Below are positions 1 to 64,000 of a stretch of DNA of 64,000 nucleotides, one piece after another; position 1 is the first letter of the stretch; every line of letters starts with the position of its first letter. The DNA is from Sphingomonas carotinifaciens (GTDB lineage: Bacteria > Pseudomonadota > Alphaproteobacteria > Sphingomonadales > Sphingomonadaceae): NCBI RefSeq assembly GCF_009789535.1, contig NZ_WSUT01000005.1, forward strand, positions 124,001 to 188,000. The letters run 5' to 3'. Made by a program: the position numbers and the translations under genes. Below the pieces are notes generated by a model, which had not been told where the DNA came from, did not search any database, and worked only from the letters and a program-made list of their open reading frames with translations.

Positions 1-711
1 CGCATCCGCCAGCGCGGTGCGGTTGACGTCGTCCTGGTCCAGGCGCTTGTCCGCCTCTTCCTCGACCAGCTTCTCCCAGGCCGCCTGCACGGTAAGCTTG
101 CGCCGCTTCAGTTGCTGGCCGCCGCCGAACGCCTTGCCCATCATCTCGGACAGGTTGATCATCTGCGGCGCGCCGCCGGGCAGTTCGAACGGCATAGAGG
201 GCGCCTGTTCCAGCTCGATCTCGATCTCGGTCTGGTCGAGATGGCCGTCGCGGAAACGCTGGCGAAACGCTTCACGCGTCGCCTGGCTCGAATCCTTGCC
301 CACCAGCGCGTCGAGCAGACGGTTCAGCGCCGCCTCCTCCGCCTTGTCCTTTACCGCGGCCCGCCGACGCTCCTTCTCCAGCCGGATCGCCTCCTCGACC
401 AGATCGCGCGCGATCTGCTCAACGTCCCGCCCGACATACCCCACCTCGGTGAACTTGGTCGCCTCCACCTTCACGAACGGCGCATCCGCCAACTTCGCCA
501 GACGACGTGATATTTCGGTCTTGCCGCAGCCGGTGGGCCCGATCATCAGGATGTTCTTGGGCGTCACCTCGTCGCGCAGGTCCGCGCCCAGCCGCTGCCG
601 GCGCCAGCGGTTGCGCAGCGCCACCGCCACGGCACGCTTGGCCTCGGTCTGGCCGATGATATGCGCGTCCAGCGCCGCGACGATCGCCTTGGGGGTCAGT
701 TGGTCGTTCAT
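1..711 (-). CDS. hslU: ATP-dependent protease ATPase subunit HslU (3' part outside window)
   Basis: AAA+ unfoldase that feeds substrates to the HslV peptidase (bacterial proteasome-like complex, cytoplasm). The gene reads leftward from an ATG at 711 and runs off the window, so only the N-terminal 237 residues are seen. The protein begins [20 protein letters not shown], followed by the Walker A region [17 protein letters not shown] and then [19 protein letters not shown], all typical of HslU. It lies 70 bp downstream of hslV on the same strand, the usual hslVU order, so co-transcription is likely. Identification is firm. The C-terminal half, with Walker B and the sensor motifs, cannot be assessed here. 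Confidence 0.95.
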
Positions 712-781
712 GTGATACTCACTCCTTTCCCGCTCGGCGGGAAAGGCTGGGGAGGAGAAAGCCACGAATGGGCGGAAGGGT

Positions 782-1345
782 TCAGGCGACCGCGTCCAGC
801 GTTTCCAGCGTCAGGCGATCGTTGGTGTACACGCACACCTCGGCGGCGATGCCCATCGCCTTGCGCACGATCGTCTCGGCGTCCTGCTCATAGTCGGACA
901 GCGCGCGTGCCGCGGCGAGCGCGTAGTTACCGCCCGACCCGATCGCGCAGATGCCGCCTTCCGGCTCCAGCACATCGCCGTTGCCCGTCAGGATCAGCGT
1001 CGCCTCCTTGTCGGCGACGATCATCATCGCCTCCAGGTTGCGAAGAAACTTGTCGGTGCGCCAGTCCTTGGCCAGTTCGACCGCGGCGCGCATCAGATGG
1101 CCGTTATGGCGCTCCAGCTTGGCCTCCAGCCGCTCGAACAGCGTAAAGGCATCCGCGGTCGCACCGGCAAAGCCGCCGATCACGGAGCCGTCGCCCAGCC
1201 GGCGCACCTTGCGGGCGTTCGGCTTCATCACCGTCTGCCCCATCGAGACCTGGCCGTCGCCGCCGATCACCACCCGGCCGCCACGCCGGACCGAACAAAT
1301 CGTTGTGCCATGCCAGACGGGCATGGCGTTCTCATTCCCGCTCAT
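782..1345 (-). CDS. hslV: ATP-dependent protease peptidase subunit HslV
   Basis: Threonine peptidase of the HslUV complex. The motif [20 protein letters not shown] carries the conserved TT pair whose first Thr becomes the N-terminal nucleophile. The later [19 protein letters not shown] and [13 protein letters not shown] are also typical. Two ATG starts are possible: 1345 (chosen; [15 protein letters not shown]) and 1324 (MPVWHGTT), which is closer to the usual short leader. Neither has a strong ribosome-binding site. Residue count from 1345 is 187, close to family size. The first gene of an hslVU pair. Confidence 0.93.
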
Positions 1346-1404
1346 GGCGGCGCATATGGAAGTGCATCCGCCCGGGTTCAACGGGCGGGTTCAACGGGAA
1401 GGAC

Positions 1405-1430
1405 GCCCTTCCTCCATCACGAGGAAGGGC
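1405..1430. terminator. Inverted repeat, probable terminator between phaR and hslV
   Basis: Perfect 10-bp inverted repeat GCCCTTCCTC / GAGGAAGGGC with a 6-nt loop, 10 bp after the phaR stop codon. It has no long T tract, so it may be a weak intrinsic terminator or only an RNA-stabilising hairpin. Just downstream (about 1374-1398) the 12-mer GGGTTCAACGGG occurs twice in tandem. Confidence 0.5.
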
Positions 1431-1439
1431 ATGCCGGCG

Positions 1440-1991
1440 TCAGCCCAGCTTCTCGATCTTGTCCTTCAGGCTCGCCAGCTCGGCCTTCAGCGCGGCCAGT
1501 TCCTCGTCCTTGCCCCCGGCCGGTGCAGGCGCCGGCGCCGCGGCCACCGGCGGCTTGAACCCCTGCGCCGCCGCTTCGAACATCGCCAGATTGCGCTTGG
1601 CGATGTCGGCAAAGGGGGTATGCGCGAACGCGCCCTCAACGGCCGACTTGAACTGTTCCTGGTTCCGGCGAAAGCTGTCCATCGACGCTTCCAGATACCC
1701 CGGGACCACCGCCTGCATCGAATCGCCGTACATCGAGATCAGCTGGCGCAGGAAGCTGACCGGCAGCATCGTCTGCCCGCGGCTTTCCTCCTCCATGATG
1801 ATCTGGGTCAGGACGTTGTGCGTGATATCGTCGTCCGTCTTGGCGTCGACCACCTTGAAGTCCCGTCCCTCGCGGGTCATCGCCGCCAGATGCTCCAGCG
1901 TGATGTAGGACGATGTTTCGGTATTATAGAGCCGTCGGTTCGCGTATTTCTTGATGATCACGATACCGTCGGGTGCCAGGCCCTTCTTCAT
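1440..1991 (-). CDS. phaR: Polyhydroxyalkanoate synthesis repressor PhaR
   Basis: Transcriptional repressor that binds both DNA and PHA granules and controls phasin and PHA genes. The N-terminal PHB/PHA accumulation regulator domain is clear: IIKKYANRRLYNTETSSYIT (about residues 12-31), then LEHLAAMTREGRDFKVVDAKT, and the second domain with LTQIIMEEE and LISMYGDSMQAVVPGYLEAS. The C-terminus is Ala/Pro-rich and ends in a short coiled coil (ELAALKAELASLKDKIEKLG). The ATG at 1991 is preceded by a strong Shine-Dalgarno GGGGAGGGAGC. It is divergent, with a 23-bp gap, from a PhaC-like gene followed by an acetyl-CoA acetyltransferase, which fits PHA control. The shared promoter must overlap the coding ends. 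183 aa. Confidence 0.93.
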   Translation of the reverse strand: MKKGLAPDGIVIIKKYANRRLYNTETSSYITLEHLAAMTREGRDFKVVDAKTDDDITHNVLTQIIMEEESRGQTMLPVSFLRQLISMYGDSMQAVVPGYLEASMDSFRRNQEQFKSAVEGAFAHTPFADIAKRNLAMFEAAAQGFKPPVAAAPAPAPAGGKDEELAALKAELASLKDKIEKLG

Positions 1992-2014
1992 GCTCCCTCC
2001 CCATTTACAAGAAC

Positions 2015-3079
2015 ATGCCGAACCCTAACGCCATAGATTTCGCACCGCAACACGGACCTCGGCCTTTACCGCTGTTCCTTGCGTTGCTGCGCAGCGAAAC
2101 CGCAGCAGAGCCGCAGCGGCAGGCCAGGGCCCTGGCGGGCCTGCGCGCCTTCCAGGATGCGCCGCGGCTTCGACCGCAGCGGCCCTTGCCCGCCCGGCGG
2201 CGCCAGGGTCGCGCCCGGCTGCGCGGTGCAGGTCCCGAGGATGGCCGGCAGGTGCTGTTCGTGCCTTCGCTCATCAACCCGCCGGCGATCCTGGATCTCT
2301 CGCGTGAGACATCGCTGGTGCGGTGGCTGGCGGCGCGAGGCCATCGCTGCTGGCTGCTCGACTGGGGCACACCGGGGCGCGGGGACCGCGCCATGGACAT
2401 GACCGCGCATGTCGAGCGCATCCTGATCCCGCTGATCGCGCGGTTGCCGGCGCCGCCGATCCTGGTCGGATACTGCCTCGGCGGCACCCTCGCCCTGGCG
2501 GCGGCGGCACGGACGAAGGTGGCCGGGCTCGCGACGATCGCCGCGCCGTGGCATTTCTCCGGCTATGGGGGGGCCGCAGGCGCGATGCGGACGCAATGGG
2601 TCGCGACGCAGGCCGTGGCCGACGCGCTGGGTCTGGTGCCGATGGAGGCGTTGCAGGCCGGTTTCTGGCAGATCGATCCGGCGCGCACGGTCGACAAATA
2701 TGCCGCCTTTGCCGATCTCGATCCCCGCAGCGCGGCGGCGCAGGCGTTCATCCGGCTGGAGGATTGGGCAAATGCCGGCCCGCCCCTGCCCTATGCCTTC
2801 GGGCAGGAATTGTTCGAGGCGATGGTGGGCGAGGACCGGCCGGGTCGCGGCCTGTGGCGTGTGGGCGGCGCAAACATCACCCTTGGCCAGATCGACTGCC
2901 CGACGGTCGAATTCGTGTCATCGACCGATCGTATCGTTCCTGCCGCCACCGCCGCAGGGCTGTCCGATCGCCGCATATCGGCGGCGGGCCATGTCGGCAT
3001 GGTGGTCGGTCGTCGGGCGATGGGCGATTTATGGTCCCCGCTTGCCGACTGGATCGAGGCACTGCCACGGCATACATAG
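2015..3079 (+). CDS. PhaC-like alpha/beta hydrolase (class III-sized PHA synthase-like)
   Basis: 354-aa alpha/beta-hydrolase resembling poly(3-hydroxyalkanoate) synthase. Features seen: [25 protein letters not shown], and the lipase-like box GYCLGGT with Cys as probable nucleophile, as in PHA synthases. An Asp in SSTDRIVP and a His in [11 protein letters not shown] complete a Cys-Asp-His triad. Its size matches class III PhaC (about 350 aa), but no phaE partner is seen next to it, and the N-terminal domain of class I enzymes is absent. ATG 2015 is preferred over an in-frame upstream start at 1973 that would overlap phaR. The neighbours, phaR (divergent) and an acetyl-CoA acetyltransferase 22 bp downstream, support a PHA role. 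Whether it polymerises or hydrolyses cannot be told from sequence. Confidence 0.75.
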
Positions 3080-3101
3080 AACCGGAACGAGAGGAGTATC
3101 C

Positions 3102-4274
3102 ATGACCGAGATCGTGATTACCGCCGCCAAGCGCACTCCGGTGGGCAGCTTTCTGGGCGCCTTCGCCACCACGCCCGCGCATGAGCTGGGCCGCATCGCC
3201 ATCGAGGCCGCGCTGGAACAGGCCGGGGTGAGGGGCGAGGAAGTGTCCGAGGTGATCCTGGGTCAGGTGCTGACCGCCGCACAGGGACAGAACCCGGCAC
3301 GACAGGCGTCGATGGCGGCGGGCATCCCCAAGGAGGTGCCGGCATGGGGCGTGAACCAGGTCTGCGGATCGGGCCTGCGTGCGGTGGCGCTGGCCGCGCA
3401 GGCGGTGGCGACCGGCGACGCCACGATCGTCGTGGCGGGCGGCCAGGAGTCGATGTCGCTTTCGCCCCATGCGCAGACGATGCGCGGCGGCACCAAGATG
3501 GGCACGGTCAGCCTGGTCGACACCATGGTCCATGACGGCCTGACCGACGTCTTCAACGGCTATCACATGGGCATCACCGCTGAAAATCTCGCCGAGCAGT
3601 ATCAGGTCACCCGCGGCGAGCAGGACGCGTTCTCGGTCCGCTCGCAGAACCTTGCCGAAAAGGCGCGGGCCGACGGCCGCTTCAAGGATGAGATCGCGCC
3701 GGTCACGATCAAGGGCCGCAAGGGCGACACGGTGGTCGCCGACGACGAATATATCCGTGCCGGCGTGACCGAGGACAGCGTGTCGGGCGTGCGCCCTGCG
3801 TTCAAGAAGGACGGCACCGTCACCGCCGCCAATGCCAGCGGCCTGAACGACGGCGCCGCCGCGCTGGTGATCATGAGCCGCGAGGAGGCCGAAAAGCGCG
3901 GCACCCCCGTACTGGCGACGATCAAAAGCTGGGCATCCGCCGGCGTCGATCCGTCGGTGATGGGCATCGGCCCGGTCCCCGCCACCCGCCGCGCCCTCGA
4001 AAAGGCCGGCTGGACGATCGCCGACCTCGACCTGATCGAGGCCAATGAGGCGTTCGCAGCCCAGGCGCTGTCGGTCGGCAAGGAGCTCGGCTGGGATGCG
4101 GACAAGGTCAACGTCAATGGCGGCGCGATCGCGATCGGCCATCCGATCGGTGCGTCGGGCGCCCGCGTGCTGACGACTCTGCTGTATGAGATGCAGAAGC
4201 GTGACGCGAAAAAGGGCCTCGCCACTTTGTGCATCGGCGGCGGCATGGGCATCGCTCTGTGTGTGGAACGCTAA
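3102..4274 (+). CDS. phaA: Acetyl-CoA C-acetyltransferase (beta-ketothiolase)
   Basis: Condenses two acetyl-CoA to acetoacetyl-CoA, the first step of PHB synthesis (or runs in reverse in degradation). 390 aa, the usual length. The acylated nucleophile is Cys88 in [10 protein letters not shown]. The C-terminal signature is complete: [18 protein letters not shown] (active-site His) and [11 protein letters not shown] (second Cys). Start ATG 3102 has GAGGAG 7 nt upstream. It is transcribed just behind the PhaC-like gene, so a two-gene PHA operon divergent from phaR is likely. The alternative name atoB is equally possible because thiolase homologues are numerous. Confidence 0.9.
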
Positions 4275-4324
4275 CGCAACGAAAAGAAATTAGATTATTT
4301 CACAATGTAAGAAAACGCATATAA

Positions 4325-4340
4325 GTTACAATGATGTAAC
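4325..4340. promoter_or_regulatory. Palindrome GTTACA-N4-TGTAAC upstream of TonB receptor
   Basis: A perfect 6-bp-arm inverted repeat, GTTACAATGATGTAAC, lies in an AT-rich 181-bp gap between the thiolase and the TonB-dependent receptor gene. The surrounding sequence (4290-4390) is much more AT-rich than the genes and includes a TGTAAT -10-like hexamer near 4375. Probably an operator for the receptor gene. The regulator is unknown. Confidence 0.45.
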
Positions 4341-4455
4341 GTAGCTGCAACACCACTGACCGATTTTTGCAGCGTGTAATTATTTTCGATTGCGTTTGAG
4401 TCACTTAAAATCTTCCTTGCTCCCAACGGGCATCCCCGCCCGTTGGGGGACATCC

Positions 4456-7400
4456 ATGAATCTGCATCGCCTTCTTGGCGCGACCGCACTGGCGGGTACT
4501 CTTTTCCTGAGCCCGTTCGCGCTCGCCCAGACCACCACCGGCACCACGCCCGAAGCCGACGCGGCGACCGAAGTCGAAACCAACGATGCCGACACGCGCG
4601 TAAATTCCGGCGCCGACCGTAGCGGCGAGATCGTCATCACCGGCTCGCGCATTCGCACGCCAAACGAGATTTCGGCCGTTCCGGTCACCACCATTTCGGT
4701 GCAGCAGCTGACGCAAACGGCACGCACCTCGATCGGTGACGTGCTGAACGACCTGCCGCAGCTTCAGAGCACCTACAGCCAGTCGAACTCGACCCGCTTC
4801 CTGGGCACCGGCGGCCTCAACCTGCTCGACCTGCGCGGCCTGGGCACCTCGCGTACACTGGTGCTGGTCAACGGCCGCCGCCATGTCGGCGCGGACATCC
4901 TGAACAACGCCGTGTCCGTTGACGTCAACACGATCCCGACCGACCTGGTCGAAGCGGTCGACCTCGTCACCGGCGGCAACTCGGCCGTGTACGGTTCGGA
5001 CGCGATCGCGGGCGTGGTCAACTTCCGCCTGAAGAACAACTTCGAGGGCCTGCAGCTTCGTGCGCAGGGCGGCGTCACCGACGAAAGCGACGCGGGCAGC
5101 TACTTCATCAGCGCCACCGCCGGCAAGAACTTCGCCGAGGGTCGCGGCAACATCGCGGTCAACCTGGAATACACCCATTCCGAGGACCTGTTCGCGTCCG
5201 ACCGTCGCCAGTATCGCCAGACCGACGGCTTCATCACGACCAACGTCGATGCCGCCGGCGCTGGCGTCAACGGCAACCTGAACTTCGACGGCCGCCCCGA
5301 CGCGACCTTCTTCCGCGACATCCGCGTGGGCACCTTCTCCGACGGCGGCCTCGTCGCGTTCGCCGGTGCCGCCCCCGGCGCCAACACGCCCGCCCGCTGC
5401 GGCCGTGACGGCCTCGGCCGCGCCTTCACCTGCAACTATCTGTTCCAGCCGGGCGGCGCGCTCGCAACTCAGACTGGCAGCGCGGTCGGCGTTGCGCAGG
5501 GTTCGGCAACTGCACCGTCGGTTAATCCGGCCGGTGTCAGCTATATCGGTGGCAACGGCAACACCCGCCGCGAAGGCGTGTTGGTTCAGTTACTTCCGCG
5601 TCTGGACCGATATGCGGCGAACCTGATCGGCCACTTCGACATCTCCGATGCCTTCGTGCCGTTCATCGAAGCCAAGTACGTCCGCACCGAATCGGTCTCG
5701 CTCGGCGGTTCGGGTCCAGCCTTCTATACCGGCAGCACGATCGACGGTACGTTCGAGCGCCCGCGTCTCGACAACCCGTTCCTCAGCTCGGATGCTCGCG
5801 CCACGCTGACTGCGCAGGCGCTGACCTCGGTGAACAACGGCATCAATCCGACGAACGGCGCTGCGTTAACGGCAGAGCAGGCAGCTACGCTGCGTGACCA
5901 GATCAATTCCGGTGCATACCGCTTCATCCTCCGCAAGAATCTGACCGATCTGGGCTCGCGTGCCGAGGAAGCGACGCGTGAGACCTTCCGTATCGTCGGC
6001 GGCGTTCGCGGCGACTTCGCGCAGAACCTGAACTACGAATTCTCCGTCAACTACGGCGAATTCAAGGAGAAGACGCGCGTTCTCGGCAACGTCGACACGC
6101 AGCGCCTGGCCATGGCACTCGACGCCGTGCGCGATCCGACCACGGGTCAGATTGTTTGCGGTGCACGCCTTGATCCCAGCCGCGCCAACTCGGGTGCACT
6201 GATCGGTCTGCCTGGTCAGGATCTGGGCGGCAACGCGGCCAATCTGGCGGCCGACATTGCCGCCTGCCAGCCGATCAACCCGTTCGGCACGGGCAGCATC
6301 TCGCAGGAAGCGCGCAACTTCGTGCTGCGCGACACCACGTCGCAGGGCAAGATCACACAGCTCGACATCCTGGGCGTCGTCGCCGGCGACACCTCGGCGT
6401 TCTTCAACCTGCCGGGCGGCGGCATCGGTTTCTCAATCGGCGGCGAATATCGTCGTGAAACGAACGAGTTCCGCGCCGATCCATTCGTCGAGCAGGGCTA
6501 TACCTTCTATAACGCACTGGCACCGTTCGATCCGCCCGCGTTCGAGGTGAAGGAAGCGTTCGGCGAGCTGCGCGTTCCGTTGCTCAAGGACACCTTCCTG
6601 ACCAAGGAAGTGACGCTGGGCGCCTCGGGCCGTGTGTCGGACTACAAGGGTTCGGCCGGCACCGTGTACAGCTACAACCTGCGCGGTGAATGGGCCCCGA
6701 TCGAGGACATCCGCTTCCGTGCCAATTACGGCCGGGCGGTGCGCGCTCCGAACCTGAGCGAGCAGTTCTCGGCTGCTGGCCAGAACTTCGCGCCGGGCTT
6801 CCTCGATCCTTGCGCGGCGGACAACCTGGCCCGCGGCACGCAGTTCCGCGCCGCCAACTGCGCTGCCGCTGGCATCCCGACTGGCTACAACTTCCAGTAT
6901 GCGCAGTCGCTGGAAACGCTGAGCGGCGGCAACGCCAATCTGAACGCGGAAAAGTCGGACTCGTACACCTATGGTGCGGTCGTGCAGCCACGCTTCGCAC
7001 CGGGCCTGCTGCTCTCGGTCGATTACTACAACATCAAGGTGAACGACGTCATCACCTCGCCGAGCGCGCAGAACCTGGTCAACGCGTGCTACGACTCGCC
7101 GTCGATCGAGGGCAACCAGTTCTGTTCGCAGTTTACCCGCGTTGCTGCCGGCCAGACGGGCCCTGCCGGTGAGCAGGCGTTCCGCATCGTGGAGGGCAGC
7201 CTGCTGACCATCCCGTTGAACTACGCCAAGCTGCAGGTTCGCGGCATCGACTATCAGGTCGCGTATAACCGCCGCGTCGGCGACGTGCGCCTGAACGCGA
7301 CGGTGATCTACACCCACATCCTCCAGAACGACAGCTTCCTGAACCCGGTGCAGCCGGGCTTCGCGAACCGTCTGAATGGGGAACTGGGCTATCCGAAGCA

Positions 7401-7743
7401 TCAGGTCTCGGCATTCATCAATGCCGACTTTGGCCCGGCCTATATCAACACCTCGTTCCGCTACCTGTCGAAGCAGTCGGTGGGCGCGATCGAGAACACC
7501 GAGACGGTCCAGGGTCGTCCGCCGCAGAACCTCGACGATTACGACATCCAGTTCTATCCGGATGTCCTCTACATCGGCGCGAAGTTCGGCATCAACGTGA
7601 CTGAGCGGACCGACTTCTACTTTGGTATCGACAATATCACCGATCGTCTGCCGCCGCTCGGCTCGACCGGTATCGGCGAAGGCAGCGGCATCTTCGACAA
7701 CGTCGGTCGTCGCTTCTACGCGGGCATCACCGCTCGCTTCTGA
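4456..7743 (+). CDS. TonB-dependent outer-membrane receptor
   Basis: 1095-aa TonB-dependent receptor: a beta-barrel that imports a ligand across the outer membrane using TonB energy. The signal peptide is MNLHRLLGATALAGTLFLSP followed by FALAQ (cleavage after ALA or ALAQ). Next come a TonB-box-like segment (GEIVITGSRI), a plug domain (SIGDVLNDLPQLQS, LDLRGLGTSRTLVLVNGRRH, GGNSAVYGSDAIAGVVNFRL), and a long barrel ending in the aromatic C-terminus FYAGITARF. Start ATG 4456 follows GGGGGA. The plug wording and length match the large sphingomonad/xanthomonad receptors often tied to carbohydrate or peptide uptake, but no substrate can be assigned. Monocistronic, with its own terminator at 7771. 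Confidence 0.92.
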   Translation: MNLHRLLGATALAGTLFLSPFALAQTTTGTTPEADAATEVETNDADTRVNSGADRSGEIVITGSRIRTPNEISAVPVTTISVQQLTQTARTSIGDVLNDLPQLQSTYSQSNSTRFLGTGGLNLLDLRGLGTSRTLVLVNGRRHVGADILNNAVSVDVNTIPTDLVEAVDLVTGGNSAVYGSDAIAGVVNFRLKNNFEGLQLRAQGGVTDESDAGSYFISATAGKNFAEGRGNIAVNLEYTHSEDLFASDRRQYRQTDGFITTNVDAAGAGVNGNLNFDGRPDATFFRDIRVGTFSDGGLVAFAGAAPGANTPARCGRDGLGRAFTCNYLFQPGGALATQTGSAVGVAQGSATAPSVNPAGVSYIGGNGNTRREGVLVQLLPRLDRYAANLIGHFDISDAFVPFIEAKYVRTESVSLGGSGPAFYTGSTIDGTFERPRLDNPFLSSDARATLTAQALTSVNNGINPTNGAALTAEQAATLRDQINSGAYRFILRKNLTDLGSRAEEATRETFRIVGGVRGDFAQNLNYEFSVNYGEFKEKTRVLGNVDTQRLAMALDAVRDPTTGQIVCGARLDPSRANSGALIGLPGQDLGGNAANLAADIAACQPINPFGTGSISQEARNFVLRDTTSQGKITQLDILGVVAGDTSAFFNLPGGGIGFSIGGEYRRETNEFRADPFVEQGYTFYNALAPFDPPAFEVKEAFGELRVPLLKDTFLTKEVTLGASGRVSDYKGSAGTVYSYNLRGEWAPIEDIRFRANYGRAVRAPNLSEQFSAAGQNFAPGFLDPCAADNLARGTQFRAANCAAAGIPTGYNFQYAQSLETLSGGNANLNAEKSDSYTYGAVVQPRFAPGLLLSVDYYNIKVNDVITSPSAQNLVNACYDSPSIEGNQFCSQFTRVAAGQTGPAGEQAFRIVEGSLLTIPLNYAKLQVRGIDYQVAYNRRVGDVRLNATVIYTHILQNDSFLNPVQPGFANRLNGELGYPKHQVSAFINADFGPAYINTSFRYLSKQSVGAIENTETVQGRPPQNLDDYDIQFYPDVLYIGAKFGINVTERTDFYFGIDNITDRLPPLGSTGIGEGSGIFDNVGRRFYAGITARF

Positions 7744-7770
7744 GGCACCGACACCTAATCGTCGAATGGG

Positions 7771-7800
7771 AAGGGCCGGTGGTTTCCACCGGCCCTTTTT
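7771..7800 (+). terminator. Rho-independent terminator after TonB receptor
   Basis: Perfect 12-bp stem AAGGGCCGGTGG / CCACCGGCCCTT with a 3-nt loop followed by a T run. Confidence 0.9.
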
Positions 7801-7817
7801 CGTGCAGGATGAGCCAC

Positions 7818-8798
7818 ATGCACCAGGATCCGATTGCCGCCGCCCAGACCCTGCTCGCCGCCGGCCGCCAGAACGAGGCGATTGCCGCGATCGACCGCGC
7901 CGCCGCCACCGGCGATGCCGGTGCATTGTTCCAGCGGGCGTTCTGGCATCTGGTCGGCCAGCCACTCCCGCGCGACCTGCCCCGGGCTCGTGCCGACCTG
8001 CGGCGTGCGGTCGCGGGCGGACACCGCGAAGCCCGCCTGATGGAGATCACCCTTGCCGCCAACGGCACCGGCGCACCGGCGGACTGGTCGGGATCGATGG
8101 CCTTGCTCCGCTCGGCCGCCGAAAGCGACCGGGATGCCGCCGCGCTGCTCCACCTGCTCGACGCGATGACGCTCGACGCCGGGGGCGCCCCCCGTCAGCT
8201 GCCGCCGATCGAGCCCCTCACGCCCGATGGCAGTGTCGCGCGCGTTCCGCGCCTGCTCAGCCCGGCGGAATGCGCGCATATCGCCAACAGCGCGGCCGAC
8301 CTGCTTGCCCCTGCCTTTGTCGTCGATCCGCGCACCGGGCGCAGCGTGCCGCATCCGATCCGCACCTCCGATGCCGCAGTGATCGGCCCCTTGCGCGAGG
8401 ACCCGGTGATCCGCGCGATCAACCACCGGCTCGCTGCGGCCAGCCGGACGCCGATCGGCGCCGGCGAAGCGCTGACCGTGTTGCGCTACCAGCCGGGGCA
8501 GCAGTTCCGCCTGCACTCCGATATTCTGCCACAAACCCGCAACCAGCGGGTGACGACCGTTCTGGTCTATCTGAACGACGGCTTCACCGGCGGCGAGACG
8601 GTGTTCCCGGACCATGGCCTGACCGTGGCGCCGCGTACCGGGGACGCGGTCATCTTCACCAATGTCGATGCCGCCGGCCGCCCTGCCGCCGCCGCACGCC
8701 ATGCCGGAATGCCGGTACGCTCGGGGGTGAAATGGCTGGCGACGCGCTGGATACGCGCGCGCGCCTTCGACGTCTGGCAGGGGCCGGAAGCGGCCTAA
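7818..8798 (+). CDS. 2-oxoglutarate/Fe(II) oxygenase, prolyl 4-hydroxylase type
   Basis: 326-aa protein. The N-terminal half is helical and resembles Sel1/TPR-like repeats (ALFQRAFWHLVGQPLPRDLP, ADLRRAVAGGHREARLMEI). The C-terminal half is a P4Hc-type double-stranded beta-helix: LRYQPGQQFRLHSDIL gives the HxD iron ligands, VLVYLNDGFTGGETVFP follows, and ARHAGMPVRSGVKWLATRWI supplies the distal His and the Lys that would bind 2-oxoglutarate. ATG 7818 is chosen because AGGA lies 8 nt upstream; ATG 7809 is in frame but has no ribosome-binding site. The stop overlaps that of convergent alr. The substrate is unknown. Confidence 0.82.
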   Translation: MHQDPIAAAQTLLAAGRQNEAIAAIDRAAATGDAGALFQRAFWHLVGQPLPRDLPRARADLRRAVAGGHREARLMEITLAANGTGAPADWSGSMALLRSAAESDRDAAALLHLLDAMTLDAGGAPRQLPPIEPLTPDGSVARVPRLLSPAECAHIANSAADLLAPAFVVDPRTGRSVPHPIRTSDAAVIGPLREDPVIRAINHRLAAASRTPIGAGEALTVLRYQPGQQFRLHSDILPQTRNQRVTTVLVYLNDGFTGGETVFPDHGLTVAPRTGDAVIFTNVDAAGRPAAAARHAGMPVRSGVKWLATRWIRARAFDVWQGPEAA

Positions 8799-9832
8799 TT
8801 CCAGAAACGCTCCGCGCGGCGTCCCCAACCGGTCAGCAACTCATATTGCGACACGCCCGACGCCTGCGATGCCGCCGGCAGCGCATAGTCGATGCGCAGC
8901 CAATCCCCCTCGGCCAGGTCCGGGCAGGCCGATACGTCGATCGCCACCAGATCCATCGACACCCGGCCCAGCACGGGCAGCATCACGTCGTCATGCATCG
9001 CCGCGCCCACGCCCGAAAAGGCGCGCCGATAGCCATCGGCATAGCCCAGGTTGATGATCGCCACCTCGGTTTCGGCAGGCGCGATCCAGGTCGCATTATA
9101 GCCCACCGCCTCGCCCGCCCCGACGCGGCGGCGCTGGAGGATCTGTGCCTCCGGATGGACGACCTGCCGGATCATCGCGCCCATGTCCGCGCGGGGCACG
9201 CCGCCATAGAGCGCCAGCCCCGGACGCGTCAGGTCGAAGGCATAATCCTCGCCCAGCCCGATCCCCGCCGAATTGGCCAGGCTCATCCGCCGGGCCGCGG
9301 TCGCGCCCCGCAGGGCGGAGAAACGCGCCCGCTGCGCTTCGTTCATCGCGCTGTCCTCGTCGGCACAGGCAAGGTGGCTCATCAGTGTCTCGATCGCCAG
9401 TCCGTCCAGCAGCCCGCCCGCGATCGCCTCGGCGGACACCCCCAGCCGGTTCATGCCGGTGTCCACCATCACGTCGCACGCGCCCCCGCCGGCCCCGCGC
9501 CAGCGGGCGACCTGTGCCGCGGTGTTCAGCACCGGCCGCGCGAAACCGGCGCGGGCGGCGGCCATGTCCTCGGCCCGTACCCCGTGCAGCACGGAAACCG
9601 GCAGCCCCAGCGGCGCCAGTCGCTCCGCCTCGGCCCAGGTCGCGACAAAGAAATCGCGGCATCCCGCCACCGCCAGCCGACGCGCGACATCGGTTGCGCC
9701 CAGACCATAGCCGTCTGCCTTCACCGCCGCGCCGCAGGCCGCCCTGCCGCTCGCGCGTGCCAGCGACCGCCAGTTGTGGACGAGGGCGTTTTCATCGAGA
9801 CGCAGGCGAAGGGGCGCGGGGATGTCGATCAC
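8795..9832 (-). CDS. alr: Alanine racemase
   Basis: PLP enzyme interconverting L- and D-alanine for peptidoglycan. The PLP lysine is in AAVKADGYGLGA near the N-terminus. Other motifs are VMVDTGMNRLGV, LMSHLACAD, SLANSAGIGLG, FDLTRPGLALYG, VGYNATW (the second catalytic base Tyr) and INLGYADGYRR, with VLGRVSMDLVAID near the end. The start is taken as GTG 9832 (VIDIPAPLRLRLD) with AAGGGG upstream; longer in-frame readings run into mmsB. This gives 345 aa, normal for the family. It follows mmsB by 28 bp, and its stop overlaps the convergent oxygenase gene by 4 nt. Confidence 0.93.
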   Translation of the reverse strand: MIDIPAPLRLRLDENALVHNWRSLARASGRAACGAAVKADGYGLGATDVARRLAVAGCRDFFVATWAEAERLAPLGLPVSVLHGVRAEDMAAARAGFARPVLNTAAQVARWRGAGGGACDVMVDTGMNRLGVSAEAIAGGLLDGLAIETLMSHLACADEDSAMNEAQRARFSALRGATAARRMSLANSAGIGLGEDYAFDLTRPGLALYGGVPRADMGAMIRQVVHPEAQILQRRRVGAGEAVGYNATWIAPAETEVAIINLGYADGYRRAFSGVGAAMHDDVMLPVLGRVSMDLVAIDVSACPDLAEGDWLRIDYALPAASQASGVSQYELLTGWGRRAERFWN

Positions 9833-9860
9833 CCGTCGCCCCTTACGCCGCTCTTCGCGC

Positions 9861-10739
9861 TCAGGCCAAGGTGCGAATGATCCCGGAGAAATCGGTTGTG
9901 GCCTGCCCATCGCGCTCGACAAACGCTTCGTAGAGTTCGGTTGCGCGCGTGCCCATCGGCACCGTCGCCCCCGCCTCGCCCGCCGCCGCCATGGCAAGGC
10001 GCAGGTCCTTCAGCATCAGCGCCGCGGCGAACCCGCCCTGAAAGTCGCGGTCGGCCGGGCTTACGGGACCGACGCCGGCCACCGGGCAATAGGTTGTCAT
10101 CGACCAGCTTTGGCCCGACGACACGCTGGCGATGTCGTAAAAGGTCTGCGCATCGACCCCCAGCCGATCGGCCAGCGCAAAGGCCTCGCACGTCGCGATC
10201 ATCGTCGCGCCCAGGATCATGTTGTTGCACATCTTGGCGGCCTGCCCCGCGCCGCTCGCCCCGGCATGGATCACCGCCTTGCCCATCGCCTCCAGGATCG
10301 GCTGCGCGGCGGCGAACGCCTGTTCGGTGCCACCCACCATGAAGGTCAGCGTGCCGCCATTCGCCGCGGCGATACCGCCCGATACCGGCGCATCCACCGC
10401 CAGGAAGCCGCGGCCGGCCGCGATCTCCGCCAGCCGGCGCGCCGTCGCGACGTCGATCGTCGAACAGTCGATCAACACCGCCGATGGACTGGCATGGGGC
10501 AGCACCGCCTCGGTGTAGACGCGCTCGACATGGGTGCCGGCCGGCAACATGGTGACGATCGCCTCCGCCCCGTCGACCGCTGCGGCGGCGCTATCCACGG
10601 CCAGGCATCCCGCCTCGCCGGCGCGCGCCAGCGCCTCGGCCGACAGGTCGAACGCGCGCACGTCATGCCCCGCCTTCGCCAGATTCGCGGCCATGCCGCC
10701 GCCCATATTGCCCAGTCCGATAAAGGCGATGCGTGCCAT
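9861..10739 (-). CDS. mmsB: 3-hydroxyisobutyrate dehydrogenase
   Basis: Oxidises 3-hydroxyisobutyrate to methylmalonate semialdehyde in valine catabolism, using NAD. The Rossmann start is MARIAFIGLGNMGGGMAANL. The family signature FLAVDAPVSGGIAAANGGTL and the catalytic Lys region GAGQAAKMCNNMILG follow. 292 aa, standard length. It is the last gene of a same-strand run after 3-hydroxyisobutyryl-CoA hydrolase and enoyl-CoA hydratase, which are the preceding steps in the same pathway. Confidence 0.93.
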   Translation of the reverse strand: MARIAFIGLGNMGGGMAANLAKAGHDVRAFDLSAEALARAGEAGCLAVDSAAAAVDGAEAIVTMLPAGTHVERVYTEAVLPHASPSAVLIDCSTIDVATARRLAEIAAGRGFLAVDAPVSGGIAAANGGTLTFMVGGTEQAFAAAQPILEAMGKAVIHAGASGAGQAAKMCNNMILGATMIATCEAFALADRLGVDAQTFYDIASVSSGQSWSMTTYCPVAGVGPVSPADRDFQGGFAAALMLKDLRLAMAAAGEAGATVPMGTRATELYEAFVERDGQATTDFSGIIRTLA

Positions 10740-10789
10740 TGCTCCAGTTCCTCTCGCTATCCCCCGCCTTCAGCGGGTGGATGTACGTG

Positions 10790-11566
10790 TCAGCGACCCT
10801 GCCAGTTGCCGGGGCGTTTCTCCACAAAGGCGTTCATGCCTTCCTTCTGGTCGGCGGTGCCGAACAGGCCATGGAACAGGCGCCGCTCGAATTGAACGCC
10901 CTGCGACAGCCCCATGTCGAATGCGGCGTTGACCATTTCCTTGTTCGCCTTGACCGCCAGCGGTGCCATGCCGGCGATGGTCGCGGCGGTCTTCACCGCC
11001 TCCTCGACCAGATCGGCGGCCGGCACGATCCGCGCCACCAGCCCGGCGCGCTCGGCCTCCTCGGCATCCATCATCCGGCCGGTCAGGCACATCTCCATCG
11101 CCTTGGCCTTGCCCACCGCATGCGCCAGCCGCTGCGATCCGCCCATGCCGGGGGTCACGGCCAGCTTGATCTCGGGCTGGCCGAACTTGGCGGTGTCGGC
11201 GGCCAGGATGAAGTCGCACATCATCGCCAGCTCGCATCCGCCGCCCAGCGCATAGCCCGCGACCGCCGCGATCACCGGCTTGCGGGTGCGCGTGAACACG
11301 TCCCAGCCAGCGAAATGGTCGCTGCCATACATGGCGGCGAAGTCCATCGCCTGCATTTCCTTGATGTCGGCCCCCGCCGCGAACGCCTTGGCGCTGCCGG
11401 TGATGACCGCGCAGCCCTGGCTATCGTCGGCATCGAAGGCGCGTATCGCGGCCAGCAGGTCGGCCAGCACCTGCGCGTTGAGCGCGTTCAGCGCCTCCGG
11501 CCGGTTCAGCGTCACCAGCGTCACCGCGCCGCGCTGCTCGATGATAAGGGTCTGGTATTCGGACAT
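10790..11566 (-). CDS. Enoyl-CoA hydratase (valine pathway, probable methacrylyl-CoA hydratase)
   Basis: 258-aa crotonase-family enzyme that adds water to 2-enoyl-CoA. Motifs: [23 protein letters not shown] (oxyanion-hole region), [20 protein letters not shown] with the first catalytic Glu, and [21 protein letters not shown] with the second Glu. It is placed 13 bp after the 3-hydroxyisobutyryl-CoA hydrolase gene and 50 bp before mmsB, so it probably hydrates methacrylyl-CoA, though crotonases are often broad. The exact substrate is inferred from context only. Confidence 0.88.
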
Positions 11567-11579
11567 CGGCTATACTCCG

Positions 11580-12623
11580 TCAGGCGGGGGTCCATGCCTC
11601 TGCCGGGGGCAGTGGCGCAAAAATCTGGTCGATCACGTGATCGGTCACGGCATCGGGGGTGGCGGGGTTCCAGCGCGGCGCATGATCCTTGTCCACGATC
11701 ACCGCGCGTACGCCCTCCAGAAAGTCGTGCCGCTGCACGACCCGCGTCGCGACCGCATATTCCTGCACCATCTCATCGGCAAAGCTCGCCATCTCGGCGC
11801 CGTCCCTCAACAGACGCAGCGATACCTTCATCGCCTGGGGCGATTTCGTCGCCAGCAACTCCTGCTGCTGGCGTGCCCATGCCCCGCCATCCGCCGCCAG
11901 CGCGGCCGCTATGTCCTCCAGCGTGTCCGCCGCGAACAACCGGTCGATATCGCCGCGATGCGCCAGAATCTCCGCCTCCGGCGCCGGCACCGACAGGTCG
12001 GAAAGGATCGCATCCAGCGCGGTCGGATCGGCCAGGATATGCCGCTTGGCCTCGTCCAGATCGGCGGACGGGATGTAATGAGTCGCAAGGCCCAGCGCGC
12101 AGCATTCCGCACCGTTCAACCGGTGGCCGGTCAGCGCCAGATACTGTCCGATCCGCCCCGGCAGGCGCGACAGATACCAGCCCGCGCCGACGTCCGGGAA
12201 CAGGCCGATCCCGGTTTCCGGCATGGCAAGGCGCGTATTCTCCGTCGCGATGCGCTTGGCGCATGGCAGGGCCACGCCCACGCCGCCGCCCATGGTGATC
12301 CCGTCCATCACCGCGACGATCGGCTTGGCATAGGTGAACAGCCGGTGGTTCATCCGGTATTCGGTGTGGAAAAACGCCCGCGCCGCCGCGCCGTCGCCGG
12401 CACCGCTTTCGCTCAGCAGGCGGATGTCGCCGCCCGCGCAAAACCCCCTGCCCTCGGCATGGTCGATCAGCACCGCGCGGATGCTGGCATCGCCGCGCCA
12501 GTCCTCCAGCGCGTCCAATATCGCCTGGCACATCCCGGCGTTCAGCGCATGAAGGGCCTTGGGCCGGTTCAGTCGCAGGCGCCCGACGGCGCCGCTCGTC
12601 TCGACGATCAGGTCGGTGGTCAT
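11580..12623 (-). CDS. 3-hydroxyisobutyryl-CoA hydrolase
   Basis: 347-aa crotonase-fold thioesterase releasing 3-hydroxyisobutyrate from its CoA ester in valine degradation. Typical features are LNRPKALHALNAGMCQAI, GRGFCAGGDIRLLSESG, MDGITMGGGVGVALPC, RLAMPETGIGLFPDVGAGWY and the long C-terminal region with FLEGVRAVIVDKDHAPRW (the family's F.EGVRA..vDKd..P.W). First gene of the three-gene run with enoyl-CoA hydratase and mmsB. The acyl-CoA dehydrogenase and mmsA often found with it are not next to it here. Divergent from the dienelactone hydrolase gene across 155 bp. Confidence 0.92.
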   Translation of the reverse strand: MTTDLIVETSGAVGRLRLNRPKALHALNAGMCQAILDALEDWRGDASIRAVLIDHAEGRGFCAGGDIRLLSESGAGDGAAARAFFHTEYRMNHRLFTYAKPIVAVMDGITMGGGVGVALPCAKRIATENTRLAMPETGIGLFPDVGAGWYLSRLPGRIGQYLALTGHRLNGAECCALGLATHYIPSADLDEAKRHILADPTALDAILSDLSVPAPEAEILAHRGDIDRLFAADTLEDIAAALAADGGAWARQQQELLATKSPQAMKVSLRLLRDGAEMASFADEMVQEYAVATRVVQRHDFLEGVRAVIVDKDHAPRWNPATPDAVTDHVIDQIFAPLPPAEAWTPA

Positions 12624-12778
12624 GGGGACGCTGCTACTCCTCTCACGGTCTCCCCTCGGCTGGTGCCCGATCTCGGGTCGGTGTCACCAGCCGAAGAAAC
12701 AATCTTGCGCTCCCTTGGCACAGATGATCCCGCTGCGTAACCTCCACCGATCACGGACCGCATCATGGGAGTTGCCGC

Positions 12779-13654
12779 ATGACCGATCTTCGCGACCGCG
12801 CCGTCGAGATCTACGACGCCTTCACCCACGAGCATCACGATCGCCGCACCCTGCTGCGCCAGATGACGCTGCTCGCCGGATCGGCGACCGCGGCGGAGGC
12901 GCTGATCCTGTCGATCGCCGCCAGTCCCGCCGCCGCCGCACAGATTGATCCCAAGGACCCCCGCCTCGTCACCGATCGCAGCGTCGGTACCGAGGGCGGC
13001 GCCCCCTCGATCGCCTATTTCGCAGCCCCCCGCCAGCCAAAGGCGAAACTCGGCTACGTCCTGGTCATCCACGAGAATCGCGGCCTGACCCCGCATATCC
13101 AGGATGTCGCGCGCCGCCTGGCCCTGGCCGGCTTTCGCGTGATCGCCCCAGACTTCCTCGCGCCGCAGGGTGGCACGCCTGCCGACGAGGACAAGGCCCG
13201 CGCGATGATCGGCACCCTCGACTATGATCTCGCGCTGAAACAGGCCCGCGCCTTTATCGCGCGTGCGGCCACGCAGCGGACCGGCACGGGCAAGGTCGGC
13301 GCGGTCGGCTTCTGCTGGGGCGGCGCGTTCGTGAACCGGCTCGCGGTCGCGGCGGGTCCGGCCCTGGCTGCGGGTATCGCCTATTACGGTCCCGCACCCG
13401 ATCCGGCGGAGGCCGCGCGCGTGTCGGCGCCCCTGATGCTGCATTATGCCGGCAAGGATGCGCGGGTGAACGCCACCGGCGAGCCCTGGGTCGCCGCGCT
13501 CAAGGCCGCCGGCAAATCGGTCGAGGCGTTCACCTATCCCGGCGTGGATCATGCGTTCAACAACGACACGTCGGCACAGCGTTACGACGCGGCGGCGGCG
13601 GCGCTCGCCTGGGATCGCACGACCCGCTTCCTCCATGCCCGGCTTGACCGGTAG
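12779..13654 (+). CDS. Dienelactone hydrolase family protein
   Basis: 291-aa alpha/beta hydrolase of the DLH family. Visible: VIHENRGLTPHIQDVARRLA, the nucleophile elbow VGFCWGG with Cys as in DLH, APLMLHYAGKDARVN with the Asp, and YPGVDHAFNND with the His. The N-terminus has DRRTLLRQMTLLAGSATAAE followed by an Ala-rich hydrophobic stretch ending SPAAAAQ, which looks like a twin-arginine (Tat) signal, so it may act in the periplasm. The start has GGAG upstream. True substrate unknown. Confidence 0.85.
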   Translation: MTDLRDRAVEIYDAFTHEHHDRRTLLRQMTLLAGSATAAEALILSIAASPAAAAQIDPKDPRLVTDRSVGTEGGAPSIAYFAAPRQPKAKLGYVLVIHENRGLTPHIQDVARRLALAGFRVIAPDFLAPQGGTPADEDKARAMIGTLDYDLALKQARAFIARAATQRTGTGKVGAVGFCWGGAFVNRLAVAAGPALAAGIAYYGPAPDPAEAARVSAPLMLHYAGKDARVNATGEPWVAALKAAGKSVEAFTYPGVDHAFNNDTSAQRYDAAAAALAWDRTTRFLHARLDR

Positions 13655-13701
13655 CGGCATCGATGTTCCACTCCTGTTCCAACGAATCAGGAGCAGCACC
13701 A

Positions 13702-14331
13702 ATGGCCGCCGATCTCACGCTCTACACCAACCCCATGTCGCGGGGGCGCATTGCCCGGTGGATGCTCGAAGAGGTCGGCGCCCCCTATGAAACGGTTGTG
13801 CTGGACTATGGCACGACGATGAAGAACGATGCCTACCGCGCGATCAATCCGATGATGAAGGTGCCGGCGATCGTCCATCAGGGCATGGTGGTGACCGAGG
13901 TGGCGGCGATCTGCGCCTATCTGGCGGATGCCTTTCCACAAGCGGGGCTGGCGCCGGCACCGGCCGAGCGCGCCGATTATTATCGCTGGCTGTTCTTCGG
14001 CGCCGGTCCGCTGGAGGCGGCGATCACCAACCGGTCGATGGGCGTGGAGCCGGATGCGCGGCAGCAGCAGATGGCTGGCTACGGCACGCTCGAACTGACC
14101 GCCGGAACGCTGGAATCGATGCTGAAGGACCGGGACTATATCGCCGGCAACCGCTTCAGCGCGGCGGACGTGTATGTCGGGTCGAGCCTGATGTGGTACA
14201 CCGGGTTCGGCCTGCTGCCGAAGTCGGCACCGTTCATGGCCTATATCGCGCGGATCGCGGATCGCCCGGCGCATCGCCGCGCGAGCGAGATCGACGATGC
14301 CTTGATGCCGGCAAAGGCCGACGCCGGCTGA
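13702..14331 (+). CDS. Glutathione S-transferase family protein
   Basis: 209-aa GST. The N-terminal thioredoxin-like domain has LTLYTNPMSRGRIARWMLEE (Ser likely activates glutathione) and the cis-Pro and glutathione-contacting region MMKVPAIVHQGMVVTEVAAI. The C-terminal helical domain contains YIAGNRFSAADVYVGSSLMW, the usual N-capping box. ATG 13702 is preceded by CAGGAG; an in-frame upstream start at 13663 lacks one. It lies 47 bp after the dienelactone hydrolase gene and may be co-transcribed. The electrophile handled is unknown. Confidence 0.88.
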   Translation: MAADLTLYTNPMSRGRIARWMLEEVGAPYETVVLDYGTTMKNDAYRAINPMMKVPAIVHQGMVVTEVAAICAYLADAFPQAGLAPAPAERADYYRWLFFGAGPLEAAITNRSMGVEPDARQQQMAGYGTLELTAGTLESMLKDRDYIAGNRFSAADVYVGSSLMWYTGFGLLPKSAPFMAYIARIADRPAHRRASEIDDALMPAKADAG

Positions 14332-14338
14332 GTGCCGG

Positions 14339-14569
14339 TCAGGACGCCTTGGCGCGGGCGGCCAGGGCCGCCTTGCGCGGGGGCAGCGCAGCCAGGATAG
14401 CCCGGCGCTCCTCCGCCGGCTTGGCGCTCCAGTTCGAGATTTCGCGGATCGTCCGCGCACATCCCACGCACCATCCGGTGCTCTGGTCCATCCGGCATAT
14501 GTTCACGCACGGCGAGGCGAGGCTGACCGGCTGTGGCACGGTAAAGCTGAGGATGTCGTCCAACGGCAC
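14339..14569 (-). CDS. DUF1289 domain protein
   Basis: 76-aa protein starting at GTG 14569 (GAGG upstream). It holds the DUF1289 signature [20 protein letters not shown] then [10 protein letters not shown], with four Cys that probably bind a metal or Fe-S cluster. Function of the family is unknown. It lies 18 bp beyond the stop of the same-strand DEAD-box helicase gene. Confidence 0.85.
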
Positions 14570-14587
14570 GAAACGCCTCGAAATCGC

Positions 14588-16015
14588 TTACCGGTTGAGC
14601 GAGACCATCAGGAATTCCGGGATCGGTCCGTTCCAACCGTCATCGGGCCCCTCGTCGCGCTCGTCGCGGCGCGGGCGGCGATCACGGCGTTCATCACGCG
14701 GCGGGCGACGATCCTCGCCGCGATAGGCGGGTGCCTCCGCTGGGGGCCGTTCGCCGTCCTCGCGGCGATCGTCACGCACCGGGCGGTCCTCGCGGGGCCG
14801 TTCCTCACGCGCCGAACGATCCTCACGGGGCCGATCCTCGCGCGCAGGCCGCTCGCGCCGGACACGCTTGGGACGCTCCTCTTCCTCGGCCGCGGGCGGC
14901 AGGTCGAGCGGCGCGATCTTCTGGCCGGTCAGCTTCTCGATATTGGCGATGTTGTCGGCATCGTCCGGCGTCACGAAGGTGAAGGCGATGCCCGTCGCGC
15001 CGCCGCGACCGGTGCGGCCGATGCGGTGCACATAATCGTCGGGATGCCAGGGCGCGTCGAAATTGATGACATGGCTGACACCCTTGATGTCCAGTCCGCG
15101 CGCCGCGACGTCGGAGGCGACCAGGATGTTCACGTCACCGCGCTTGAACAGGTCCAGTTCGGCCAGCCGCTGCGGCTGCTCCATGTCGCCATGAATCTCG
15201 CCGGAGCGGAAGCCATGCCGCTTCAGCGACTTGTTCAGTTCGCGCACCGTCGTCTTGCGGTTGCAGAAGATGATTGCGTTGCGCATCCCCTCCTGCTGCA
15301 ACACCTGGCGCAGGCGCTTGCGCTTTTCGGACGCCTGCGCCGCGACCGGCACCACCCACTGGGTGATGTTCGCGTTGGTGGTCGCCGCGCGCGCGACCTC
15401 GATCGTCTTGGGATTTTCCAGGAACTTGTCCGCCAGCTTCTTGATCGGCGGCGGCATCGTTGCGGAAAACAACAGCGTCTGGCGCTGCTTGGGCAGCTTG
15501 GTGCAGATTTCCTCGATATCGGGGATGAACCCCATGTCGAGCATCCGGTCGGCCTCGTCGATGACCAGCATCGAACAGCCGGTCAGCAGGATGTTGCCCC
15601 GCCCGAACAGGTCCATCAACCGCCCGGGCGTCGCGATCAGCACGTCGACGCCCTTTTCCAGCGCCTTGATCTGGTCGCCCATCGACACGCCGCCGATCAG
15701 CAGCGCCATCGACAGCTTGTGGTTCGCGCCATATTTCTCGAAATTCTCGGCCACCTGCGCGGCCAGTTCGCGCGTCGGCTCCAGGATCAGCGAGCGCGGC
15801 ATGCGCGCCCGGCTGCGCCCCTGGGCCAGAATGTCGATCATCGGCAGCACGAACGATGCCGTCTTGCCGGTCCCCGTCTGGGCGATGCCGATGATGTCGC
15901 GCATCATCAGCACCGACGGGATGGCGGACGCCTGGATCGGCGTCGGCTCGGTATAACCGGCATCCGTCACCGTTTGGAGAAGTTCGTCGGATAGGCCGAG
16001 ATCGGCAAAGCTCAT
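14588..16015 (-). CDS. DEAD-box ATP-dependent RNA helicase
   Basis: 475-aa RNA helicase (RhlE-like). Ordered motifs: Q motif (YTEPTPIQASAIP), I (AQTGTGKT), Ia (EPTRELAAQ), GG, Ib (TPGRLMD), II (DEAD), III (SATM), IV (IIFCNRK), V (VASDVAARGLDI) and VI (HRIGRTGRGG). After about residue 375 comes a low-complexity basic/acidic tail rich in RED, RPRED and RRDRRPRRDE repeats, a common RNA-binding extension. Start ATG 16015 (MSFADLGLSDELL) matches the family N-terminus; the longer in-frame reading adds 30 unlikely residues. Probable roles are ribosome assembly, RNA decay or cold adaptation. Confidence 0.92.
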   Translation of the reverse strand: MSFADLGLSDELLQTVTDAGYTEPTPIQASAIPSVLMMRDIIGIAQTGTGKTASFVLPMIDILAQGRSRARMPRSLILEPTRELAAQVAENFEKYGANHKLSMALLIGGVSMGDQIKALEKGVDVLIATPGRLMDLFGRGNILLTGCSMLVIDEADRMLDMGFIPDIEEICTKLPKQRQTLLFSATMPPPIKKLADKFLENPKTIEVARAATTNANITQWVVPVAAQASEKRKRLRQVLQQEGMRNAIIFCNRKTTVRELNKSLKRHGFRSGEIHGDMEQPQRLAELDLFKRGDVNILVASDVAARGLDIKGVSHVINFDAPWHPDDYVHRIGRTGRGGATGIAFTFVTPDDADNIANIEKLTGQKIAPLDLPPAAEEEERPKRVRRERPAREDRPREDRSAREERPREDRPVRDDRREDGERPPAEAPAYRGEDRRPPRDERRDRRPRRDERDEGPDDGWNGPIPEFLMVSLNR

Positions 16016-16129
16016 GCAGGGGTCCGGAAATAATGGCGCTGGGGGGACGACACGGCCCCATGCACACGTTCGTCGCGCGCTCGCGGATTTCAGCCGATTT
16101 GTCAAGCTTTGCCGCCGCGCGGCACGAGA

Positions 16130-16570
16130 TCACTTGGCGGGAACCAGCGTCCGGAACCGGTCGATCTCGCAGGCCGCGCCCGATCGCATGCGGATCGCGT
16201 CCCGGTCGGCACAGACACGCCCGTCGGGCGCGGGCCGCAGATAGAAGCCGGAATAGAAGTCGAGCTGCCGGCATTCGCCGCTCAGCTTGGCGCGCACCCT
16301 GCTGCCACCGGTCAGCACCAGATCGACCGAGCCCGTCTCGCTCACCAACGCGCCGGCCAGGGTGGAGGCCGCAATGCATTTCGGCCCCTTGCGCTCCTTC
16401 CACTTCGCCGGTGCCATCGGCTGGCGCATCGCCATGCCGACGCGCGGCACCCGCACCACGATCCGCTCGCGCACCGTCATCTGCGTCACCCGCACATGCG
16501 GACCATCCGCCGCCCCGATCAGGGCAGGTGTGGCAAGCGCGGCAAGAAGGCGAATCGGTGGGCGAATCAT
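16130..16570 (-). CDS. Hypothetical exported protein
   Basis: 146 aa. N-terminus MIRPPIRLLAALATPALIGA followed by ADG looks like a Sec signal peptide. The mature part is basic, with four Cys (KCI, GEC, VCAD, AACE) that could form two disulfides. I do not recognise a domain. It stands alone between the helicase gene and a divergent FAD-linked dehydrogenase (69 bp gap). Confidence 0.6.
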   Translation of the reverse strand: MIRPPIRLLAALATPALIGAADGPHVRVTQMTVRERIVVRVPRVGMAMRQPMAPAKWKERKGPKCIAASTLAGALVSETGSVDLVLTGGSRVRAKLSGECRQLDFYSGFYLRPAPDGRVCADRDAIRMRSGAACEIDRFRTLVPAK

Positions 16571-16639
16571 GACAAGATGACTTCCGCATAAGCCCGATCG
16601 TTGAACGTCTCATGAACTCGACCTAAATCCGCGACCGTC

Positions 16640-18085
16640 ATGACCCCTGCGCAAACCCGCTTGATCGACGCGCTTCGCCCGCTGCTGGACGCCAAAGCCA
16701 TCATCACCGATCGCGACGCGATCGCGCCGTGGGAAACCGACTGGCGCCGTCGCTTCCACGGCCATGCGCCCGCGATCCTGGCGCCCGCGACGCGTGACGA
16801 TGTCGCCGCGATCCTGGCGACCGCCACCGCGCACGGCGTGCCCCTCGTCCCGCAGGGCGGCAACAGTTCGATGGTCGGTGGCGCGACACCCCCGGCCGAC
16901 GGCAGCGCGCTGATCCTGTCGCTGCGCCGGATGAACCGGATCCGCCACATCGATGCCGCCGCAGGGCTGGCGGTGGCGGAGGCGGGCGTGATCCTGGCCG
17001 ACCTGCACGATGCGGCGCTCGCCAAAGGCCGGCGCTTCCCGCTGACGCTGGGCGCGCGCGGCAATGCCACGATCGGCGGACTGGTCTCGACCAATGCGGG
17101 GGGGACGCAGGTCCTGCGGTTCGGCACGATGCGGGGGCTGGTCGCCGGCGTGGAAGCGGTGCTGCCCGACGGCACGATCCATGACGGCCTGTCCGCTCTG
17201 AAAAAAGATAATCGCGGCTATGATCTCGACCAGCTGCTGATCGGGGCGGAGGGGACGCTGGGCGTCGTCACCGCCGCGACGCTGCATCTGGTGCCCGCCA
17301 TCGCGCAGGCGGCGACCGCCTGGGTCGGGGTGGCCAGCCCGGCGGACGGGCTGGCGCTGCTCCGTCGCCTGCAGGCCGCGACCGACGCGATCGAAAGTTT
17401 CGAGATCATGCCCGCCGAAACGCTGGCCGCGGCGGTGGCGCATGTTCCCGGCGCCCGTCCGCCGCTCGCCGGCCATCACGCCTGGCACATCCTGATCGAG
17501 GCGACCGCGGCGGATGCGCGGGGCGAGCCGCCGTCGCACCTCCTGGAAACGCTCCTCGCCCGCGCGCTGGAGGCCAATGTCATCGCCGACGCGGTGATCG
17601 CCGCCAGCGAGGCGCAGGCGCAGGGCTTCTGGCGGCTGCGCGATTCGCTGTCCGATGCGGAGCGCGCGCTGGGGCCGGCGACGCAGCACGACCTGTCCGT
17701 TCCCGTCGACGCGATGCCGCGCTTCATGATCGAGGCGGCCGCCGCCTGCGATGCCCGCTTCCCCGGCACCCATGCATCGGGCTTCGGCCATCTCGGCGAC
17801 GGCAACATCCATTTCCATGTCCGCAGCGCCCCCGGCACCGATCGCGACCGGTTCTATGCGGAACAGGCGCCGGCAATCACCCGCTTCGTCCATGACCTGG
17901 TGGTCGCCTGGGGCGGGTCGATCTCGGCGGAACACGGCATCGGCCAGATGAAGCGCGACGAACTGGCCCGGCTGTCCCCCGCCCGCGTGGCGACGCTGGC
18001 GGCGATCAAGCGCGCGGTCGATCCGGCCGGGCTGCTGAACCCGGGCAAACTGGTCGCGCTTGCACCTGACCCCAAGGCCCCATAG
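16640..18085 (+). CDS. FAD-linked oxidase (D-2-hydroxyacid dehydrogenase, GlcD/D2HGDH-like)
   Basis: 481-aa flavoprotein of the vanillyl-alcohol-oxidase/GlcD superfamily. FAD-binding half: VPLVPQGGNSSMVGGATPPA, GNATIGGLVSTNAGGTQVLR, VEAVLPDGTIHDG, LLIGAEGTLGVVTAATL. C-terminal FAD-oxidase domain: HASGFGHLGDGNIHFHV (metal-binding HLGDGN) and ISAEHGIGQMKRDELARLSP, ending PAGLLNPGKLV. The closest known types are D-2-hydroxyglutarate or D-lactate dehydrogenases, and the exact substrate is not readable. It is followed 56 bp later by sapC with no obvious link. Confidence 0.87.
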   Translation: MTPAQTRLIDALRPLLDAKAIITDRDAIAPWETDWRRRFHGHAPAILAPATRDDVAAILATATAHGVPLVPQGGNSSMVGGATPPADGSALILSLRRMNRIRHIDAAAGLAVAEAGVILADLHDAALAKGRRFPLTLGARGNATIGGLVSTNAGGTQVLRFGTMRGLVAGVEAVLPDGTIHDGLSALKKDNRGYDLDQLLIGAEGTLGVVTAATLHLVPAIAQAATAWVGVASPADGLALLRRLQAATDAIESFEIMPAETLAAAVAHVPGARPPLAGHHAWHILIEATAADARGEPPSHLLETLLARALEANVIADAVIAASEAQAQGFWRLRDSLSDAERALGPATQHDLSVPVDAMPRFMIEAAAACDARFPGTHASGFGHLGDGNIHFHVRSAPGTDRDRFYAEQAPAITRFVHDLVVAWGGSISAEHGIGQMKRDELARLSPARVATLAAIKRAVDPAGLLNPGKLVALAPDPKAP

Positions 18086-18141
18086 ACACCGGCAGGTCGC
18101 GCGCGGCTCGCCGCCGCCGTTTCATCTTCTGGAGAGTCTTC

Positions 18142-18915
18142 ATGGCCAGCGCGCCGTCGCTTCCGCTTTTCTACAATGGCCTCGAACCGCTTTCGAGCGA
18201 GGTTCATGCCAATTACAAGGTGCGCCCGCAGGATACCGCGCCCTTCCTGGTCGGCCAGCATGCGATCCCCGTGACCGTGGACGAATTCCCGCTGGTGCAG
18301 CGTTTCATGCCGATCGTCTTCTCGGTCGGTCCGGAGGCGATCCCGCTGGCGCTGATGGGCCTGAACGAGGGCGTGAACGTCTTCGTCGACGAGGACGGCA
18401 AGCTGAACGAGACCAGCTTCTACGTTCCCGCCTATGTCCGCCGCTATCCCTACATGCTGGCACGCCTGCGTCCCGAGGCGGAGGAGCTGTCGCTGTGCTT
18501 CGACCCGACCTCGCCGACGATCGGCGCGTTCGACGAGGGCGAGGCGCTGTTCGAGGGCAATCAGCCGTCGCAGCTGACGCAGAACATCCTGCAATTCGCC
18601 GAGTCGTTCGAGCAGGCGGGCGCCCGCACGCAGAACTTTATGAAGGAACTGCAGGAAATGGACCTGCTGATGGACGGCGAAGTCTCCATCCAGCCGGACG
18701 GCGCCGCGCAGCCCTTCGTCTATCGCGGCTTCCAGATGATCAATGAAGAGAAGCTGGTCGACATGCGTGGCGATCAGCTGCGCAAGATGAGCCAGTCGGG
18801 CATGCTGCCGCTGCTCTACGCCCATCTGTTCTCCCTGTCCCTGATGCGCGACCTCTTTGCCCGTCAGGTTCAGCAGGGCAAGCAGCCGCAGCCGCAGTTC
18901 CAGCCGGCTCAGTAA
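18142..18915 (+). CDS. SapC family protein
   Basis: 257-aa SapC-family protein. Characteristic wording: GQHAIPVTVDEFPLVQRFMP, PIVFSVGPEAIPLALMGLN, DGKLNETSFYVPAYVRRYPY, FDEGEALFEGNQPSQL. The family was named for an S-layer transport gene, but in sphingomonads and Caulobacter relatives it usually travels with TonB receptors and tryptophan-halogenase-like genes, and its function is unproven. Here it stands without those partners. ATG 18142 has GGAGAG upstream. Confidence 0.85.
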   Translation: MASAPSLPLFYNGLEPLSSEVHANYKVRPQDTAPFLVGQHAIPVTVDEFPLVQRFMPIVFSVGPEAIPLALMGLNEGVNVFVDEDGKLNETSFYVPAYVRRYPYMLARLRPEAEELSLCFDPTSPTIGAFDEGEALFEGNQPSQLTQNILQFAESFEQAGARTQNFMKELQEMDLLMDGEVSIQPDGAAQPFVYRGFQMINEEKLVDMRGDQLRKMSQSGMLPLLYAHLFSLSLMRDLFARQVQQGKQPQPQFQPAQ

Positions 18916-18936
18916 AGGCGGCTCTTTCAGGAAATC

Positions 18937-19038
18937 GAAGACGCCGATCACCGGTCCAGTCGCCACCCCATGGTCGCGACTGGGCTTCACCGGACGATCG
19001 CTGCACCGATGATCGCCAGTCCGGTGATCGGCGTCTTC
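18937..19038. repeat. 102-bp element with 18-bp terminal inverted repeats
   Basis: GAAGACGCCGATCACCGG (18937-18954) is repeated as a perfect inverse complement at 19021-19038. A nested CCAGTCGC / GCGACTGG pair lies inside. It starts 22 bp after the sapC stop and could act as a large terminator hairpin or be a small non-autonomous repeat. The rest of the 18916-19267 stretch shows no gene I can support; a 60-codon open frame at 18970-19152 lacks a ribosome-binding site. Confidence 0.55.
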
Positions 19039-19267
19039 CTCAATGCGCTGGCGGGCGCCCTGCCCGGCGGCGGGATGACGATACAGGGGGCGATCGGCCG
19101 TATCGCGCTGTCTCTTATCGATCCCGGGCACGCCGCTGACACCGCTGACTGAAGCTACCGGCAGGGACGTACACCCGCCGCCATCTGATCCTGCGAGACG
19201 ATATCATGGCGCGCCCGCTGCCGGCGCCGGGGCGTGACGGAAAAATGACGGATCGTGCGCGGCGGGG

Positions 19268-19297
19268 TTGAACCAAAAGCCGGCTCGCCTATTTATA
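19268..19297 (+). promoter_or_regulatory. Probable promoter of the small RNA
   Basis: TTGAAC (19268-19273) and an 18-bp spacer precede TTTATA (19292-19297); TATACC overlaps it. The region is an AT-rich island in GC-rich DNA. Transcription would start near 19304 and end at the strong terminator at 19374-19408. Confidence 0.5.
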
Positions 19298-19303
19298 CCC
19301 TGT

Positions 19304-19408
19304 ACGACGCCGTGTCCCCCCTTTCGCGGTGTCGTATGACACGCTTTCAGCGTGTCTCCTCCCTGAACCTTGGCCACCTCGCGCACCAATGCGCGGGGTG
19401 GTTTTTTT
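19304..19408 (+). ncRNA. Small RNA candidate, suhB / alpha-r8 (MmgR-like) type
   Basis: About 105 nt between a promoter-like sequence and a strong terminator, with no open frame. Elements in order: a perfect 8-bp hairpin GACACGCT-TTC-AGCGTGTC (19338-19356), the pyrimidine-rich single-stranded motif CTCCTCCC (19356-19363) that could pair with ribosome-binding sites, then CTGAACCTTGGCC leading into a 12-bp terminator stem (19374-19385 / 19390-19401) and seven Ts. This layout and the CUCCUCCCUGAAC...UUGGCC wording match, from memory, the Rfam suhB family (alpha-r8), whose Sinorhizobium member MmgR controls PHB accumulation. The family match is not confirmed by a covariance search. The 5' end is estimated. 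Confidence 0.6.
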
Positions 19409-20273
19409 ATTCGGCGGCCATCTGGCATGCGGCGGACAGCGCCTCGTCCGCCAGTGCCGACAACACCCGCGCGACCAGCGCCGCCGTCTCTCCGAACCCC
19501 GGCCCCGGCTGATCCAGTGCCGCGTCCAGATACAGGCTGCGATCCAGTTCCAGCTGGATGGCATGAATGCCGCGGGCCGGCGCACCGTGCCGCTCCAGGA
19601 TATGGGCGCCGGCATAGGGCGTGTTGATCGCCACCGGCACGCCGCAGCGCCGCACCTCCTCCTCCGCCCGCGCCACGAACCGCGCCCCCGCCGCCTTGCC
19701 GAACCGGTCCCCCAGGACGACCCTCGCCCCCTCCCCCGTCCCCAGCGGCGGCATCGAGTGCAGATCGAGCAGCACCGCCACCCCGAACCGTTCCCGCGCC
19801 CCCTCCAGCAACCCGGCCAGCGCCGCATGATAGGGCCGGTGGTCCGCCACGATCCTCGCCTCCACCTCCGTACCTGAAAACCGCCGCCGCCACAGATCGC
19901 CCGCCGCCCCCGTCCGCCGCGGCACCAACCCCAATCCGCTGCGCAACTTGGCCGAGGCACGCGGCTGCGTCGTCCAGTCGGCGCCCGCATCAACCTTGGG
20001 ATCGCGCTCCTGCTCGCTGCGGTTGAGGTCGATCCAGGCACGCGGCACCGTCTGGATCAGCGTCGGCTGCCGATCGCGCGCGGCGCGCGCCACCATGTCG
20101 ACGAAGCGATCCTCCAGCAGGTGCAGCGCCGCCGCCGGCACACGCAACGCCTCGTCCAGCGCGGGCGGATAGTCGCGCCCGGCATGCGGCACCGACAGGA
20201 TCACCGGGCCCCGTCGCGCAAAATTCCGGTCGCCCGGCATCGCATCAAGGCGCTCGAAGGAAGGGCTCGCCAT
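19407..20273 (-). CDS. N-formylglutamate amidohydrolase family protein
   Basis: 288-aa enzyme of the HutG-type zinc amidohydrolase family, hydrolysing N-formylglutamate or a related N-acyl substrate. Visible: VILSVPHAGRDYPPALDEAL (His ligand region), LEDRFVDMVARAA, RAWIDLNRSEQERDP, LLDLHSMPP, INTPYAGAHILERHG and IQLELDRSLYLD, all family landmarks. No hut genes are nearby, so its role here is open. Its 3' end abuts the terminator of the convergent small RNA. Confidence 0.85.
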   Translation of the reverse strand: MASPSFERLDAMPGDRNFARRGPVILSVPHAGRDYPPALDEALRVPAAALHLLEDRFVDMVARAARDRQPTLIQTVPRAWIDLNRSEQERDPKVDAGADWTTQPRASAKLRSGLGLVPRRTGAAGDLWRRRFSGTEVEARIVADHRPYHAALAGLLEGARERFGVAVLLDLHSMPPLGTGEGARVVLGDRFGKAAGARFVARAEEEVRRCGVPVAINTPYAGAHILERHGAPARGIHAIQLELDRSLYLDAALDQPGPGFGETAALVARVLSALADEALSAACQMAAE

Positions 20274-20369
20274 CGCCCGTCACGCTAGGCGCGACCGTAC
20301 GCTGCCGCAATCGCTCTGGAAATATTAAGGGGCCCTCCCCTAAGAGGGGCCGAGTTTCACCGGGGCCCA

Positions 20370-20750
20370 ATGATGATCCAAATCCTGCTGGCCGAAGATG
20401 ACCAGATCATGCGCGAATATCTGACCCGCGCGCTTCAGAAGTCGGGCTATGCGGTCACTGCGGTGGACCGCGGCACCGCCGCCATCCCCTTGTTGCAGAC
20501 CGAACGGTTCGATCTGCTGCTGACCGACATCGTGATGCCGGAAATGGACGGCATCGAACTGGCCCAGCGCGCGGGCGAGATGGTGCCGGACCTGCGGGTG
20601 ATGTTCATCACCGGGTTCGCCGCGGTCACGCTCAAGGCCGGCCAGGCGATGCCCAACGCCCGGGTCCTGTCCAAACCCTTCCACCTGCGCGACCTGGTGA
20701 TGGAGGTCGACCGGCTTTTCGAGGCCGATCATGCCGGCGGCACAATTTAG
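20370..20750 (+). CDS. cpdR: Cell-cycle response regulator CpdR
   Basis: Single-domain receiver protein (126 aa, no output domain). Acidic pocket ILLAEDDQIM, phospho-acceptor Asp53 in LLTDIVMPEMDG, Thr in MFITGFAAV and Lys in LSKPFHLRDLV. The whole reads as CpdR, which in Caulobacter is phosphorylated by the CckA-ChpT relay and, when unphosphorylated, primes ClpXP for degradation of cell-cycle proteins. Two adjacent ATGs (20370, 20373) are possible. A short CCCCT-AAG-AGGGG hairpin lies at 20337-20349 upstream. Confidence 0.88.
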   Translation: MMIQILLAEDDQIMREYLTRALQKSGYAVTAVDRGTAAIPLLQTERFDLLLTDIVMPEMDGIELAQRAGEMVPDLRVMFITGFAAVTLKAGQAMPNARVLSKPFHLRDLVMEVDRLFEADHAGGTI

Positions 20751-20810
20751 CACCGGAGCGATTTAGGACTTGCGCACCCGAAACACCCCGGCTAATGCGC
20801 CACCTCCGGC

Positions 20811-20885
20811 GGGCGTGTAGCTCAGTGGTAGAGCACTGTGTTGACATCGCAGGGGTCGCAAGTTCAATCCTTGCCACGCCCACCA
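20811..20885 (+). tRNA. tRNA-Val (GAC anticodon)
   Basis: Complete cloverleaf: acceptor GGGCGTG / CACGCCC, D arm GCTC...GAGC, anticodon arm CTGTG-TTGACAT-CGCAG (anticodon GAC, Val), T arm GCAAG-TTCAATC-CTTGC, encoded 3' ACCA. Its 3' half is the integration site of the downstream island, and integration preserves the gene. Confidence 0.96.
20840..20885 (+). repeat. attL: tRNA-side 46-bp direct repeat
   Basis: The segment from the anticodon loop to the 3' CCA is repeated exactly at 39425-39470. These are the core sites left by site-specific integration. Confidence 0.93.
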
Positions 20886-20888
20886 TCG

Positions 20889-20923
20889 AAAACCCCGCTA
20901 GGCCTTCGGCTTAGCGGGGTTTT
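20889..20923 (+). terminator. Terminator just inside attL
   Basis: 12-bp stem AAAACCCCGCTA / TAGCGGGGTTTT with an 11-nt loop and further Ts. It ends the tRNA-Val transcript with element-borne DNA. The original tRNA terminator is probably the one now at 39475. Confidence 0.85.
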
Positions 20924-20955
20924 TGGTTTTTAGTCCCCCGAGTTGCGCGTCGCGG

Positions 20956-20975
20956 TTTTGCGTGCCTTTTGCGTG
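20956..20975 (+). repeat. Two TTTTGCGTG repeats near attL (probable integrase arm sites)
   Basis: TTTTGCGTG at 20956-20964 and 20967-20975, separated by 2 bp. The same 9-mer recurs at 21121-21129 and near the other end at 39321-39329. Confidence 0.55.
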
Positions 20976-21078
20976 TCATGCCGAGTGGAACATCCGGGCT
21001 CACGGGGTCCTCGGACGCGCTAGGGCGGCTGCGCCAGCGGATTGGGACCGATAGCGATGGCGTGAAAGCGACCGGCCA

Positions 21079-22388
21079 TCACACCCACCGCCGCCGTCCA
21101 TCGGGACCGACTTGCGTGTGTTTTGCGTGGAGCGGCGTCGACATTTTCCGCGCCAGCTCGGAGGCGATGTCCTCCAGCGCCTGCCGGGTCTCGGAGAGAT
21201 AAGCCGGGCTGAAGATCACGTAACGCCGCGTCGACGGGGGCAGCACCACGTGCCCAGCGCCAGCGGGATCTCCTGTTGCGAGACGCCGCGCTGTGCGATC
21301 AGGGTCGCCATGCTGTGGCGCATCAGCTTGGGGCCGAAGCCGACCGGTACACCGAACTGATCCGCCATGACTCTCCACGCCTTCTTGATGTCCGCGACGG
21401 GCCGCTGGACCACCCAACGGTCCTCATCGTCCTCGAACACGCTTTCATGACAGACCAGCCGATCCTCCGTCGCCTCCAGCCAGTTCGCCAGAAGTGATGT
21501 GACGGGGAGCGCCGGTCGGTTTTTGCGCGTCTGGATCCGCCCCGCTGGGTTGAGGTCGAGTACGCCGGCGTCGCGGTGCCATTGCTGCCGGTCGGGCCGC
21601 ACCGAGATATCGTAGAGCGCGTCCGGCCGCGCTAGCGTGCAGATCGCACCGATCAGGTAGCGGCGCAGTGGCATCAGTCGTGCCGGATGCGCCGGGCTGA
21701 GCTCCGGGTCTCCTTCCGCCGTATAGTCGAGCATCTCGGCGATCTGCTCGAGCGAGAGGCGGAAGTTGCGCTCCGGCGTCACGGCGGCGCGGGGCAGGTG
21801 CTTCAGTTCGGGCACCGCCTCCATGCGCTTCACGTTGAACCGCAAGGCTGCCTTCAGCTGGATGATGCTCTCCTCGACCGTCGACTTCGCCCGTTTGCGT
21901 GTCGACACGGTCCATTCGCCGGTCTCCGGGTCACGCCGCCGCTGGGTCACGGGATCGATCTCGGTCCCCCATTTTCGAAAACGCATCAGCCATTCGGCGT
22001 CCAGCACCGTCGGCAGCACGGGTTCACGCAGTACACCGATCGCGATCTCATGGTCGATGAACCGGTTCACCAGTTTCAGCCGGGCGCGGATCGCGTCGGC
22101 GCTGGCCTGCCCGGCGCCGTGCAGCGTCCAATAGTCGGTCATCGCCTGATGGACCGTGTAGGCTACCTTGTCGTCGTCAGCAGGCTGGTGGAACGCCAGA
22201 TAGTGACGGTCGAGCACCTCGACCGCTAGGCGAAGATCAGCCGTGCGCGTGCTGCGCCGCTGCATCCGGCCGGTGACCGGATCGTACCAGCAGATGTAGA
22301 GGTTCGGGCTGACGACCTCGCCGTCCTTGCCACGGACTCGATCGAGGTAGAATTCGCCGCGGCGATAGAGGTCTTCCGGTGACGGCAC
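21079..22388 (-). pseudogene. Tyrosine recombinase/integrase with one-base frameshift
   Basis: Phage-type integrase that would insert the element at tRNA-Val. It starts at GTG 22388 with AAAGGA upstream (MPSPEDLYRRGEFYLDRVRG, then NLYICWYDPVTGRMQRRST). The catalytic core shows ICTLARPDALYD (first Arg region) and GPKLMRHSMATLIAQRGV (RHxxx box). At 21253-21255 a CCC run is one base short: the frame breaks just before the conserved LGH, stopping at 21216, while the next frame continues GHVVLPPSTRRYVIFSPAYL with the nucleophile Tyr, then ETRQALEDIASELARKM, to 21079. Restoring one base gives 436 aa. As read, the enzyme lacks its last His and Tyr and would be inactive. Confidence 0.82.
21108..21129 (+). 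repeat. 22-bp repeat shared with the right end (arm-type site)
   Basis: A 22-bp sequence ending TTTTGCGTG is identical to 39308-39329, in the same orientation. It lies inside the last codons of the integrase gene. It contains two TTGCGTG heptamers. Confidence 0.6.
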
Positions 22389-22639
22389 TGCGCTTTTTCC
22401 TTTAGGATTTCGCTTCGCGCCTCTCCGATCAGTTTTACTGCGCCTACCAGGGTGAGGAGGTCGAGATCCTCCGACTTCAGGTTGATGCCCCGGTTCGTCT
22501 GGATCGCGCGGGCGATCTTGCGGTCGAGCTGCAGGATGGCGTCGGCGGTTGCCGCGTCGGTCATATCCTGGGGGAGGACCGAGCCGGTCCCCGGGGTCAT
22601 CGCGACGGTGCCGCCGGCGTCCGCGTCGATGCTCGTCAT
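22226..22639 (-). CDS. Small hypothetical protein upstream of the integrase
   Basis: Reading of 137 aa whose first about 83 residues look genuine (LQLDRKIARAIQTNRGINLK, then LDLLTLVGAVKLIGEA). The last 54 residues overlap the integrase in another frame and look like out-of-frame translation (Arg/Ser/Ala-rich). At the switch point there is a five-A run (minus strand, near 22393-22397). One extra A would fuse this segment in frame to the integrase. So it is either a small separate gene with a long overlap or the 5' part of a longer integrase. No domain recognised. Confidence 0.4.
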   Translation of the reverse strand: MTSIDADAGGTVAMTPGTGSVLPQDMTDAATADAILQLDRKIARAIQTNRGINLKSEDLDLLTLVGAVKLIGEARSEILKEKAQCRHRKTSIAAANSTSIESVARTARSSARTSTSAGTIRSPAGCSGAARARLIFA

Positions 22640-22687
22640 GTCTTTTCCTTCCTGGCGTGGGTTACCCCCACGTGCAGGGCCTTCTTC

Positions 22688-23932
22688 TCATCCGAAGCGG
22701 TCGTCGGTGGCCTTTAGACGATCCGCGATCTCCCTTTGTGAGACGGTGACGCCGACATCGGCAGCGATGACGGGCCATTCGGCCAGCGCGCCGCGCGTCC
22801 GGTCGATGATCTGGGTGATGACGCGATCCGAGAGTCCATGGCGACGGCCCAGTGCGAGGACGTGCGCGCGGGTCGGCGTGCGGCCTTCGCCTTCGACTGC
22901 CAGATAGTGTTCGCCGCCTGGACCGACCGAGAAGGTGAGGTCATAGGCCGGGGCTAGCCGCCACTCGCCGCTCGGTCCCATCAGATAGCTGTGCTGCCGG
23001 GTGTGATCGTCGCGGTTGTGTGCCAGGACGTTGAAGACCATGCGGCGGAAGGCTTGTTCGACGTCGCCGGCATGGCGGGTGATCGCCAGGGTGGCGCGCA
23101 GGAATCCGTCATAGTCGAGGCTCGGCATCTCGGACGGGGCTTCGGCTGCCCCGGCGAGGGATACCATGTGCAGCCGGCGTCCGGGGGCCGGTCGGTCGAA
23201 GCGGCGCGTCGCGAAATAGCCAGGCCCGTCGCGCTCGGGCAGGACGCGGGACTCCGCGATCGTCAGTCCGGCTGTCCGGGCCATGCGCGCATAGGCTTCC
23301 TCGACCGGGCCGATGTCGATCGGGTCGCCGGTCGCGCGGAACTTGACGATCCAGGCGTCATGGCCCTCCGCGGCCTCGCCGACGCTGATTGCGCCATCGG
23401 GGGCGAAGCCGACATGGACCTTGGGACGAGCCCCGCCCGATGCGCCGCCCAGCGCCGCCAGCGTATCGGTCAGCGCGCCCTCGTCTCCGGCGAGAAGCAG
23501 CCGCGATTCCTCGGCCAGGGCATCGAGGTCGATCGTTCCGATCGCGTCGTCGGGTGTGGTGGCTGGCTGATAGACCAGCGCGCCACGGCCACCTGCGCCG
23601 ATGATGGCCAACTGATCGACTGGGTTCAGCGTGTCGAACTGGACGTCGATCCTGGCGAGGCGACGCCGCAGCAGCAGCCGTCCCCAAGCATCTGGCAGGC
23701 TGTCCGCCAGGAAGCCGTGCAGCCCGCCGAAGGACCGACTCCGTGCAGCATGCAGGCCCGGCTCCGGAGGATAGAGCAGCGGGGCGACGGGCAAGTCGCT
23801 GAGGATGACGTCGGGCGACCATTCGAGCTGGGCGACACCACTGGCCATCACGACCCGGCCAGCTGGCGCAGCGGGCGCGGCATCGTCGAATGCCAGTGCG
23901 AGCCCTAGCGGTGCCCCCGGCCTCAGCTTCAC
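22688..23932 (-). CDS. hipA: HipA-family serine/threonine kinase toxin
   Basis: 414-aa HipA-like kinase, the toxin of a type II module that in E. coli phosphorylates glutamyl-tRNA synthetase and causes persistence. Start GTG 23932 overlaps the antitoxin TGA as GTGA, indicating coupling. Features: HipA N-terminal domain (FGGLHGFLADSLPDAWGRLL), GGASGGARPKVHVGF (the conserved PK of the Gly-rich loop), GYFATRRFDR, and the catalytic region NVLAHNRDDHTRQHSYLM followed by WRLAPAYDLTFS (the DFG-like metal ligand). Longer in-frame readings upstream are antisense-like and Pro/Arg-rich, so rejected. Confidence 0.88.
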   Translation of the reverse strand: MKLRPGAPLGLALAFDDAAPAAPAGRVVMASGVAQLEWSPDVILSDLPVAPLLYPPEPGLHAARSRSFGGLHGFLADSLPDAWGRLLLRRRLARIDVQFDTLNPVDQLAIIGAGGRGALVYQPATTPDDAIGTIDLDALAEESRLLLAGDEGALTDTLAALGGASGGARPKVHVGFAPDGAISVGEAAEGHDAWIVKFRATGDPIDIGPVEEAYARMARTAGLTIAESRVLPERDGPGYFATRRFDRPAPGRRLHMVSLAGAAEAPSEMPSLDYDGFLRATLAITRHAGDVEQAFRRMVFNVLAHNRDDHTRQHSYLMGPSGEWRLAPAYDLTFSVGPGGEHYLAVEGEGRTPTRAHVLALGRRHGLSDRVITQIIDRTRGALAEWPVIAADVGVTVSQREIADRLKATDDRFG

Positions 23933-24252
23933 GACGTGGCCCTCGACGCGGCCCGGCGGCGGCGCTTCGGCGCGGTGCGTTCGGTCATCCGGTTTTGCTC
24001 CAGCAGGGCATCCATCGAACTGGCCACCGGCTCCGGGAAGAGAGCGAACAGATCCTGCTCGCACCGTAGCGCCACGGCCGCGCGGACGAGGTCGTCGATC
24101 GACGCCTTGCCCTCGGCCTCCAGGCGCCGCCAAGTGCGATAGGAGACCCCGGCGCGGGCTGCCGCATCGACCTGTGTCAGGTTCATCGCCAGTCGGCGGC
24201 GCTGGACCTTCTGGCCGATTTCGACAGAGATTTCGCTCGGCGCATACATCAT
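23929..24252 (-). CDS. hipB: HipB-like XRE antitoxin
   Basis: 107 aa from ATG 24252. The helix-turn-helix domain is IGQKVQRRRLAMNLTQVDAA followed by ARAGVSYRTWRRLEAEGKAS (about residues 11-50). The C-terminus is basic (APKRRRRAASRATS). Upstream of the hipA-like gene with a 4-nt overlap, the standard antitoxin-first order. It probably represses its own promoter through the GTAATTAC palindrome at 24269-24276. Confidence 0.83.
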   Translation of the reverse strand: MMYAPSEISVEIGQKVQRRRLAMNLTQVDAAARAGVSYRTWRRLEAEGKASIDDLVRAAVALRCEQDLFALFPEPVASSMDALLEQNRMTERTAPKRRRRAASRATS

Positions 24253-24258
24253 TGTCCA

Positions 24259-24287
24259 TTTATGGCCCGTAATTACCAGTTTGGCAA
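24259..24287 (-). promoter_or_regulatory. hipBA promoter with palindromic operator
   Basis: On the minus strand TTGCCA (24287-24282), a 17-bp spacer, and CATAAA (24264-24259), just upstream of the hipB start. The spacer contains the 8-bp palindrome GTAATTAC (24269-24276), well placed for HipB autorepression. Confidence 0.55.
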
Positions 24288-24333
24288 CTTTAGAGGCCAC
24301 ATACGGACGATCCTATGAGCCAGTACAGCGGTG

Positions 24334-25653
24334 CTATTCAGCAGCCTCTGCAATCGGCTCCGGTAGGTTGAAGCCGAGGTTGACGATCCGGATTTTGCCC
24401 CGGCGCGTATCGATCAAGCCGTCCTTGCTTATCAGCGCCAGCTCCCTGGCCAGAGTGCCTGGCGTTTTCGCCTTCTCCCCGTCTACCTCGTCGGTGATCG
24501 TGGTCAGGACCGCACAGGAGGCCTTCGTCGTGTTGAATGCGGCACGAAGCGCATCCCGTTCGATGACCGTGTCGGGTTTGCCACCGTCGAAGGATGCCAG
24601 AAGCGAGAGCACTGCTTTCCGGAGTTCCTCCGTATGCAGGCCCTTCTTGCCTCGTGGCTGGAGCAACGCCGTACCGAAGATGCCTGGGAAGTCGGCCGTG
24701 ATGTGGTCATAGGCGCCGTCCTCCCTGCGCCGCAGCAGCGCGCGAGGTCGAAGATCCGCCCCGAGCGAGTTCGCCTTGGCCACTTCGACGATGACGACAT
24801 CGCGGTCCGTCAGACCCGGATGAACGGCGCGGACTGTCTCGAGGTTTTCGGACGCTCCGGCGAGCCGAACTTCGACCACCGAGCGTGGCGTGGTAGACCA
24901 CATGGCGGATCCACGAAGTCGTTCGATCGCGGCGTCCTCGGTCTTCCGAGCGGCATCCTTGGGCGTATGACCGATCACCGCCCAGAACATCTTCTGCCGG
25001 TACGACAGTCTGTTCAGATGGAAGAGGAAGTTCGTGGCCGCCTCCGAGTTGGCTAACTCGAAGCCTGCCATCGATACCGCAGAGTCGAGGATGACGCCCA
25101 CGATGCGATCCTCCGGCCGTCCGTCCTCCTCGACTTGCTTGTTCCACTCGTCGAGAAAGGCCTCGATGCCGTTCAGAACCGGGCTTGGCTGCCAGCGGCC
25201 GCCAGGACCGTGCTGGAAAAGGCACGCGTTCGGCTCCGGGAACTCGGTTTGCGTCATGCTCAGGAACGCCATGACGTGGATGCGCTGGCATAGAGCGACG
25301 GCATCCTCCTCGGTACCGCCGTTCTCCCGCATCAGGCGGCGTGCGATCGAGCCGATGCGCAGCAGAAGATGCTCCCGCAAATCTTCTGCGGTCAGGACGA
25401 GGATGTTCCCGCGAACGCCAAGGTCAGCACCGAGCCACTGGCGGGGTGCGGCATCTCCGGTCGCGGCCATATGGGCGGCCATCCAGAGCAGTAGCTGCGT
25501 CTTCCCGGTCGATCCGGCTCCGAACCATATGGTCGCACCGGTCGCTGGCATCAGGCCATCCACGGCATAGTCCATCTGGCGGTTCTGCGACGCGGCATCG
25601 ATCGCCCGATAGTCTCCCTTGCGCGCCCGAACCATCCAGCTTTCATCGGTCAT
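24334..25653 (-). CDS. RepA-like helicase / AAA ATPase
   Basis: 439-aa RecA-fold ATPase of the RepA/AAA_25 type, used for replication or mobilisation of plasmids and islands. Walker A is IWFGAGSTGKTQLLLWMA, Walker B IVGVILDSAVS, and FWAVIGHTPKDAARKTEDAA resembles the sensor region of RepA-like hexameric helicases. The C-terminus (after about residue 340) may be a winged helix. ATG 25653 is preceded by AAAGGGAG. It is separate from hipBA by 81 bp. A role in excision-linked replication is inferred from the family. Confidence 0.75.
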   Translation of the reverse strand: MTDESWMVRARKGDYRAIDAASQNRQMDYAVDGLMPATGATIWFGAGSTGKTQLLLWMAAHMAATGDAAPRQWLGADLGVRGNILVLTAEDLREHLLLRIGSIARRLMRENGGTEEDAVALCQRIHVMAFLSMTQTEFPEPNACLFQHGPGGRWQPSPVLNGIEAFLDEWNKQVEEDGRPEDRIVGVILDSAVSMAGFELANSEAATNFLFHLNRLSYRQKMFWAVIGHTPKDAARKTEDAAIERLRGSAMWSTTPRSVVEVRLAGASENLETVRAVHPGLTDRDVVIVEVAKANSLGADLRPRALLRRREDGAYDHITADFPGIFGTALLQPRGKKGLHTEELRKAVLSLLASFDGGKPDTVIERDALRAAFNTTKASCAVLTTITDEVDGEKAKTPGTLARELALISKDGLIDTRRGKIRIVNLGFNLPEPIAEAAE

Positions 25654-25768
25654 CTGTCATTCTCCCTTTGATGCGCGGTTCTAAGGGCACGGGCTTAAGG
25701 GGATATGACGATCGACGGCCGATGATAGGCCGCCACCGTTCGTCGCAAAACGGCGACGGCGTTAAGGA

Positions 25769-25847
25769 AAACGAAAGATTCGTTTCAGATATAGAGGGAG
25801 GTGGGGTGGAGGCGAAGGACTCGGGTCCAACGACTACACCCCACCTC
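25769..25847. promoter_or_regulatory. Palindromes upstream of the RepA-like gene (possible origin or operator)
   Basis: The 25654-26171 stretch holds no gene. It contains a 7-bp-arm palindrome AAACGAA-AGA-TTCGTTT (25769-25785) and an 11-bp inverted repeat GAGGTGGGGTG (25798-25808) / CACCCCACCTC (25837-25847). Placement beside a replication-type ATPase suggests an origin or an operator. No iteron array is seen. Confidence 0.4.
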
Positions 25848-26039
25848 CTCTCTAATCCGACCTGCGTCCGATGCGCGTCGCTGACGGATGGGGGCGTCAC
25901 GCCCGTTCGGCATGATCCAACAGGTCAGCCCTGAGACCCTGCAAACCCCTTTGCGCTGGTGCACGATTTCGTTTGCTTTCTAGCTTCCCGAGCCTGGTTG
26001 CAGGACCGCCGTGCCCATTCAGCTGCCACCCGGTCCTCT

Positions 26040-26162
26040 ACACCTTACCCAGAGAAGGTGACCCCTCCGTTCTGTGATGCACGCGTCGCGGTAACCACAG
26101 GAGGGGAGTGAAGGCTCTGCCTGCGGCGAGGATGGGATCTTCAAAGGAGCAACTATCCTTTG
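26040..26162. promoter_or_regulatory. Cluster of hairpins before the small HTH gene
   Basis: Three inverted repeats in 120 bp: CACCTT...AAGGTG (26040-26059), CCCCTCC (26062-26068) / GGAGGGG (26100-26106) with an inner TGTG/CACA pair, and CAAAGGA (26142-26148) / TCCTTTG (26156-26162), the last touching the GGAGG ribosome-binding site of the next gene. Could be a structured leader or a replication/transfer site. Confidence 0.35.
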
Positions 26163-26171
26163 GAGGAAAAG

Positions 26172-26423
26172 ATGAGACTGAATGCAAAGCAGGTCGACGC
26201 AGACCGCCGCCAAGCCCGTGCGTATGCCGACGACGCGCTTCGAGAGGCTGTTTGCCGCTGGATCGTCGACAACAAGGCCAGCCGCGCCCGAACCGCACGC
26301 GCGTTCGGTATCTCCGTTGAGCGCGTTGGTAACTTTCAGTTCCAGACGCTGATGAAGGAGCAGACGGCGAGATACTGGGCCAAGATGCGGGGCCAGCCCA
26401 TGATCCAGCTGCCAAGGCGCTGA
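26172..26423 (+). CDS. Small HTH-like protein
   Basis: 83 aa, start ATG 26172 with GGAGGA upstream. Basic and helical. ASRARTARAFGISVERVGNF resembles a resolvase-type helix-turn-helix. No family assigned. It precedes the serine recombinase gene by 148 bp on the same strand and may regulate or assist it. Confidence 0.55.
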   Translation: MRLNAKQVDADRRQARAYADDALREAVCRWIVDNKASRARTARAFGISVERVGNFQFQTLMKEQTARYWAKMRGQPMIQLPRR

Positions 26424-26571
26424 GGCTTGCTGCCCGTGCGACGCTGTTCAGAACTTGGAGCTTTTGCACCAGGACTTCGAACAGCGTCGGCTTGGGTGCA
26501 GAAGGTAGGAAGAAGGCAATTGAGCTAGGTTTGGAAGTGCTGGGGTACCTTTCACCCCAGGATGAAAAAGA

Positions 26572-27681
26572 ATGAGTGATATTGCCTACTACCGCGTGTC
26601 GACCGGAGGCCAGACGATCGCGGCGCAACGCGGCGCATTGGCCGGGCCGATGGGCCGTCCCTTCGACAAGGAGTTCGAAGACCAGGGCGTCAGCGGCTCG
26701 GTCCTGGCCCGGAGCCGGCCGGGCTTCTCTGCGATGCTCGGCTATGTCCGTGAGGGCGACAGGCTGCACGTGTCCGCCATCGATCGGCTGGGCCGTGATG
26801 CCCTGGACATCCAGGCGACGGTCCGCGCGCTCATGGACAAGGGCGTCGAGGTCGTGGTGTGCGGGCTCGGTTCGATCACGTCGGGCGCGGGGCTCCTGAT
26901 TCTCGCGGTGCTGGCGCAGATCGCGGAAATGGAGCGCGAGGCCATCCGCGCCCGTACCCGGGCCGGGCTGGACGTCGCGAAACAGTCGCTCGCTGCCACC
27001 GGTCGTACGCACCGGGGCAAGACCAGCCTGGGGCGGCCGCTCAAGGCGGACCCCGCCAGCGTCGCCGCCTGGCGCGTGGCCAACGCGGCGAGCCTGTCCG
27101 CCACCGCCAGCCATTTCGGCATTAGCGCGGCGACTGTGAAGCGCTATCTAGCGCCCACGGTCACGTCCCCGCCAGTCGGTGATGACGGTGGCGAGATCGT
27201 CGCTCGGCATGTCGCTATGGCTGACGACGAGATCGCCGGCGCGGCTGACCACGTCATCGCTGACACTGGCGCCGATGGACTCCACCACGACGTATCGGTC
27301 GGTCCCGGATCCGTGCCGCTGACGATCGACGTCGGCGAGCAGGTCCTCCAGGCGCCTGTACCCACGCCACGCGGTGACGAGGGTGGCGAGCCGTTCGTCG
27401 GCGAGGTCGACCTCCCACTCTTTCCCGACCTTCCGGAGTGGAGACCGGGCGGCGCTCATCAGGGCAGCGCGCAGGTCGGCCAGCAGGCGGTTTCGCTCAG
27501 CGACGCTGTGGTTAAGCCACGGCGACGCATGACGCCGCCGCATCGCATGGGCGACAGCAGGCTCGTCGGCGAAGGCGTTGGCGGCAAACCGCCAGTCGGG
27601 AGCGTGGGTAGCGTCGATGACGAGCCCATGCTCCCCTTCGACGACCCGCAGGGCAGGTTCGGAGAACAGCGCGGCGGCTAG
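26572..27681 (+). CDS. Serine recombinase (resolvase/invertase family) with abnormal C-terminal tail
   Basis: The first about 193 residues form a resolvase: catalytic Ser10 in YYRVSTGGQT, FEDQGVSGSVLARSRPGF, VSAIDRLGRDALDI, LLILAVLAQIAEMEREAIRA and RTRAGLDVAK, and a C-terminal HTH (AASLSATASHFGISAATVKR YL). After that the frame stays open for a further 176 codons, but all of these lie antisense to the 3' end of the relaxase gene (534-bp overlap) and look like shadow translation (Gly/Pro/Asp-rich). The functional protein probably ends near 27150; the natural stop seems to have been lost. ATG 26572 has AGGATG upstream. Confidence 0.78.
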   Translation: MSDIAYYRVSTGGQTIAAQRGALAGPMGRPFDKEFEDQGVSGSVLARSRPGFSAMLGYVREGDRLHVSAIDRLGRDALDIQATVRALMDKGVEVVVCGLGSITSGAGLLILAVLAQIAEMEREAIRARTRAGLDVAKQSLAATGRTHRGKTSLGRPLKADPASVAAWRVANAASLSATASHFGISAATVKRYLAPTVTSPPVGDDGGEIVARHVAMADDEIAGAADHVIADTGADGLHHDVSVGPGSVPLTIDVGEQVLQAPVPTPRGDEGGEPFVGEVDLPLFPDLPEWRPGGAHQGSAQVGQQAVSLSDAVVKPRRRMTPPHRMGDSRLVGEGVGGKPPVGSVGSVDDEPMLPFDDPQGRFGEQRGG

Positions 27682-30084
27682 CGCTGCCACGGCCTCCTCG
27701 CGCTGGGATCGCGCCGCATCCTTCGCCGGTTCCGGCATCGGATGCGGCCGCGCCGGCTCGAGCGGCCTACGCGATTGGATCGGCGGGTTACGGCCCAGCA
27801 GCCCTCCGATCCAATCGCGCCAGCCACGACCGGTTTCCGATGTACCGACGGCGATGACTGGCTCGACAGTCCGCTTCTCTGCCAGGGCGCGCTGATAGAT
27901 GGGATGCTCGCCATAGGCGCGAACATGTTTCAGCGTTCGCGCCGCACTCACATCACCATCTGCGGCGGCGAGTCTCAGGCTGTCCAAGCCTACCGCTGCC
28001 ACGTCTGTTGCTGCGGCGATCATCCGTTTGGCCTGGAGGTCGGCGAAAGCGGCGAGACGCCTCTGCGCCATTTCCATCAGTGCGGGCGTGGTCAGGGCAG
28101 TGAATTCAGCACGAGTTATACCGGGCACCCGATACTCGGTCACTCCCCCCTCCGGCGGCAGGACAGGGACGTCGTCCTTCATGATCCTGTCGAACAGCGC
28201 ATCAAGCGTCGCCCGCGCGTCCAGGCGGGCGGCCTTGGACGCGCGCCGAGGCTCCCGGCGCTCCTTCAGTGCCGTGGCCGCTGACGTGATCTCGTCGATC
28301 GCCGCCTGTGCCTTCGCGACGGCGGTTCGATGCCCAGTCAGGACCGGGGCATGGTCTCGCTCGATCGCAGTGATGCCAGCAAGAAATGCCTCTGCCTCGT
28401 CTGCGCGCGCGACGATCGCTCCTTTCGCTCGCTGCTCCGCCCGGTCCGCCGTCCCGCCCTCGATAGCCTCCAGTATCCGGCGGCATACGGCGATCGTCTT
28501 GTCCGGCCGAGCCCGTGCCATGGTGAGCGTGACGTCATACTCGGCGCATTCGGCATCATGCTGTTGCAGGACCACGTTGGCCGCATCGAACCGGACGATC
28601 AGATCGCGGATGGAGGCCATCCGTGCCTGATCAATGACCGATCCTTCCGCGCAGAGGCGCTCCGCCTCTAGCAGCCGACGCCGAAGGTCCGCCCGGGCTT
28701 TCGCCCGCTCCTCGGCTGCGGTCCACGCCTCGCGTAGCAGCGCGGACCAGAGCATCTCGGCGTTCTCGATGCCGCGGCCGGTCAACACGCCGACCGCGTC
28801 GAGTGGAGCCGCGCGGGTGCCAAGCGGCTTCTGCGCCTGGCGCTCGCAACCCAGCGAGCGGAGATCACCCGGATGGAGCTGGCGAGTAACTCCCAACCGG
28901 TCGAGCTCTTCGTTGCACCGCTCGGCGAAGAAGCGGCGCATGTCGGCGATCGAAGCGGTGCCATAGGCGCGATAATTTCCCCCATCGCTGTCTCGCGACC
29001 ATTCCGCGATCTTCTTCTGCGCGTACGGATAACGCACCCGTTCATGCTGACCCTCAACCGGCTCGGCGATCTCGAAGTCCCATCGGTCCCCCATCCTGCT
29101 GGCCGGTCGGTCATGACAGGCGATGTGCAGATGATGATTGCGGCGGTCATTATGGTGATCGGGCGCATGGATCGCCGCGACGTACATCATGCCGATTTCT
29201 TCCAGTTCTGCGCACATCGCTTCGGTCACCGCCCGCCGACCAGCGGCATCAAGGCCATCTGGAAACTCTGCCGTCAGCCGATACTGCGACCGTCCACCGC
29301 GCGCCTCCGAGAGCCGAACCGGCAGCTTGCCTTTCGTGGTCCCGAGAATGCTGGCCAGCGTCTTCGCCAGCTTGCGTGCGGCAACACGGTCGATCGCCAG
29401 ATCATCGAGCGGGACCGTATGGGGCCTGCGCTTGCCTCTTTCATTCGCGAATTTTGCTGCCACGTCACGCACGGCACAGGGAACGTCCTGTGCATCTGCC
29501 AGTACACGCCACGCCGCACGGGACGCCCTCTCGGGCACCAGGGTCAGCCGGTCCGCGCCTGGTGTGCGTTCATGGCGATGCACGGCACGCCAATAGGCTT
29601 GCCGCTCCTGGGGATCCTGCGAGATATTTGTGAAGACCGCGCGCTCGCCATTGATCGCCTCGGTGGCGGATGGCCGCACGGCATAGCGGTCGAAGCCGTC
29701 CGGAGAGATCGTAACCTCCACCGCTTCCGGCCGATCGATATAGGCATCATGCGCCGCTGGTGCGCCAACCGCCAAGCGCTTGCTTCCCTCCGGCGTCGTG
29801 ATGCGGCACCCGCCGTCGCTTGTCTTGCTGATCGCCTGGAATTCGAAATGGAAGGTGACCTTGCCTCCGGCGGAGACGAAGCGTTCATGAAAAGCACCGG
29901 GCACCGCGAAGTTGGGGGAGCGCAACCAGCGATTGCCACGGACCTTCAGGTCCTTGACCTGGTCACGAACATCCTTACGGACGCGCACCGCGCGACCGAG
30001 CGCTTCTTCCTCTTCGATCGCGAGCGCGAGTCGCAGCCGTGCGGAACAATGACCTATTGGACCGAGGGGACGCTGGATCGACAT
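27148..30084 (-). CDS. MobA/MobL-family relaxase
   Basis: 978-aa conjugative relaxase that would nick oriT and pilot the strand. The three-His metal motif is HAPDHHNDRRNHHLHI (about residues 306-321), as in MobA/MobL (MOBQ-like). The middle is long and helical with coiled-coil character (about 440-640). The C-terminal third is unrelated to known helicase motifs that I can see. ATG 30084 follows CAGGAG; the longer reading starting at 30141 lacks this. The 3' end overlaps the serine recombinase reading. oriT-like DNA lies immediately upstream. Confidence 0.83.
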   Translation of the reverse strand: MSIQRPLGPIGHCSARLRLALAIEEEEALGRAVRVRKDVRDQVKDLKVRGNRWLRSPNFAVPGAFHERFVSAGGKVTFHFEFQAISKTSDGGCRITTPEGSKRLAVGAPAAHDAYIDRPEAVEVTISPDGFDRYAVRPSATEAINGERAVFTNISQDPQERQAYWRAVHRHERTPGADRLTLVPERASRAAWRVLADAQDVPCAVRDVAAKFANERGKRRPHTVPLDDLAIDRVAARKLAKTLASILGTTKGKLPVRLSEARGGRSQYRLTAEFPDGLDAAGRRAVTEAMCAELEEIGMMYVAAIHAPDHHNDRRNHHLHIACHDRPASRMGDRWDFEIAEPVEGQHERVRYPYAQKKIAEWSRDSDGGNYRAYGTASIADMRRFFAERCNEELDRLGVTRQLHPGDLRSLGCERQAQKPLGTRAAPLDAVGVLTGRGIENAEMLWSALLREAWTAAEERAKARADLRRRLLEAERLCAEGSVIDQARMASIRDLIVRFDAANVVLQQHDAECAEYDVTLTMARARPDKTIAVCRRILEAIEGGTADRAEQRAKGAIVARADEAEAFLAGITAIERDHAPVLTGHRTAVAKAQAAIDEITSAATALKERREPRRASKAARLDARATLDALFDRIMKDDVPVLPPEGGVTEYRVPGITRAEFTALTTPALMEMAQRRLAAFADLQAKRMIAAATDVAAVGLDSLRLAAADGDVSAARTLKHVRAYGEHPIYQRALAEKRTVEPVIAVGTSETGRGWRDWIGGLLGRNPPIQSRRPLEPARPHPMPEPAKDAARSQREEAVAALAAALFSEPALRVVEGEHGLVIDATHAPDWRFAANAFADEPAVAHAMRRRHASPWLNHSVAERNRLLADLRAALMSAARSPLRKVGKEWEVDLADERLATLVTAWRGYRRLEDLLADVDRQRHGSGTDRYVVVESIGASVSDDVVSRAGDLVVSHSDMPSDDLATVITDWRGRDRGR

Positions 30085-30129
30085 GGCCGGGCTCCTGTTG
30101 CCGGCATCATGGTACAGGACGCGAATCAC

Positions 30130-30278
30130 GGGGTGAATCACCCCCTCTTATTTTCCCCGAGGGGGCTCAGCCGCCGACGGGCCGCGCCCCAGCGCGCCCT
30201 TGGGGACGCCGACCCCGGCGTCCTGGAACCGCCTCGCCGCATGGCGTTGCACGCAAATGTGAAGGATTCACGTTTGCG
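30130..30278. other. Candidate oriT region upstream of the relaxase
   Basis: A 261-bp gene-free gap (30085-30345) rich in inverted repeats: GGGGTGA-A-TCACCCC (30130-30144), CCCCCTC/GAGGGGG (30141-30165), GGACGCCG-ACCC-CGGCGTCC (30204-30223) directly beside GCGCCCTTGG (30194-30203), and a 12-bp-arm repeat with one mismatch at 30252-30263/30267-30278. The decamer, CCAAGGGCGC on the other strand, matches my recollection of the nick core of MOBQ origins such as pTi and RSF1010 types. Position next to the relaxase supports this. Confidence 0.55.
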
Positions 30279-30345
30279 GAATTGCGCCTCAACAAATCAT
30301 CCTGCTCACTACTCCACCTCGACGGACCAGTCGGGAAGATGCCCG

Positions 30346-31254
30346 CTATTGTTTGAAGCGGTGCTCTCGGTGCCAGCGCACGAATTCCGGGTGCGGCCGG
30401 CTTGCCAGATGTGCGGGCAGGATCGCGCCTCCAGACGGGTTGATGATCGAGCGGACACTGTCTGGATCGTTGACCTGGCGCGACACCAAAATCCGCATGT
30501 CGTCGTCGAAACCGATCAGGCCCCGGTCGAACATCCAGTGCGCCGTGCCCGACAACGCCATGCCGTTGCTGATGATGTCGGGACCGTTCGCCTCAACCGG
30601 CAGAATATGGGCCGCCTCGACCTCGGCGCGTCCGCCACCGTTGATCAGCTTCAGCCCGGTCACCGCACAGCGTTCGTCATACGCGCGCAGAACGATGCGG
30701 CGGAACACCCGGTCCCGCACGACCCGCGAAACCAGTGTCGCGACACGTTCGCGTGCTTCGTCGAAGATGAAGGGCGCGCGCTCCTCCTGCACGGCGGTTG
30801 GCAGGCCGACATCGCCGGTGCGTGGCAGGAGCGGGCTGATGTCGTCAAGTCCGGCGGATACGATCCGACTGAAGTCCGCTGGAGACAGCGATCGTACAGC
30901 CGCCTGGGCGCGACCAGAAATCCTGCCAGCTTCGTTGAGAACGCCACGCTCTATGACTTGGCCATCGGCGTCCGCGAAGGAGACCGGCATAGCGAAATCG
31001 AGATAGCTGCCCGGCTCCACCAGCGCGAGATACATACCGGGTGCCGTCGCGTCCGGCACGATCTGTTCGATCTTGGCAACGGCGAAATAGCCGCGTGTGT
31101 CTCGAATCTTGCGAGGCTCATAATAGATTATCCAGTCACCGAGACATGCCTGGGCCCGGCTCAGATACTGGCCCGGAAACTGGTAACGCTCCGCTGGCGT
31201 GTCGTCGTAGATCGAGTCAAACCTATGGATGAAAACGCCGAACGCCATGAGCAT
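30346..31254 (-). CDS. HNH endonuclease with N-terminal recognition-like domain
   Basis: 302 aa. The C-terminal HNH nuclease has VEAAHILPVEANGPDIISNG then MALSGTAHWMFDRGLIGFD, with His216, Asn230 and His239 as the HNH triad; CAVTG precedes it as in McrA-like enzymes. The N-terminal about 120 residues (DWIIYYEPRKIRDTRGYFAV, AKIEQIVPD) look like a PUA/SRA/EVE-type beta domain that could sense modified DNA, but this is uncertain. The start ATG lies 3 nt after the stop of the small gene, which itself overlaps the reverse transcriptase gene, so the three form one coupled operon. Probable defence nuclease. Confidence 0.75.
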   Translation of the reverse strand: MLMAFGVFIHRFDSIYDDTPAERYQFPGQYLSRAQACLGDWIIYYEPRKIRDTRGYFAVAKIEQIVPDATAPGMYLALVEPGSYLDFAMPVSFADADGQVIERGVLNEAGRISGRAQAAVRSLSPADFSRIVSAGLDDISPLLPRTGDVGLPTAVQEERAPFIFDEARERVATLVSRVVRDRVFRRIVLRAYDERCAVTGLKLINGGGRAEVEAAHILPVEANGPDIISNGMALSGTAHWMFDRGLIGFDDDMRILVSRQVNDPDSVRSIINPSGGAILPAHLASRPHPEFVRWHREHRFKQ

Positions 31255-31257
31255 GGC

Positions 31258-31521
31258 TTAGCGGGGCCGCCGATCCATGCAAATCGGTATCAGCTTTTTG
31301 TCTTCGAGGGTAATTGCAGGAGCGACAATCCAGCCGTTGCCATCATTAAGACCCAAAAAGCTACAATCAGAATCGTTCGGCTGCCTCCAAAATGTAGACC
31401 ATATTTCATCAGACAGGGAGAAGGTAGCGACGCACCCTATTTGGCTCGTTCTCGATAACATTGTTGGCGACTGAAAAGCTGCCATTCGTCCAAACCGCGC
31501 AGCAATTAGTCGGGGATACAC
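31258..31521 (-). CDS. Small protein between reverse transcriptase and HNH nuclease
   Basis: 87 aa from GTG 31521 (overlapping the reverse transcriptase stop by 16 nt), or 75 aa from ATG 31485. The C-terminal half reads like a real folded protein (NDSDCSFLGLNDGNGWIVAP followed by AITLEDKKLIPICMDRRP). No family recognised. Tight spacing on both sides (overlap, then 3 nt) argues it is a true coupled gene, perhaps an accessory or antitoxin-like partner of the cassette. It could also be a remnant. Confidence 0.45.
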   Translation of the reverse strand: MYPRLIAARFGRMAAFQSPTMLSRTSQIGCVATFSLSDEIWSTFWRQPNDSDCSFLGLNDGNGWIVAPAITLEDKKLIPICMDRRPR

Positions 31522-34500
31522 CTACGCGCCGAGGAGATGTTGAAGCCTTCGGGCGCCGGCTTGTAAGCGTCCGTCGCGCGCGACCAGCGCTTCTCGCGAC
31601 TCTGTTGCCGGCGTAGCCGAGTCGGCTCGATCTCCACGACTACCAGTTGGTCATTTAACCCGCCGCGTACCCGGCACACGTCACGCTCGAACGACCTCTT
31701 AGCCGGCCGTCGCAGCCTGCTATCACCGTAGCGACGATTATTAACTAGCGCCATATAGGCATGAACATCGAGCGCAGCGGCATCAATCAAGGCAGAAAAG
31801 CTGTCCAGATCTTTGTTCCATGAAAGTGTGATCAGACAGTCAACTTGGCCTTGAAAACCTGCCCGATACCCCATGTTTTGGAGTTCGCTGCAAACGAGGA
31901 TGCCGAAGTAAAGCCCGTTGTGCTGGTACACCCGCTTGGGGTCAGTTCCTTGGGCCCAGCTCAGACCGTGACTGGCATAAAGCTGCTCCTCCTCTCCTGG
32001 CGCCGGCAGCGACTTGCGTTGCCGTACTTGGATCGAAGACGGGTAGCCCAGCCGATCATCTGTCAAAACGAGTACCGCCGAGCTGTCGATCTGCTTGTCT
32101 GGATGATGCACGTAATTGACTCCAGCTATCAGGCTGATCCCGCTGGCACGCAAACGTCCAGCAATGGTACTAATCCAGCGCTCAGGCACCGATAGTTCGG
32201 GCAGAAGCAGATAATCTGGCTTGGGTGTCGTGAGAATTGCGGTGTTCACGATGCTTGCGAGCTGTCGGTATCGCCGCAGCGACAAGTCGGGGTTTCCCGC
32301 CGCTCCTTCCTCCCAGCTTTTGTCGGTCACCTCGAAGCTGGTCAGTCCCAGCCTTACGGCGCGGCCTAGCGCTGAGTGCTTCACAATGATCGGTAGGGAA
32401 CGATTGTGGCTGTCGGCTGCAATTGCGGGAGCGGGCTTCTTCCCTGCGCCGGTCCCATGTCCGACATCAAACGGTTCCGCGTCCAGCTCTTCCGCTAGAT
32501 CGCCGCGCACCCAAACTCCACGTACCGCGCGCGTGTAATCAGCCCACTTATGGGCAGCGGTGACAGGCTCGTCAAAAACGCACTCGTCGGGCAAGTAGAG
32601 CGCAATCTCCTCGGGGGTGTATGGCCTTGTTGGGAATAAGAACGGCAAAATCGACCGTGGTGCTGGATCGTCCTCCGCCTGAAGCGCAGACAGCGCCACG
32701 CGACGCGGCGGTGGTCCACTGGCATTGCGCTCAGTGCGTTCTAGAAATTGACGAAGGCAGTCGACGTGCTGATAGCGACCTGCCAGCAATGCCTCGTTCG
32801 GCTGCTGGGCTGGCTGCGTCACCGCATCGGTACGGAGGTGCTCACGATAAGGTATCCTGGCCCAGTCTGCCTCACGCGTCCGCCGCGCCAACTGCGTCAG
32901 CTCGTGCATGGTTAGCCCTAAGTCTTTGACCAGAGCTGCGAATGCTCTCGCTCGCGGCGGCGTGGATGAAATAGGATAGGCACGAATCAACGCTTCGCGA
33001 AAGAAGCGTGTGACCTGCTCGCGAGTGTCATTCCAGACTTCCGGTGGCACAGTTCCAGCATAGATCCCATTGATTTTCATCCGTGCCGCCTGAGTGGACT
33101 CCTGCAGCTTGAAGACGGCGGCAATGGTTTCTTTGTACACTCGTCTCGCCGGTGCCCAGTCACCGAGCGACACCGCGAACGACAGCAATCGTGGCAAGTG
33201 ATCGACCTGCTCCAACACCTTGTCGGCGCGGATAACGTGTTCGTGAGAGAACTCGTAAAAGTCTTCGCGTTGCGGTTTCCAATCCTGCGGTTGAAGGTCT
33301 CGCGCCAGTGTGTTTACTGCGCGTAGCAACACCGACCATCCGAGGCGGCGAAGGGTCAATCCGTCTGCCCGCCGCAGACTGTCGGCGTCGTCGGCAGAGT
33401 CGGTTGCGGCCAACGCCCGCGCAGCATGCGACTTGTCGATATGCTCAGGCAGCGGCATCGTCCGCCGCTCGCTGGAAACTTCTCGGATCTGCGAGGCGAT
33501 ATGGTCAAGCAAATCGGCGCCTGATCGTCCGCTTAAGAAGAACGTCTTTTGTTTTGCGGCCTGTAACGTCAGGTGAGTTCTGCCAGCCCATTCGGGCAAC
33601 GCTAGCCTAACGTTTCCGGTCGAATCCCGGTCAAACGCGGAAACCCGCTGCGTGATAAATTTCCAAAGGTCTTTCGGCGACCTAATGTCATCACTATCGT
33701 GGAGCACCAAGAATAGGTCGTCGACATAACGAGCATAGTAAATTGGGGATAGTTGCCGCTCGACCTGTCGATCCAAAAACGCGAGGAGCACATTCGAAAT
33801 CACCCGGACGACCGACAAGCCGATAGGTATACCGGCATGTTCCTCGGTATCGATAGGACAGCCGAGTGCGGACAGCCTCTCACGGCAGCGCACCGACCAC
33901 TCACTCAGCGCGGCGCTTATTAGCTGACTGAACGCCAATTCAAACGGGCTTAGCTCGACACCAAGATATTCTAGAAATCGGGCGTCAACGAAGAAGTTGG
34001 GGTCAATGCTATGATAGAAATTGCCGACGTCAAGCGTCATCGCGATAATCGGCTGCTCCCGCTTTATGGCGTCGCGCATGGCATTGAGGCCATCATCACG
34101 CCACTTGCGGTAAGGCTCGAAATAGGGCTCAAATGAACCCAGAGATTCTAGGTGATAGTCGCCGACCCACTTGCGGTCCTTGTCCGCGCGATAGCGCCGA
34201 ACACGCGAAGCGAGCGCACGATTGGACAGACATGCGTCGAACTTATGGCCGACCAAGTTGACCCACAGTGCCGATAGCACATGGGCCTCGACGCTGAAGT
34301 CGCCGATGAGCCGGAATTCGGGAAGCGGTGTTCGCTGATCCGTGGACCGTCGGAAGGCCCGTTCCGCGTCGGAGAAAAAGGCGTGCGCCGTCGACGCGTC
34401 CGCGTCTGGCATCTCGCTCACATGTTGCTCAAAATGTAGCCGTTTGGGAAAGATGATCGGCTGATTGATGCCCTCGGTTAATATGGTGGCGGCTTCGCCT

Positions 34501-34679
34501 GCCTGCAGTCGTACCAGCAGTGCCGCAAGCTTGTCAGGTAGCGACTGTTCGTAAGCGACGAAAGGTTCAGCTACTCTGATGGATGACTCATAAAAGCAAT
34601 CGACCTTGGCTTTGCGATACGCGAAGAACAGGGCGGAGAGTGACAGGTCGCTCCAATCGACTAAATCTTTATCTGCCAC
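31506..34679 (-). CDS. Defence-type reverse transcriptase fused to nitrilase domain (DRT class 1 / UG1-like)
   Basis: 1057 aa. N-terminal RT: motif A with Asp217 in MTLDVGNFYHSID, the following IPIGLSVVRVISNVLLAFLD, and motif C YARYVDDLFLVL (Asp320, Asp321). A long helical middle (about 430-750) follows. C-terminal carbon-nitrogen hydrolase (nitrilase) domain: Glu828 in LLLPELSVPERW, Lys889 in RQRKSLP and Cys930 in YFGILVCSELQNMG give a complete Glu-Lys-Cys triad. RT-nitrilase fusion is the hallmark of DRT1/UG1 antiphage systems; UG5/UG6 relatives are alternatives. ATG 34679 has a strong GCGGAGG site. Lower GC than neighbours. The first gene of a coupled operon with a small protein and an HNH nuclease. 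Confidence 0.87.
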   Translation of the reverse strand: MADKDLVDWSDLSLSALFFAYRKAKVDCFYESSIRVAEPFVAYEQSLPDKLAALLVRLQAGEAATILTEGINQPIIFPKRLHFEQHVSEMPDADASTAHAFFSDAERAFRRSTDQRTPLPEFRLIGDFSVEAHVLSALWVNLVGHKFDACLSNRALASRVRRYRADKDRKWVGDYHLESLGSFEPYFEPYRKWRDDGLNAMRDAIKREQPIIAMTLDVGNFYHSIDPNFFVDARFLEYLGVELSPFELAFSQLISAALSEWSVRCRERLSALGCPIDTEEHAGIPIGLSVVRVISNVLLAFLDRQVERQLSPIYYARYVDDLFLVLHDSDDIRSPKDLWKFITQRVSAFDRDSTGNVRLALPEWAGRTHLTLQAAKQKTFFLSGRSGADLLDHIASQIREVSSERRTMPLPEHIDKSHAARALAATDSADDADSLRRADGLTLRRLGWSVLLRAVNTLARDLQPQDWKPQREDFYEFSHEHVIRADKVLEQVDHLPRLLSFAVSLGDWAPARRVYKETIAAVFKLQESTQAARMKINGIYAGTVPPEVWNDTREQVTRFFREALIRAYPISSTPPRARAFAALVKDLGLTMHELTQLARRTREADWARIPYREHLRTDAVTQPAQQPNEALLAGRYQHVDCLRQFLERTERNASGPPPRRVALSALQAEDDPAPRSILPFLFPTRPYTPEEIALYLPDECVFDEPVTAAHKWADYTRAVRGVWVRGDLAEELDAEPFDVGHGTGAGKKPAPAIAADSHNRSLPIIVKHSALGRAVRLGLTSFEVTDKSWEEGAAGNPDLSLRRYRQLASIVNTAILTTPKPDYLLLPELSVPERWISTIAGRLRASGISLIAGVNYVHHPDKQIDSSAVLVLTDDRLGYPSSIQVRQRKSLPAPGEEEQLYASHGLSWAQGTDPKRVYQHNGLYFGILVCSELQNMGYRAGFQGQVDCLITLSWNKDLDSFSALIDAAALDVHAYMALVNNRRYGDSRLRRPAKRSFERDVCRVRGGLNDQLVVVEIEPTRLRRQQSREKRWSRATDAYKPAPEGFNISSARRCIPD

Positions 34680-34852
34680 GTTGCCTCCGCTTTAATGACG
34701 ATCACGTTATCGGTGATGGCGTCAATTATCAGGGCTCCACCCTATACGAAGGCGTCGCGGTTGCACAAGTGCTGCGAGGATCACCGCCCTGTTTCCACTT
34801 CAGCACCAGCAGCTCCGAGAGCAGACGGGCTGTTAACGGATCAAGAGCTGCT

Positions 34853-34882
34853 ATCCTAGCAGGAATTTAATTTCCCCGTCAA
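34853..34882 (-). promoter_or_regulatory. Probable promoter of the reverse transcriptase operon
   Basis: On the minus strand TTGACG (34882-34877), an 18-bp spacer, and TAGGAT (34858-34853). It would give a 5' leader of roughly 165 nt before the reverse transcriptase start. The whole gap 34680-34916 shows no gene; the leader is unusually long and could hold an RNA element. Confidence 0.5.
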
Positions 34883-34916
34883 AAAATAGCTTTGACTGTT
34901 TACTACGTGATTAGCC

Positions 34917-36083
34917 TCATGCATCGTCTACGCGAACATCTGGTGTGAAGTTGCCCTTCAGCCGGATAGGCACCACTCGCTGGTCTAAATATCCCTCCGT
35001 CAGTCCCGCTAGTCCTTCGACGTCGCGCAGGTTCAATCCAAGAGCAGCCTCGATCTGTGCACGCGTGTAGACTCCATGCTCAACCAGCATCCGCAGGCCC
35101 TCGGCAAGCATCGTCGGCCTGTTGACCGGGAAAGCGTCGTCGAGCGGCTCGACTTTGCGGATTCGAAGACTGTTCATCTGCCGGAAAAGGTAGGAAAATT
35201 GGTTTTCGGACAGAATTCCAAGATCTCGGCTGCGATATGCCATCGATGCTATCGACACACCCCAGCGTGCCTTCAACGCTTTAAAGTAGGCAATCGAGCT
35301 GCCGAGTACTTCGCGGCTGAAGGTCTCGCGTGGAAGCAGGAACGCGCTAGCAAACCGATTTGCCTGTTTCTCGATCATGTCGAGATTCGAACTGGTGACC
35401 TCTATGTCGGGATGGAGCACCAAGTGACCAAGTTCGTGCGCAAGGTTGAACAAGTCGCGTGGTCCCCCGACGACCTCCTCGGACATTAGGACGATGGGCC
35501 GACCGCCGATCCAGCAGCTAACGGCGTCCATGTCCTGACAGCAGACCGGTTCGCGCACCAACAGAATCCCGTTCGCCTCGATGGTGGCGCCGAGATTGCG
35601 GATGGGGCCACGGCCGAGACCCCAGTGATCGCGAAGCCTCTCGGCAGCACATTCGATGTCGTCTTCGTCGCCGTGCTCGGCATCGAACTCGAAGCCCGGA
35701 AAGTTCACGTCCGGTAAGGCGATGAAGCGTTCGAGTAGGGTGCCGATATCCCCCGCCCATTGCATGCGCCGGACAATTCGACGGCGATGGTGCTGCTCCA
35801 TCCGCTTAAGACTGCGGAAGAACGGCGACCGCGGCTCGCCAGCGCGCGACGGCAGGCTGGTGAAGAACGAGATCGGCTGACCGGTCTCGCCGATGATTCT
35901 ACTCATAGTCTCGCCGCTCGGGGACGCTTGGCCGGTCTCGAACTGAGCGACGGCCTGTCGACTGACGCCAATTGCGTCTGCGAACGCCTCACCGGTGAAC
36001 CCGCGTGCCTCTCGTGCTTCTCTGATCCGTTCCGGAATCGGTTTAGCTCCGGCCGAGGCCGGAGCACCACGATCGTTGCTCAT
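34917..36083 (-). CDS. XRE-family regulator with ImmA/IrrE metallopeptidase domain
   Basis: 388 aa. HTH at about 17-58 (RIREAREARGFTGEAFADAI followed by GVSRQAVAQFETGQ). The ImmA/IrrE (COG2856) domain carries the zinc motif HELGH at residues 216-220 (LFNLAHELGHLVLHPD) and downstream ANRFASAFLLPRETF with the third ligand region. Such proteins cleave or relieve repressors, or act as toxin-antitoxin and stress regulators of mobile elements. It is 14 bp downstream of an unknown partner gene and directly upstream of the reverse transcriptase operon, so it may control the island or the defence genes. Confidence 0.85.
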   Translation of the reverse strand: MSNDRGAPASAGAKPIPERIREAREARGFTGEAFADAIGVSRQAVAQFETGQASPSGETMSRIIGETGQPISFFTSLPSRAGEPRSPFFRSLKRMEQHHRRRIVRRMQWAGDIGTLLERFIALPDVNFPGFEFDAEHGDEDDIECAAERLRDHWGLGRGPIRNLGATIEANGILLVREPVCCQDMDAVSCWIGGRPIVLMSEEVVGGPRDLFNLAHELGHLVLHPDIEVTSSNLDMIEKQANRFASAFLLPRETFSREVLGSSIAYFKALKARWGVSIASMAYRSRDLGILSENQFSYLFRQMNSLRIRKVEPLDDAFPVNRPTMLAEGLRMLVEHGVYTRAQIEAALGLNLRDVEGLAGLTEGYLDQRVVPIRLKGNFTPDVRVDDA

Positions 36084-36097
36084 CCCGCTACCTGTAG

Positions 36098-36766
36098 TCA
36101 GGATTTGATGTTGAGATTGGACTCATGGTCGTTCTTGCGCAACGCTTCCTCGATGTGGTCGCGAAAGCGAAGCACGAGGCCCGATGTTGGCACGTCGACT
36201 GGCACCACCTCAATCGGACCCAAGCGGCTGAGCACGTTTGCCCGTGCAAGCCAGCTGTTCCGCCCGGCCTCGGGCATGCCCCAGCACAAATGAGTGAGGT
36301 CGGAACCATTGGCGCCGAAGGTCAGCCAAGCATACATTTCCTGCGTCAACGCACCGTGGAGCGGCACGACGACAGGATTCCTATCGAACAATTCAAGCTG
36401 ATTGCTGAGTCGCTGATCCTGGCGAGTGGGCGTCTCTTCCGGGAAGGCCACGGGGCCATCCGTCCTGCATACATGGGCGCGGAACTGCCCAGACCGCAGC
36501 TCGACCCAATGCCCACCACCCAGCGGCATCCTCGTCATCTCCGACTCGAATGGCAGGTCGCCAGATTTACAGGCCTCGTGCACGCTGAACAGGACGGCGG
36601 CGCGGCGGATATGCCCCCTGATATCCATGCCGATCAGCGACTTGAGGAATAGTTCGTTTTCCATCACATCGCTGGCCAGTGCGACCGCTTGAGACACCGA
36701 ACGCATCAGCGCTCTGTCGGTGCTGGGCGGAAACGCGTCGTCGAGAAGCTGCTGAAACGGAACCAT
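36098..36766 (-). CDS. Hypothetical partner of the ImmA/IrrE regulator
   Basis: 222 aa from ATG 36766 (MVPFQQLLDDAFPPST). No domain recognised. Features: helical N-terminal half (MRSVSQAVALASDVMENELF), then beta-rich segments (GGHWVELRSGQFRAHVC, VVVPLHGALTQEMYAWLTFG). Adjacent placement upstream of an XRE-ImmA/IrrE gene with a 14-nt gap indicates a two-gene operon. The role could be inhibitor or sensor. Confidence 0.6.
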   Translation of the reverse strand: MVPFQQLLDDAFPPSTDRALMRSVSQAVALASDVMENELFLKSLIGMDIRGHIRRAAVLFSVHEACKSGDLPFESEMTRMPLGGGHWVELRSGQFRAHVCRTDGPVAFPEETPTRQDQRLSNQLELFDRNPVVVPLHGALTQEMYAWLTFGANGSDLTHLCWGMPEAGRNSWLARANVLSRLGPIEVVPVDVPTSGLVLRFRDHIEEALRKNDHESNLNIKS

Positions 36767-36970
36767 GTCTGCCCTTATACCTGATCGCAAGCACATTCCC
36801 GAATCACTGATCTCGGGTCAAGTGATTTCTCGGATTTTAAACCAATCCGGTATCCGTGCGGTCTAGCTTCCTTGTGCCCGCCAGCGAACCGCTGACCTTG
36901 ATGGAGGCGCGGTCGATGCCATTTAGCTCGACGCAGGTTTCCGACGCACCGCCTGGGGCAGATAAGACAA

Positions 36971-37471
36971 TCACGCCACTTCACGAAGGTTAATAAAGTT
37001 TGCGTTCGCCGGTTCGGCAAACTTCGTCCCCATTCGACGCATCAGCCAAGCGTCGGCTCGCTGAACGCCATCGGCCGTATCGTCGGTCGGCTTGCCGTCG
37101 ATGTGAATCAGTTCGCGTGGAGACAAGCGGAAGTGGCCGCGCGATTTCGGCTGCGGCAGGATCACAGCGCGGTTTCCCGCCTTGCTCAGCCAAAGGTTGC
37201 AGTTGGCGTAGACGCGGCAGAAACCGTCGCGTGGCAGGTAGATCGTGATGCCCGTCCGGCCGAATTGACCGTTTGCCGTGGTGCCGAACTCCAGCGCGAC
37301 CATGTCGAGGTTCGATCGCAGCACAGCATGAGCCATCTCCGTCCGACCTTCGAAATCGAGTTCTTTGCCACCAGTGACGACGACGCCGTGTCGCATTTTG
37401 TGCTTGCCGAGCAGAAGCCGGGTCGCTGCGACGGTGTGAGCCTGGAGGATGGCGTCGTCGTCTTGAGTCAT
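36971..37471 (-). CDS. Hypothetical protein (last gene of island operon)
   Basis: 166 aa from ATG 37471 (GTG 37477 is also possible; AAGGAG lies upstream of both). Begins MTQDDDAILQAHTVAATRLL. A mixed alpha/beta protein with GRTGITIYLPRDGFCRVYAN and RGHFRLSPRELIHIDGKPTD. No family recognised. Fourth gene of a same-strand run (39195 to 36971) typical of accessory island genes. The gap 36767-36970 holds no gene. Confidence 0.6.
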   Translation of the reverse strand: MTQDDDAILQAHTVAATRLLLGKHKMRHGVVVTGGKELDFEGRTEMAHAVLRSNLDMVALEFGTTANGQFGRTGITIYLPRDGFCRVYANCNLWLSKAGNRAVILPQPKSRGHFRLSPRELIHIDGKPTDDTADGVQRADAWLMRRMGTKFAEPANANFINLREVA

Positions 37472-37540
37472 GGTCACTTGCTCCTTTTTTCATCTTGAAA
37501 TCCGGGATCGCATTCACCCCCTCCCCATCAAGGCGGGCGG

Positions 37541-37966
37541 TCAGTGACCGACCCGCCACCATTTAATTGTGGGCGCGGCGACAGTGTCGATCGCACTGCG
37601 CAGTTCGCGCAGGTCCTCCAGGCTGCCGCCAAATCGGTCAGCGGGTGCTGCTCCGCCCAACGCATCGAGCGGTAGGTTCATGGCATGGCGGATCGCGCGG
37701 CTGTCGTGATTGAGGCGCCATTCCAGGCGTATGAGAATGTTGATGAACAGCCGCAGTCGCTCTGCGCGAACAACACCTACGGGCGACCACAGTCGACCGA
37801 GATGGATCATATCCTCCGCCTCAGCCCTGTCGATGCTGAGCAGGCGCATGGCGTGGTCCGAATCGATATCGTGGGTCAGCATGATCCGGCCGGCAAGATC
37901 GACCAGCGCGGCGTGGGCTTCGTCCTGCAAGCCGGTCACCTGAAGCTCGCCAGGTGGTCGGCCCAC
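37541..37966 (-). CDS. Hypothetical protein, weakly MbcA/ParS/Xre-antitoxin-like
   Basis: 141 aa from GTG 37966, overlapping the upstream gene by 31 nt. Helical; the stretch MNLPLDALGGAAPADRFGGS and LEDLRELRSAID loosely recalls the C-terminal domain of Xre/MbcA/ParS antitoxins (LGG.tP...), but no RES toxin is adjacent, so this is only a hint. The end is TIKWWRVGH. Confidence 0.55.
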   Translation of the reverse strand: MGRPPGELQVTGLQDEAHAALVDLAGRIMLTHDIDSDHAMRLLSIDRAEAEDMIHLGRLWSPVGVVRAERLRLFINILIRLEWRLNHDSRAIRHAMNLPLDALGGAAPADRFGGSLEDLRELRSAIDTVAAPTIKWWRVGH

Positions 37967-38577
37967 ATCGCCTCGATGATCGCCTGTCCGCGATCATGGA
38001 TCATATCCTCGTCATACAGGCCCTGCCGGATGCCGAGGCCTGTAACGCGCCTTGGAACGATCAGGGCGTGCGCATGCAGCGGGAAGGCCGCGTTGATCGT
38101 CCCCGGCGCATGCAGGATCAGGACCGATGCGAGATCGCGGTCGCGAGCGAACCGTTCGCGCAGGAAGGCGCGTGCGCGTTCCCAGCCGATATGCACCCGG
38201 TCGACGTCGCCCAGCGGCAGCGTCAGGTAGGTGAGCAACGCCTTCTCGCGCTCGACGGCATGCGCGTCCATTTGACCCAGGAGGGTTGCCGGATCGGCAA
38301 GTCCATCGTCGGCTCCCGCGGGGAGAAGCACCTCGATCCGCTCGACATTCGGCGACCAGACAGTGGTGTCTGCACTCGCGTTGGCGGGACCGAGATGCGC
38401 CTTGCGATAGCCGAACTCCAGCGCACTATTGATCCGACCGGCATAGGCACGGCGCAGGACGGCGAAGACGGTGCCCGACGGAGAAGGCCCGGCTGGGTTG
38501 AGGTAGAGCCAGCTCTGCGGATCGACGTCGGTGGGCGTCGGCTTGCTTGGCAGCTTGCGGGGCTTGCGCGTAGCCAT
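37936..38577 (-). CDS. Hypothetical island protein with HAHALIV motif
   Basis: 213 aa. Basic Pro-rich start (MATRKPRKLPSKPTPTDVDP). Near the C-terminus AAFPLHAHALIVPRRVTG has an HxH pair on a predicted strand, a little like relaxase or HIT-type catalytic sites, but the remaining His ligands are not evident. Lies 1 bp downstream of the first gene of the run and overlaps the next. Not recognised beyond that. Confidence 0.6.
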   Translation of the reverse strand: MATRKPRKLPSKPTPTDVDPQSWLYLNPAGPSPSGTVFAVLRRAYAGRINSALEFGYRKAHLGPANASADTTVWSPNVERIEVLLPAGADDGLADPATLLGQMDAHAVEREKALLTYLTLPLGDVDRVHIGWERARAFLRERFARDRDLASVLILHAPGTINAAFPLHAHALIVPRRVTGLGIRQGLYDEDMIHDRGQAIIEAMWADHLASFR

Positions 38578-38578
38578 G

Positions 38579-39195
38579 TCAGCGGCCTCGCCGGCCGGTC
38601 ACGATGCAGACGATCTCGCCCGCCGCACGACAGACCCCGTCGCAACGCTCATCCCAAGTGACGAATGGCGGTGCCGTGTGTAGCGCCAGCCCTTTGCTAC
38701 TGATCTCGACGAACGCGCCAGCCTGGCCTGGCACCAGCCACAGGCCGCCGTCGCATTTCCGCATGAAGGTGAGGCCCTTCATCGTGAACGGCCCGTCGGG
38801 CCCGACCAGTGCGATGTCGACCGTGACGGGGTTCATGGTTTCCGGAAACAGCCCGGTCCGTACCAGCATGACGTCACGTTTGAAGCGGGCGCAGGCTGCC
38901 TCCACATTCGCGTCGAACAGCGGCGCGTCGCACGGCGTCGCTGCCATCAGGAGATTGGCCGAGGCGATGTCCAGTGCTCCGGCAGGCAGGCCGGCCAACG
39001 CGCCGATCGGCAGGGGTGCCTCGTTAATGGCGGCGAGGGGCAGCGACAGGACACGCAACGAGGGATCGAGCGACGGCTCGATCGGGGACGTCAACATCTT
39101 GGGTACTTTCGGCGAGAGGATCACCGGCCCGTCGCGGGTCCGGATCAGGCCGCCTGACTTTTTCCTTTGGTCAGCAGCTTCGCTGCACCCCTCAT
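38579..39195 (-). pseudogene. Hypothetical protein, first gene of operon, apparent one-base frameshift
   Basis: The frame ending at 38579 is open from 39259 but lacks a good start; internal ATG 39097 (MLTSPIEPSLDPSLRV) has no ribosome-binding site. In the next frame ATG 39195 opens MRGAAKLLTKGKS and stops after 16 codons. The frames join at a five-T run (39159-39163): one extra base gives MRGAAKLLTKGKKSGGLIRT followed by RDGPVILSPKVPKMLTSP, a continuous 205-aa protein. So the gene is either truncated at its start or the run is miscounted. Two late Cys-rich bits (RKCDGG, DERCDGVCRA). No family recognised. Confidence 0.55.
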
Positions 39196-39307
39196 TTGCC
39201 CTATATCCTTGACCGCGCTGCTGGCAGCTCGGGCCACATTCACCAACGAGGTCCAGCATCGGGCGAGTGCATAAGTTACTGATTTAGGAAGATACTGGCT
39301 CAAAATT

Positions 39308-39329
39308 CGACTTGCGTGTGTTTTGCGTG
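39308..39329 (+). repeat. Right-end copy of the 22-bp arm-type repeat
   Basis: Identical to 21108-21129, same orientation, 95 bp inside attR. The gap 39196-39424 has no gene and probably holds the integrase-binding arm of attR. Confidence 0.6.
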
Positions 39330-39424
39330 AAAAGAACCGTCATTCACGGCCTGTTCTCGTCTCGTTCTCTTGCATTCGCACGTTCGAACGAAGTAAAATC
39401 AATGACTTAGGTCATCCCATCTTC

Positions 39425-39470
39425 GTTGACATCGCAGGGGTCGCAAGTTCAATCCTTGCCACGCCCACCA
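39425..39470 (+). repeat. attR: 46-bp duplicate of the tRNA-Val 3' half
   Basis: Exact copy of 20840-20885, from the anticodon loop to CCA. It lacks the 5' half of the tRNA, so it is not a functional gene. It marks the right end of the island. Confidence 0.93.
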
Positions 39471-39474
39471 CTTC

Positions 39475-39512
39475 AAAAAGCCTCGGATGTCTTCGGACTT
39501 CCGGGGCTTTTT
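39475..39512 (+). terminator. Terminator beyond attR (original tRNA-Val terminator)
   Basis: 13-bp stem AAAAAGCCTCGGA / TCCGGGGCTTTTT with one T-G pair and a 12-nt loop. It lies as close to attR as a tRNA terminator should. Confidence 0.8.
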
Positions 39513-39608
39513 AGCACCTGATCGGACACTGGTTCCAAGATTTCGGTCATCGGCCAAGCAATGCCGGTGCCACGCGGAAGCGATGCATTTGACAAAGCCA
39601 GCCGTCGC

Positions 39609-40208
39609 TTACCCCCTGGAACAGGCACTGTGCTCGACCACCTGGACGCTCATGCTCGCAGCAAGAAAGCGACGCGCGTCGTTCATCACGACATTTATCC
39701 ACTCGGCACACCAAGCCGGAGCGTAATCGTCTTCATCGCGCGCTTCCGGGCCGAACAGTTTTTCCAACTTCCAAAGCAGTGCGGGGCAATCTGGCGCAGG
39801 CGTCTGGATCAGACCATTCTCGATCGCGCACTGAACGTCACAGAGTCGATCGCTCTCCAAACCGGCGGCGTCAGCGCCCAATCGCTCACTATCACGTCGA
39901 TACGCCAGCCAAGCGTCCCTGACCTCTGCCGCTTTTCGCCGGAAAACCGGAGACCAATGATCATCCCAAGCGTGCAAATTCGTTGGATCGACACGATACT
40001 GAGTGATCTGACCATTCAGCGCCTCGATCTCGAAGCAGAGATCCGGGCGTGGAGATATGCGTTCGATTTCCTCATATATGGGATCATAAATTGCAGAATT
40101 ATAGTGCTCGAGGGCCTGCTTTGCCGCTTCCTGCTCGGCAAGGGCCTTATACCACAAATCCCGAGCAGAAGTCGACGCCGCGATATTCACCGACACATGC
40201 ATGTTCAT
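39609..40208 (-). CDS. Hypothetical protein between attR and tRNA-Pro
   Basis: 199 aa from ATG 40208 (MNMHVSVNIAASTSARDLWY). Helical, with Trp/Asp-rich segments (LHAWDDHWSPVFRRKAAEVR, DYAPAWCAEWINVVMNDARR). No family known to me. It sits in a tRNA-flanked spot that often takes up mobile DNA, so it may be an older insertion remnant. The gap 40209-40494 shows nothing else. Confidence 0.55.
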   Translation of the reverse strand: MNMHVSVNIAASTSARDLWYKALAEQEAAKQALEHYNSAIYDPIYEEIERISPRPDLCFEIEALNGQITQYRVDPTNLHAWDDHWSPVFRRKAAEVRDAWLAYRRDSERLGADAAGLESDRLCDVQCAIENGLIQTPAPDCPALLWKLEKLFGPEARDEDDYAPAWCAEWINVVMNDARRFLAASMSVQVVEHSACSRG

Positions 40209-40494
40209 GAATGATTGCTTCCTTCCGTACACTGGCTTGTGCCGCCAGGTTTGAGCGGAAGGCATCTATCGCTGCGCAGGCGTAAGCGATGCATTTAAGA
40301 ACACGGTACGCGCCGGGATAACAACTCGCCCCCCCTTTACTGAACGAGGAACAAGACAAGTCACGGACGATCCCGTTGCCTGACGATCAAGCCAAGCATT
40401 CGCATCCGGCGGATGAGAATTTATAGTGCTAAGGAGCCAGGTCCTTGGACCTTGCCGACCGCCCCGCACGGTCATCGCTGCGGCTCGGTAAGAT

Positions 40495-40571
40495 TGGTCG
40501 GGGCGACAGGATTCGAACCTGCGACCCCCACACCCCCAGTGTGATGCGCTACCAGGCTGCGCTACGCCCCG
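40495..40571 (-). tRNA. tRNA-Pro (GGG anticodon)
   Basis: Minus strand cloverleaf: acceptor CGGGGCG / CGCCCCG, anticodon arm CACAC-TGGGGGT-GTGTG (anticodon GGG), T arm GCAGG-TTCGAAT-CCTGT, encoded CCA. Confidence 0.95.
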
Positions 40572-40764
40572 ACCAGAGCCGGCGCCTCTAGGCCCAGTTT
40601 GCGTGCAACGCAAGCCCCAAGCGTGTGGGACAGCTGCAACCGTCGCCGGGATGCCCCGCTTATGCGGCCGTCCATTGCGCGTTTGCCCCGGCAATGGTAG
40701 CGGGCACCGCTTAATCGCCTGGCCGTTTCGCGACGTCCATGCCTACCAGTCACGAACGGGTCCG

Positions 40765-41103
40765 ATGTTCATTTCCACCGCATTTGCACAGGGCGCCGCC
40801 GGCGCCGCGTCACCGGGCGGGTTCGCCTCGTTCCTCAGCCTTGCACCGCTGCTCCTCGTCTTTGTTGTCTTCTATTTCCTGATGATCCGCCCGCAGCAGC
40901 GCCGGATGAAGCAGCTTCAGGCGGCCGTGGAGGGCGTGAAGAAGGGCGATTCGGTCACCACCGCCGGCGGCATCGTCGGCCGGGTGACCCGCGTCGAGGA
41001 CAAGCTGGTCGAGGTGGAGATCGCCCCCAATGTCCGCGTCCGCGTGGTCAAGGCGACGCTGACCGACGTCGCGAATCCGCTCGCCAAGCCCGCGAACGAC
41101 TGA
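40765..41103 (+). CDS. yajC: Preprotein translocase subunit YajC
   Basis: 112-aa small membrane protein that joins SecDF in assisting SecYEG. One transmembrane helix (FLSLAPLLLVFVVFYFLMIR) followed by the signature RPQQRRMKQLQAAVEGVKKG and DSVTTAGGIVGRVTRVED. ATG 40765 (MFISTAFAQG) chosen; upstream in-frame codons look non-coding. Followed 4 bp later by secD. Confidence 0.94.
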   Translation: MFISTAFAQGAAGAASPGGFASFLSLAPLLLVFVVFYFLMIRPQQRRMKQLQAAVEGVKKGDSVTTAGGIVGRVTRVEDKLVEVEIAPNVRVRVVKATLTDVANPLAKPAND

Positions 41104-41107
41104 TCCC

Positions 41108-42712
41108 ATGCTGGACTTCCCCCGCTGGAAGGTCGCCTCGATCGTCGCCCTGATCGCGGTCCTGTGCGCGCTTTCCATTCCGAGCTTCCTGCCCGAGCGC
41201 ATCACCAACGGGTGGGGCGCGTTCCCGCATCCTAAGGTCAATTTCGGACTCGACCTTGCCGGCGGCAGCTATCTGCTGCTGGAGGCCGACACGCAGGATC
41301 TAGCCAATTCGCGGCTGGAGACGATGCGCGACCAGGTGGCGACCGAGATGCGTCGCCAGAATCCGCGCATCGCGATCGGCGACATCTCGACCCGCGGCGG
41401 GCAGCTCAGCTTCATGCTGCGCGACGCGTCCCAGGTCGATGCCGCGCGCGAGCGCCTGCTGGCGATCACCGGCGGCGGGGCGGGCATGACCGGCCAGCGT
41501 GAATGGGATATCCAGGTGGTCGACACCAGCCGCTTCGTGCTGAAGCCGACCCAGGCCGGGCTCAACCAGGCGGTCAACACCGCGATGGGCGACGCGACCG
41601 AGGTCGTGCGTCGCCGTATCGACGAACTGGGTACGCGCGAACCGACGATCGTGCGTCAGGGCGCCAACCGCATCGTCGTGCAGGTGCCGGGTCTTCAGGA
41701 TCCGCAGGCGCTGAAGGACCTGCTCGGCAAGACCGCGCGGCTGGAGTTCAAGCTGGTCGACACGACCGCGAACCCGGCCGAGCTGCTCAAGGGCAATGCG
41801 CCTCCGGGCAGCCAGATCCTGCCCTATCCCGACAATCCGCTGGGCGTGCCGGTGATCGCGGTCACGCGGCCCGTCATCATCTCCGGCGACCAGTTGGTCG
41901 ATGCGCAACAGACCTTCGACCAGCAGACCAACGCGCCGCAGGTGGCGATCACCTTCGACAGCCAGGGCGGCCGCAAGTTCGCCCGCGTGACGCAGGAAAA
42001 CACGAACAAACCGTTCGCGATCATCCTCGACAACAAGGTGATTTCCGCGCCCAACATCAACGAGCCGATCCTGGGTGGTCGCGCGTCGATCTCGGGCAAT
42101 TTCACCGTGCAGACCGCGAACGAGCTCGCCATCGCGCTGCGCTCGGGCAAGCTGCCGATCGCGCTCAAGGTGATCGAGGAGCGCACCGTCGGCGCCGAAC
42201 TGGGCAACGACTCGATCCGCGCGGGCGTGCTCGCCTCGATCGTCGCGGTGGTCGCGGTCGTCATCTTCATGCTGGTGACCTATGGTCGCTTCGGTTTCTA
42301 TGCGAACCTGGCGGTGGTCATCAACGTCCTCATCATCCTGGCGGTGATGGCGATGATCGGCGCGACGCTGACCCTGCCCGGCATTGCCGGCTTTGTGTTG
42401 ACCATCGGCACCGCGGTCGACGCCAACGTGCTGATCAACGAGCGTATTCGCGAGGAACGACGACGCGGGCGCAACGTCGTGCAGGCCGTCGAGCTGGGCT
42501 ACAAGGAGGCCAGCCGCACGATCTTCGAGGCGAACACGACCCACGCCATCTCGGGCGTGATCATGCTGATGCTGGGCTCCGGCCCGGTCAAGGGCTTCGC
42601 GGTCGTGCTGCTGATCGGCATCGTCACCAGCGTGTTCACCGCCGTCACCTTCACCCGCATGCTTGTGGCTTTGTGGCTCCGCCGCACCAAGCCCAAGACG
42701 ATCAACATTTGA
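41108..42712 (+). CDS. secD: Protein translocase subunit SecD
   Basis: 534-aa RND-type inner-membrane protein using the proton gradient to help release exported proteins. An N-terminal helix, a periplasmic P1 domain with the family motif FGLDLAGGSYLLLEAD, then a six-helix membrane domain starting near residue 365 (ASIVAVVAVVIFMLVTYGRF) with GIAGFVLTIGTAVDANVLIN and ERIREERRRGRN, carrying the conserved Asp. Between yajC and secF, the standard operon. Confidence 0.95.
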   Translation: MLDFPRWKVASIVALIAVLCALSIPSFLPERITNGWGAFPHPKVNFGLDLAGGSYLLLEADTQDLANSRLETMRDQVATEMRRQNPRIAIGDISTRGGQLSFMLRDASQVDAARERLLAITGGGAGMTGQREWDIQVVDTSRFVLKPTQAGLNQAVNTAMGDATEVVRRRIDELGTREPTIVRQGANRIVVQVPGLQDPQALKDLLGKTARLEFKLVDTTANPAELLKGNAPPGSQILPYPDNPLGVPVIAVTRPVIISGDQLVDAQQTFDQQTNAPQVAITFDSQGGRKFARVTQENTNKPFAIILDNKVISAPNINEPILGGRASISGNFTVQTANELAIALRSGKLPIALKVIEERTVGAELGNDSIRAGVLASIVAVVAVVIFMLVTYGRFGFYANLAVVINVLIILAVMAMIGATLTLPGIAGFVLTIGTAVDANVLINERIREERRRGRNVVQAVELGYKEASRTIFEANTTHAISGVIMLMLGSGPVKGFAVVLLIGIVTSVFTAVTFTRMLVALWLRRTKPKTINI

Positions 42713-42728
42713 GGCGGGAGAAGAACCC

Positions 42729-43709
42729 ATGCGTCTCCTGAAACTCGTCCGCGACGATACCAACATCGATTTCGTCCGCCTGCGCGGCTGGGCGTTCGGC
42801 CTCACCCTGTTGCTGACCGTGCTCGCGGTCGGCGTCACCTTTGCCAAGGGCCTCAATCTGGGCGTCGATTTCGTCGGCGGCCTGATGATCGAGGAAAGCT
42901 TCCCCACCAAGCCGTCGATGGACCGGCTGCGCACGGTGGTGGACGACCTGGGCGTGGGGGAGGCGAACCTGCAGGCGGTGGGCGACGGTCGCACCGTCAC
43001 CATCCGCCTGCCCGTCCCCTCCTCCACCGATGAAGGTGCGACCAACGCCGTCGTCCGCAAGGTGGAAGCCGCCGTGGGCAAGGCGTTCCCCGGCGCCACC
43101 TTCTCGCGCTACGACACCGTGTCGGGCAAGGTGTCCGGCGAGTTGATCCGCAACGGCCTGCTCGCGGTCGTGCTGGCGGTGCTGGGCATCGGCCTGTTCG
43201 CCATCTTCCGCTTCGAATGGCAGTTCGGCATCTCGACGATCGTGGCCATCGTCCACGATCTGCTCGTCACGCTCGGCTTCTTCGCGATCACGCAGTTCGA
43301 ACTCGACCTGACGATCATCGCCGCCTTCCTGACCATCATCGGCTATTCGATCAACGACAAGATCGTCATCGACGATCGCATCCGCGAGAACATGCGCCGT
43401 TATCGCAAGATGGAGATGCGCGACATCATCAACCTGTCGGTCAACGAAACGCTGCCCCGCACGGTGATGACCTCGGTCACCATCCTGCTGGCGCTGTTCG
43501 CGCTGCTGATGCTGGGCGGCCATGTGCTGCGCGGCTTCACCGCGGCGATGATCCTGGGCATCGTGGTCGGCACCTATTCGTCGATCTACGTCTCGTCCTC
43601 GCTGCTCATCACGCTGGGCCTGCGCGCCGAGCCGAACCGCGAAAAACCGGGCACCACCGACAAGCGCCCCGTGCCGGAGGCGGAGCGCATTACCCCGCGG
43701 GAGCGCTGA
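42729..43709 (+). CDS. secF: Protein translocase subunit SecF
   Basis: 326-aa partner of SecD. LGVDFVGGLMIEESF near the N-terminus, membrane helices with FRFEWQFGISTIVAIVHDLL and IGYSINDKIVIDDRIRENMR (conserved Asp). C-terminal cytosolic tail is Pro/charge-rich. ATG 42729 follows GGCGGGAGAAG. The stop overlaps the next start (TGATG). Confidence 0.95.
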   Translation: MRLLKLVRDDTNIDFVRLRGWAFGLTLLLTVLAVGVTFAKGLNLGVDFVGGLMIEESFPTKPSMDRLRTVVDDLGVGEANLQAVGDGRTVTIRLPVPSSTDEGATNAVVRKVEAAVGKAFPGATFSRYDTVSGKVSGELIRNGLLAVVLAVLGIGLFAIFRFEWQFGISTIVAIVHDLLVTLGFFAITQFELDLTIIAAFLTIIGYSINDKIVIDDRIRENMRRYRKMEMRDIINLSVNETLPRTVMTSVTILLALFALLMLGGHVLRGFTAAMILGIVVGTYSSIYVSSSLLITLGLRAEPNREKPGTTDKRPVPEAERITPRER

Positions 43710-44080
43710 TGCGCGTCACCCGCGATCCCTTGGCGCCCGGCCCGATCGTGGCCGGTTTCTCCGGCAACGGCTTCCGGGTGGGCGAGATCGCCTATCCGGC
43801 GCTGCTCCTCAGCCCGGACTGGCACGAGGACTGGGCGCCGCCGCCGCTGGATGCGCTGACGGTCGAGGCGCTGGCGGGGCTGATCGCGGAACGCCCCGAA
43901 TTCATCCTGATCGGCACCGGCGCGACACTTCGTCGTCCGCCCCAGGCGCTGGTGCGCGCGCTGGAGGACCGGAACATCGACGTGGAGGTGCTGAACAGCC
44001 GCACCGCCGCGCGCGACTGGGGCGTGCTGCGCGGCGAGGGTCGCCAGATCGGCGCCGCGCTCTACCCGCTGGACGCCTGA
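43709..44080 (+). CDS. Mth938-like domain (DUF498) protein
   Basis: 123 aa. The fold's signature stretches are seen: GNGFRVGEIAYPALLLSPDW and EFILIGTGATLRRPPQALVR, then IDVEVLNSRTAARDWGVL. Start ATG shares one base with the secF stop, so it is translationally coupled. The family is often linked to secDF in alphaproteobacteria and to respiratory-complex assembly in eukaryotes (NDUFAF3-like); the bacterial role is unclear. Confidence 0.83.
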   Translation: MRVTRDPLAPGPIVAGFSGNGFRVGEIAYPALLLSPDWHEDWAPPPLDALTVEALAGLIAERPEFILIGTGATLRRPPQALVRALEDRNIDVEVLNSRTAARDWGVLRGEGRQIGAALYPLDA

Positions 44081-45246
44081 CGCCGCGCCACCAGTCCGGC
44101 CAGATGCGCGTGCAGCGTTGCGGCATTGGTGTTCCAGCTGAAGCCCTCGACACTGGCGCGCACCGCGGCGGGATCGGGCGCATCGGCCAGCACCGCGGCG
44201 ATCCCCGCCGCAAAGGCCGCGGCATCGCGCGCGACGATCCGGCCGGCGGTGGGCCCGGTCACCACCTCCCCCGCCCCGCCGGCCCCGGTAATCACGATCG
44301 GCGTGCCACAGGCCAGCGCCTCCACCCAGGCATTGGCCAGCCCTTCGGAGGAGGAGGCAAGGGCCATCACATCCGCCATCGCCAGCAGGCGCGGCATCTC
44401 GTCATGCGCCACGCCGCCCAGCAAGCTTGCCCGGTCGCCAATCCCGAGTGAAGCGATCCGCGCGGTCAGGCTGGCGCGCTCCGGCCCCTCGCCCGCGATC
44501 CACACATTGACGCCGGGCAGCCGCGCCACCGCACCCAGCACGATGTCATGCCCCTTGCGCGGGATCAGCGCCCCCAGCGACACGACCAGCGGCCCGGTCA
44601 CCCCCGCCGCCCGCTTCGCCCCGCTGCGATCCTGCGGGCGGAAGCGGTCATGGTCGATGCCGGTATGATGCACCGCGATCTGCTCGCCCGGCATGCCCAG
44701 CGCGATCATGTCGTCGCGCATCGCCCCGCTGACCGCCAGCATGCCGTCCGCCCCTCGCGCCGCGGCCAGCACCTGCCCGGCGGTCGCCCCCTCACGGCCC
44801 CACAGGTGGATGTCGGCCCCCCGCGCCTTGATCGACACCGGCACGCCGTAGCGACGCCCGAGCGCCACGGCCGCCGACCCGTCGGGAAAGAAGAAGGATG
44901 CGTCGATGACATCGAACGGCATTTCGCCGTGAAGCCGGTCGAGCAGCGGGATCAACGCCGCGACCAGGGCGCGAACGTGCCAGCGTCCCTTCGTTCCTGG
45001 CACGGTGGTGAAGCGCGGCCGGTACACCCTCAGCCCCCGCCAGATCTCCTCACGTGGCAAGGCCGCCATCGCGGCAAAGCGCGCGCCCCGGCGCAGCGGC
45101 CACACCGGAAGGCCGATCGGCGCGACCACGGTCACCGCCACGCCCTCTCGCCGCGCCAGCCCGGCCGTCTGCCGCTCCACGAAGATGCCGAAATTCGGCC
45201 GGGTCGCATCGGGAAACAGCGATGACAGGGTCAGGACGTGCAGCAT
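44062..45246 (-). CDS. Glycosyltransferase family 4 protein
   Basis: 394-aa GT-B glycosyltransferase. N-terminal domain: LTLSSLFPDATRPNFGIFVE and RQTAGLA. C-terminal donor-binding domain: VVSLGALIPRKGHDIVLGAV, VWIAGEGPER, LLGGVAHDEMPRLLAMADVM, and the retaining-enzyme motif SSSEGLANAWVEALACGTPI with the conserved Glu pair. Sugar and acceptor unknown; probable role in surface polysaccharide. Convergent with and overlapping the Mth938 gene by 19 nt. Confidence 0.87.
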   Translation of the reverse strand: MLHVLTLSSLFPDATRPNFGIFVERQTAGLARREGVAVTVVAPIGLPVWPLRRGARFAAMAALPREEIWRGLRVYRPRFTTVPGTKGRWHVRALVAALIPLLDRLHGEMPFDVIDASFFFPDGSAAVALGRRYGVPVSIKARGADIHLWGREGATAGQVLAAARGADGMLAVSGAMRDDMIALGMPGEQIAVHHTGIDHDRFRPQDRSGAKRAAGVTGPLVVSLGALIPRKGHDIVLGAVARLPGVNVWIAGEGPERASLTARIASLGIGDRASLLGGVAHDEMPRLLAMADVMALASSSEGLANAWVEALACGTPIVITGAGGAGEVVTGPTAGRIVARDAAAFAAGIAAVLADAPDPAAVRASVEGFSWNTNAATLHAHLAGLVARRQASSG

Positions 45247-45374
45247 CGCCGTCATCCTAGCGCCAAAGCGTTAACCGCGCCTGCCGTACGGCCGTTCACG
45301 GGTAGGCAAGTTCGCACCTGACAAAATGCGGTCGCGGCCATATCGTGGTCCGCAACATACGGGGGATATGTTGC

Positions 45375-46805
45375 ATGAAGTTTCGGAAATCGGGTGCGGC
45401 GATCACGATCGCCGCCATGCTGTCGGCCTGCGGCGGCGACGACGGCGGCAGTGGCGCCGGAACGTCTGCCGGCGGGACTGCCACAGGTACGACCGTCAAC
45501 GGCTGCTCGCTGGCGGCGCGCCAGGAATGGGCCGCGCAGCAGTTGCGCGAATGGTATCTGTTCCCGGAAACGCTGCCGGCCAATCTGAACTCGGGCGCCT
45601 ACACCACCATCGATGACTATATCGATGCGCTGACCGCCACCGCGCGCAGCCAGAGCAAGGATCGCTACTTCACCCACATCACCTCAATTCGCGAAGAAAA
45701 TGCCTATTACGAGTCGGGCGCCAGTGCCGGCTTCGGCCTTCGCTTCACGCTGGACGCCAGCCGGACGCGCCTGATGATCGCCGAGGCGTTCGAGGGCGGA
45801 CCGGGCTTGGCTGCGGGCATCGACCGCGGTGCGGAACTGGTCGGCATCGGCACCACCACCGGCAATGTGCGCAGCATTCAGGATATCGTTACCGCCAACC
45901 GGCAGACCGGGCTGGAGGATGCACTCGGCCCCGATACCGCCGGCACGACCCGCGTGCTGCGCATCGCCGCCAACGGCACCACCCGCGACATCAGCGTGAC
46001 CAAGGCCAATTTCGCGCTGCAGCCGGTATCGCCGCGCTATGGCACGCAGATCATCAACGATGAGGGCCGGCGCGTCGGCTATCTGAACCTGCGGACCTTC
46101 ATCAACACCGCCGACCCGCAACTGCGCGCCGCCTTTGCGACGTTCAAGCAGCAGGGGGTCACGGACGTGGTGATCGACCTGCGCTACAATGGCGGCGGCC
46201 TGATCGACACCGCGGAGCTGTTCAGTGACCTGCTGGGCGGCGCCCGCCAGTCGAGCGAGGTGCAAAGCTACACCAGCTTCCGCCCCGACAAGGCGAGCCG
46301 CAACACCACGCGCCTGTTCCAGCCACAGCCCGAGTCGATCGCGCCCACCCGCATCGCCTTTATCGGCACCGGCGGCACCGCCTCGGCCAGCGAGCTGGTG
46401 ATCAATGCCGCGATTCCCTATTTCCGCGCGAATGCCGCGCTGATCGGGACGAACACCTATGGCAAACCGGTGGGACAGATCGCGCTGGACCGTGCCGAGT
46501 GCGACGATCGCCTGCGCGTGGTCGCGCTGGCGACGCAGAATGCAGACCGCCAGGGGGAATATTACACCGGGCTCGCCGGCTTCGTGAAGGCAAGCTGCCA
46601 GGCGGGGGACGACCTGTCCCGTCCGCTTGGCGATCCGCAGGAGGCTTCGGTGCGCGCGGCGCTCGATTTCCTGGCCGGCCGCACCTGCACGCCGATCAAT
46701 ACCTCAGGCAATGCCGCGGCACGAAGCCTCCCGGCCTCGTCCTACCGCCTGCTGACCCCGACCCGGCCGACGGCCCCACAACGCGAGGTGCCCGGCCTGT
46801 TCTGA
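45375..46805 (+). CDS. S41-family peptidase, lipoprotein
   Basis: 476 aa. Lipoprotein signal: MKFRKSGAAITIAAMLSACG, with the lipobox LSAC, then a Gly/Thr-rich linker. The middle has a PDZ-like region (AGFGLRFTLDASRTRLMIAE then AFEGGPGLAAGIDRGAELVG). The S41 catalytic domain has VVIDLRYNGGGLIDTAELFS, FIGTGGTASASELVINAAIP (Ser nucleophile) and LIGTNTYGKPVGQIALD (Lys). A cell-envelope protease of C-terminal-processing type. Substrate unknown. Confidence 0.87.
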   Translation: MKFRKSGAAITIAAMLSACGGDDGGSGAGTSAGGTATGTTVNGCSLAARQEWAAQQLREWYLFPETLPANLNSGAYTTIDDYIDALTATARSQSKDRYFTHITSIREENAYYESGASAGFGLRFTLDASRTRLMIAEAFEGGPGLAAGIDRGAELVGIGTTTGNVRSIQDIVTANRQTGLEDALGPDTAGTTRVLRIAANGTTRDISVTKANFALQPVSPRYGTQIINDEGRRVGYLNLRTFINTADPQLRAAFATFKQQGVTDVVIDLRYNGGGLIDTAELFSDLLGGARQSSEVQSYTSFRPDKASRNTTRLFQPQPESIAPTRIAFIGTGGTASASELVINAAIPYFRANAALIGTNTYGKPVGQIALDRAECDDRLRVVALATQNADRQGEYYTGLAGFVKASCQAGDDLSRPLGDPQEASVRAALDFLAGRTCTPINTSGNAAARSLPASSYRLLTPTRPTAPQREVPGLF

Positions 46806-46811
46806 CCGGTC

Positions 46812-46843
46812 ATCGGCCCTCCCCTTGTCGGGAGGGCCGATGC
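46812..46843. terminator. Bidirectional terminator between S41 peptidase and manA
   Basis: Perfect 13-bp inverted repeat CATCGGCCCTCCC / GGGAGGGCCGATG with a 6-nt loop between two convergent genes. Confidence 0.75.
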
Positions 46844-46850
46844 CGCCCGA

Positions 46851-47675
46851 TTACAGCCGCGTGGTGCCCGGATAGGCGAACAGCGCATCGCCGCCCTCGC
46901 CCAGCGACACCGTCTCGCTGCCCGTCACGGTCACGCACTGACCGGCGGAGAACGCCACGCCCGCGACTTCGCCCGCGCCGGTGATCGGCACCAGCCAGCC
47001 GGTCCGCCCTTCGGGCAGCGTCACCGCGTGTTCGCCCGCGGACCAGCGCTCCAGCACGAATTTCGGCCCTTCGACCAGGATGGTGCGCCCCTCGCCCACC
47101 GGGCCGGGCGAGGTGATCGGCTGGTACGGCTCCAGATGCGCGACCTCGACGCCGTCGACCAGGTGCAGTTCGCGCTCGCTGCCATAATCGTACAGGCGAT
47201 AGGTGGTTTCCGAATTCTGCTGCACCTCGATCAACGTCAGCCCGCCGCCGATCGCATGCACCGTGCCCGACGGCGCATAGTAGAAATCGCCCGCCTTGAC
47301 CGGCACCCAGTCCAGATCCTGCTCGATCGACCCGTCCTGCGCGTGCGCACGGAGCTGGTCCTTGCTGATCGGCTGCTTGGGGCCGAGCGCGATGGTCGAA
47401 TCGGGCTGTGCCGCCAGGATCGTCCAGCACTCGTCCTTGCCCCGCGGCAGGCCGCGGGCCTGTGCCTGCGCGTCGTCGGGGTGGACCTGCACCGACAGCT
47501 TCTCGCTGGTGAACAGATATTTGATCAGCAGGTCGGGCGTCGTGTCGCCCGGCTCCTGGAACCAAACCTCGCCGATCGGCGCGCCGCCCTCGGGCGCATC
47601 CTCGAAACCGGGGTACAAGCTATGGCGACCCCAGGGCTTTTCGACGCGGTGGGTGTGGAGCAGCGTAGCCGGCAT
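46851..47675 (-). CDS. manA: Mannose-6-phosphate isomerase, class I
   Basis: 274-aa zinc cupin enzyme interconverting fructose-6-P and mannose-6-P, feeding GDP-mannose and surface polysaccharide. Motifs: HRVEKPWGRHSLYPGF, IKYLFTSEKLSVQVHPDDAQ (zinc ligands), GKDECWTILAA, VKAGDFYYAPSGTVHAIGGG. Start ATG 47675 has AAAGGATG upstream. Shorter than classical ManA, as in many alphaproteobacteria. Confidence 0.87.
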   Translation of the reverse strand: MPATLLHTHRVEKPWGRHSLYPGFEDAPEGGAPIGEVWFQEPGDTTPDLLIKYLFTSEKLSVQVHPDDAQAQARGLPRGKDECWTILAAQPDSTIALGPKQPISKDQLRAHAQDGSIEQDLDWVPVKAGDFYYAPSGTVHAIGGGLTLIEVQQNSETTYRLYDYGSERELHLVDGVEVAHLEPYQPITSPGPVGEGRTILVEGPKFVLERWSAGEHAVTLPEGRTGWLVPITGAGEVAGVAFSAGQCVTVTGSETVSLGEGGDALFAYPGTTRL

Positions 47676-47790
47676 GGCGAACATCCTTTGCGGGTAGACG
47701 ATAGGAACGTGGCCCCCGCATTGCCCTGATCCCGCGGTCATGCAAGGGGACTGTTCGGCTCGCCAACGCTCGGCTAAGGAAATCCCCGCA

Positions 47791-48741
47791 ATGCGTATCC
47801 CCCAGTCCCGAGCGCTGTCGCTGGCGCTGATCGCCGCCCTGGCCCTTCCCATCGCCGGTTGCGCGCGCAACCGTGCCCGCACCGACCTGCCCTATGTCGC
47901 GCGCGACGTCGGCACGCTCTACACTACCGCCAAGAATCGGCTGGACCAGGGACGCTTCAAGGAAGCGGCGCTGCTCTTCGACGAGGTGGAGCGTCAGCAT
48001 CCCTATTCGATCTGGGCCCGCCGCGCGCAGTTGATGAGCGCGTTCAGCTATTATCTGTCGCGCGATTACACGCAGGCGATCCAGTCGGCGCAGCGCTTCC
48101 TGTCGGTTCACCCCGGCAACCGCGACGCGCCTTATGCCTATTACCTGATCGCGCTAAGCTATTACGAGCAGATCACCGACGTGACCCGCGATCAGAAGAT
48201 CACCCGTCAGGCGCTCGATGCGCTGGGCGAGCTGATGCGCCGCTATCCCAACACGCGCTATGCGGCCGATGCCCGCCTGAAGGTCGATCTCGTCAACGAC
48301 CATCTCGCCGGCAAGGAAATGGAGATCGGCCGCTTCTACGAGGGGCGCGGCCAGTGGCTCGCCGCCTCCATGCGCTTCCGCACCGTGATCGACCAGTATC
48401 AGACGACGACCCACGCGCCAGAGGCGCTGATGCGCCTGACCGAAACCTATCTGGCGCTCGGCGTCCCGAACGAGGCACAGCGCTCCGCGGCCGTGCTGGG
48501 CAGGAACTATCCGGGTTCCGACTGGTATAAGCGCGCCTATCGCCTGATGGAGCAGCATCCCGCCAAGCCGCTCCCGCCGGTCGCCCCCGGCCAGCCGGTG
48601 GTGCCGGACGGCACGCCCGGATCGGTCAACACCGGCCTGCCCGGCGAAAGCGGCAGCGGCACGCCGACCACTGGCCCCGCCACCCAGCCCTCCACCGTCG
48701 GCCCGAACAGCAGCCCCAATACCGGCGGCCGCACCAACTGA
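47791..48741 (+). CDS. bamD: Outer membrane assembly lipoprotein BamD
   Basis: 316-aa lipoprotein of the BAM complex that inserts beta-barrel proteins in the outer membrane. Signal with lipobox ALPIAGC, then TPR repeats starting DVGTLYTTAKNRLDQGRFKE and AALLFDEVERQHPYSIWARR, typical of BamD/ComL. The C-terminal 70 residues are a Pro/Gly/Ser/Thr-rich disordered tail (VPDGTPGSVNTGLPGESGSG). Followed by recN and ligA, the common alphaproteobacterial order. Confidence 0.92.
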   Translation: MRIPQSRALSLALIAALALPIAGCARNRARTDLPYVARDVGTLYTTAKNRLDQGRFKEAALLFDEVERQHPYSIWARRAQLMSAFSYYLSRDYTQAIQSAQRFLSVHPGNRDAPYAYYLIALSYYEQITDVTRDQKITRQALDALGELMRRYPNTRYAADARLKVDLVNDHLAGKEMEIGRFYEGRGQWLAASMRFRTVIDQYQTTTHAPEALMRLTETYLALGVPNEAQRSAAVLGRNYPGSDWYKRAYRLMEQHPAKPLPPVAPGQPVVPDGTPGSVNTGLPGESGSGTPTTGPATQPSTVGPNSSPNTGGRTN

Positions 48742-48754
48742 TCGACCTGATCGA

Positions 48755-48790
48755 CGGCCCCGCCCCCGCCGCCCGGCCGGGGCGGGGCCG
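48755..48790. terminator. GC-rich hairpin after bamD
   Basis: Perfect 12-bp stem CGGCCCCGCCCC / GGGGCGGGGCCG with a 12-nt loop, no T tract. Confidence 0.6.
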
Positions 48791-48850
48791 TATCTCGGAA
48801 GGGTGACGTCCGAGCGATCTCCCACCGTTCGTCCCGGATTGCCCCCCCGT

Positions 48851-48974
48851 TCGTCTCGAGTAGTCGTCGAGTAGCGGCAAAGCCGCGTATCGAGACGACG
48901 TATCGAGAGACACGCCGCCGCATGTGACACCGTCTCGATACGATCTCTCGATACGCTCCTACGGAGCTACTCGA
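48851..48974. repeat. Palindromic REP-like repeat cluster
   Basis: CGTATCGAGACG (48886-48897) pairs with CGTCTCGATACG (48931-48942), GTATCGAGAGA (48900-48910) with TCTCTCGATAC (48944-48954), and TCGAGTAGC (48867-48875) with GCTACTCGA (48966-48974); GCGGC-AAA-GCCGC lies at 48874-48886. The 357-bp gap 48742-49098 holds no gene. This looks like an intergenic repetitive (REP/BIME) element. Confidence 0.65.
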
Positions 48975-49098
48975 TCTCTACTCGACACGAACGGATCAGA
49001 CCGATGCCATCCCGCCTCGGCGCCGCCCCGAACAAATCGTGACCATGGATGCGCAAAAGGGATAACGGCGGCCGCGAAAACCGCCTATATCGCGCGTC

Positions 49099-50763
49099 AT
49101 GCTGACTGCGCTGTCCATCCGCGACGTGGTATTGATCGAGGCGCTCGATCTTGATTTCGGCTTCGGCCTGGGCGTGCTGACCGGGGAGACCGGTGCGGGC
49201 AAGTCGATCCTGCTCGATGCGCTGGGCCTTGCGCTGGGTGGCCGCGGCGACAGCGGGCTGGTCCGCCACGGCGCGGCGCAGGCGGTGGTGACCGCCACCT
49301 TCGAGCCCCCCGTGCCCGGCAGCCGCCTCGCCACGATCCTGGACGATGCCGGGGTTGAGATCGAACCCGGCGAGCCGCTGTTCGTCCGCCGCCTCGTCAA
49401 GGCCGATGGCGGCAGCCGCGGCTTCGTCAACGACCAGCCGGCATCGGCCGCCCTGCTGCGCGAAATGGCGCCCTTCCTGGTCGAGGTCCACGGCCAGCAT
49501 GACGATCGCGGCCTGCTCAATCCCCGCGGCCACCGCGCCCTGCTCGACAGCTTCGCCCGCATCGATACCGGCGCCGCCGCCACCGCCTGGCGGACATGGC
49601 GTGCGGCGGAGGCCGAGCTGGACGCCGCCCGTGCCGAGATCGAGACCGCGGCGCGCGACCGCGAATGGCTGGAACATGCGGTCGCCGAGCTGACCAAGCT
49701 TGCGCCCGAGCCCGGTGAGGAGGAGGCGCTGGCCGACAAGCGTCGCACCATGCAGCGTTCCGAAAAGATCGCCGGCGAACTGGCGGCGATCGACGAATAT
49801 CTGGAAGGATCGGATGGCGGCCTTGCCCGCCTGCGTCAGGCCGCCCGCGTGCTGGAGCGCGTTGCCGAGGATCACCCGGCGCTGGGCGACGCGCTGGCCG
49901 CGGTCGACCGCGCGGTGATCGAGGCGTCGGTGGCCGAGGAAAGACTGGCCGAGGCGCGCCTGTCGCTCGCCTATGATCCCCGCGCGCTGGAGGATGACGA
50001 GGCGCGGCTGTTCGAACTGCGCGGCATGGCGCGCAAGCACCGAGTCCAGCCCGACGACCTGGCAGCACTTGCCGACGATCTGCGCGGCCGTCTGGAGCGG
50101 CTGGAGACGGGCGAAGGCGGCATCGCCAAGCTGGAAAAGCGCGCCCTGTCCGCCCGCACCGCCTATGACAGCGCCGCCGCTGCCCTGTCCAAGCAACGCC
50201 ATGCCGCCGCCCAGCGCCTCGACGCCGCGGTGAAGGGCGAGCTGGCCCCGCTGAAGCTGGACGCCGCCCGTTTCCGCACCGTCGTCGTGGCGCTGGAGGA
50301 AAGCGGCTGGTCCGGCGCCGGCAAGGACCGCGTGGAATTCGAGATCGCGACCAACCCGGGCGCGCCCTTCGCGCCCCTGGTCAAGATCGCCAGCGGCGGC
50401 GAATTGTCGCGCTTCATCCTCGCGCTGAAGGTCGCTCTGGCCGAGGAGGGGGGTGCTGCGACGATGGTCTTTGACGAGATCGACCGCGGCGTCGGGGGCG
50501 CGGTCGCCTCCGCGATCGGTGAGCGGCTGCACCGGCTGGCGACGCGCACCCAGTTGCTGGTCGTCACCCACAGCCCGCAGGTGGCCGCGCGTGGCGCGGC
50601 GCATCTGCTGATCGCCAAGTCGCATGACGGCACGGTGACGCGCACCGGCGTGCGGGCCTTGTCGGATGCCGAACGGCGCGAGGAGATCGCCCGAATGCTG
50701 TCCGGCGCGACGATCACCAACGAGGCGCGCGCCCAGGCCGAACGGCTGCTGGAGACGGCCTGA
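49099..50763 (+). CDS. recN: DNA repair protein RecN
   Basis: 554-aa SMC-like ATPase in double-strand break repair. Walker A in VLTGETGAGKSILLDALGLA, family box VEVHGQHDDRGLLNPRGHRA, a central coiled coil, then the signature KIASGGELSRFILALKVALA and Walker B TMVFDEIDRGVGGAVASAIG, with LLVVTHSPQVAARGAAHLLI. ATG 49099. A 72-bp gap to ligA suggests co-transcription. Confidence 0.95.
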   Translation: MLTALSIRDVVLIEALDLDFGFGLGVLTGETGAGKSILLDALGLALGGRGDSGLVRHGAAQAVVTATFEPPVPGSRLATILDDAGVEIEPGEPLFVRRLVKADGGSRGFVNDQPASAALLREMAPFLVEVHGQHDDRGLLNPRGHRALLDSFARIDTGAAATAWRTWRAAEAELDAARAEIETAARDREWLEHAVAELTKLAPEPGEEEALADKRRTMQRSEKIAGELAAIDEYLEGSDGGLARLRQAARVLERVAEDHPALGDALAAVDRAVIEASVAEERLAEARLSLAYDPRALEDDEARLFELRGMARKHRVQPDDLAALADDLRGRLERLETGEGGIAKLEKRALSARTAYDSAAAALSKQRHAAAQRLDAAVKGELAPLKLDAARFRTVVVALEESGWSGAGKDRVEFEIATNPGAPFAPLVKIASGGELSRFILALKVALAEEGGAATMVFDEIDRGVGGAVASAIGERLHRLATRTQLLVVTHSPQVAARGAAHLLIAKSHDGTVTRTGVRALSDAERREEIARMLSGATITNEARAQAERLLETA

Positions 50764-50802
50764 ACCTGTTGATGGGGCTGGCTGGATGGGCTGGCGGCTT
50801 GA

Positions 50803-52965
<2,163 letters not shown>

Positions 52966-53001
52966 CAAAATGATCAATTCGGCTCCATTCGCCTTGCAAA
53001 C

Positions 53002-53022
53002 GCCACAATCCGTGGCTTTTTT
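53002..53022 (+). terminator. Terminator after ligA
   Basis: GCCAC-AATCC-GTGGC followed by TTTTTTG. The stem is extended by the flanking TTGCAAA / TTTGCAA. Confidence 0.7.
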
Positions 53023-53172
53023 GCAACGCAACAAAGACAACGACGAAAAGTCTGCCAGACTGCGCCACTTGGGCTTTCTTTGTCATGGAACAGAAATAAA
53101 AGCCCGCCAAGGGCCGCTCTAACGGCGATGACGCCGCGGATCCGGAGCCCGGGCTCTAAGGGGACTTATTCC

Positions 53173-55779
53173 ATGCGTACCATGCTCTGCAGCGGCGTTG
53201 CCTTTGCTGCGCTCATGATTCCTGCTGCTGCCTTTGCGCAATCGACGGGTACCGTCGAGGCCGAGGAAGGCTCCGAAATCGTCGTTACTGGCAATGGCGG
53301 CCCGGTTACAATCAGCGGCGTGCAGATTCCCGATGCGCCCAAGGCACGCGCGGTCATCACGCAGGAACTGATCGAGCGCCGCGCGCCCGGCCAGACGATC
53401 CTCGACACGCTGAACCAAGTTCCGGGTGTCAGCTTCACCAACAGCGACGCCTACGGCTCTTCGGGCGGCAATATCCGTATCCGGGGCTTTGACGGCAACC
53501 GCATCGCGCTGACGTTCGACGGCATTCCGCTGAACGACTCGGGCAACTATGCCATCTATTCCAATCAACAGCTCGACCCCGAACTGATCGATCAGGTGAA
53601 CGTCAACTTCGGCTCGACCGACGTGGACTCGCCAACGGCCGCTGCCGCGGGCGGCACCATCAACTATCGCTCGCTCGTTCCATCGGACAAGCTCAGCGCG
53701 ACTGGTGTCTACTCGCGCGGTACCAACGACATGAATCGTGCGTTCGTATTGCTTCAGACCGGTGAACTCACATCGTTCGGCACGAAGGCCTGGGTTTCTG
53801 CGTCGAGCCAGAAGTATGACCAATTCCGTGGGCCGGGCACGATCTACAAGCAGCAATATAACGGCAAGATCTACCAGCCGCTGAACGATCGGGGCGACTT
53901 CATTTCGGTTGCGGCACACTACAATCAGAACCGCAGCTACTTTTACTCAAATCCGAGTCTGGCAAATCTGCGCACCGTACTCTCCGCCGCAACGGTGCCT
54001 GCCGCAGGCAGCGGCGCTTCGCCTGTGACGATCGACCTTGATCGCGCCCAATACGATCAAGTGTTCGACGACCGCAGCAGCGCCTTTCGCTATGATTATA
54101 CCTGCTCGCTGCCCTCCGCTTCGGCCACTGCGGGCAACAACGCCGTACAGGACGACCGCGCTGCATGCGGCAACGTCTACACCACCGCCTATAATCCTTC
54201 GAACACCGGCAACGTCCGCCTGAACTCACGCTACACGATCAGCGACAAGCTGCTCGTCTCGTTTGACGGCGCCTATTCTTGGACGCGCGCAAACGGCGGC
54301 GGTTCGACCATCTTTGCCGAGCAGGATGCAGCCGCGTTCAACGCAGCCGGCACCTCAAATGCATCGGGGGTCAATTCCTACCAATATTCGCGCTTGGGCG
54401 CCGGCGTTGCGACGGGCGTGGACCTGAATGGTGACGGCGATCTGCGGGATTTCGTCCGCGCCTATTTCCCGTCGAACACGCGGACGCAGCGCTTCACGGC
54501 GATTGCGGGCGTGCGCTATCAGATCGATGACAACAACCTCGTTCGTCTGGCCTACACCTGGGATCGCGCACGTCATCGTCAGACGGGCGAAGCGAGCCTG
54601 CTGCGGGGGGACGGACGCCCGCTTAGTCCGTTTAGCGCGCTGGACGGCGAGGGCCCCGGTGCGATCCTGGATGCACAGGGTAATGTTCTGAACAAGCGTA
54701 ACCGCCTGTCCTACGCCATCCTCCACCAGATCTCCGGCGAGTATCGCGGGTCGTTCTTCGAGGACAGCTTCAAGGTCGCTGCCGGCCTTCGCGTACCGTT
54801 CTTCCGCCGTAATCTGACCAACTATTGTTACACCATCGGCGGCCAGTCAAACGACGCGTACTGCACCTCACAGACGTCGGCGCAGGTCACGGCGCTAGAC
54901 ACGCGCCTCACGTCGGTAACGCTGGGCGCTCCTTACGCCAATCGCATCAAGACCTATGATGCGATCCTCCCGAACGTGGGCTTCACCTACGACTTCACGT
55001 CCGCAATCAGCATGTTCGGCAGCTATTCGAAGGGCCTGTCGGTACCGCGTACCGACAACCTCTATGGGTTCGATGACGTCACCATCTCCCCGGTGCAGGC
55101 GGTGGAACCGGAAAAGACCGACTCTTTCGACCTGGGATTGCGTTACACGGATCGCCTGATCCAGGCTCAGGTCGCGGGCTGGTACATCAAGTACAAGAAC
55201 CGCATCATTTCGACCACGACCCTGCTCGAAGGCAACCAGACGCTCAGCGTCGATCGCAACGTGGGTGCGGTGAAGAGCCATGGTGTCGATGCAAATATCG
55301 GTATCCGCCCGAGCCGTCACTTCTCGCTGTATGGCTTCGGCTCCTACACCATTGCTCGTCTCCAGGAGGACGCTCGTGATCCGCTGACCACTGCGGTGAT
55401 CCTCCCGACCGCCGGCAAGTTCGTCGTGGAAACGCCGAAGTGGCAATATGGTGGCCGTGCGCAGTTCGACTTCCAACCTGTCTCGATCGGCGTCCAGGCC
55501 AAGCACACCGGCGACCGCTGGGTCACCGACGTGAACGACCTGAAGTCGGCGGGCTACACGCTTGTCGATCTGGATGCGCGCATCGACCTCGCTTTTGCAG
55601 GTCTGGACCGCACCTTCCTTCAGCTGAACGTCAGCAACCTTCTGAAGGAGCGGTATTTCGGCAACTTGACGACGGCAGGCAACGCATTCCCGCTGGTCGC
55701 GAACGGTTCGACCGGTACGCCGCGCTTCACCTTCGGCGCACCGCGGACCTTCATTGGTACGATCCACTTCGAGTTCTGA
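53173..55779 (+). CDS. TonB-dependent outer-membrane receptor
   Basis: 868-aa receptor. Signal peptide MRTMLCSGVAFAALMIPAAA then FAQ. TonB-box-like SEIVVTGNGG, plug domain (TILDTLNQVPGVSFTNSDAY, NIRIRGFDGNRIALTFDGIP, STDVDSPTAAAAGGTINYRS), then the barrel (including SMFGSYSKGLSVPRTDNLYG) ending GTIHFEF. It resembles siderophore/Fe-citrate-type receptors more than the 4456 receptor, but the ligand is not readable. Its neighbours downstream, a LytS-like kinase and LytTR regulator, may control it, with a terminator between them. Confidence 0.9.
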   Translation: MRTMLCSGVAFAALMIPAAAFAQSTGTVEAEEGSEIVVTGNGGPVTISGVQIPDAPKARAVITQELIERRAPGQTILDTLNQVPGVSFTNSDAYGSSGGNIRIRGFDGNRIALTFDGIPLNDSGNYAIYSNQQLDPELIDQVNVNFGSTDVDSPTAAAAGGTINYRSLVPSDKLSATGVYSRGTNDMNRAFVLLQTGELTSFGTKAWVSASSQKYDQFRGPGTIYKQQYNGKIYQPLNDRGDFISVAAHYNQNRSYFYSNPSLANLRTVLSAATVPAAGSGASPVTIDLDRAQYDQVFDDRSSAFRYDYTCSLPSASATAGNNAVQDDRAACGNVYTTAYNPSNTGNVRLNSRYTISDKLLVSFDGAYSWTRANGGGSTIFAEQDAAAFNAAGTSNASGVNSYQYSRLGAGVATGVDLNGDGDLRDFVRAYFPSNTRTQRFTAIAGVRYQIDDNNLVRLAYTWDRARHRQTGEASLLRGDGRPLSPFSALDGEGPGAILDAQGNVLNKRNRLSYAILHQISGEYRGSFFEDSFKVAAGLRVPFFRRNLTNYCYTIGGQSNDAYCTSQTSAQVTALDTRLTSVTLGAPYANRIKTYDAILPNVGFTYDFTSAISMFGSYSKGLSVPRTDNLYGFDDVTISPVQAVEPEKTDSFDLGLRYTDRLIQAQVAGWYIKYKNRIISTTTLLEGNQTLSVDRNVGAVKSHGVDANIGIRPSRHFSLYGFGSYTIARLQEDARDPLTTAVILPTAGKFVVETPKWQYGGRAQFDFQPVSIGVQAKHTGDRWVTDVNDLKSAGYTLVDLDARIDLAFAGLDRTFLQLNVSNLLKERYFGNLTTAGNAFPLVANGSTGTPRFTFGAPRTFIGTIHFEF

Positions 55780-55798
55780 TCCGCGCCACCGCCTGACC

Positions 55799-55844
55799 GA
55801 AGGCCGTCGCTCCCTTGACCGGAGCGGCGGCCTTCGCCGTTTTT
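55799..55844 (+). terminator. Terminator after second TonB receptor
   Basis: 15-bp stem GAAGGCCGTCGCTCC / GGAGCGGCGGCCTTC with one T-G pair, 7-nt loop, then GCCGTTTTT. Confidence 0.88.
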
Positions 55845-55881
55845 GCACCGGCGCCCGGGTGCGTGTAGAGCCGGCATTGCA

Positions 55882-57003
55882 ATGGCCACGTCTTCGCTCG
55901 CTGCCCCTTCGCGTCCGCCGCTGTCCGCACGGCCGTTTTTCGAGAACAAGGCGCGCGCCTTCTGGATTTTGCAGGCGGCCGGGTGGACCGGCTATCTCGT
56001 CCTGCGCAGCGTGGTGGCGATCTCGAACGGCTTCTCGCTCGAAAAGATCATCCCCGTCATCATCGAGGCGATCCTGGGCTATTGCATCACGCTGCTGCTC
56101 TCGACGCTCTATGGCTATTACCGGCGCATCCCGCGCATCGCGGGCGTGTTCCTGACGCTGGCGACGCTCAGCGCGGCGACGTTCCTATACGCCTCACTCA
56201 ACGCCTTTTCCTTTTCGTTCATCACCAAACCCACACCCGGCGTCACCCTGGTCCTGCTGCTCGGCACGCTGTTCCTGAACCTGGTGGTGCTAGCCGGCTG
56301 GTCCGCACTCTATTTCGCGATCAACTATTACCTGATCGTCGAGGACCAGATGGACGAGATGCGCGCGCTGGAGCTGCAAGCGTCGTCCGCGCAACTGGCG
56401 ATGCTGCGCTACCAGTTGAACCCGCATTTCCTGTTCAACACGCTCAATTCCATCTCCACGCTGGTGCTGCTGAAACAGACCGAGCGGGCCAATGCGATGC
56501 TCAGCCGGCTGTCGTCCTTCCTGCGCTACACGCTCGCCAACGAGCCGACCGCGCATGTGACGGTGGCGCAGGAGGTGGAAACGCTGAAGCTGTACCTCGA
56601 AATCGAGAAGATGCGCTTCGAGGAACGCCTGCGTCCCAGCTTCGAGATCGATCCCCGCGCCGAACGCGCCCGCCTGCCCTCGCTGCTCCTCCAGCCGCTT
56701 GTTGAAAACGCGATCAAATATGCCGTCACTCCGCAGGAGGAAGGCGCCGAGATCGCGGTCAGCGTGCGGCTCGCCGGGCAATGGGTGCAGATCGGCGTAT
56801 CGGACAGCGGTCCCGGCTTGCACGAGGTGCGGCATTCGCCAAGCCTTTCAACCGGTGTGGGGCTCTCCAATATCCGGGAGCGGCTGGCGCAGGCTTATGG
56901 CCTGCACCACCGCTTCGAGACGCGCTCCGCGCCCGCTGGCGGGTTTTCGGTCCATATCGAGATCCCGTTCCAGCTCGAGACTGTGAATAGAGAGGCCGCA
57001 TGA
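55882..57003 (+). CDS. Sensor histidine kinase, LytS/YehU type
   Basis: 373 aa. Four probable transmembrane helices (about 25-150: WILQAAGWTGYLVLRSVVAI, IIPVIIEAILGYCITLLLST, FLTLATLSAATFLYASLNAF, VTLVLLLGTLFLNLVVLAGW). The His_kinase domain has LRYQLNPHFLFNTLNSISTL with the phospho-accepting His. The ATPase has LQPLVENAIKYAV (N box), DSGPGL and GVGLSNIRERL (G boxes). The stop overlaps the regulator start (ATGA). Ligand unknown. Confidence 0.9.
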   Translation: MATSSLAAPSRPPLSARPFFENKARAFWILQAAGWTGYLVLRSVVAISNGFSLEKIIPVIIEAILGYCITLLLSTLYGYYRRIPRIAGVFLTLATLSAATFLYASLNAFSFSFITKPTPGVTLVLLLGTLFLNLVVLAGWSALYFAINYYLIVEDQMDEMRALELQASSAQLAMLRYQLNPHFLFNTLNSISTLVLLKQTERANAMLSRLSSFLRYTLANEPTAHVTVAQEVETLKLYLEIEKMRFEERLRPSFEIDPRAERARLPSLLLQPLVENAIKYAVTPQEEGAEIAVSVRLAGQWVQIGVSDSGPGLHEVRHSPSLSTGVGLSNIRERLAQAYGLHHRFETRSAPAGGFSVHIEIPFQLETVNREAA

Positions 57004-57806
57004 CCATCCGTACCATCCTCGTCGACGACGAGCCTCTGGCGATCCAGGGACTGGAGCTTCGCCTCCAGGCGCACGACGACGTCGAGATCATCGAGAAATG
57101 CATGAACGGGCGCGAGGCGATCCGCGCGATCAAGACGCACAAGCCCGATCTGGTCTTTCTCGACATCCAGATGCCCGGTTTCGACGGCTTTTCGGTCGTC
57201 CAGGGGCTGATGGAGGTAGAGCCGCCGCTCTTCGTCTTCTGCACCGCCTATTCCGATCACGCGCTGCGCGCGTTCGAGGCGCAGGCGGTCGATTATCTCA
57301 TGAAGCCGGTTGACGAATCGCGACTCGGTGACACGCTCGACCGCGTCCGCCAGCGCCTGGCCGAAAAGCGCGGCGCCAACGAGACCGAAAAGCTGAAGGA
57401 GGCGCTGGCCGAGCATGCCCCCGAGGCAGCGGCCGACCTGACCGCCGACGGCCCCGGCGGCGAGCATGCCTCCAGCCGGTTCGAAAAGCTCATCAACATC
57501 AAGGATCGCGGCCAGATCTTCCGCGTCGATGTCGACACGATCGAACTGATCGAGGCGGCCGGCGATTACATGGTCATCAAGACCGGCGACAATTCGCTGG
57601 TCCTGCGCGAAACGATGAAGGACCTCGAAAAGCGGCTCGATCCGCGCCGCTTCCAGCGCGTGCACCGCTCGACCATCGTCAATCTCGATCTGGTCAAGCA
57701 GGTGAAGCCGCACACCAATGGTGAATGCTTCCTGGTGCTCGACTCGGGCGCGCAGGTGAAGGTCTCGCGCTCCTACCGCGACGTGGTGGCGCGCTTCGTC
57801 CACTAA
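57000..57806 (+). CDS. LytTR-family response regulator
   Basis: 268 aa. Receiver domain: ILVDDEPLAIQGLELRLQAH, Asp in LVFLDIQMPGFDGFSVV, CTAYSDHALRAFEAQAVDYL and MKPVDESRL. A linker rich in Ala/Glu follows, then a LytTR DNA-binding domain (INIKDRGQIFRVDVDTIELI, RFQRVHRSTIVNLDLVKQVK, VSRSYRDVVARF). Forms a two-component pair with the kinase by 4-nt overlap. Binding targets unknown. Confidence 0.92.
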   Translation: MTIRTILVDDEPLAIQGLELRLQAHDDVEIIEKCMNGREAIRAIKTHKPDLVFLDIQMPGFDGFSVVQGLMEVEPPLFVFCTAYSDHALRAFEAQAVDYLMKPVDESRLGDTLDRVRQRLAEKRGANETEKLKEALAEHAPEAAADLTADGPGGEHASSRFEKLINIKDRGQIFRVDVDTIELIEAAGDYMVIKTGDNSLVLRETMKDLEKRLDPRRFQRVHRSTIVNLDLVKQVKPHTNGECFLVLDSGAQVKVSRSYRDVVARFVH

Positions 57807-57835
57807 GGCATCCCTGTCCTGAGGGCATCCGGAGG

Positions 57836-57865
57836 GGGGTCGGCCAGCGATGGCCGGCCCCTTTT
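57836..57865 (+). terminator. Terminator after the LytTR regulator
   Basis: 10-bp stem GGGGTCGGCC / GGCCGGCCCC (one T-G pair) followed by TTTT. Confidence 0.75.
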
Positions 57866-57918
57866 GCCTTGCCGCACCCCCCGTGACGCCGGGCCTGCAA
57901 AATGCTAACGGCGCGCGC

Positions 57919-59775
57919 ATGCTCAATCTCAACGGCATCACCGTGCGGCTCGGCGGCCGCACGATCCTCGACCGCGCATCGGCCGCGCTCCCGCCCGGCA
58001 GCCGCGTTGGCCTGATCGGCCGCAACGGCACCGGCAAGTCGACGCTCGTCCGCGTCATCGCTAGGCAGTTGGAGGCGGACGAGGGTGCCGCCGAGATGCC
58101 GCGCGGCAGCCGCCTCGGCTATATCGCGCAGGAGGCGCCTTCGGGCACCGCGACCCCGTTCGACACGGTGCTGGAGGCCGATACCGAGCGCGCCACGCTG
58201 ATGGTCGCGTCCGAGACGGAAACCGATCCCGACAAGCTGGGCGACATCTACGAACGGCTGATCGCGATCGACGCCTATACCGCCCCGGCGCGCGCCGCGA
58301 CGATCCTGAAGGGGCTCGGCTTCGACGAGGAGATGCAGGGCCGCCCGCTCGACAGCTTCTCGGGCGGGTGGAAGATGCGCGTCGCGCTCGCCGCCTTGCT
58401 GTTCTCCGCCCCCGACGTGCTGCTGCTCGACGAGCCGTCGAACCACCTCGATCTCGAAGCGGTGATGTGGCTGGAGGATTTCCTGAAATCCTACCGCGCG
58501 ACCATCCTGCTGGTCAGCCACGAGCGCGATTTTCTCAACAACGTCGTCGATCACATCCTGCACCTGCAGGGGGGCAAGGTGACGCTGTATGTCGGTGGCT
58601 ACGACTCGTTCGAGCGGCAGCGTGCCGAGCGCATGGCGCAACTGGCCGCCGCCAAGGCGAATCAGGACGTGCAGCGGGCCAAGTTGCAGGACTATATCGC
58701 GCGCAACTCCGCCCGCGCCTCCACCGCCAAGCAGGCGCAGAGCCGGCAGAAGATGCTCGCCAAGATGCAGCCGATCGCGGAACTGGCGAACGACCCGTCG
58801 CTGTCCTTCGACTTCCCCGATCCCGACGAACTGCGCCCGCCGCTCATCACGCTCGACATGGCGACCGTCGGTTATGCCGAAACCCCGATCCTGAAGCGGC
58901 TGAACCTGCGCCTCGATCCGGACGACCGCGTCGCCCTGCTCGGTCGCAACGGCAACGGCAAGACGACGCTTGCCCGCCTGCTCGCCGCGCAACTGGCGCC
59001 GATGGACGGCGAGATGAACGCGTCCGGCAAGATGCGCGTCGGCTATTTCACCCAGTATCAGGTGGAGGAACTCGACGCGACGGACACGCCGCTCGAACAC
59101 ATGACCCGCACCATGCGCGGCGCCAGCCCGGCGGCGGTGCGTGCCCAACTCGGCCGCTTCGGCTTCTCGGGCGACAAGGCGACGACGCTGGTCGGCAAGC
59201 TGTCGGGCGGCGAGCGTGCCCGCCTCGCGCTGGCGCTCATCACGCGGGACGCCCCGCACATGCTGATCCTCGACGAGCCGACCAACCACCTTGATGTCGA
59301 TGCGCGCGAGGCGCTGGTCCAGGCGCTGAACGGCTATAAGGGCGCCGTCGTGCTGGTCAGCCACGATCGCCACATGCTGGAAATGACCGCCGACCGGCTG
59401 GTACTGGTCGATCAGGGCACCGCGCGCGAGTTCGACGGGACGCTGGACGATTATATCGCCTTCGTGCTGTCGGGCGACAGCAAGCCTGCCGAGTCCAAGC
59501 CCGCCAACAAGGCGGATCGCAAGGCGTCGGCGGCCTACAAGGAAGCCGAAAAGGCCCGAAAGAAGCTGATCCGCGAAGCCGAGGCGGAAACGGCGAAGCT
59601 CACCGCCGAGCTGACCGAGATCGACCGCGCGATGTTCGATCCCTCGACCGCTACACCCGCGCTTGCCAAACTGACGATGTCGGACCTGATGAAGCGCCGC
59701 GCAGCGCTACAGGATCAGCTGGAGGCCGCCGAAACCCGCTGGATGGAAGCGAGCGAAGCGCTGGAAGCCGCCTGA
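57919..59775 (+). CDS. ABC-F family ATP-binding protein
   Basis: 618-aa soluble tandem ABC ATPase (Uup/YheS-like), probably acting on the ribosome. First NBD: GLIGRNGTGKSTLVRVIARQ, FSGGWKMRVALAALLFSAPD, LLLDEPSNHLDLEAVMWLED. A linker of about 70 residues is followed by the second NBD (LLGRNGNGKTTLARLLAAQL, KLSGGERARLALALITRDAP, LILDEPTNHLDVDAREALVQ) and a C-terminal coiled coil (KEAEKARKKLIREAEAETAK). ATG 57919 matches the family start MLNLNGITVRLGGRTI. No membrane segments. Confidence 0.92.
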   Translation: MLNLNGITVRLGGRTILDRASAALPPGSRVGLIGRNGTGKSTLVRVIARQLEADEGAAEMPRGSRLGYIAQEAPSGTATPFDTVLEADTERATLMVASETETDPDKLGDIYERLIAIDAYTAPARAATILKGLGFDEEMQGRPLDSFSGGWKMRVALAALLFSAPDVLLLDEPSNHLDLEAVMWLEDFLKSYRATILLVSHERDFLNNVVDHILHLQGGKVTLYVGGYDSFERQRAERMAQLAAAKANQDVQRAKLQDYIARNSARASTAKQAQSRQKMLAKMQPIAELANDPSLSFDFPDPDELRPPLITLDMATVGYAETPILKRLNLRLDPDDRVALLGRNGNGKTTLARLLAAQLAPMDGEMNASGKMRVGYFTQYQVEELDATDTPLEHMTRTMRGASPAAVRAQLGRFGFSGDKATTLVGKLSGGERARLALALITRDAPHMLILDEPTNHLDVDAREALVQALNGYKGAVVLVSHDRHMLEMTADRLVLVDQGTAREFDGTLDDYIAFVLSGDSKPAESKPANKADRKASAAYKEAEKARKKLIREAEAETAKLTAELTEIDRAMFDPSTATPALAKLTMSDLMKRRAALQDQLEAAETRWMEASEALEAA

Positions 59776-59782
59776 ACTTACT

Positions 59783-59805
59783 CCCTCTCCCCAAAGGGGA
59801 GAGGG
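59783..59805. terminator. Bidirectional hairpin between ABC-F gene and DUF3297 gene
   Basis: Perfect 10-bp stem CCCTCTCCCC-AAA-GGGGAGAGGG between convergent genes. Confidence 0.7.
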
Positions 59806-59814
59806 CACATACAC

Positions 59815-60075
59815 TTACTCGTCCGCGTCACCCGCAGCCGGATTCTCGATCCACGCCTCCACCGGGCCGGTCAGCTTGATCGTCAGCGGCCGGCCGTGCC
59901 GGTCCATCTTCTTGCCCAGCGCAACGCGGATCCAGCCCTCGGAAATCGAATATTCCTCGACGTCGCGGCGTTCCTGCCCCTTGAAGCGGATGCCGACCCC
60001 GCGCTGGAGCAGGTCCTGGTCGAAATAGGGGCTGTCGGGGTTCGTCGAAAGACGATCGGGAGGCGTATCGGTCAT
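59815..60075 (-). CDS. DUF3297 family protein
   Basis: 86 aa. Matches the conserved wording of DUF3297: PPDRLSTNPDSPYFDQDLLQ, RGVGIRFKGQERRDVEEYSI, SEGWIRVALGKKMDRHGRPL and TIKLTGPVEAWIE. Function unknown; common in proteobacteria as a small cytoplasmic protein, sometimes linked to glutathione-peroxidase-type genes. Confidence 0.85.
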   Translation of the reverse strand: MTDTPPDRLSTNPDSPYFDQDLLQRGVGIRFKGQERRDVEEYSISEGWIRVALGKKMDRHGRPLTIKLTGPVEAWIENPAAGDADE

Positions 60076-60152
60076 GCCCCGCGCTTAGCCTCGGGCCCAT
60101 CGGCTTGCCAAGCAAAAGCGGCGCCGGATCGCTCCGACGCCGCCCGAGGCTA

Positions 60153-60539
60153 TCAGTCGCAGATCCGGACGCGGACGTTGCGGCCCCAATAGGGGTCCCA
60201 CCGCCAGTCATTCCAGCAGCGCGGCTGATAATAGGCGCGCGGCGGTGGCGCGTAATAGCGATCATAGGCGTAACCGCGATCCGCATAATAGCCGCGGTCA
60301 TAATAACCGCGATCATAATAGCGATTGCGGTTGTTCGACGCGATCGCCGCACCGACGCCCAGTCCCAATATGCCGCCAAGCAGCGCGCCTGCGGCAACAT
60401 CGCCGCCGCGGTCGCGGTGATGCCACCCGCCGCCATAGCCCCGCCCGCGCCAGCGCTGCGCATCCGCCGGCGCCGCCGCGGCAAGGACCGTCGCGGCCAG
60501 CGTCAGTCCAAACCCTGCCTTCTTCCATCCATGGATCAT
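60153..60539 (-). CDS. Exported Arg/Tyr-rich protein with glycine-zipper segment
   Basis: 128 aa from ATG 60539. Signal peptide MIHGWKKAGFGLTLAATVLA then AAAPADAQ. A glycine-rich hydrophobic segment GDVAAGALLGGILGLGVGAA resembles the Rick_17kDa/glycine-zipper type. Then a repetitive tail of RYYDRGYYDRGYYADRGYAY, ending in a Trp-rich C-terminus with a Cys pair. Likely an outer-membrane or periplasmic structural protein; no known activity. Confidence 0.7.
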   Translation of the reverse strand: MIHGWKKAGFGLTLAATVLAAAAPADAQRWRGRGYGGGWHHRDRGGDVAAGALLGGILGLGVGAAIASNNRNRYYDRGYYDRGYYADRGYAYDRYYAPPPRAYYQPRCWNDWRWDPYWGRNVRVRICD

Positions 60540-60669
60540 CTCGAACCTCCGATACTGACACGCCCGGTCCGCTGGAGACAAAAACGCGTAAAGGTGCGAG
60601 CGTGTTGCCTGTCATGCCGGTTTCGGGCTGAATGGTCGCGGAACTGGGTGTTTAGATGGGGTTCAGGCG

Positions 60670-61068
60670 ATGGGTCACTGGCTGCTGAAGTCCGAGCCGG
60701 ACAGCTATGGCTGGGACGATCTGGTCCGCGACGGCGGCACCGAATGGGACGGGGTACGCAACAACGCGGCCGCCGGGCATCTCCGCGCCATGGCGGCGGG
60801 CGACGAAGCGCTGATCTATCACAGCGGCAAGGACAAGGCGGCGGTCGGCATCGCGCGTATCGCCCGCGCGGCACGGGCTGACGGCGACGACGGGCGCTGG
60901 GTGTCCGTCCGCGTCGAACCCGTCCGCCCCCTGCCCCGCCCCGTCACGCTTGCCGCGATGAAGGCCGAACCGGCGCTTGCCGACATGGCGATGCTTCGCC
61001 AGTCGCGCCTGTCCGTCTCGCCGGTCACCGATGCCGCATGGCAGGTGCTGATGCGCCTGGCGGGTTAG
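60670..61068 (+). CDS. EVE domain protein
   Basis: 132 aa. EVE (PUA-like) fold signature: HWLLKSEPDSYGWDDLVRDG, TEWDGVRNNAAAGHLRAMAA, GDEALIYHSGKDKAAVGIAR. EVE proteins bind modified bases in DNA or RNA (5-methylcytosine type). Here it stands alone, so a housekeeping RNA role is as likely as defence. Its stop overlaps the convergent shikimate dehydrogenase by 4 nt. Confidence 0.88.
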   Translation: MGHWLLKSEPDSYGWDDLVRDGGTEWDGVRNNAAAGHLRAMAAGDEALIYHSGKDKAAVGIARIARAARADGDDGRWVSVRVEPVRPLPRPVTLAAMKAEPALADMAMLRQSRLSVSPVTDAAWQVLMRLAG

Positions 61069-61877
61069 CCGCGCGCGAACGCCGCCGCCTCGTCCACCTG
61101 CGCGTCCGTCGGCCGCACACCCGTATAGAGCACGAACTGCTCCAGCGCCTGCAGGGTCGCCACCTCGGTACCGGTGATCACCCGCGCGCCCGCCGCGCGT
61201 GTGGCGCGCAGGAAGGGCGTCTCCGGCGGATATTGCACCACGTCGAAGGCGATCGCGGCCCGTTCGATCATCGCTGCGGGAAACGCCAGCCTCTCGGCAT
61301 CGGCGCCGGTCATCCCCAATGGCGTCACGTTGACCAGGATCGGCGCCGCCCCCTCCGCTTCCCCGCGCCACGCAAAGCCGTATAGCGCGGCCAGCCCCCG
61401 CCCTGCCTCCTCGTTGCGCGCGACGATCGTGCCGTGCGCGAAGCCCGCATCGCGAAACGCCGCCGCCACCGCCTTGGCCATGCCCCCCGATCCGCGCAGC
61501 ACGAACGGCGTCGCCGGATCGATATCGGCGATCAGCGTGCGCACCGCGCCGTAATCGGTGTTGTGGCCCGTCAGGCGCCCGTCGTCGTTGACGATCGTGT
61601 TCACGCTGTCGATCGCCGCCGCGCTCGGCGCCAGATCGTCGATCAGCGAAATCACCGCCTCCTTGAACGGCATCGAAATCGCGCAACCGCGAACGCCCAG
61701 CGCGCGGATCCCCCCGATCGCCGCCGGCAGGTCGGTCGTGCTGAACGACTTGTAGACATAGTCCAGCCCGGTCAGCTCATAGAGCCGGTTGTGGAACCGC
61801 GATCCATAATTGCCCGGCCGCGCGGACAGCGACATGCACAGACGCGTATCGCGCCCGATCGGAGGTTTCTGCGTCAT
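61065..61877 (-). CDS. Shikimate 5-dehydrogenase (AroE-like)
   Basis: 270-aa NAD(P)-dependent enzyme of aromatic synthesis or quinate/shikimate use. N-terminal substrate domain: CMSLSARPGNYGSRFHNRLY (the SLS serines), VRGCAISMPFKEAV (catalytic Lys), SVNTIVNDDGRLTGHNTDYG (Asn/Asp). NAD domain: VLRGSGGMAKAVAAAFRDAG. The ARPGNYG segment differs from classical AroE, closer to AroE-like paralogues, so a second, canonical aroE may exist elsewhere. Confidence 0.83.
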   Translation of the reverse strand: MTQKPPIGRDTRLCMSLSARPGNYGSRFHNRLYELTGLDYVYKSFSTTDLPAAIGGIRALGVRGCAISMPFKEAVISLIDDLAPSAAAIDSVNTIVNDDGRLTGHNTDYGAVRTLIADIDPATPFVLRGSGGMAKAVAAAFRDAGFAHGTIVARNEEAGRGLAALYGFAWRGEAEGAAPILVNVTPLGMTGADAERLAFPAAMIERAAIAFDVVQYPPETPFLRATRAAGARVITGTEVATLQALEQFVLYTGVRPTDAQVDEAAAFARG

Positions 61878-61919
61878 GCCCCGCCCTTTAGCGGATCAGG
61901 CGCGGTTCGGAAAATCCGG

Positions 61920-62128
61920 TTCACGCGAAGACGCGAAGACGCGAAGACATGGTGTTCGCTCTAAGGCGCAGAGGCGTGGGGAGAGAAATACGAGCCGAAG
62001 GCTCACGCTCGACAACCGGCGCGGCATGTCTCCCGGCCGAACGGGTCCGCTACGGCGAGACCGGACGCACGCTCTCCGCGCCTCCGTGTGACCCGAACCT
62101 TCTTCGCGCCTTCGCGTCTTCGCGTGAA
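61920..62128. repeat. 209-bp element with 19-bp terminal inverted repeats
   Basis: TTCACGCGAAGACGCGAAG (61920-61938) is matched inversely at 62110-62128. The left end continues as three copies of the 8-mer GCGAAGAC. Inside, partial complementarity (GGCGCAGAGGCG / CGCGCCTCC) extends the fold. No gene in 61878-62165. Likely a dispersed intergenic repeat. Confidence 0.7.
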
Positions 62129-62129
62129 C

Positions 62130-62157
62130 AAAAAAGGCCGGACGTTTCCGCCCGGCC
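62130..62157 (-). terminator. Terminator after typA
   Basis: Read on the minus strand: GGCCGGGCG-GAAA-CGTCCGGCC followed by TTTTTT, 8 bp beyond the typA stop. Confidence 0.8.
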
Positions 62158-62165
62158 CCTTAACC

Positions 62166-64000
62166 TTATGCCGCTTCCTTCGAGCGCGCGGCGCGCTTGC
62201 GCTCGTGCGGGTCGAGATGGCGCTTGCGCAGGCGGATCGACTTGGGCGTCACCTCCACCATCTCGTCGTCGTCGATATAGGCGATTGCCTGTTCCAGCGT
62301 CATCTTCTTGGGCGGGGTCAGCCGGATCGCATCGTCCTTGCCGCCGCTCGCGCGGAAGTTCGTCAGCTGCTTCGCCTTCATCGGATTGACCTCCAGGTCA
62401 TCCGTCTTGGCGTTCTCGCCGATGATCATGCCCTCATAGAGCGCCTCGCCGTGGCCGACGAACAGGATGCCGCGATCCTCCAGCGGCCCCAGTGCATAGG
62501 ACTGCGCCTCGCCCGCACCGTTGGAGATCAGCACGCCGTTCTTGCGGCCCTCGATCACGCCCTTGTACGGCCCGTAACGCTCGAACAGCCGGTTCATGAT
62601 GCCGGTGCCGCGCGTGTCCGACAGGAACTCGCCGTGATAGCCGATCATGCCGCGGCTGGGCGCGGAGAAGGTGATGCGCGTCTTGCCGCCGACCGAAGGA
62701 CGCATGTCGGTCAATTCGGCCTTCCGCAGGTTCATCTTCTCGACGACGGTGCCCGAATGCTCCTCGTCCACGTCGATGATGACGGTTTCGTACGGCTCGG
62801 TCCGCTTTCCGTCCTCGTCGGTGCCGAACAGCACGCGCGGACGGCTGATGCCCAGCTCGAAGCCCTCGCGGCGCATCGTCTCGATCAGCACGCCGAGCTG
62901 AAGCTCGCCGCGCCCGGCGACTTCGTAGCTGTCGCGGTCCGCGGCCTCGGTCACCTTGACCGCGACGTTCGACTCGGCCTCGCGGAACAGGCGGTCGCGG
63001 ATCATGCGGCTCGTCACCTTGCTGCCCTCGCGGCCCGCCATCGGCGAGTCGTTCACGGCAAAGCGCATCGACAGCGTCGGCGGATCGATCGGCTGCGCGT
63101 GCAGCGCCTCGGCCACGCTGATGTCGGCGATGGTGTTCGCCACGGTCGCCACGGTCAGGCCGGCCAGCGAGATGATGTCGCCCGCCTTGGCTTCGTCCAC
63201 CGGCACGCGGTCCAGCCCGCGGAACGACATGATCTTGGACGCGCGACCCGTTTCGACGATGTTGCCGTCGTTATCCAGCGCATGGATCGGCTGGTTGATC
63301 TTCACCGTGCCCGAATTCACCCGGCCGGTCAGGATGCGGCCCAGGAAGTTGTCGCGGTCCAGCAGCGTGACGAGGAAGGTGAACGGCGCATCCACGTCCA
63401 GGTTGGGCGGCGGCACATGGTTCACGATCGTCTCGAACATCGGGATCAGCGTGCCTTCGCGCGCGTCCATGTCGGTCGAGGCATAGCCGTTGCGGCCCGA
63501 GGCGTAGAGCACGGGGAAGTCGAGCTGTTCGTCATTGGCGTCCAGCGACACGAACAGGTCGAACACCTCGTCCAGCACTTCCTGGATGCGCGCATCGGGG
63601 CGGTCGACCTTGTTGACCACCACGATCGGCTTCAGGCCCAGCGCCAGCGCCTTGCCGGTCACGAACTTCGTCTGCGGCATCGCGCCTTCCGACGAATCGA
63701 CCAAGAGGACGACGCCGTCGACCATCGACAGGATGCGCTCCACCTCGCCGCCGAAATCGGCGTGTCCGGGGGTGTCGACGATGTTGATCCGCACGCTCTC
63801 GCCACCGTTCGGCGGGGTCCAGTCGACCGAGGTCGGCTTGGCCAGAATGGTGATGCCACGCTCTTTTTCGAGGTCGTTGGAATCCATCGCACGCTCTTCG
63901 ACGCGCTGGTTGTCGCGGAAAGTGCCCGACTGGCGGAACAACTGATCGACCAGCGTCGTCTTGCCGTGGTCGACGTGCGCGATGATCGCCACGTTGCGGA
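62166..64000 (-). CDS. typA: Translational GTPase TypA/BipA (extreme N-terminus outside window)
   Basis: Ribosome-associated GTPase of the EF-G family needed for stress and cold growth and 50S assembly. The first residues lie beyond the window; the visible start is [20 protein letters not shown] (G1). Then ERGITIL (switch), [19 protein letters not shown] (G3) and [12 protein letters not shown] (G4), domain II/III motifs ([30 protein letters not shown]), and the TypA C-terminal domain ending [20 protein letters not shown]. At least 611 residues in view. Confidence 0.95.

Follow-up and report, generated by a model that had tools for sequence, protein, structure and literature searches.

Here, we describe an intact reverse transcriptase (RT)-nitrilase gene in a 64,000-nt stretch of the Sphingomonas carotinifaciens genome (GCF_009789535.1, NZ_WSUT01000005.1, positions 124,001–188,000, forward strand; hereafter, the window). 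The gene belongs to the known UG5-nitrilase family, a sister group of DRT1 (UG1), and very probably encodes a suicide defense against viruses. We propose, with a probability of roughly 75%, that it acts as a single-protein antiphage system in which template-free, serine-primed DNA gates a nitrilase that is freed on infection.

An intact RT-nitrilase gene on a mobile island

The features of the gene and its product are as follows:

31506..34679, (−) strand: UG5-nitrilase reverse transcriptase gene, 1,057 aa, GTG start (PADLOC PDLC03780, E = 2.9e-271, residues 5–1056)
34684..34688, (−) strand: GGAGG, probable ribosome-binding site, judged from the sequence
33450..34352, (−) strand: RT core and thumb, residues ~110–410, limits approximate (RT tree, AlphaFold2)
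33717..33728, (−) strand: YVDD, residues 318–321 (Asp320/321)
33471..33473, (−) strand: Ser403, proposed protein-priming residue (invariant in 76/76; K376 +27 in 76/76)
31539..32372, (−) strand: nitrilase domain, residues 770–1047, with E828, K889, E896, and C930 (AlphaFold2, fold searches, alignment)
31542..31562, (−) strand: C-terminal lid motif K1040-x-x-P1043-x-x-F1046 (KxxPxx[FY] in 76/76)

As originally predicted, the protein encoded by this open reading frame carries RT motif A Asp217 and YVDD as well as intact Glu828, Lys889, and Cys930 in its C-terminal part. All seven catalytic residues (D217, D320, D321, E828, K889, E896, and C930) are identical in 76/76 aligned UG5-nitrilase sequences, which correspond to 36 single-linkage clusters at 60% identity, and the gene is under purifying selection; the catalytic residues of both domains are kept and constrained. 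The proposed check for a CN_hydrolase domain gave a divided answer: Pfam CN_hydrolase had no sequence-level match in the C-terminal domain, but the nitrilase fold is supported by fold search and PADLOC. DRT1 9YFD was absent among the matches listed (best 50) in either fold search, which is uninformative on the RT part because these lists were filled by the nitrilase.

The gene sits on a mobile island with other defense-like genes:

20811..20885, (+) strand: tRNA-Val(GAC), insertion site
20840..20885, (+) strand: attL, 46-bp repeat, perfect repeat of the tRNA-Val 3′ end
21216..22388, (−) strand: integrase-like ORF next to tRNA-Val, lacking its C-terminal part in frame (reading of the translation)
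27148..30141, (−) strand: MobA/MobL-type relaxase (Pfam MobA_MobL, 5.4e-7)
30346..31254, (−) strand: HNH endonuclease, possible modification-dependent restriction enzyme (Pfam HNH_2, 7.3e-10)
34917..36083, (−) strand: RmrA-like HTH and M78 peptidase protein, RosmerTA antitoxin-like (PADLOC RmrA, E = 1.7e-104)
36098..36796, (−) strand: RmrT-like protein, RosmerTA toxin-like (PADLOC RmrT, E = 1.1e-19)
39425..39470, (+) strand: attR, 46-bp repeat identical to attL

The RT-nitrilase gene adjoins the RosmerTA-like toxin-antitoxin pair. The integrase-like ORF matched nothing in Pfam (E ≤ 0.001) or PHROGs (E ≤ 0.01), and the HNH endonuclease scored 102.8 bits against NCBIfam NF045808, under the cut-off of 180. 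The tRNA-Val has the same left neighbor in 4/4 relatives examined; alignment beyond attR extended over 42 bp in one of them (L232), 12 bp in each of two others (L231 and L233), and not at all in L230. The right flank (tRNA-Pro, yajC) lies ~61 kb from tRNA-Val in genome G695. An unoccupied insertion site thus did not emerge cleanly from these comparisons.

Assignment to the UG5-nitrilase family

The original prediction described a DRT class 1 (UG1-like) antiphage gene on a mobile island. The RT-nitrilase architecture, the membership in the antiphage DRT group, and the island, with its 46-bp tRNA-Val repeat, all hold, but the DRT1/UG1 label does not. Specifically, the PADLOC RT_UG5-nitrilase profile (PDLC03780) covers the protein end to end (900.9 bits, E = 2.9e-271, residues 5–1056) versus 78.8 bits for the Drt1a profile, whose best stretch (817–1032) lies inside the nitrilase. 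Placement of the RT core in a tree of 59 tips, including 23 UG5 and 8 DRT1 sequences, put it in UG5 and not UG1: the 23 UG5 tips were monophyletic (0.859) and included the window protein, which fell within a UG5L clade of 21 tips (0.946), while the 8 DRT1 tips formed a separate monophyletic group (0.998). The host genome contained no Drt1a match at E ≤ 1e-20. A DRT1 identity would be in keeping with the shared RT-nitrilase domain order, with the alignment of the nitrilase to Drt1a and to 9YFD (C930 on C1116), and with the sister relationship of the UG5 and DRT1 groups (0.993); set against the separate clades, the profile scores, and a length of 1,057 aa versus 1,225–1,296 aa for the 8 DRT1s, it is extremely unlikely, and we rejected it as a clade assignment on the profile scores and the RT tree.

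The RT-nitrilase fusion had been taken as defining DRT1. However, Rousset 2022 (PMC9122126) reports a tested UG5 RT-nitrilase placed in a different clade from type-I DRT, so the fusion is not diagnostic of DRT1; the same report describes a UG5 RT-nitrilase + 1TM system of P4-like satellites that stops phage, with assays run at room temperature, and thus the kind of system is known. The term "class 1" also gives way, since nitrilase DRTs are assigned to class 3 in PMC13275509. The expectation that the RT core is neither a group II intron nor a retron RT was borne out, with both models far below cut-off (16.2 versus 300 bits and 26.2 versus 235 bits, respectively).

The window protein is a new sequence member of the UG5-nitrilase family, with its nearest relative among the loci kept, from Sphingomonas hankookensis, being 86% identical. 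Among 396 genomes of the order, 5 (the host included) matched at E ≤ 1e-200 and 49 at 0.001. Phage records yielded no match to the protein, and 10 plasmid records did, 5 of them full-length. A corresponding search for UG5-small found only the contig of its representative (L116) in the viral scan and 5 partial matches in plasmids. BREX-type genes stood beside relatives in 13/72 neighborhoods and type I R-M genes in 8/72.

A candidate priming serine and a C-terminal lid

Across the 76 aligned sequences, no residue between Lys376 and Arg803 is invariant except Ser403, and out of 152 Ser, Thr, and Tyr residues only Ser403 and Tyr315, which adjoins YVDD, are fully invariant. The spacing from Lys376 to Ser403 is 27 residues in 76/76 (including the divergent L115), and a Ser likewise occurs at +27 from the motif Lys in UG5-small L116. 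The spacing comparison covered 8 DRT1s and 2 UG5-small-lineage proteins; in the DRT1s, the distance from the motif Lys to the priming Ser was 27 in 5/8, 25 in 1/8, and 29 in 2/8. As a positive control, the known priming Ser alone proved invariant between the motif Lys and L446 in the 8 DRT1s, and the search for further DRT1s as a larger control returned one in 369 genomes, already in the set. Among 95 other RTs, 84 of which had a recognizable motif Lys, Ser occurred at +27 in 2/84 and was common at +25 (35/84). The invariance of Ser403 and the spacing pattern were noticed post hoc rather than predicted in advance.

Aligners did not bring the DRT1 Ser onto Ser403: hhalign (local) set it opposite R406 of the window protein, L-INS-i about 2 columns off Ser403, and G-INS-i and E-INS-i opened a 22-column gap beside it and failed there. 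The offset under hhalign and L-INS-i was 2–3 positions, and only the Lys-anchored count registers both residues. We therefore dropped residue-exact alignment homology, and the argument for Ser403 rests on invariance and spacing. On these grounds, we somewhat favor the idea that a protein-priming Ser is ancestral to UG5 and DRT1, with Ser403 as the putative DNA-carrying nucleophile and one mechanism that includes a shared lid. According to the DRT1 paper (PMC13275509), S402 lacks conservation among the other class 3 DRTs, and the region of the priming Ser is unresolved in the DRT1 structure; a 2-residue insertion ahead of the Ser in the DRT1 member under study breaks ordinary alignments and may have hidden the equivalence.

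The lid motif KxxPxx[FY] is present within the last 45 residues of 76/76 sequences versus 2.8% in shuffles. The window tail, K1040-P-A-P-E-G-F, matches the lid K1219-x-x-P-A-G-F of DRT1 9YFD (K1219–F1225), and L116 carries a KPTPPLF tail on its separate nitrilase. In ordinary CN_hydrolases of the host and its relatives, the motif occurred in 0/30, many of which are orthologous and so represent fewer than 30 independent cases (32 loci, with L253 and L267 left out as cut by contig ends). In DRT1, the lid (Lys1219) is reported to be essential and defense to depend on the nitrilase (PMC13275509).

Proposed mechanism and alternatives

Protein-primed DNA synthesis has been shown for DRT1 and template-free covalent DNA synthesis for "DRT5S/L" (PMC13275509), which, from the names, we take to be UG5 small and large; our literature search found no experiment on the window protein or a close relative. 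For the window protein, we infer the sequence of events, the priming role of Ser403, the trigger, and the substrate. The RT would synthesize template-free DNA primed from a serine of its own protein, most likely Ser403, directly after the RT thumb, and the attached DNA would direct assembly and gating of the C-terminal nitrilase. The protein's own tail (K1040-x-x-P1043) would close the nitrilase active site (E828, K889, E896, and C930). Phage infection would then release the nitrilase, which may hydrolyze an essential C-N compound so that the cell stops before phage maturation.

Ser403 could instead be structural, with priming by another residue or by an RNA or tRNA primer and the remaining mechanism unchanged. 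Other protein-primed RTs use other residues, and Ser403 lies, with conserved E404, R406, and P409, in an S-E-x-R-x-x-P motif close to where a confidently modeled helix (384–406) ends in the AlphaFold2 model, both of which suit this reading; we nevertheless find it doubtful, given that Ser403 shares full invariance only with a Tyr next to YVDD and that its spacing equals the commonest DRT1 spacing. A retron-like or DRT2/9-like system whose ncRNA went undetected is very unlikely. The 237-nt gap upstream of the gene would leave room for one, and an upstream alignment of four loci showed short stretches near the start common to the window, L035, and L052, yet this similarity does not extend far and has largely disappeared in L034 (62% identical), Rfam matched only two tRNAs over 20800–40600, and class 3 DRTs are reported to synthesize DNA when RNase A is present and no RNA template is supplied (PMC13275509).

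Defense might also be exerted through a partner, either a 1TM protein or a neighboring gene, with the RT-nitrilase merely a sensor. The UG5-nitrilase validated in PMC9122126 came with a 1TM partner, a small gene directly downstream is common to 3/72 neighborhoods (its L114 copy matches Drt1b|RTasTM), and a hydropathy scan flagged a TM-like downstream gene in 4/72 loci, of which L002 is probably spurious; these 72 loci, chosen for sufficient downstream sequence, are a different set from the 72 neighborhoods and exclude the window. By these scans, though, most loci have no TM-like partner, and minus-strand ORFs of at least 80 aa beside the window RT contained no TM-like stretch. Moreover, the invariant nitrilase tetrad implies catalysis, and PMC13275509 describes DRT1 operons as mostly lacking drt1b and a tested DRT1 as defending without it. 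We therefore consider a partner-borne defense unlikely and retain the single-protein system.

Comparison with known systems

The window gene adds one member to a family that already includes another member with a reported antiphage role. It also offers a sharp prediction, involving one serine and one lysine, on how DNA synthesis starts and how the effector is closed in the least understood class of defense RTs. If true, UG5 and DRT1 would be unified, RT-nitrilase defense would be one mechanism (an adduct-gated nitrilase) across families, and the published statement of a DRT1-specific serine would be corrected.

The domain order, catalytic residues, and C-terminal lid of the window protein are all as in the UG5-nitrilase RT (PDLC03780). 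DRT1/UG1 (9YFD, PMC13275509) has in common with it the RT and nitrilase, the catalytic Cys, the KxxPxGF lid, and, in the linker that follows the thumb, an invariant Ser; it differs in its separate RT clade and greater length, and overall similarity is low. The RT-nitrilase (UG5) + 1TM system of Rousset 2022 likewise has a UG5 RT with a C-terminal nitrilase, but its 1TM gene has no evident counterpart in the window. L115, which matches the 958-position PDLC02995 end to end (2,253.8 bits) and is followed by a TM-like gene, is probably that system or a near copy; it shares 21% identity with the window protein and clusters with UG5-small rather than in the clade that holds the window protein. Finally, UG5-small (L116; PADLOC RT_UG5_small) resembles the window protein in RT family, Ser at +27, and nitrilase tail motif, whereas its RT and nitrilase are two genes rather than one.

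Family assignment of the RT-nitrilase gene

The analysis centers on one feature, read from the sequence:
31506-34679, minus strand: intact RT-nitrilase ORF of 1,057 aa with a GTG start

A GGAGG lies 4 bases upstream of the start codon, and the catalytic residues named in the original prediction were found at the same residue numbers in the translation and alignment. The GC content is 57.7% in the gene versus 67.4% to the left and 66.6% to the right of the island. A protein search of the same genome returned no second copy at E ≤ 0.001. Comparison with an 86%-identical homologue from Sphingomonas hankookensis gave a dN/dS of 0.113 for the whole protein, with values of 0.091 in residues 1-410 and 0.093 in residues 771-1057, indicating that RT and nitrilase are both maintained.

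The gene had been labeled "UG1-like," UG1 being another name for DRT1. PADLOC assigned residues 5-1056 to RT_UG5-nitrilase (E = 2.9e-271), and its Drt1a model reached 78.8 bits, with the best stretch at 817-1032. No Pfam or NCBIfam model exceeded its own cut-off (RVT_1 fell below), and the expected Pfam CN_hydrolase match was absent. We built a FastTree phylogeny of 59 RT cores, comprising a sample of the UG5 set, eight DRT1s, and other RTs of the fetched loci. UG5 was monophyletic (23 tips, 0.859), as was the window's group within it, UG5L (21 tips, 0.946), while DRT1 formed a separate clade (8 tips, 0.998) that was sister to UG5 (0.993). Since profile and tree both give UG5, "UG1-like" is wrong as a label; the tree placed the RT core outside UG1 but beside it, and the neighboring family is still the right place to seek a mechanism. 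The observation is confirmed, the class is corrected, and the kind of system is already known. PMC8934634 describes nitrilase fused to UG1 and to UG5 RTs, and UG5 appears in an RT tree in PMC4244168. A literature search limited to a set of PMC papers found no work naming the UG5L clade.

Genomic island and neighborhoods of relatives

The 46 bp at the 3′ end of tRNA-Val recur without mismatch, so that a direct repeat borders 20840-39470 on both sides; this is a mark of site-specific integration and upholds the claim of a mobile island. The island contains an integrase-like ORF, HipA, an AAA ATPase, a relaxase, an HNH nuclease, the RT gene, and a RosmerTA-like pair (RmrA/RmrT) directly upstream of the RT gene in the same orientation. 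In the integrase-like ORF beside tRNA-Val (21216-22388), the C-terminal end is missing from the reading frame, and the island may therefore have lost the ability to mobilize on its own. Just outside the right repeat, ORF 39561-40214 has a relative (L224) in another genome (G730); that relative lies near both a HipA gene and a further copy of this tRNA-Val repeat, which suggests nested or successive islands at this tRNA. The gene of the HNH protein (30346-31254) adjoins the RT gene; in its C-terminal part, the protein is similar to phosphorothioate-dependent restriction enzymes (NF045808, with a score below the cut-off). A 39-codon minus-strand ORF just downstream of the RT gene (31290-31409) has one strongly hydrophobic stretch and is too short to be called a TM partner. 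DNA similarity to the S. hankookensis locus is confined to 31446-34839; judging by this one pair, the mobility of the gene therefore seems not to be tied to the genes now around it.

Among 72 neighborhoods (71 loci plus the window), where only clusters of at least three loci were considered and counts are thus lower bounds, BREX-type genes occurred in at least 13 and type I R-M genes in at least 8. A single representative of each of PglZ, BrxL, BrxC, BrxB, and MTase_I was confirmed, as were two type I restriction subunits. One locus (L078) counted as BREX-type solely via a cluster that is probably PglX-like, judging from its position. Adjacency to these genes supports a putative defense role for UG5-nitrilases. 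Rousset 2022 (PMC9122126) showed phage resistance for a UG5 RT-nitrilase together with its 1TM partner. A small partner gene of the Drt1b|RTasTM type formed one cluster, present in 3 of the 72 neighborhoods.

The UG5-nitrilase gene lay between two halves of a PglX-like BREX protein in 8 of the 72 neighborhoods:
Split-PglX loci: L063, L065, L074, L082, L083, L087, L105, L112

The halves correspond to approximately residues 1-570 (N-terminal) and 600-1160 (C-terminal) of a 1160-aa reference (L095); further genes sometimes lie between them, and the genes often touch or overlap, with uncertain starts. A literature search returned no paper on a split PglX in BREX. Pairwise identity among these eight UG5 proteins is 45-96%, so the arrangement may stem from few events. 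In three other loci (L238, L239, and L240), an RT of ~1070 aa with FVDD overlaps a separate ~300-aa nitrilase whose tail reads KSLPPG, and the 5′ end of the RT gene is itself overlapped by a further gene. At L041, the UG5-nitrilase comprises two overlapping ORFs, with the break where RT and nitrilase meet (residues 815/820); this could be either natural fission or a frameshift.

Candidate priming serine

The DRT5 of Gao 2020 is reportedly another family. Two overviews list the DRT5 mechanism as open (PMC13213688, PMC13314766), where "DRT5" may mean that of Gao 2020. For DRT1, PMC13275509 describes template-free DNA synthesis primed by its own S402, defense requiring RT, nitrilase (C1116), and S402, filaments assembled by adducts, and a nitrilase active site lidded by a domain-swapped C-terminal tail, with K1219A and A1223F reducing defense as far as tail deletions. 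Purified "DRT5S" and "DRT5L" also yielded covalent DNA without template in that paper; from the names, these would be UG5 small and large, "UG5" being absent from its text.

Relatives came from a genome scan (at least 79 loci), a viral scan (the best 4 of 80, L113-L116), a search of the order, and two records of plasmids. Of 89 loci examined (L002, L003, L005, L006, and L032-L116), 75 passed a full-length filter and 14 were dropped, giving with the window 76 sequences in 36 clusters at 60% identity. In a second alignment of 76 (A3, with L036 and without L100), 33 positions were invariant, and Ser403 was the sole invariant residue between K376 and R803, 27 residues from K376 in 76/76. The same count held in the UG5-small protein with a separate nitrilase (L116) and, from the Lys aligned to K376, in five of eight DRT1s; the remaining three had Ser at 25, 29, and 29, the last two (L206 and L207) having an insertion in common with the solved DRT1 protein. 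Across the eight DRT1s, the known priming Ser is the sole invariant residue between the motif Lys and L446. Twelve dropped loci were checked by pattern (L116 was counted separately, and L107, a nitrilase part only, was left out); 11 had Ser at this spacing, and L089 gave no match. Among 95 control RTs, 84 had a recognizable motif Lys (11 were dropped), with Ser at +27 in 2, +29 in 4, and +25 in 35, so that Ser at +25 is uninformative.

These patterns make Ser403 a candidate priming serine. Counting against this reading, aligners do not place Ser403 and the DRT1 serine in exact register, Ser403 is at the end of a confident helix in the predicted structure, and PMC13275509 states that conservation of S402 does not extend to other class 3 DRTs.

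C-terminal lid and proposed mechanism

The lid motif KxxPxx[FY] occurred in the last 45 residues of 76/76 UG5L proteins, versus 2.8% in shuffles, and in 6/8 DRT1s, the other two retaining K and P without F/Y. Five further proteins were considered: L116, L008, a distant UG5-nitrilase (L115, already counted among the 76), and a DRT1-like fragment (L011) have it, and L007 does not, its tail being KSLPPGA. None of 30 ordinary CN_hydrolases from the host and 15 relatives carried it.

By homology and shared parts, from which every step is drawn, Ser403 would prime template-free DNA synthesis, assembly would depend on the adduct, the C-terminal lid would restrain the nitrilase, and infection would release it, leading to cell death. 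The window gene is a further member of an already known kind, and its interest lies in two single-residue predictions (Ser403 and the lid) rather than in any surprise of the gene itself. Its lid, K1040-P-A-P1043-E-G-F1046 (K1040 and P1043 invariant in the alignment of 76), has KxxPxGF in common with the tail of DRT1 in structure 9YFD, K1219-T-Q-P-A-G-F1225.
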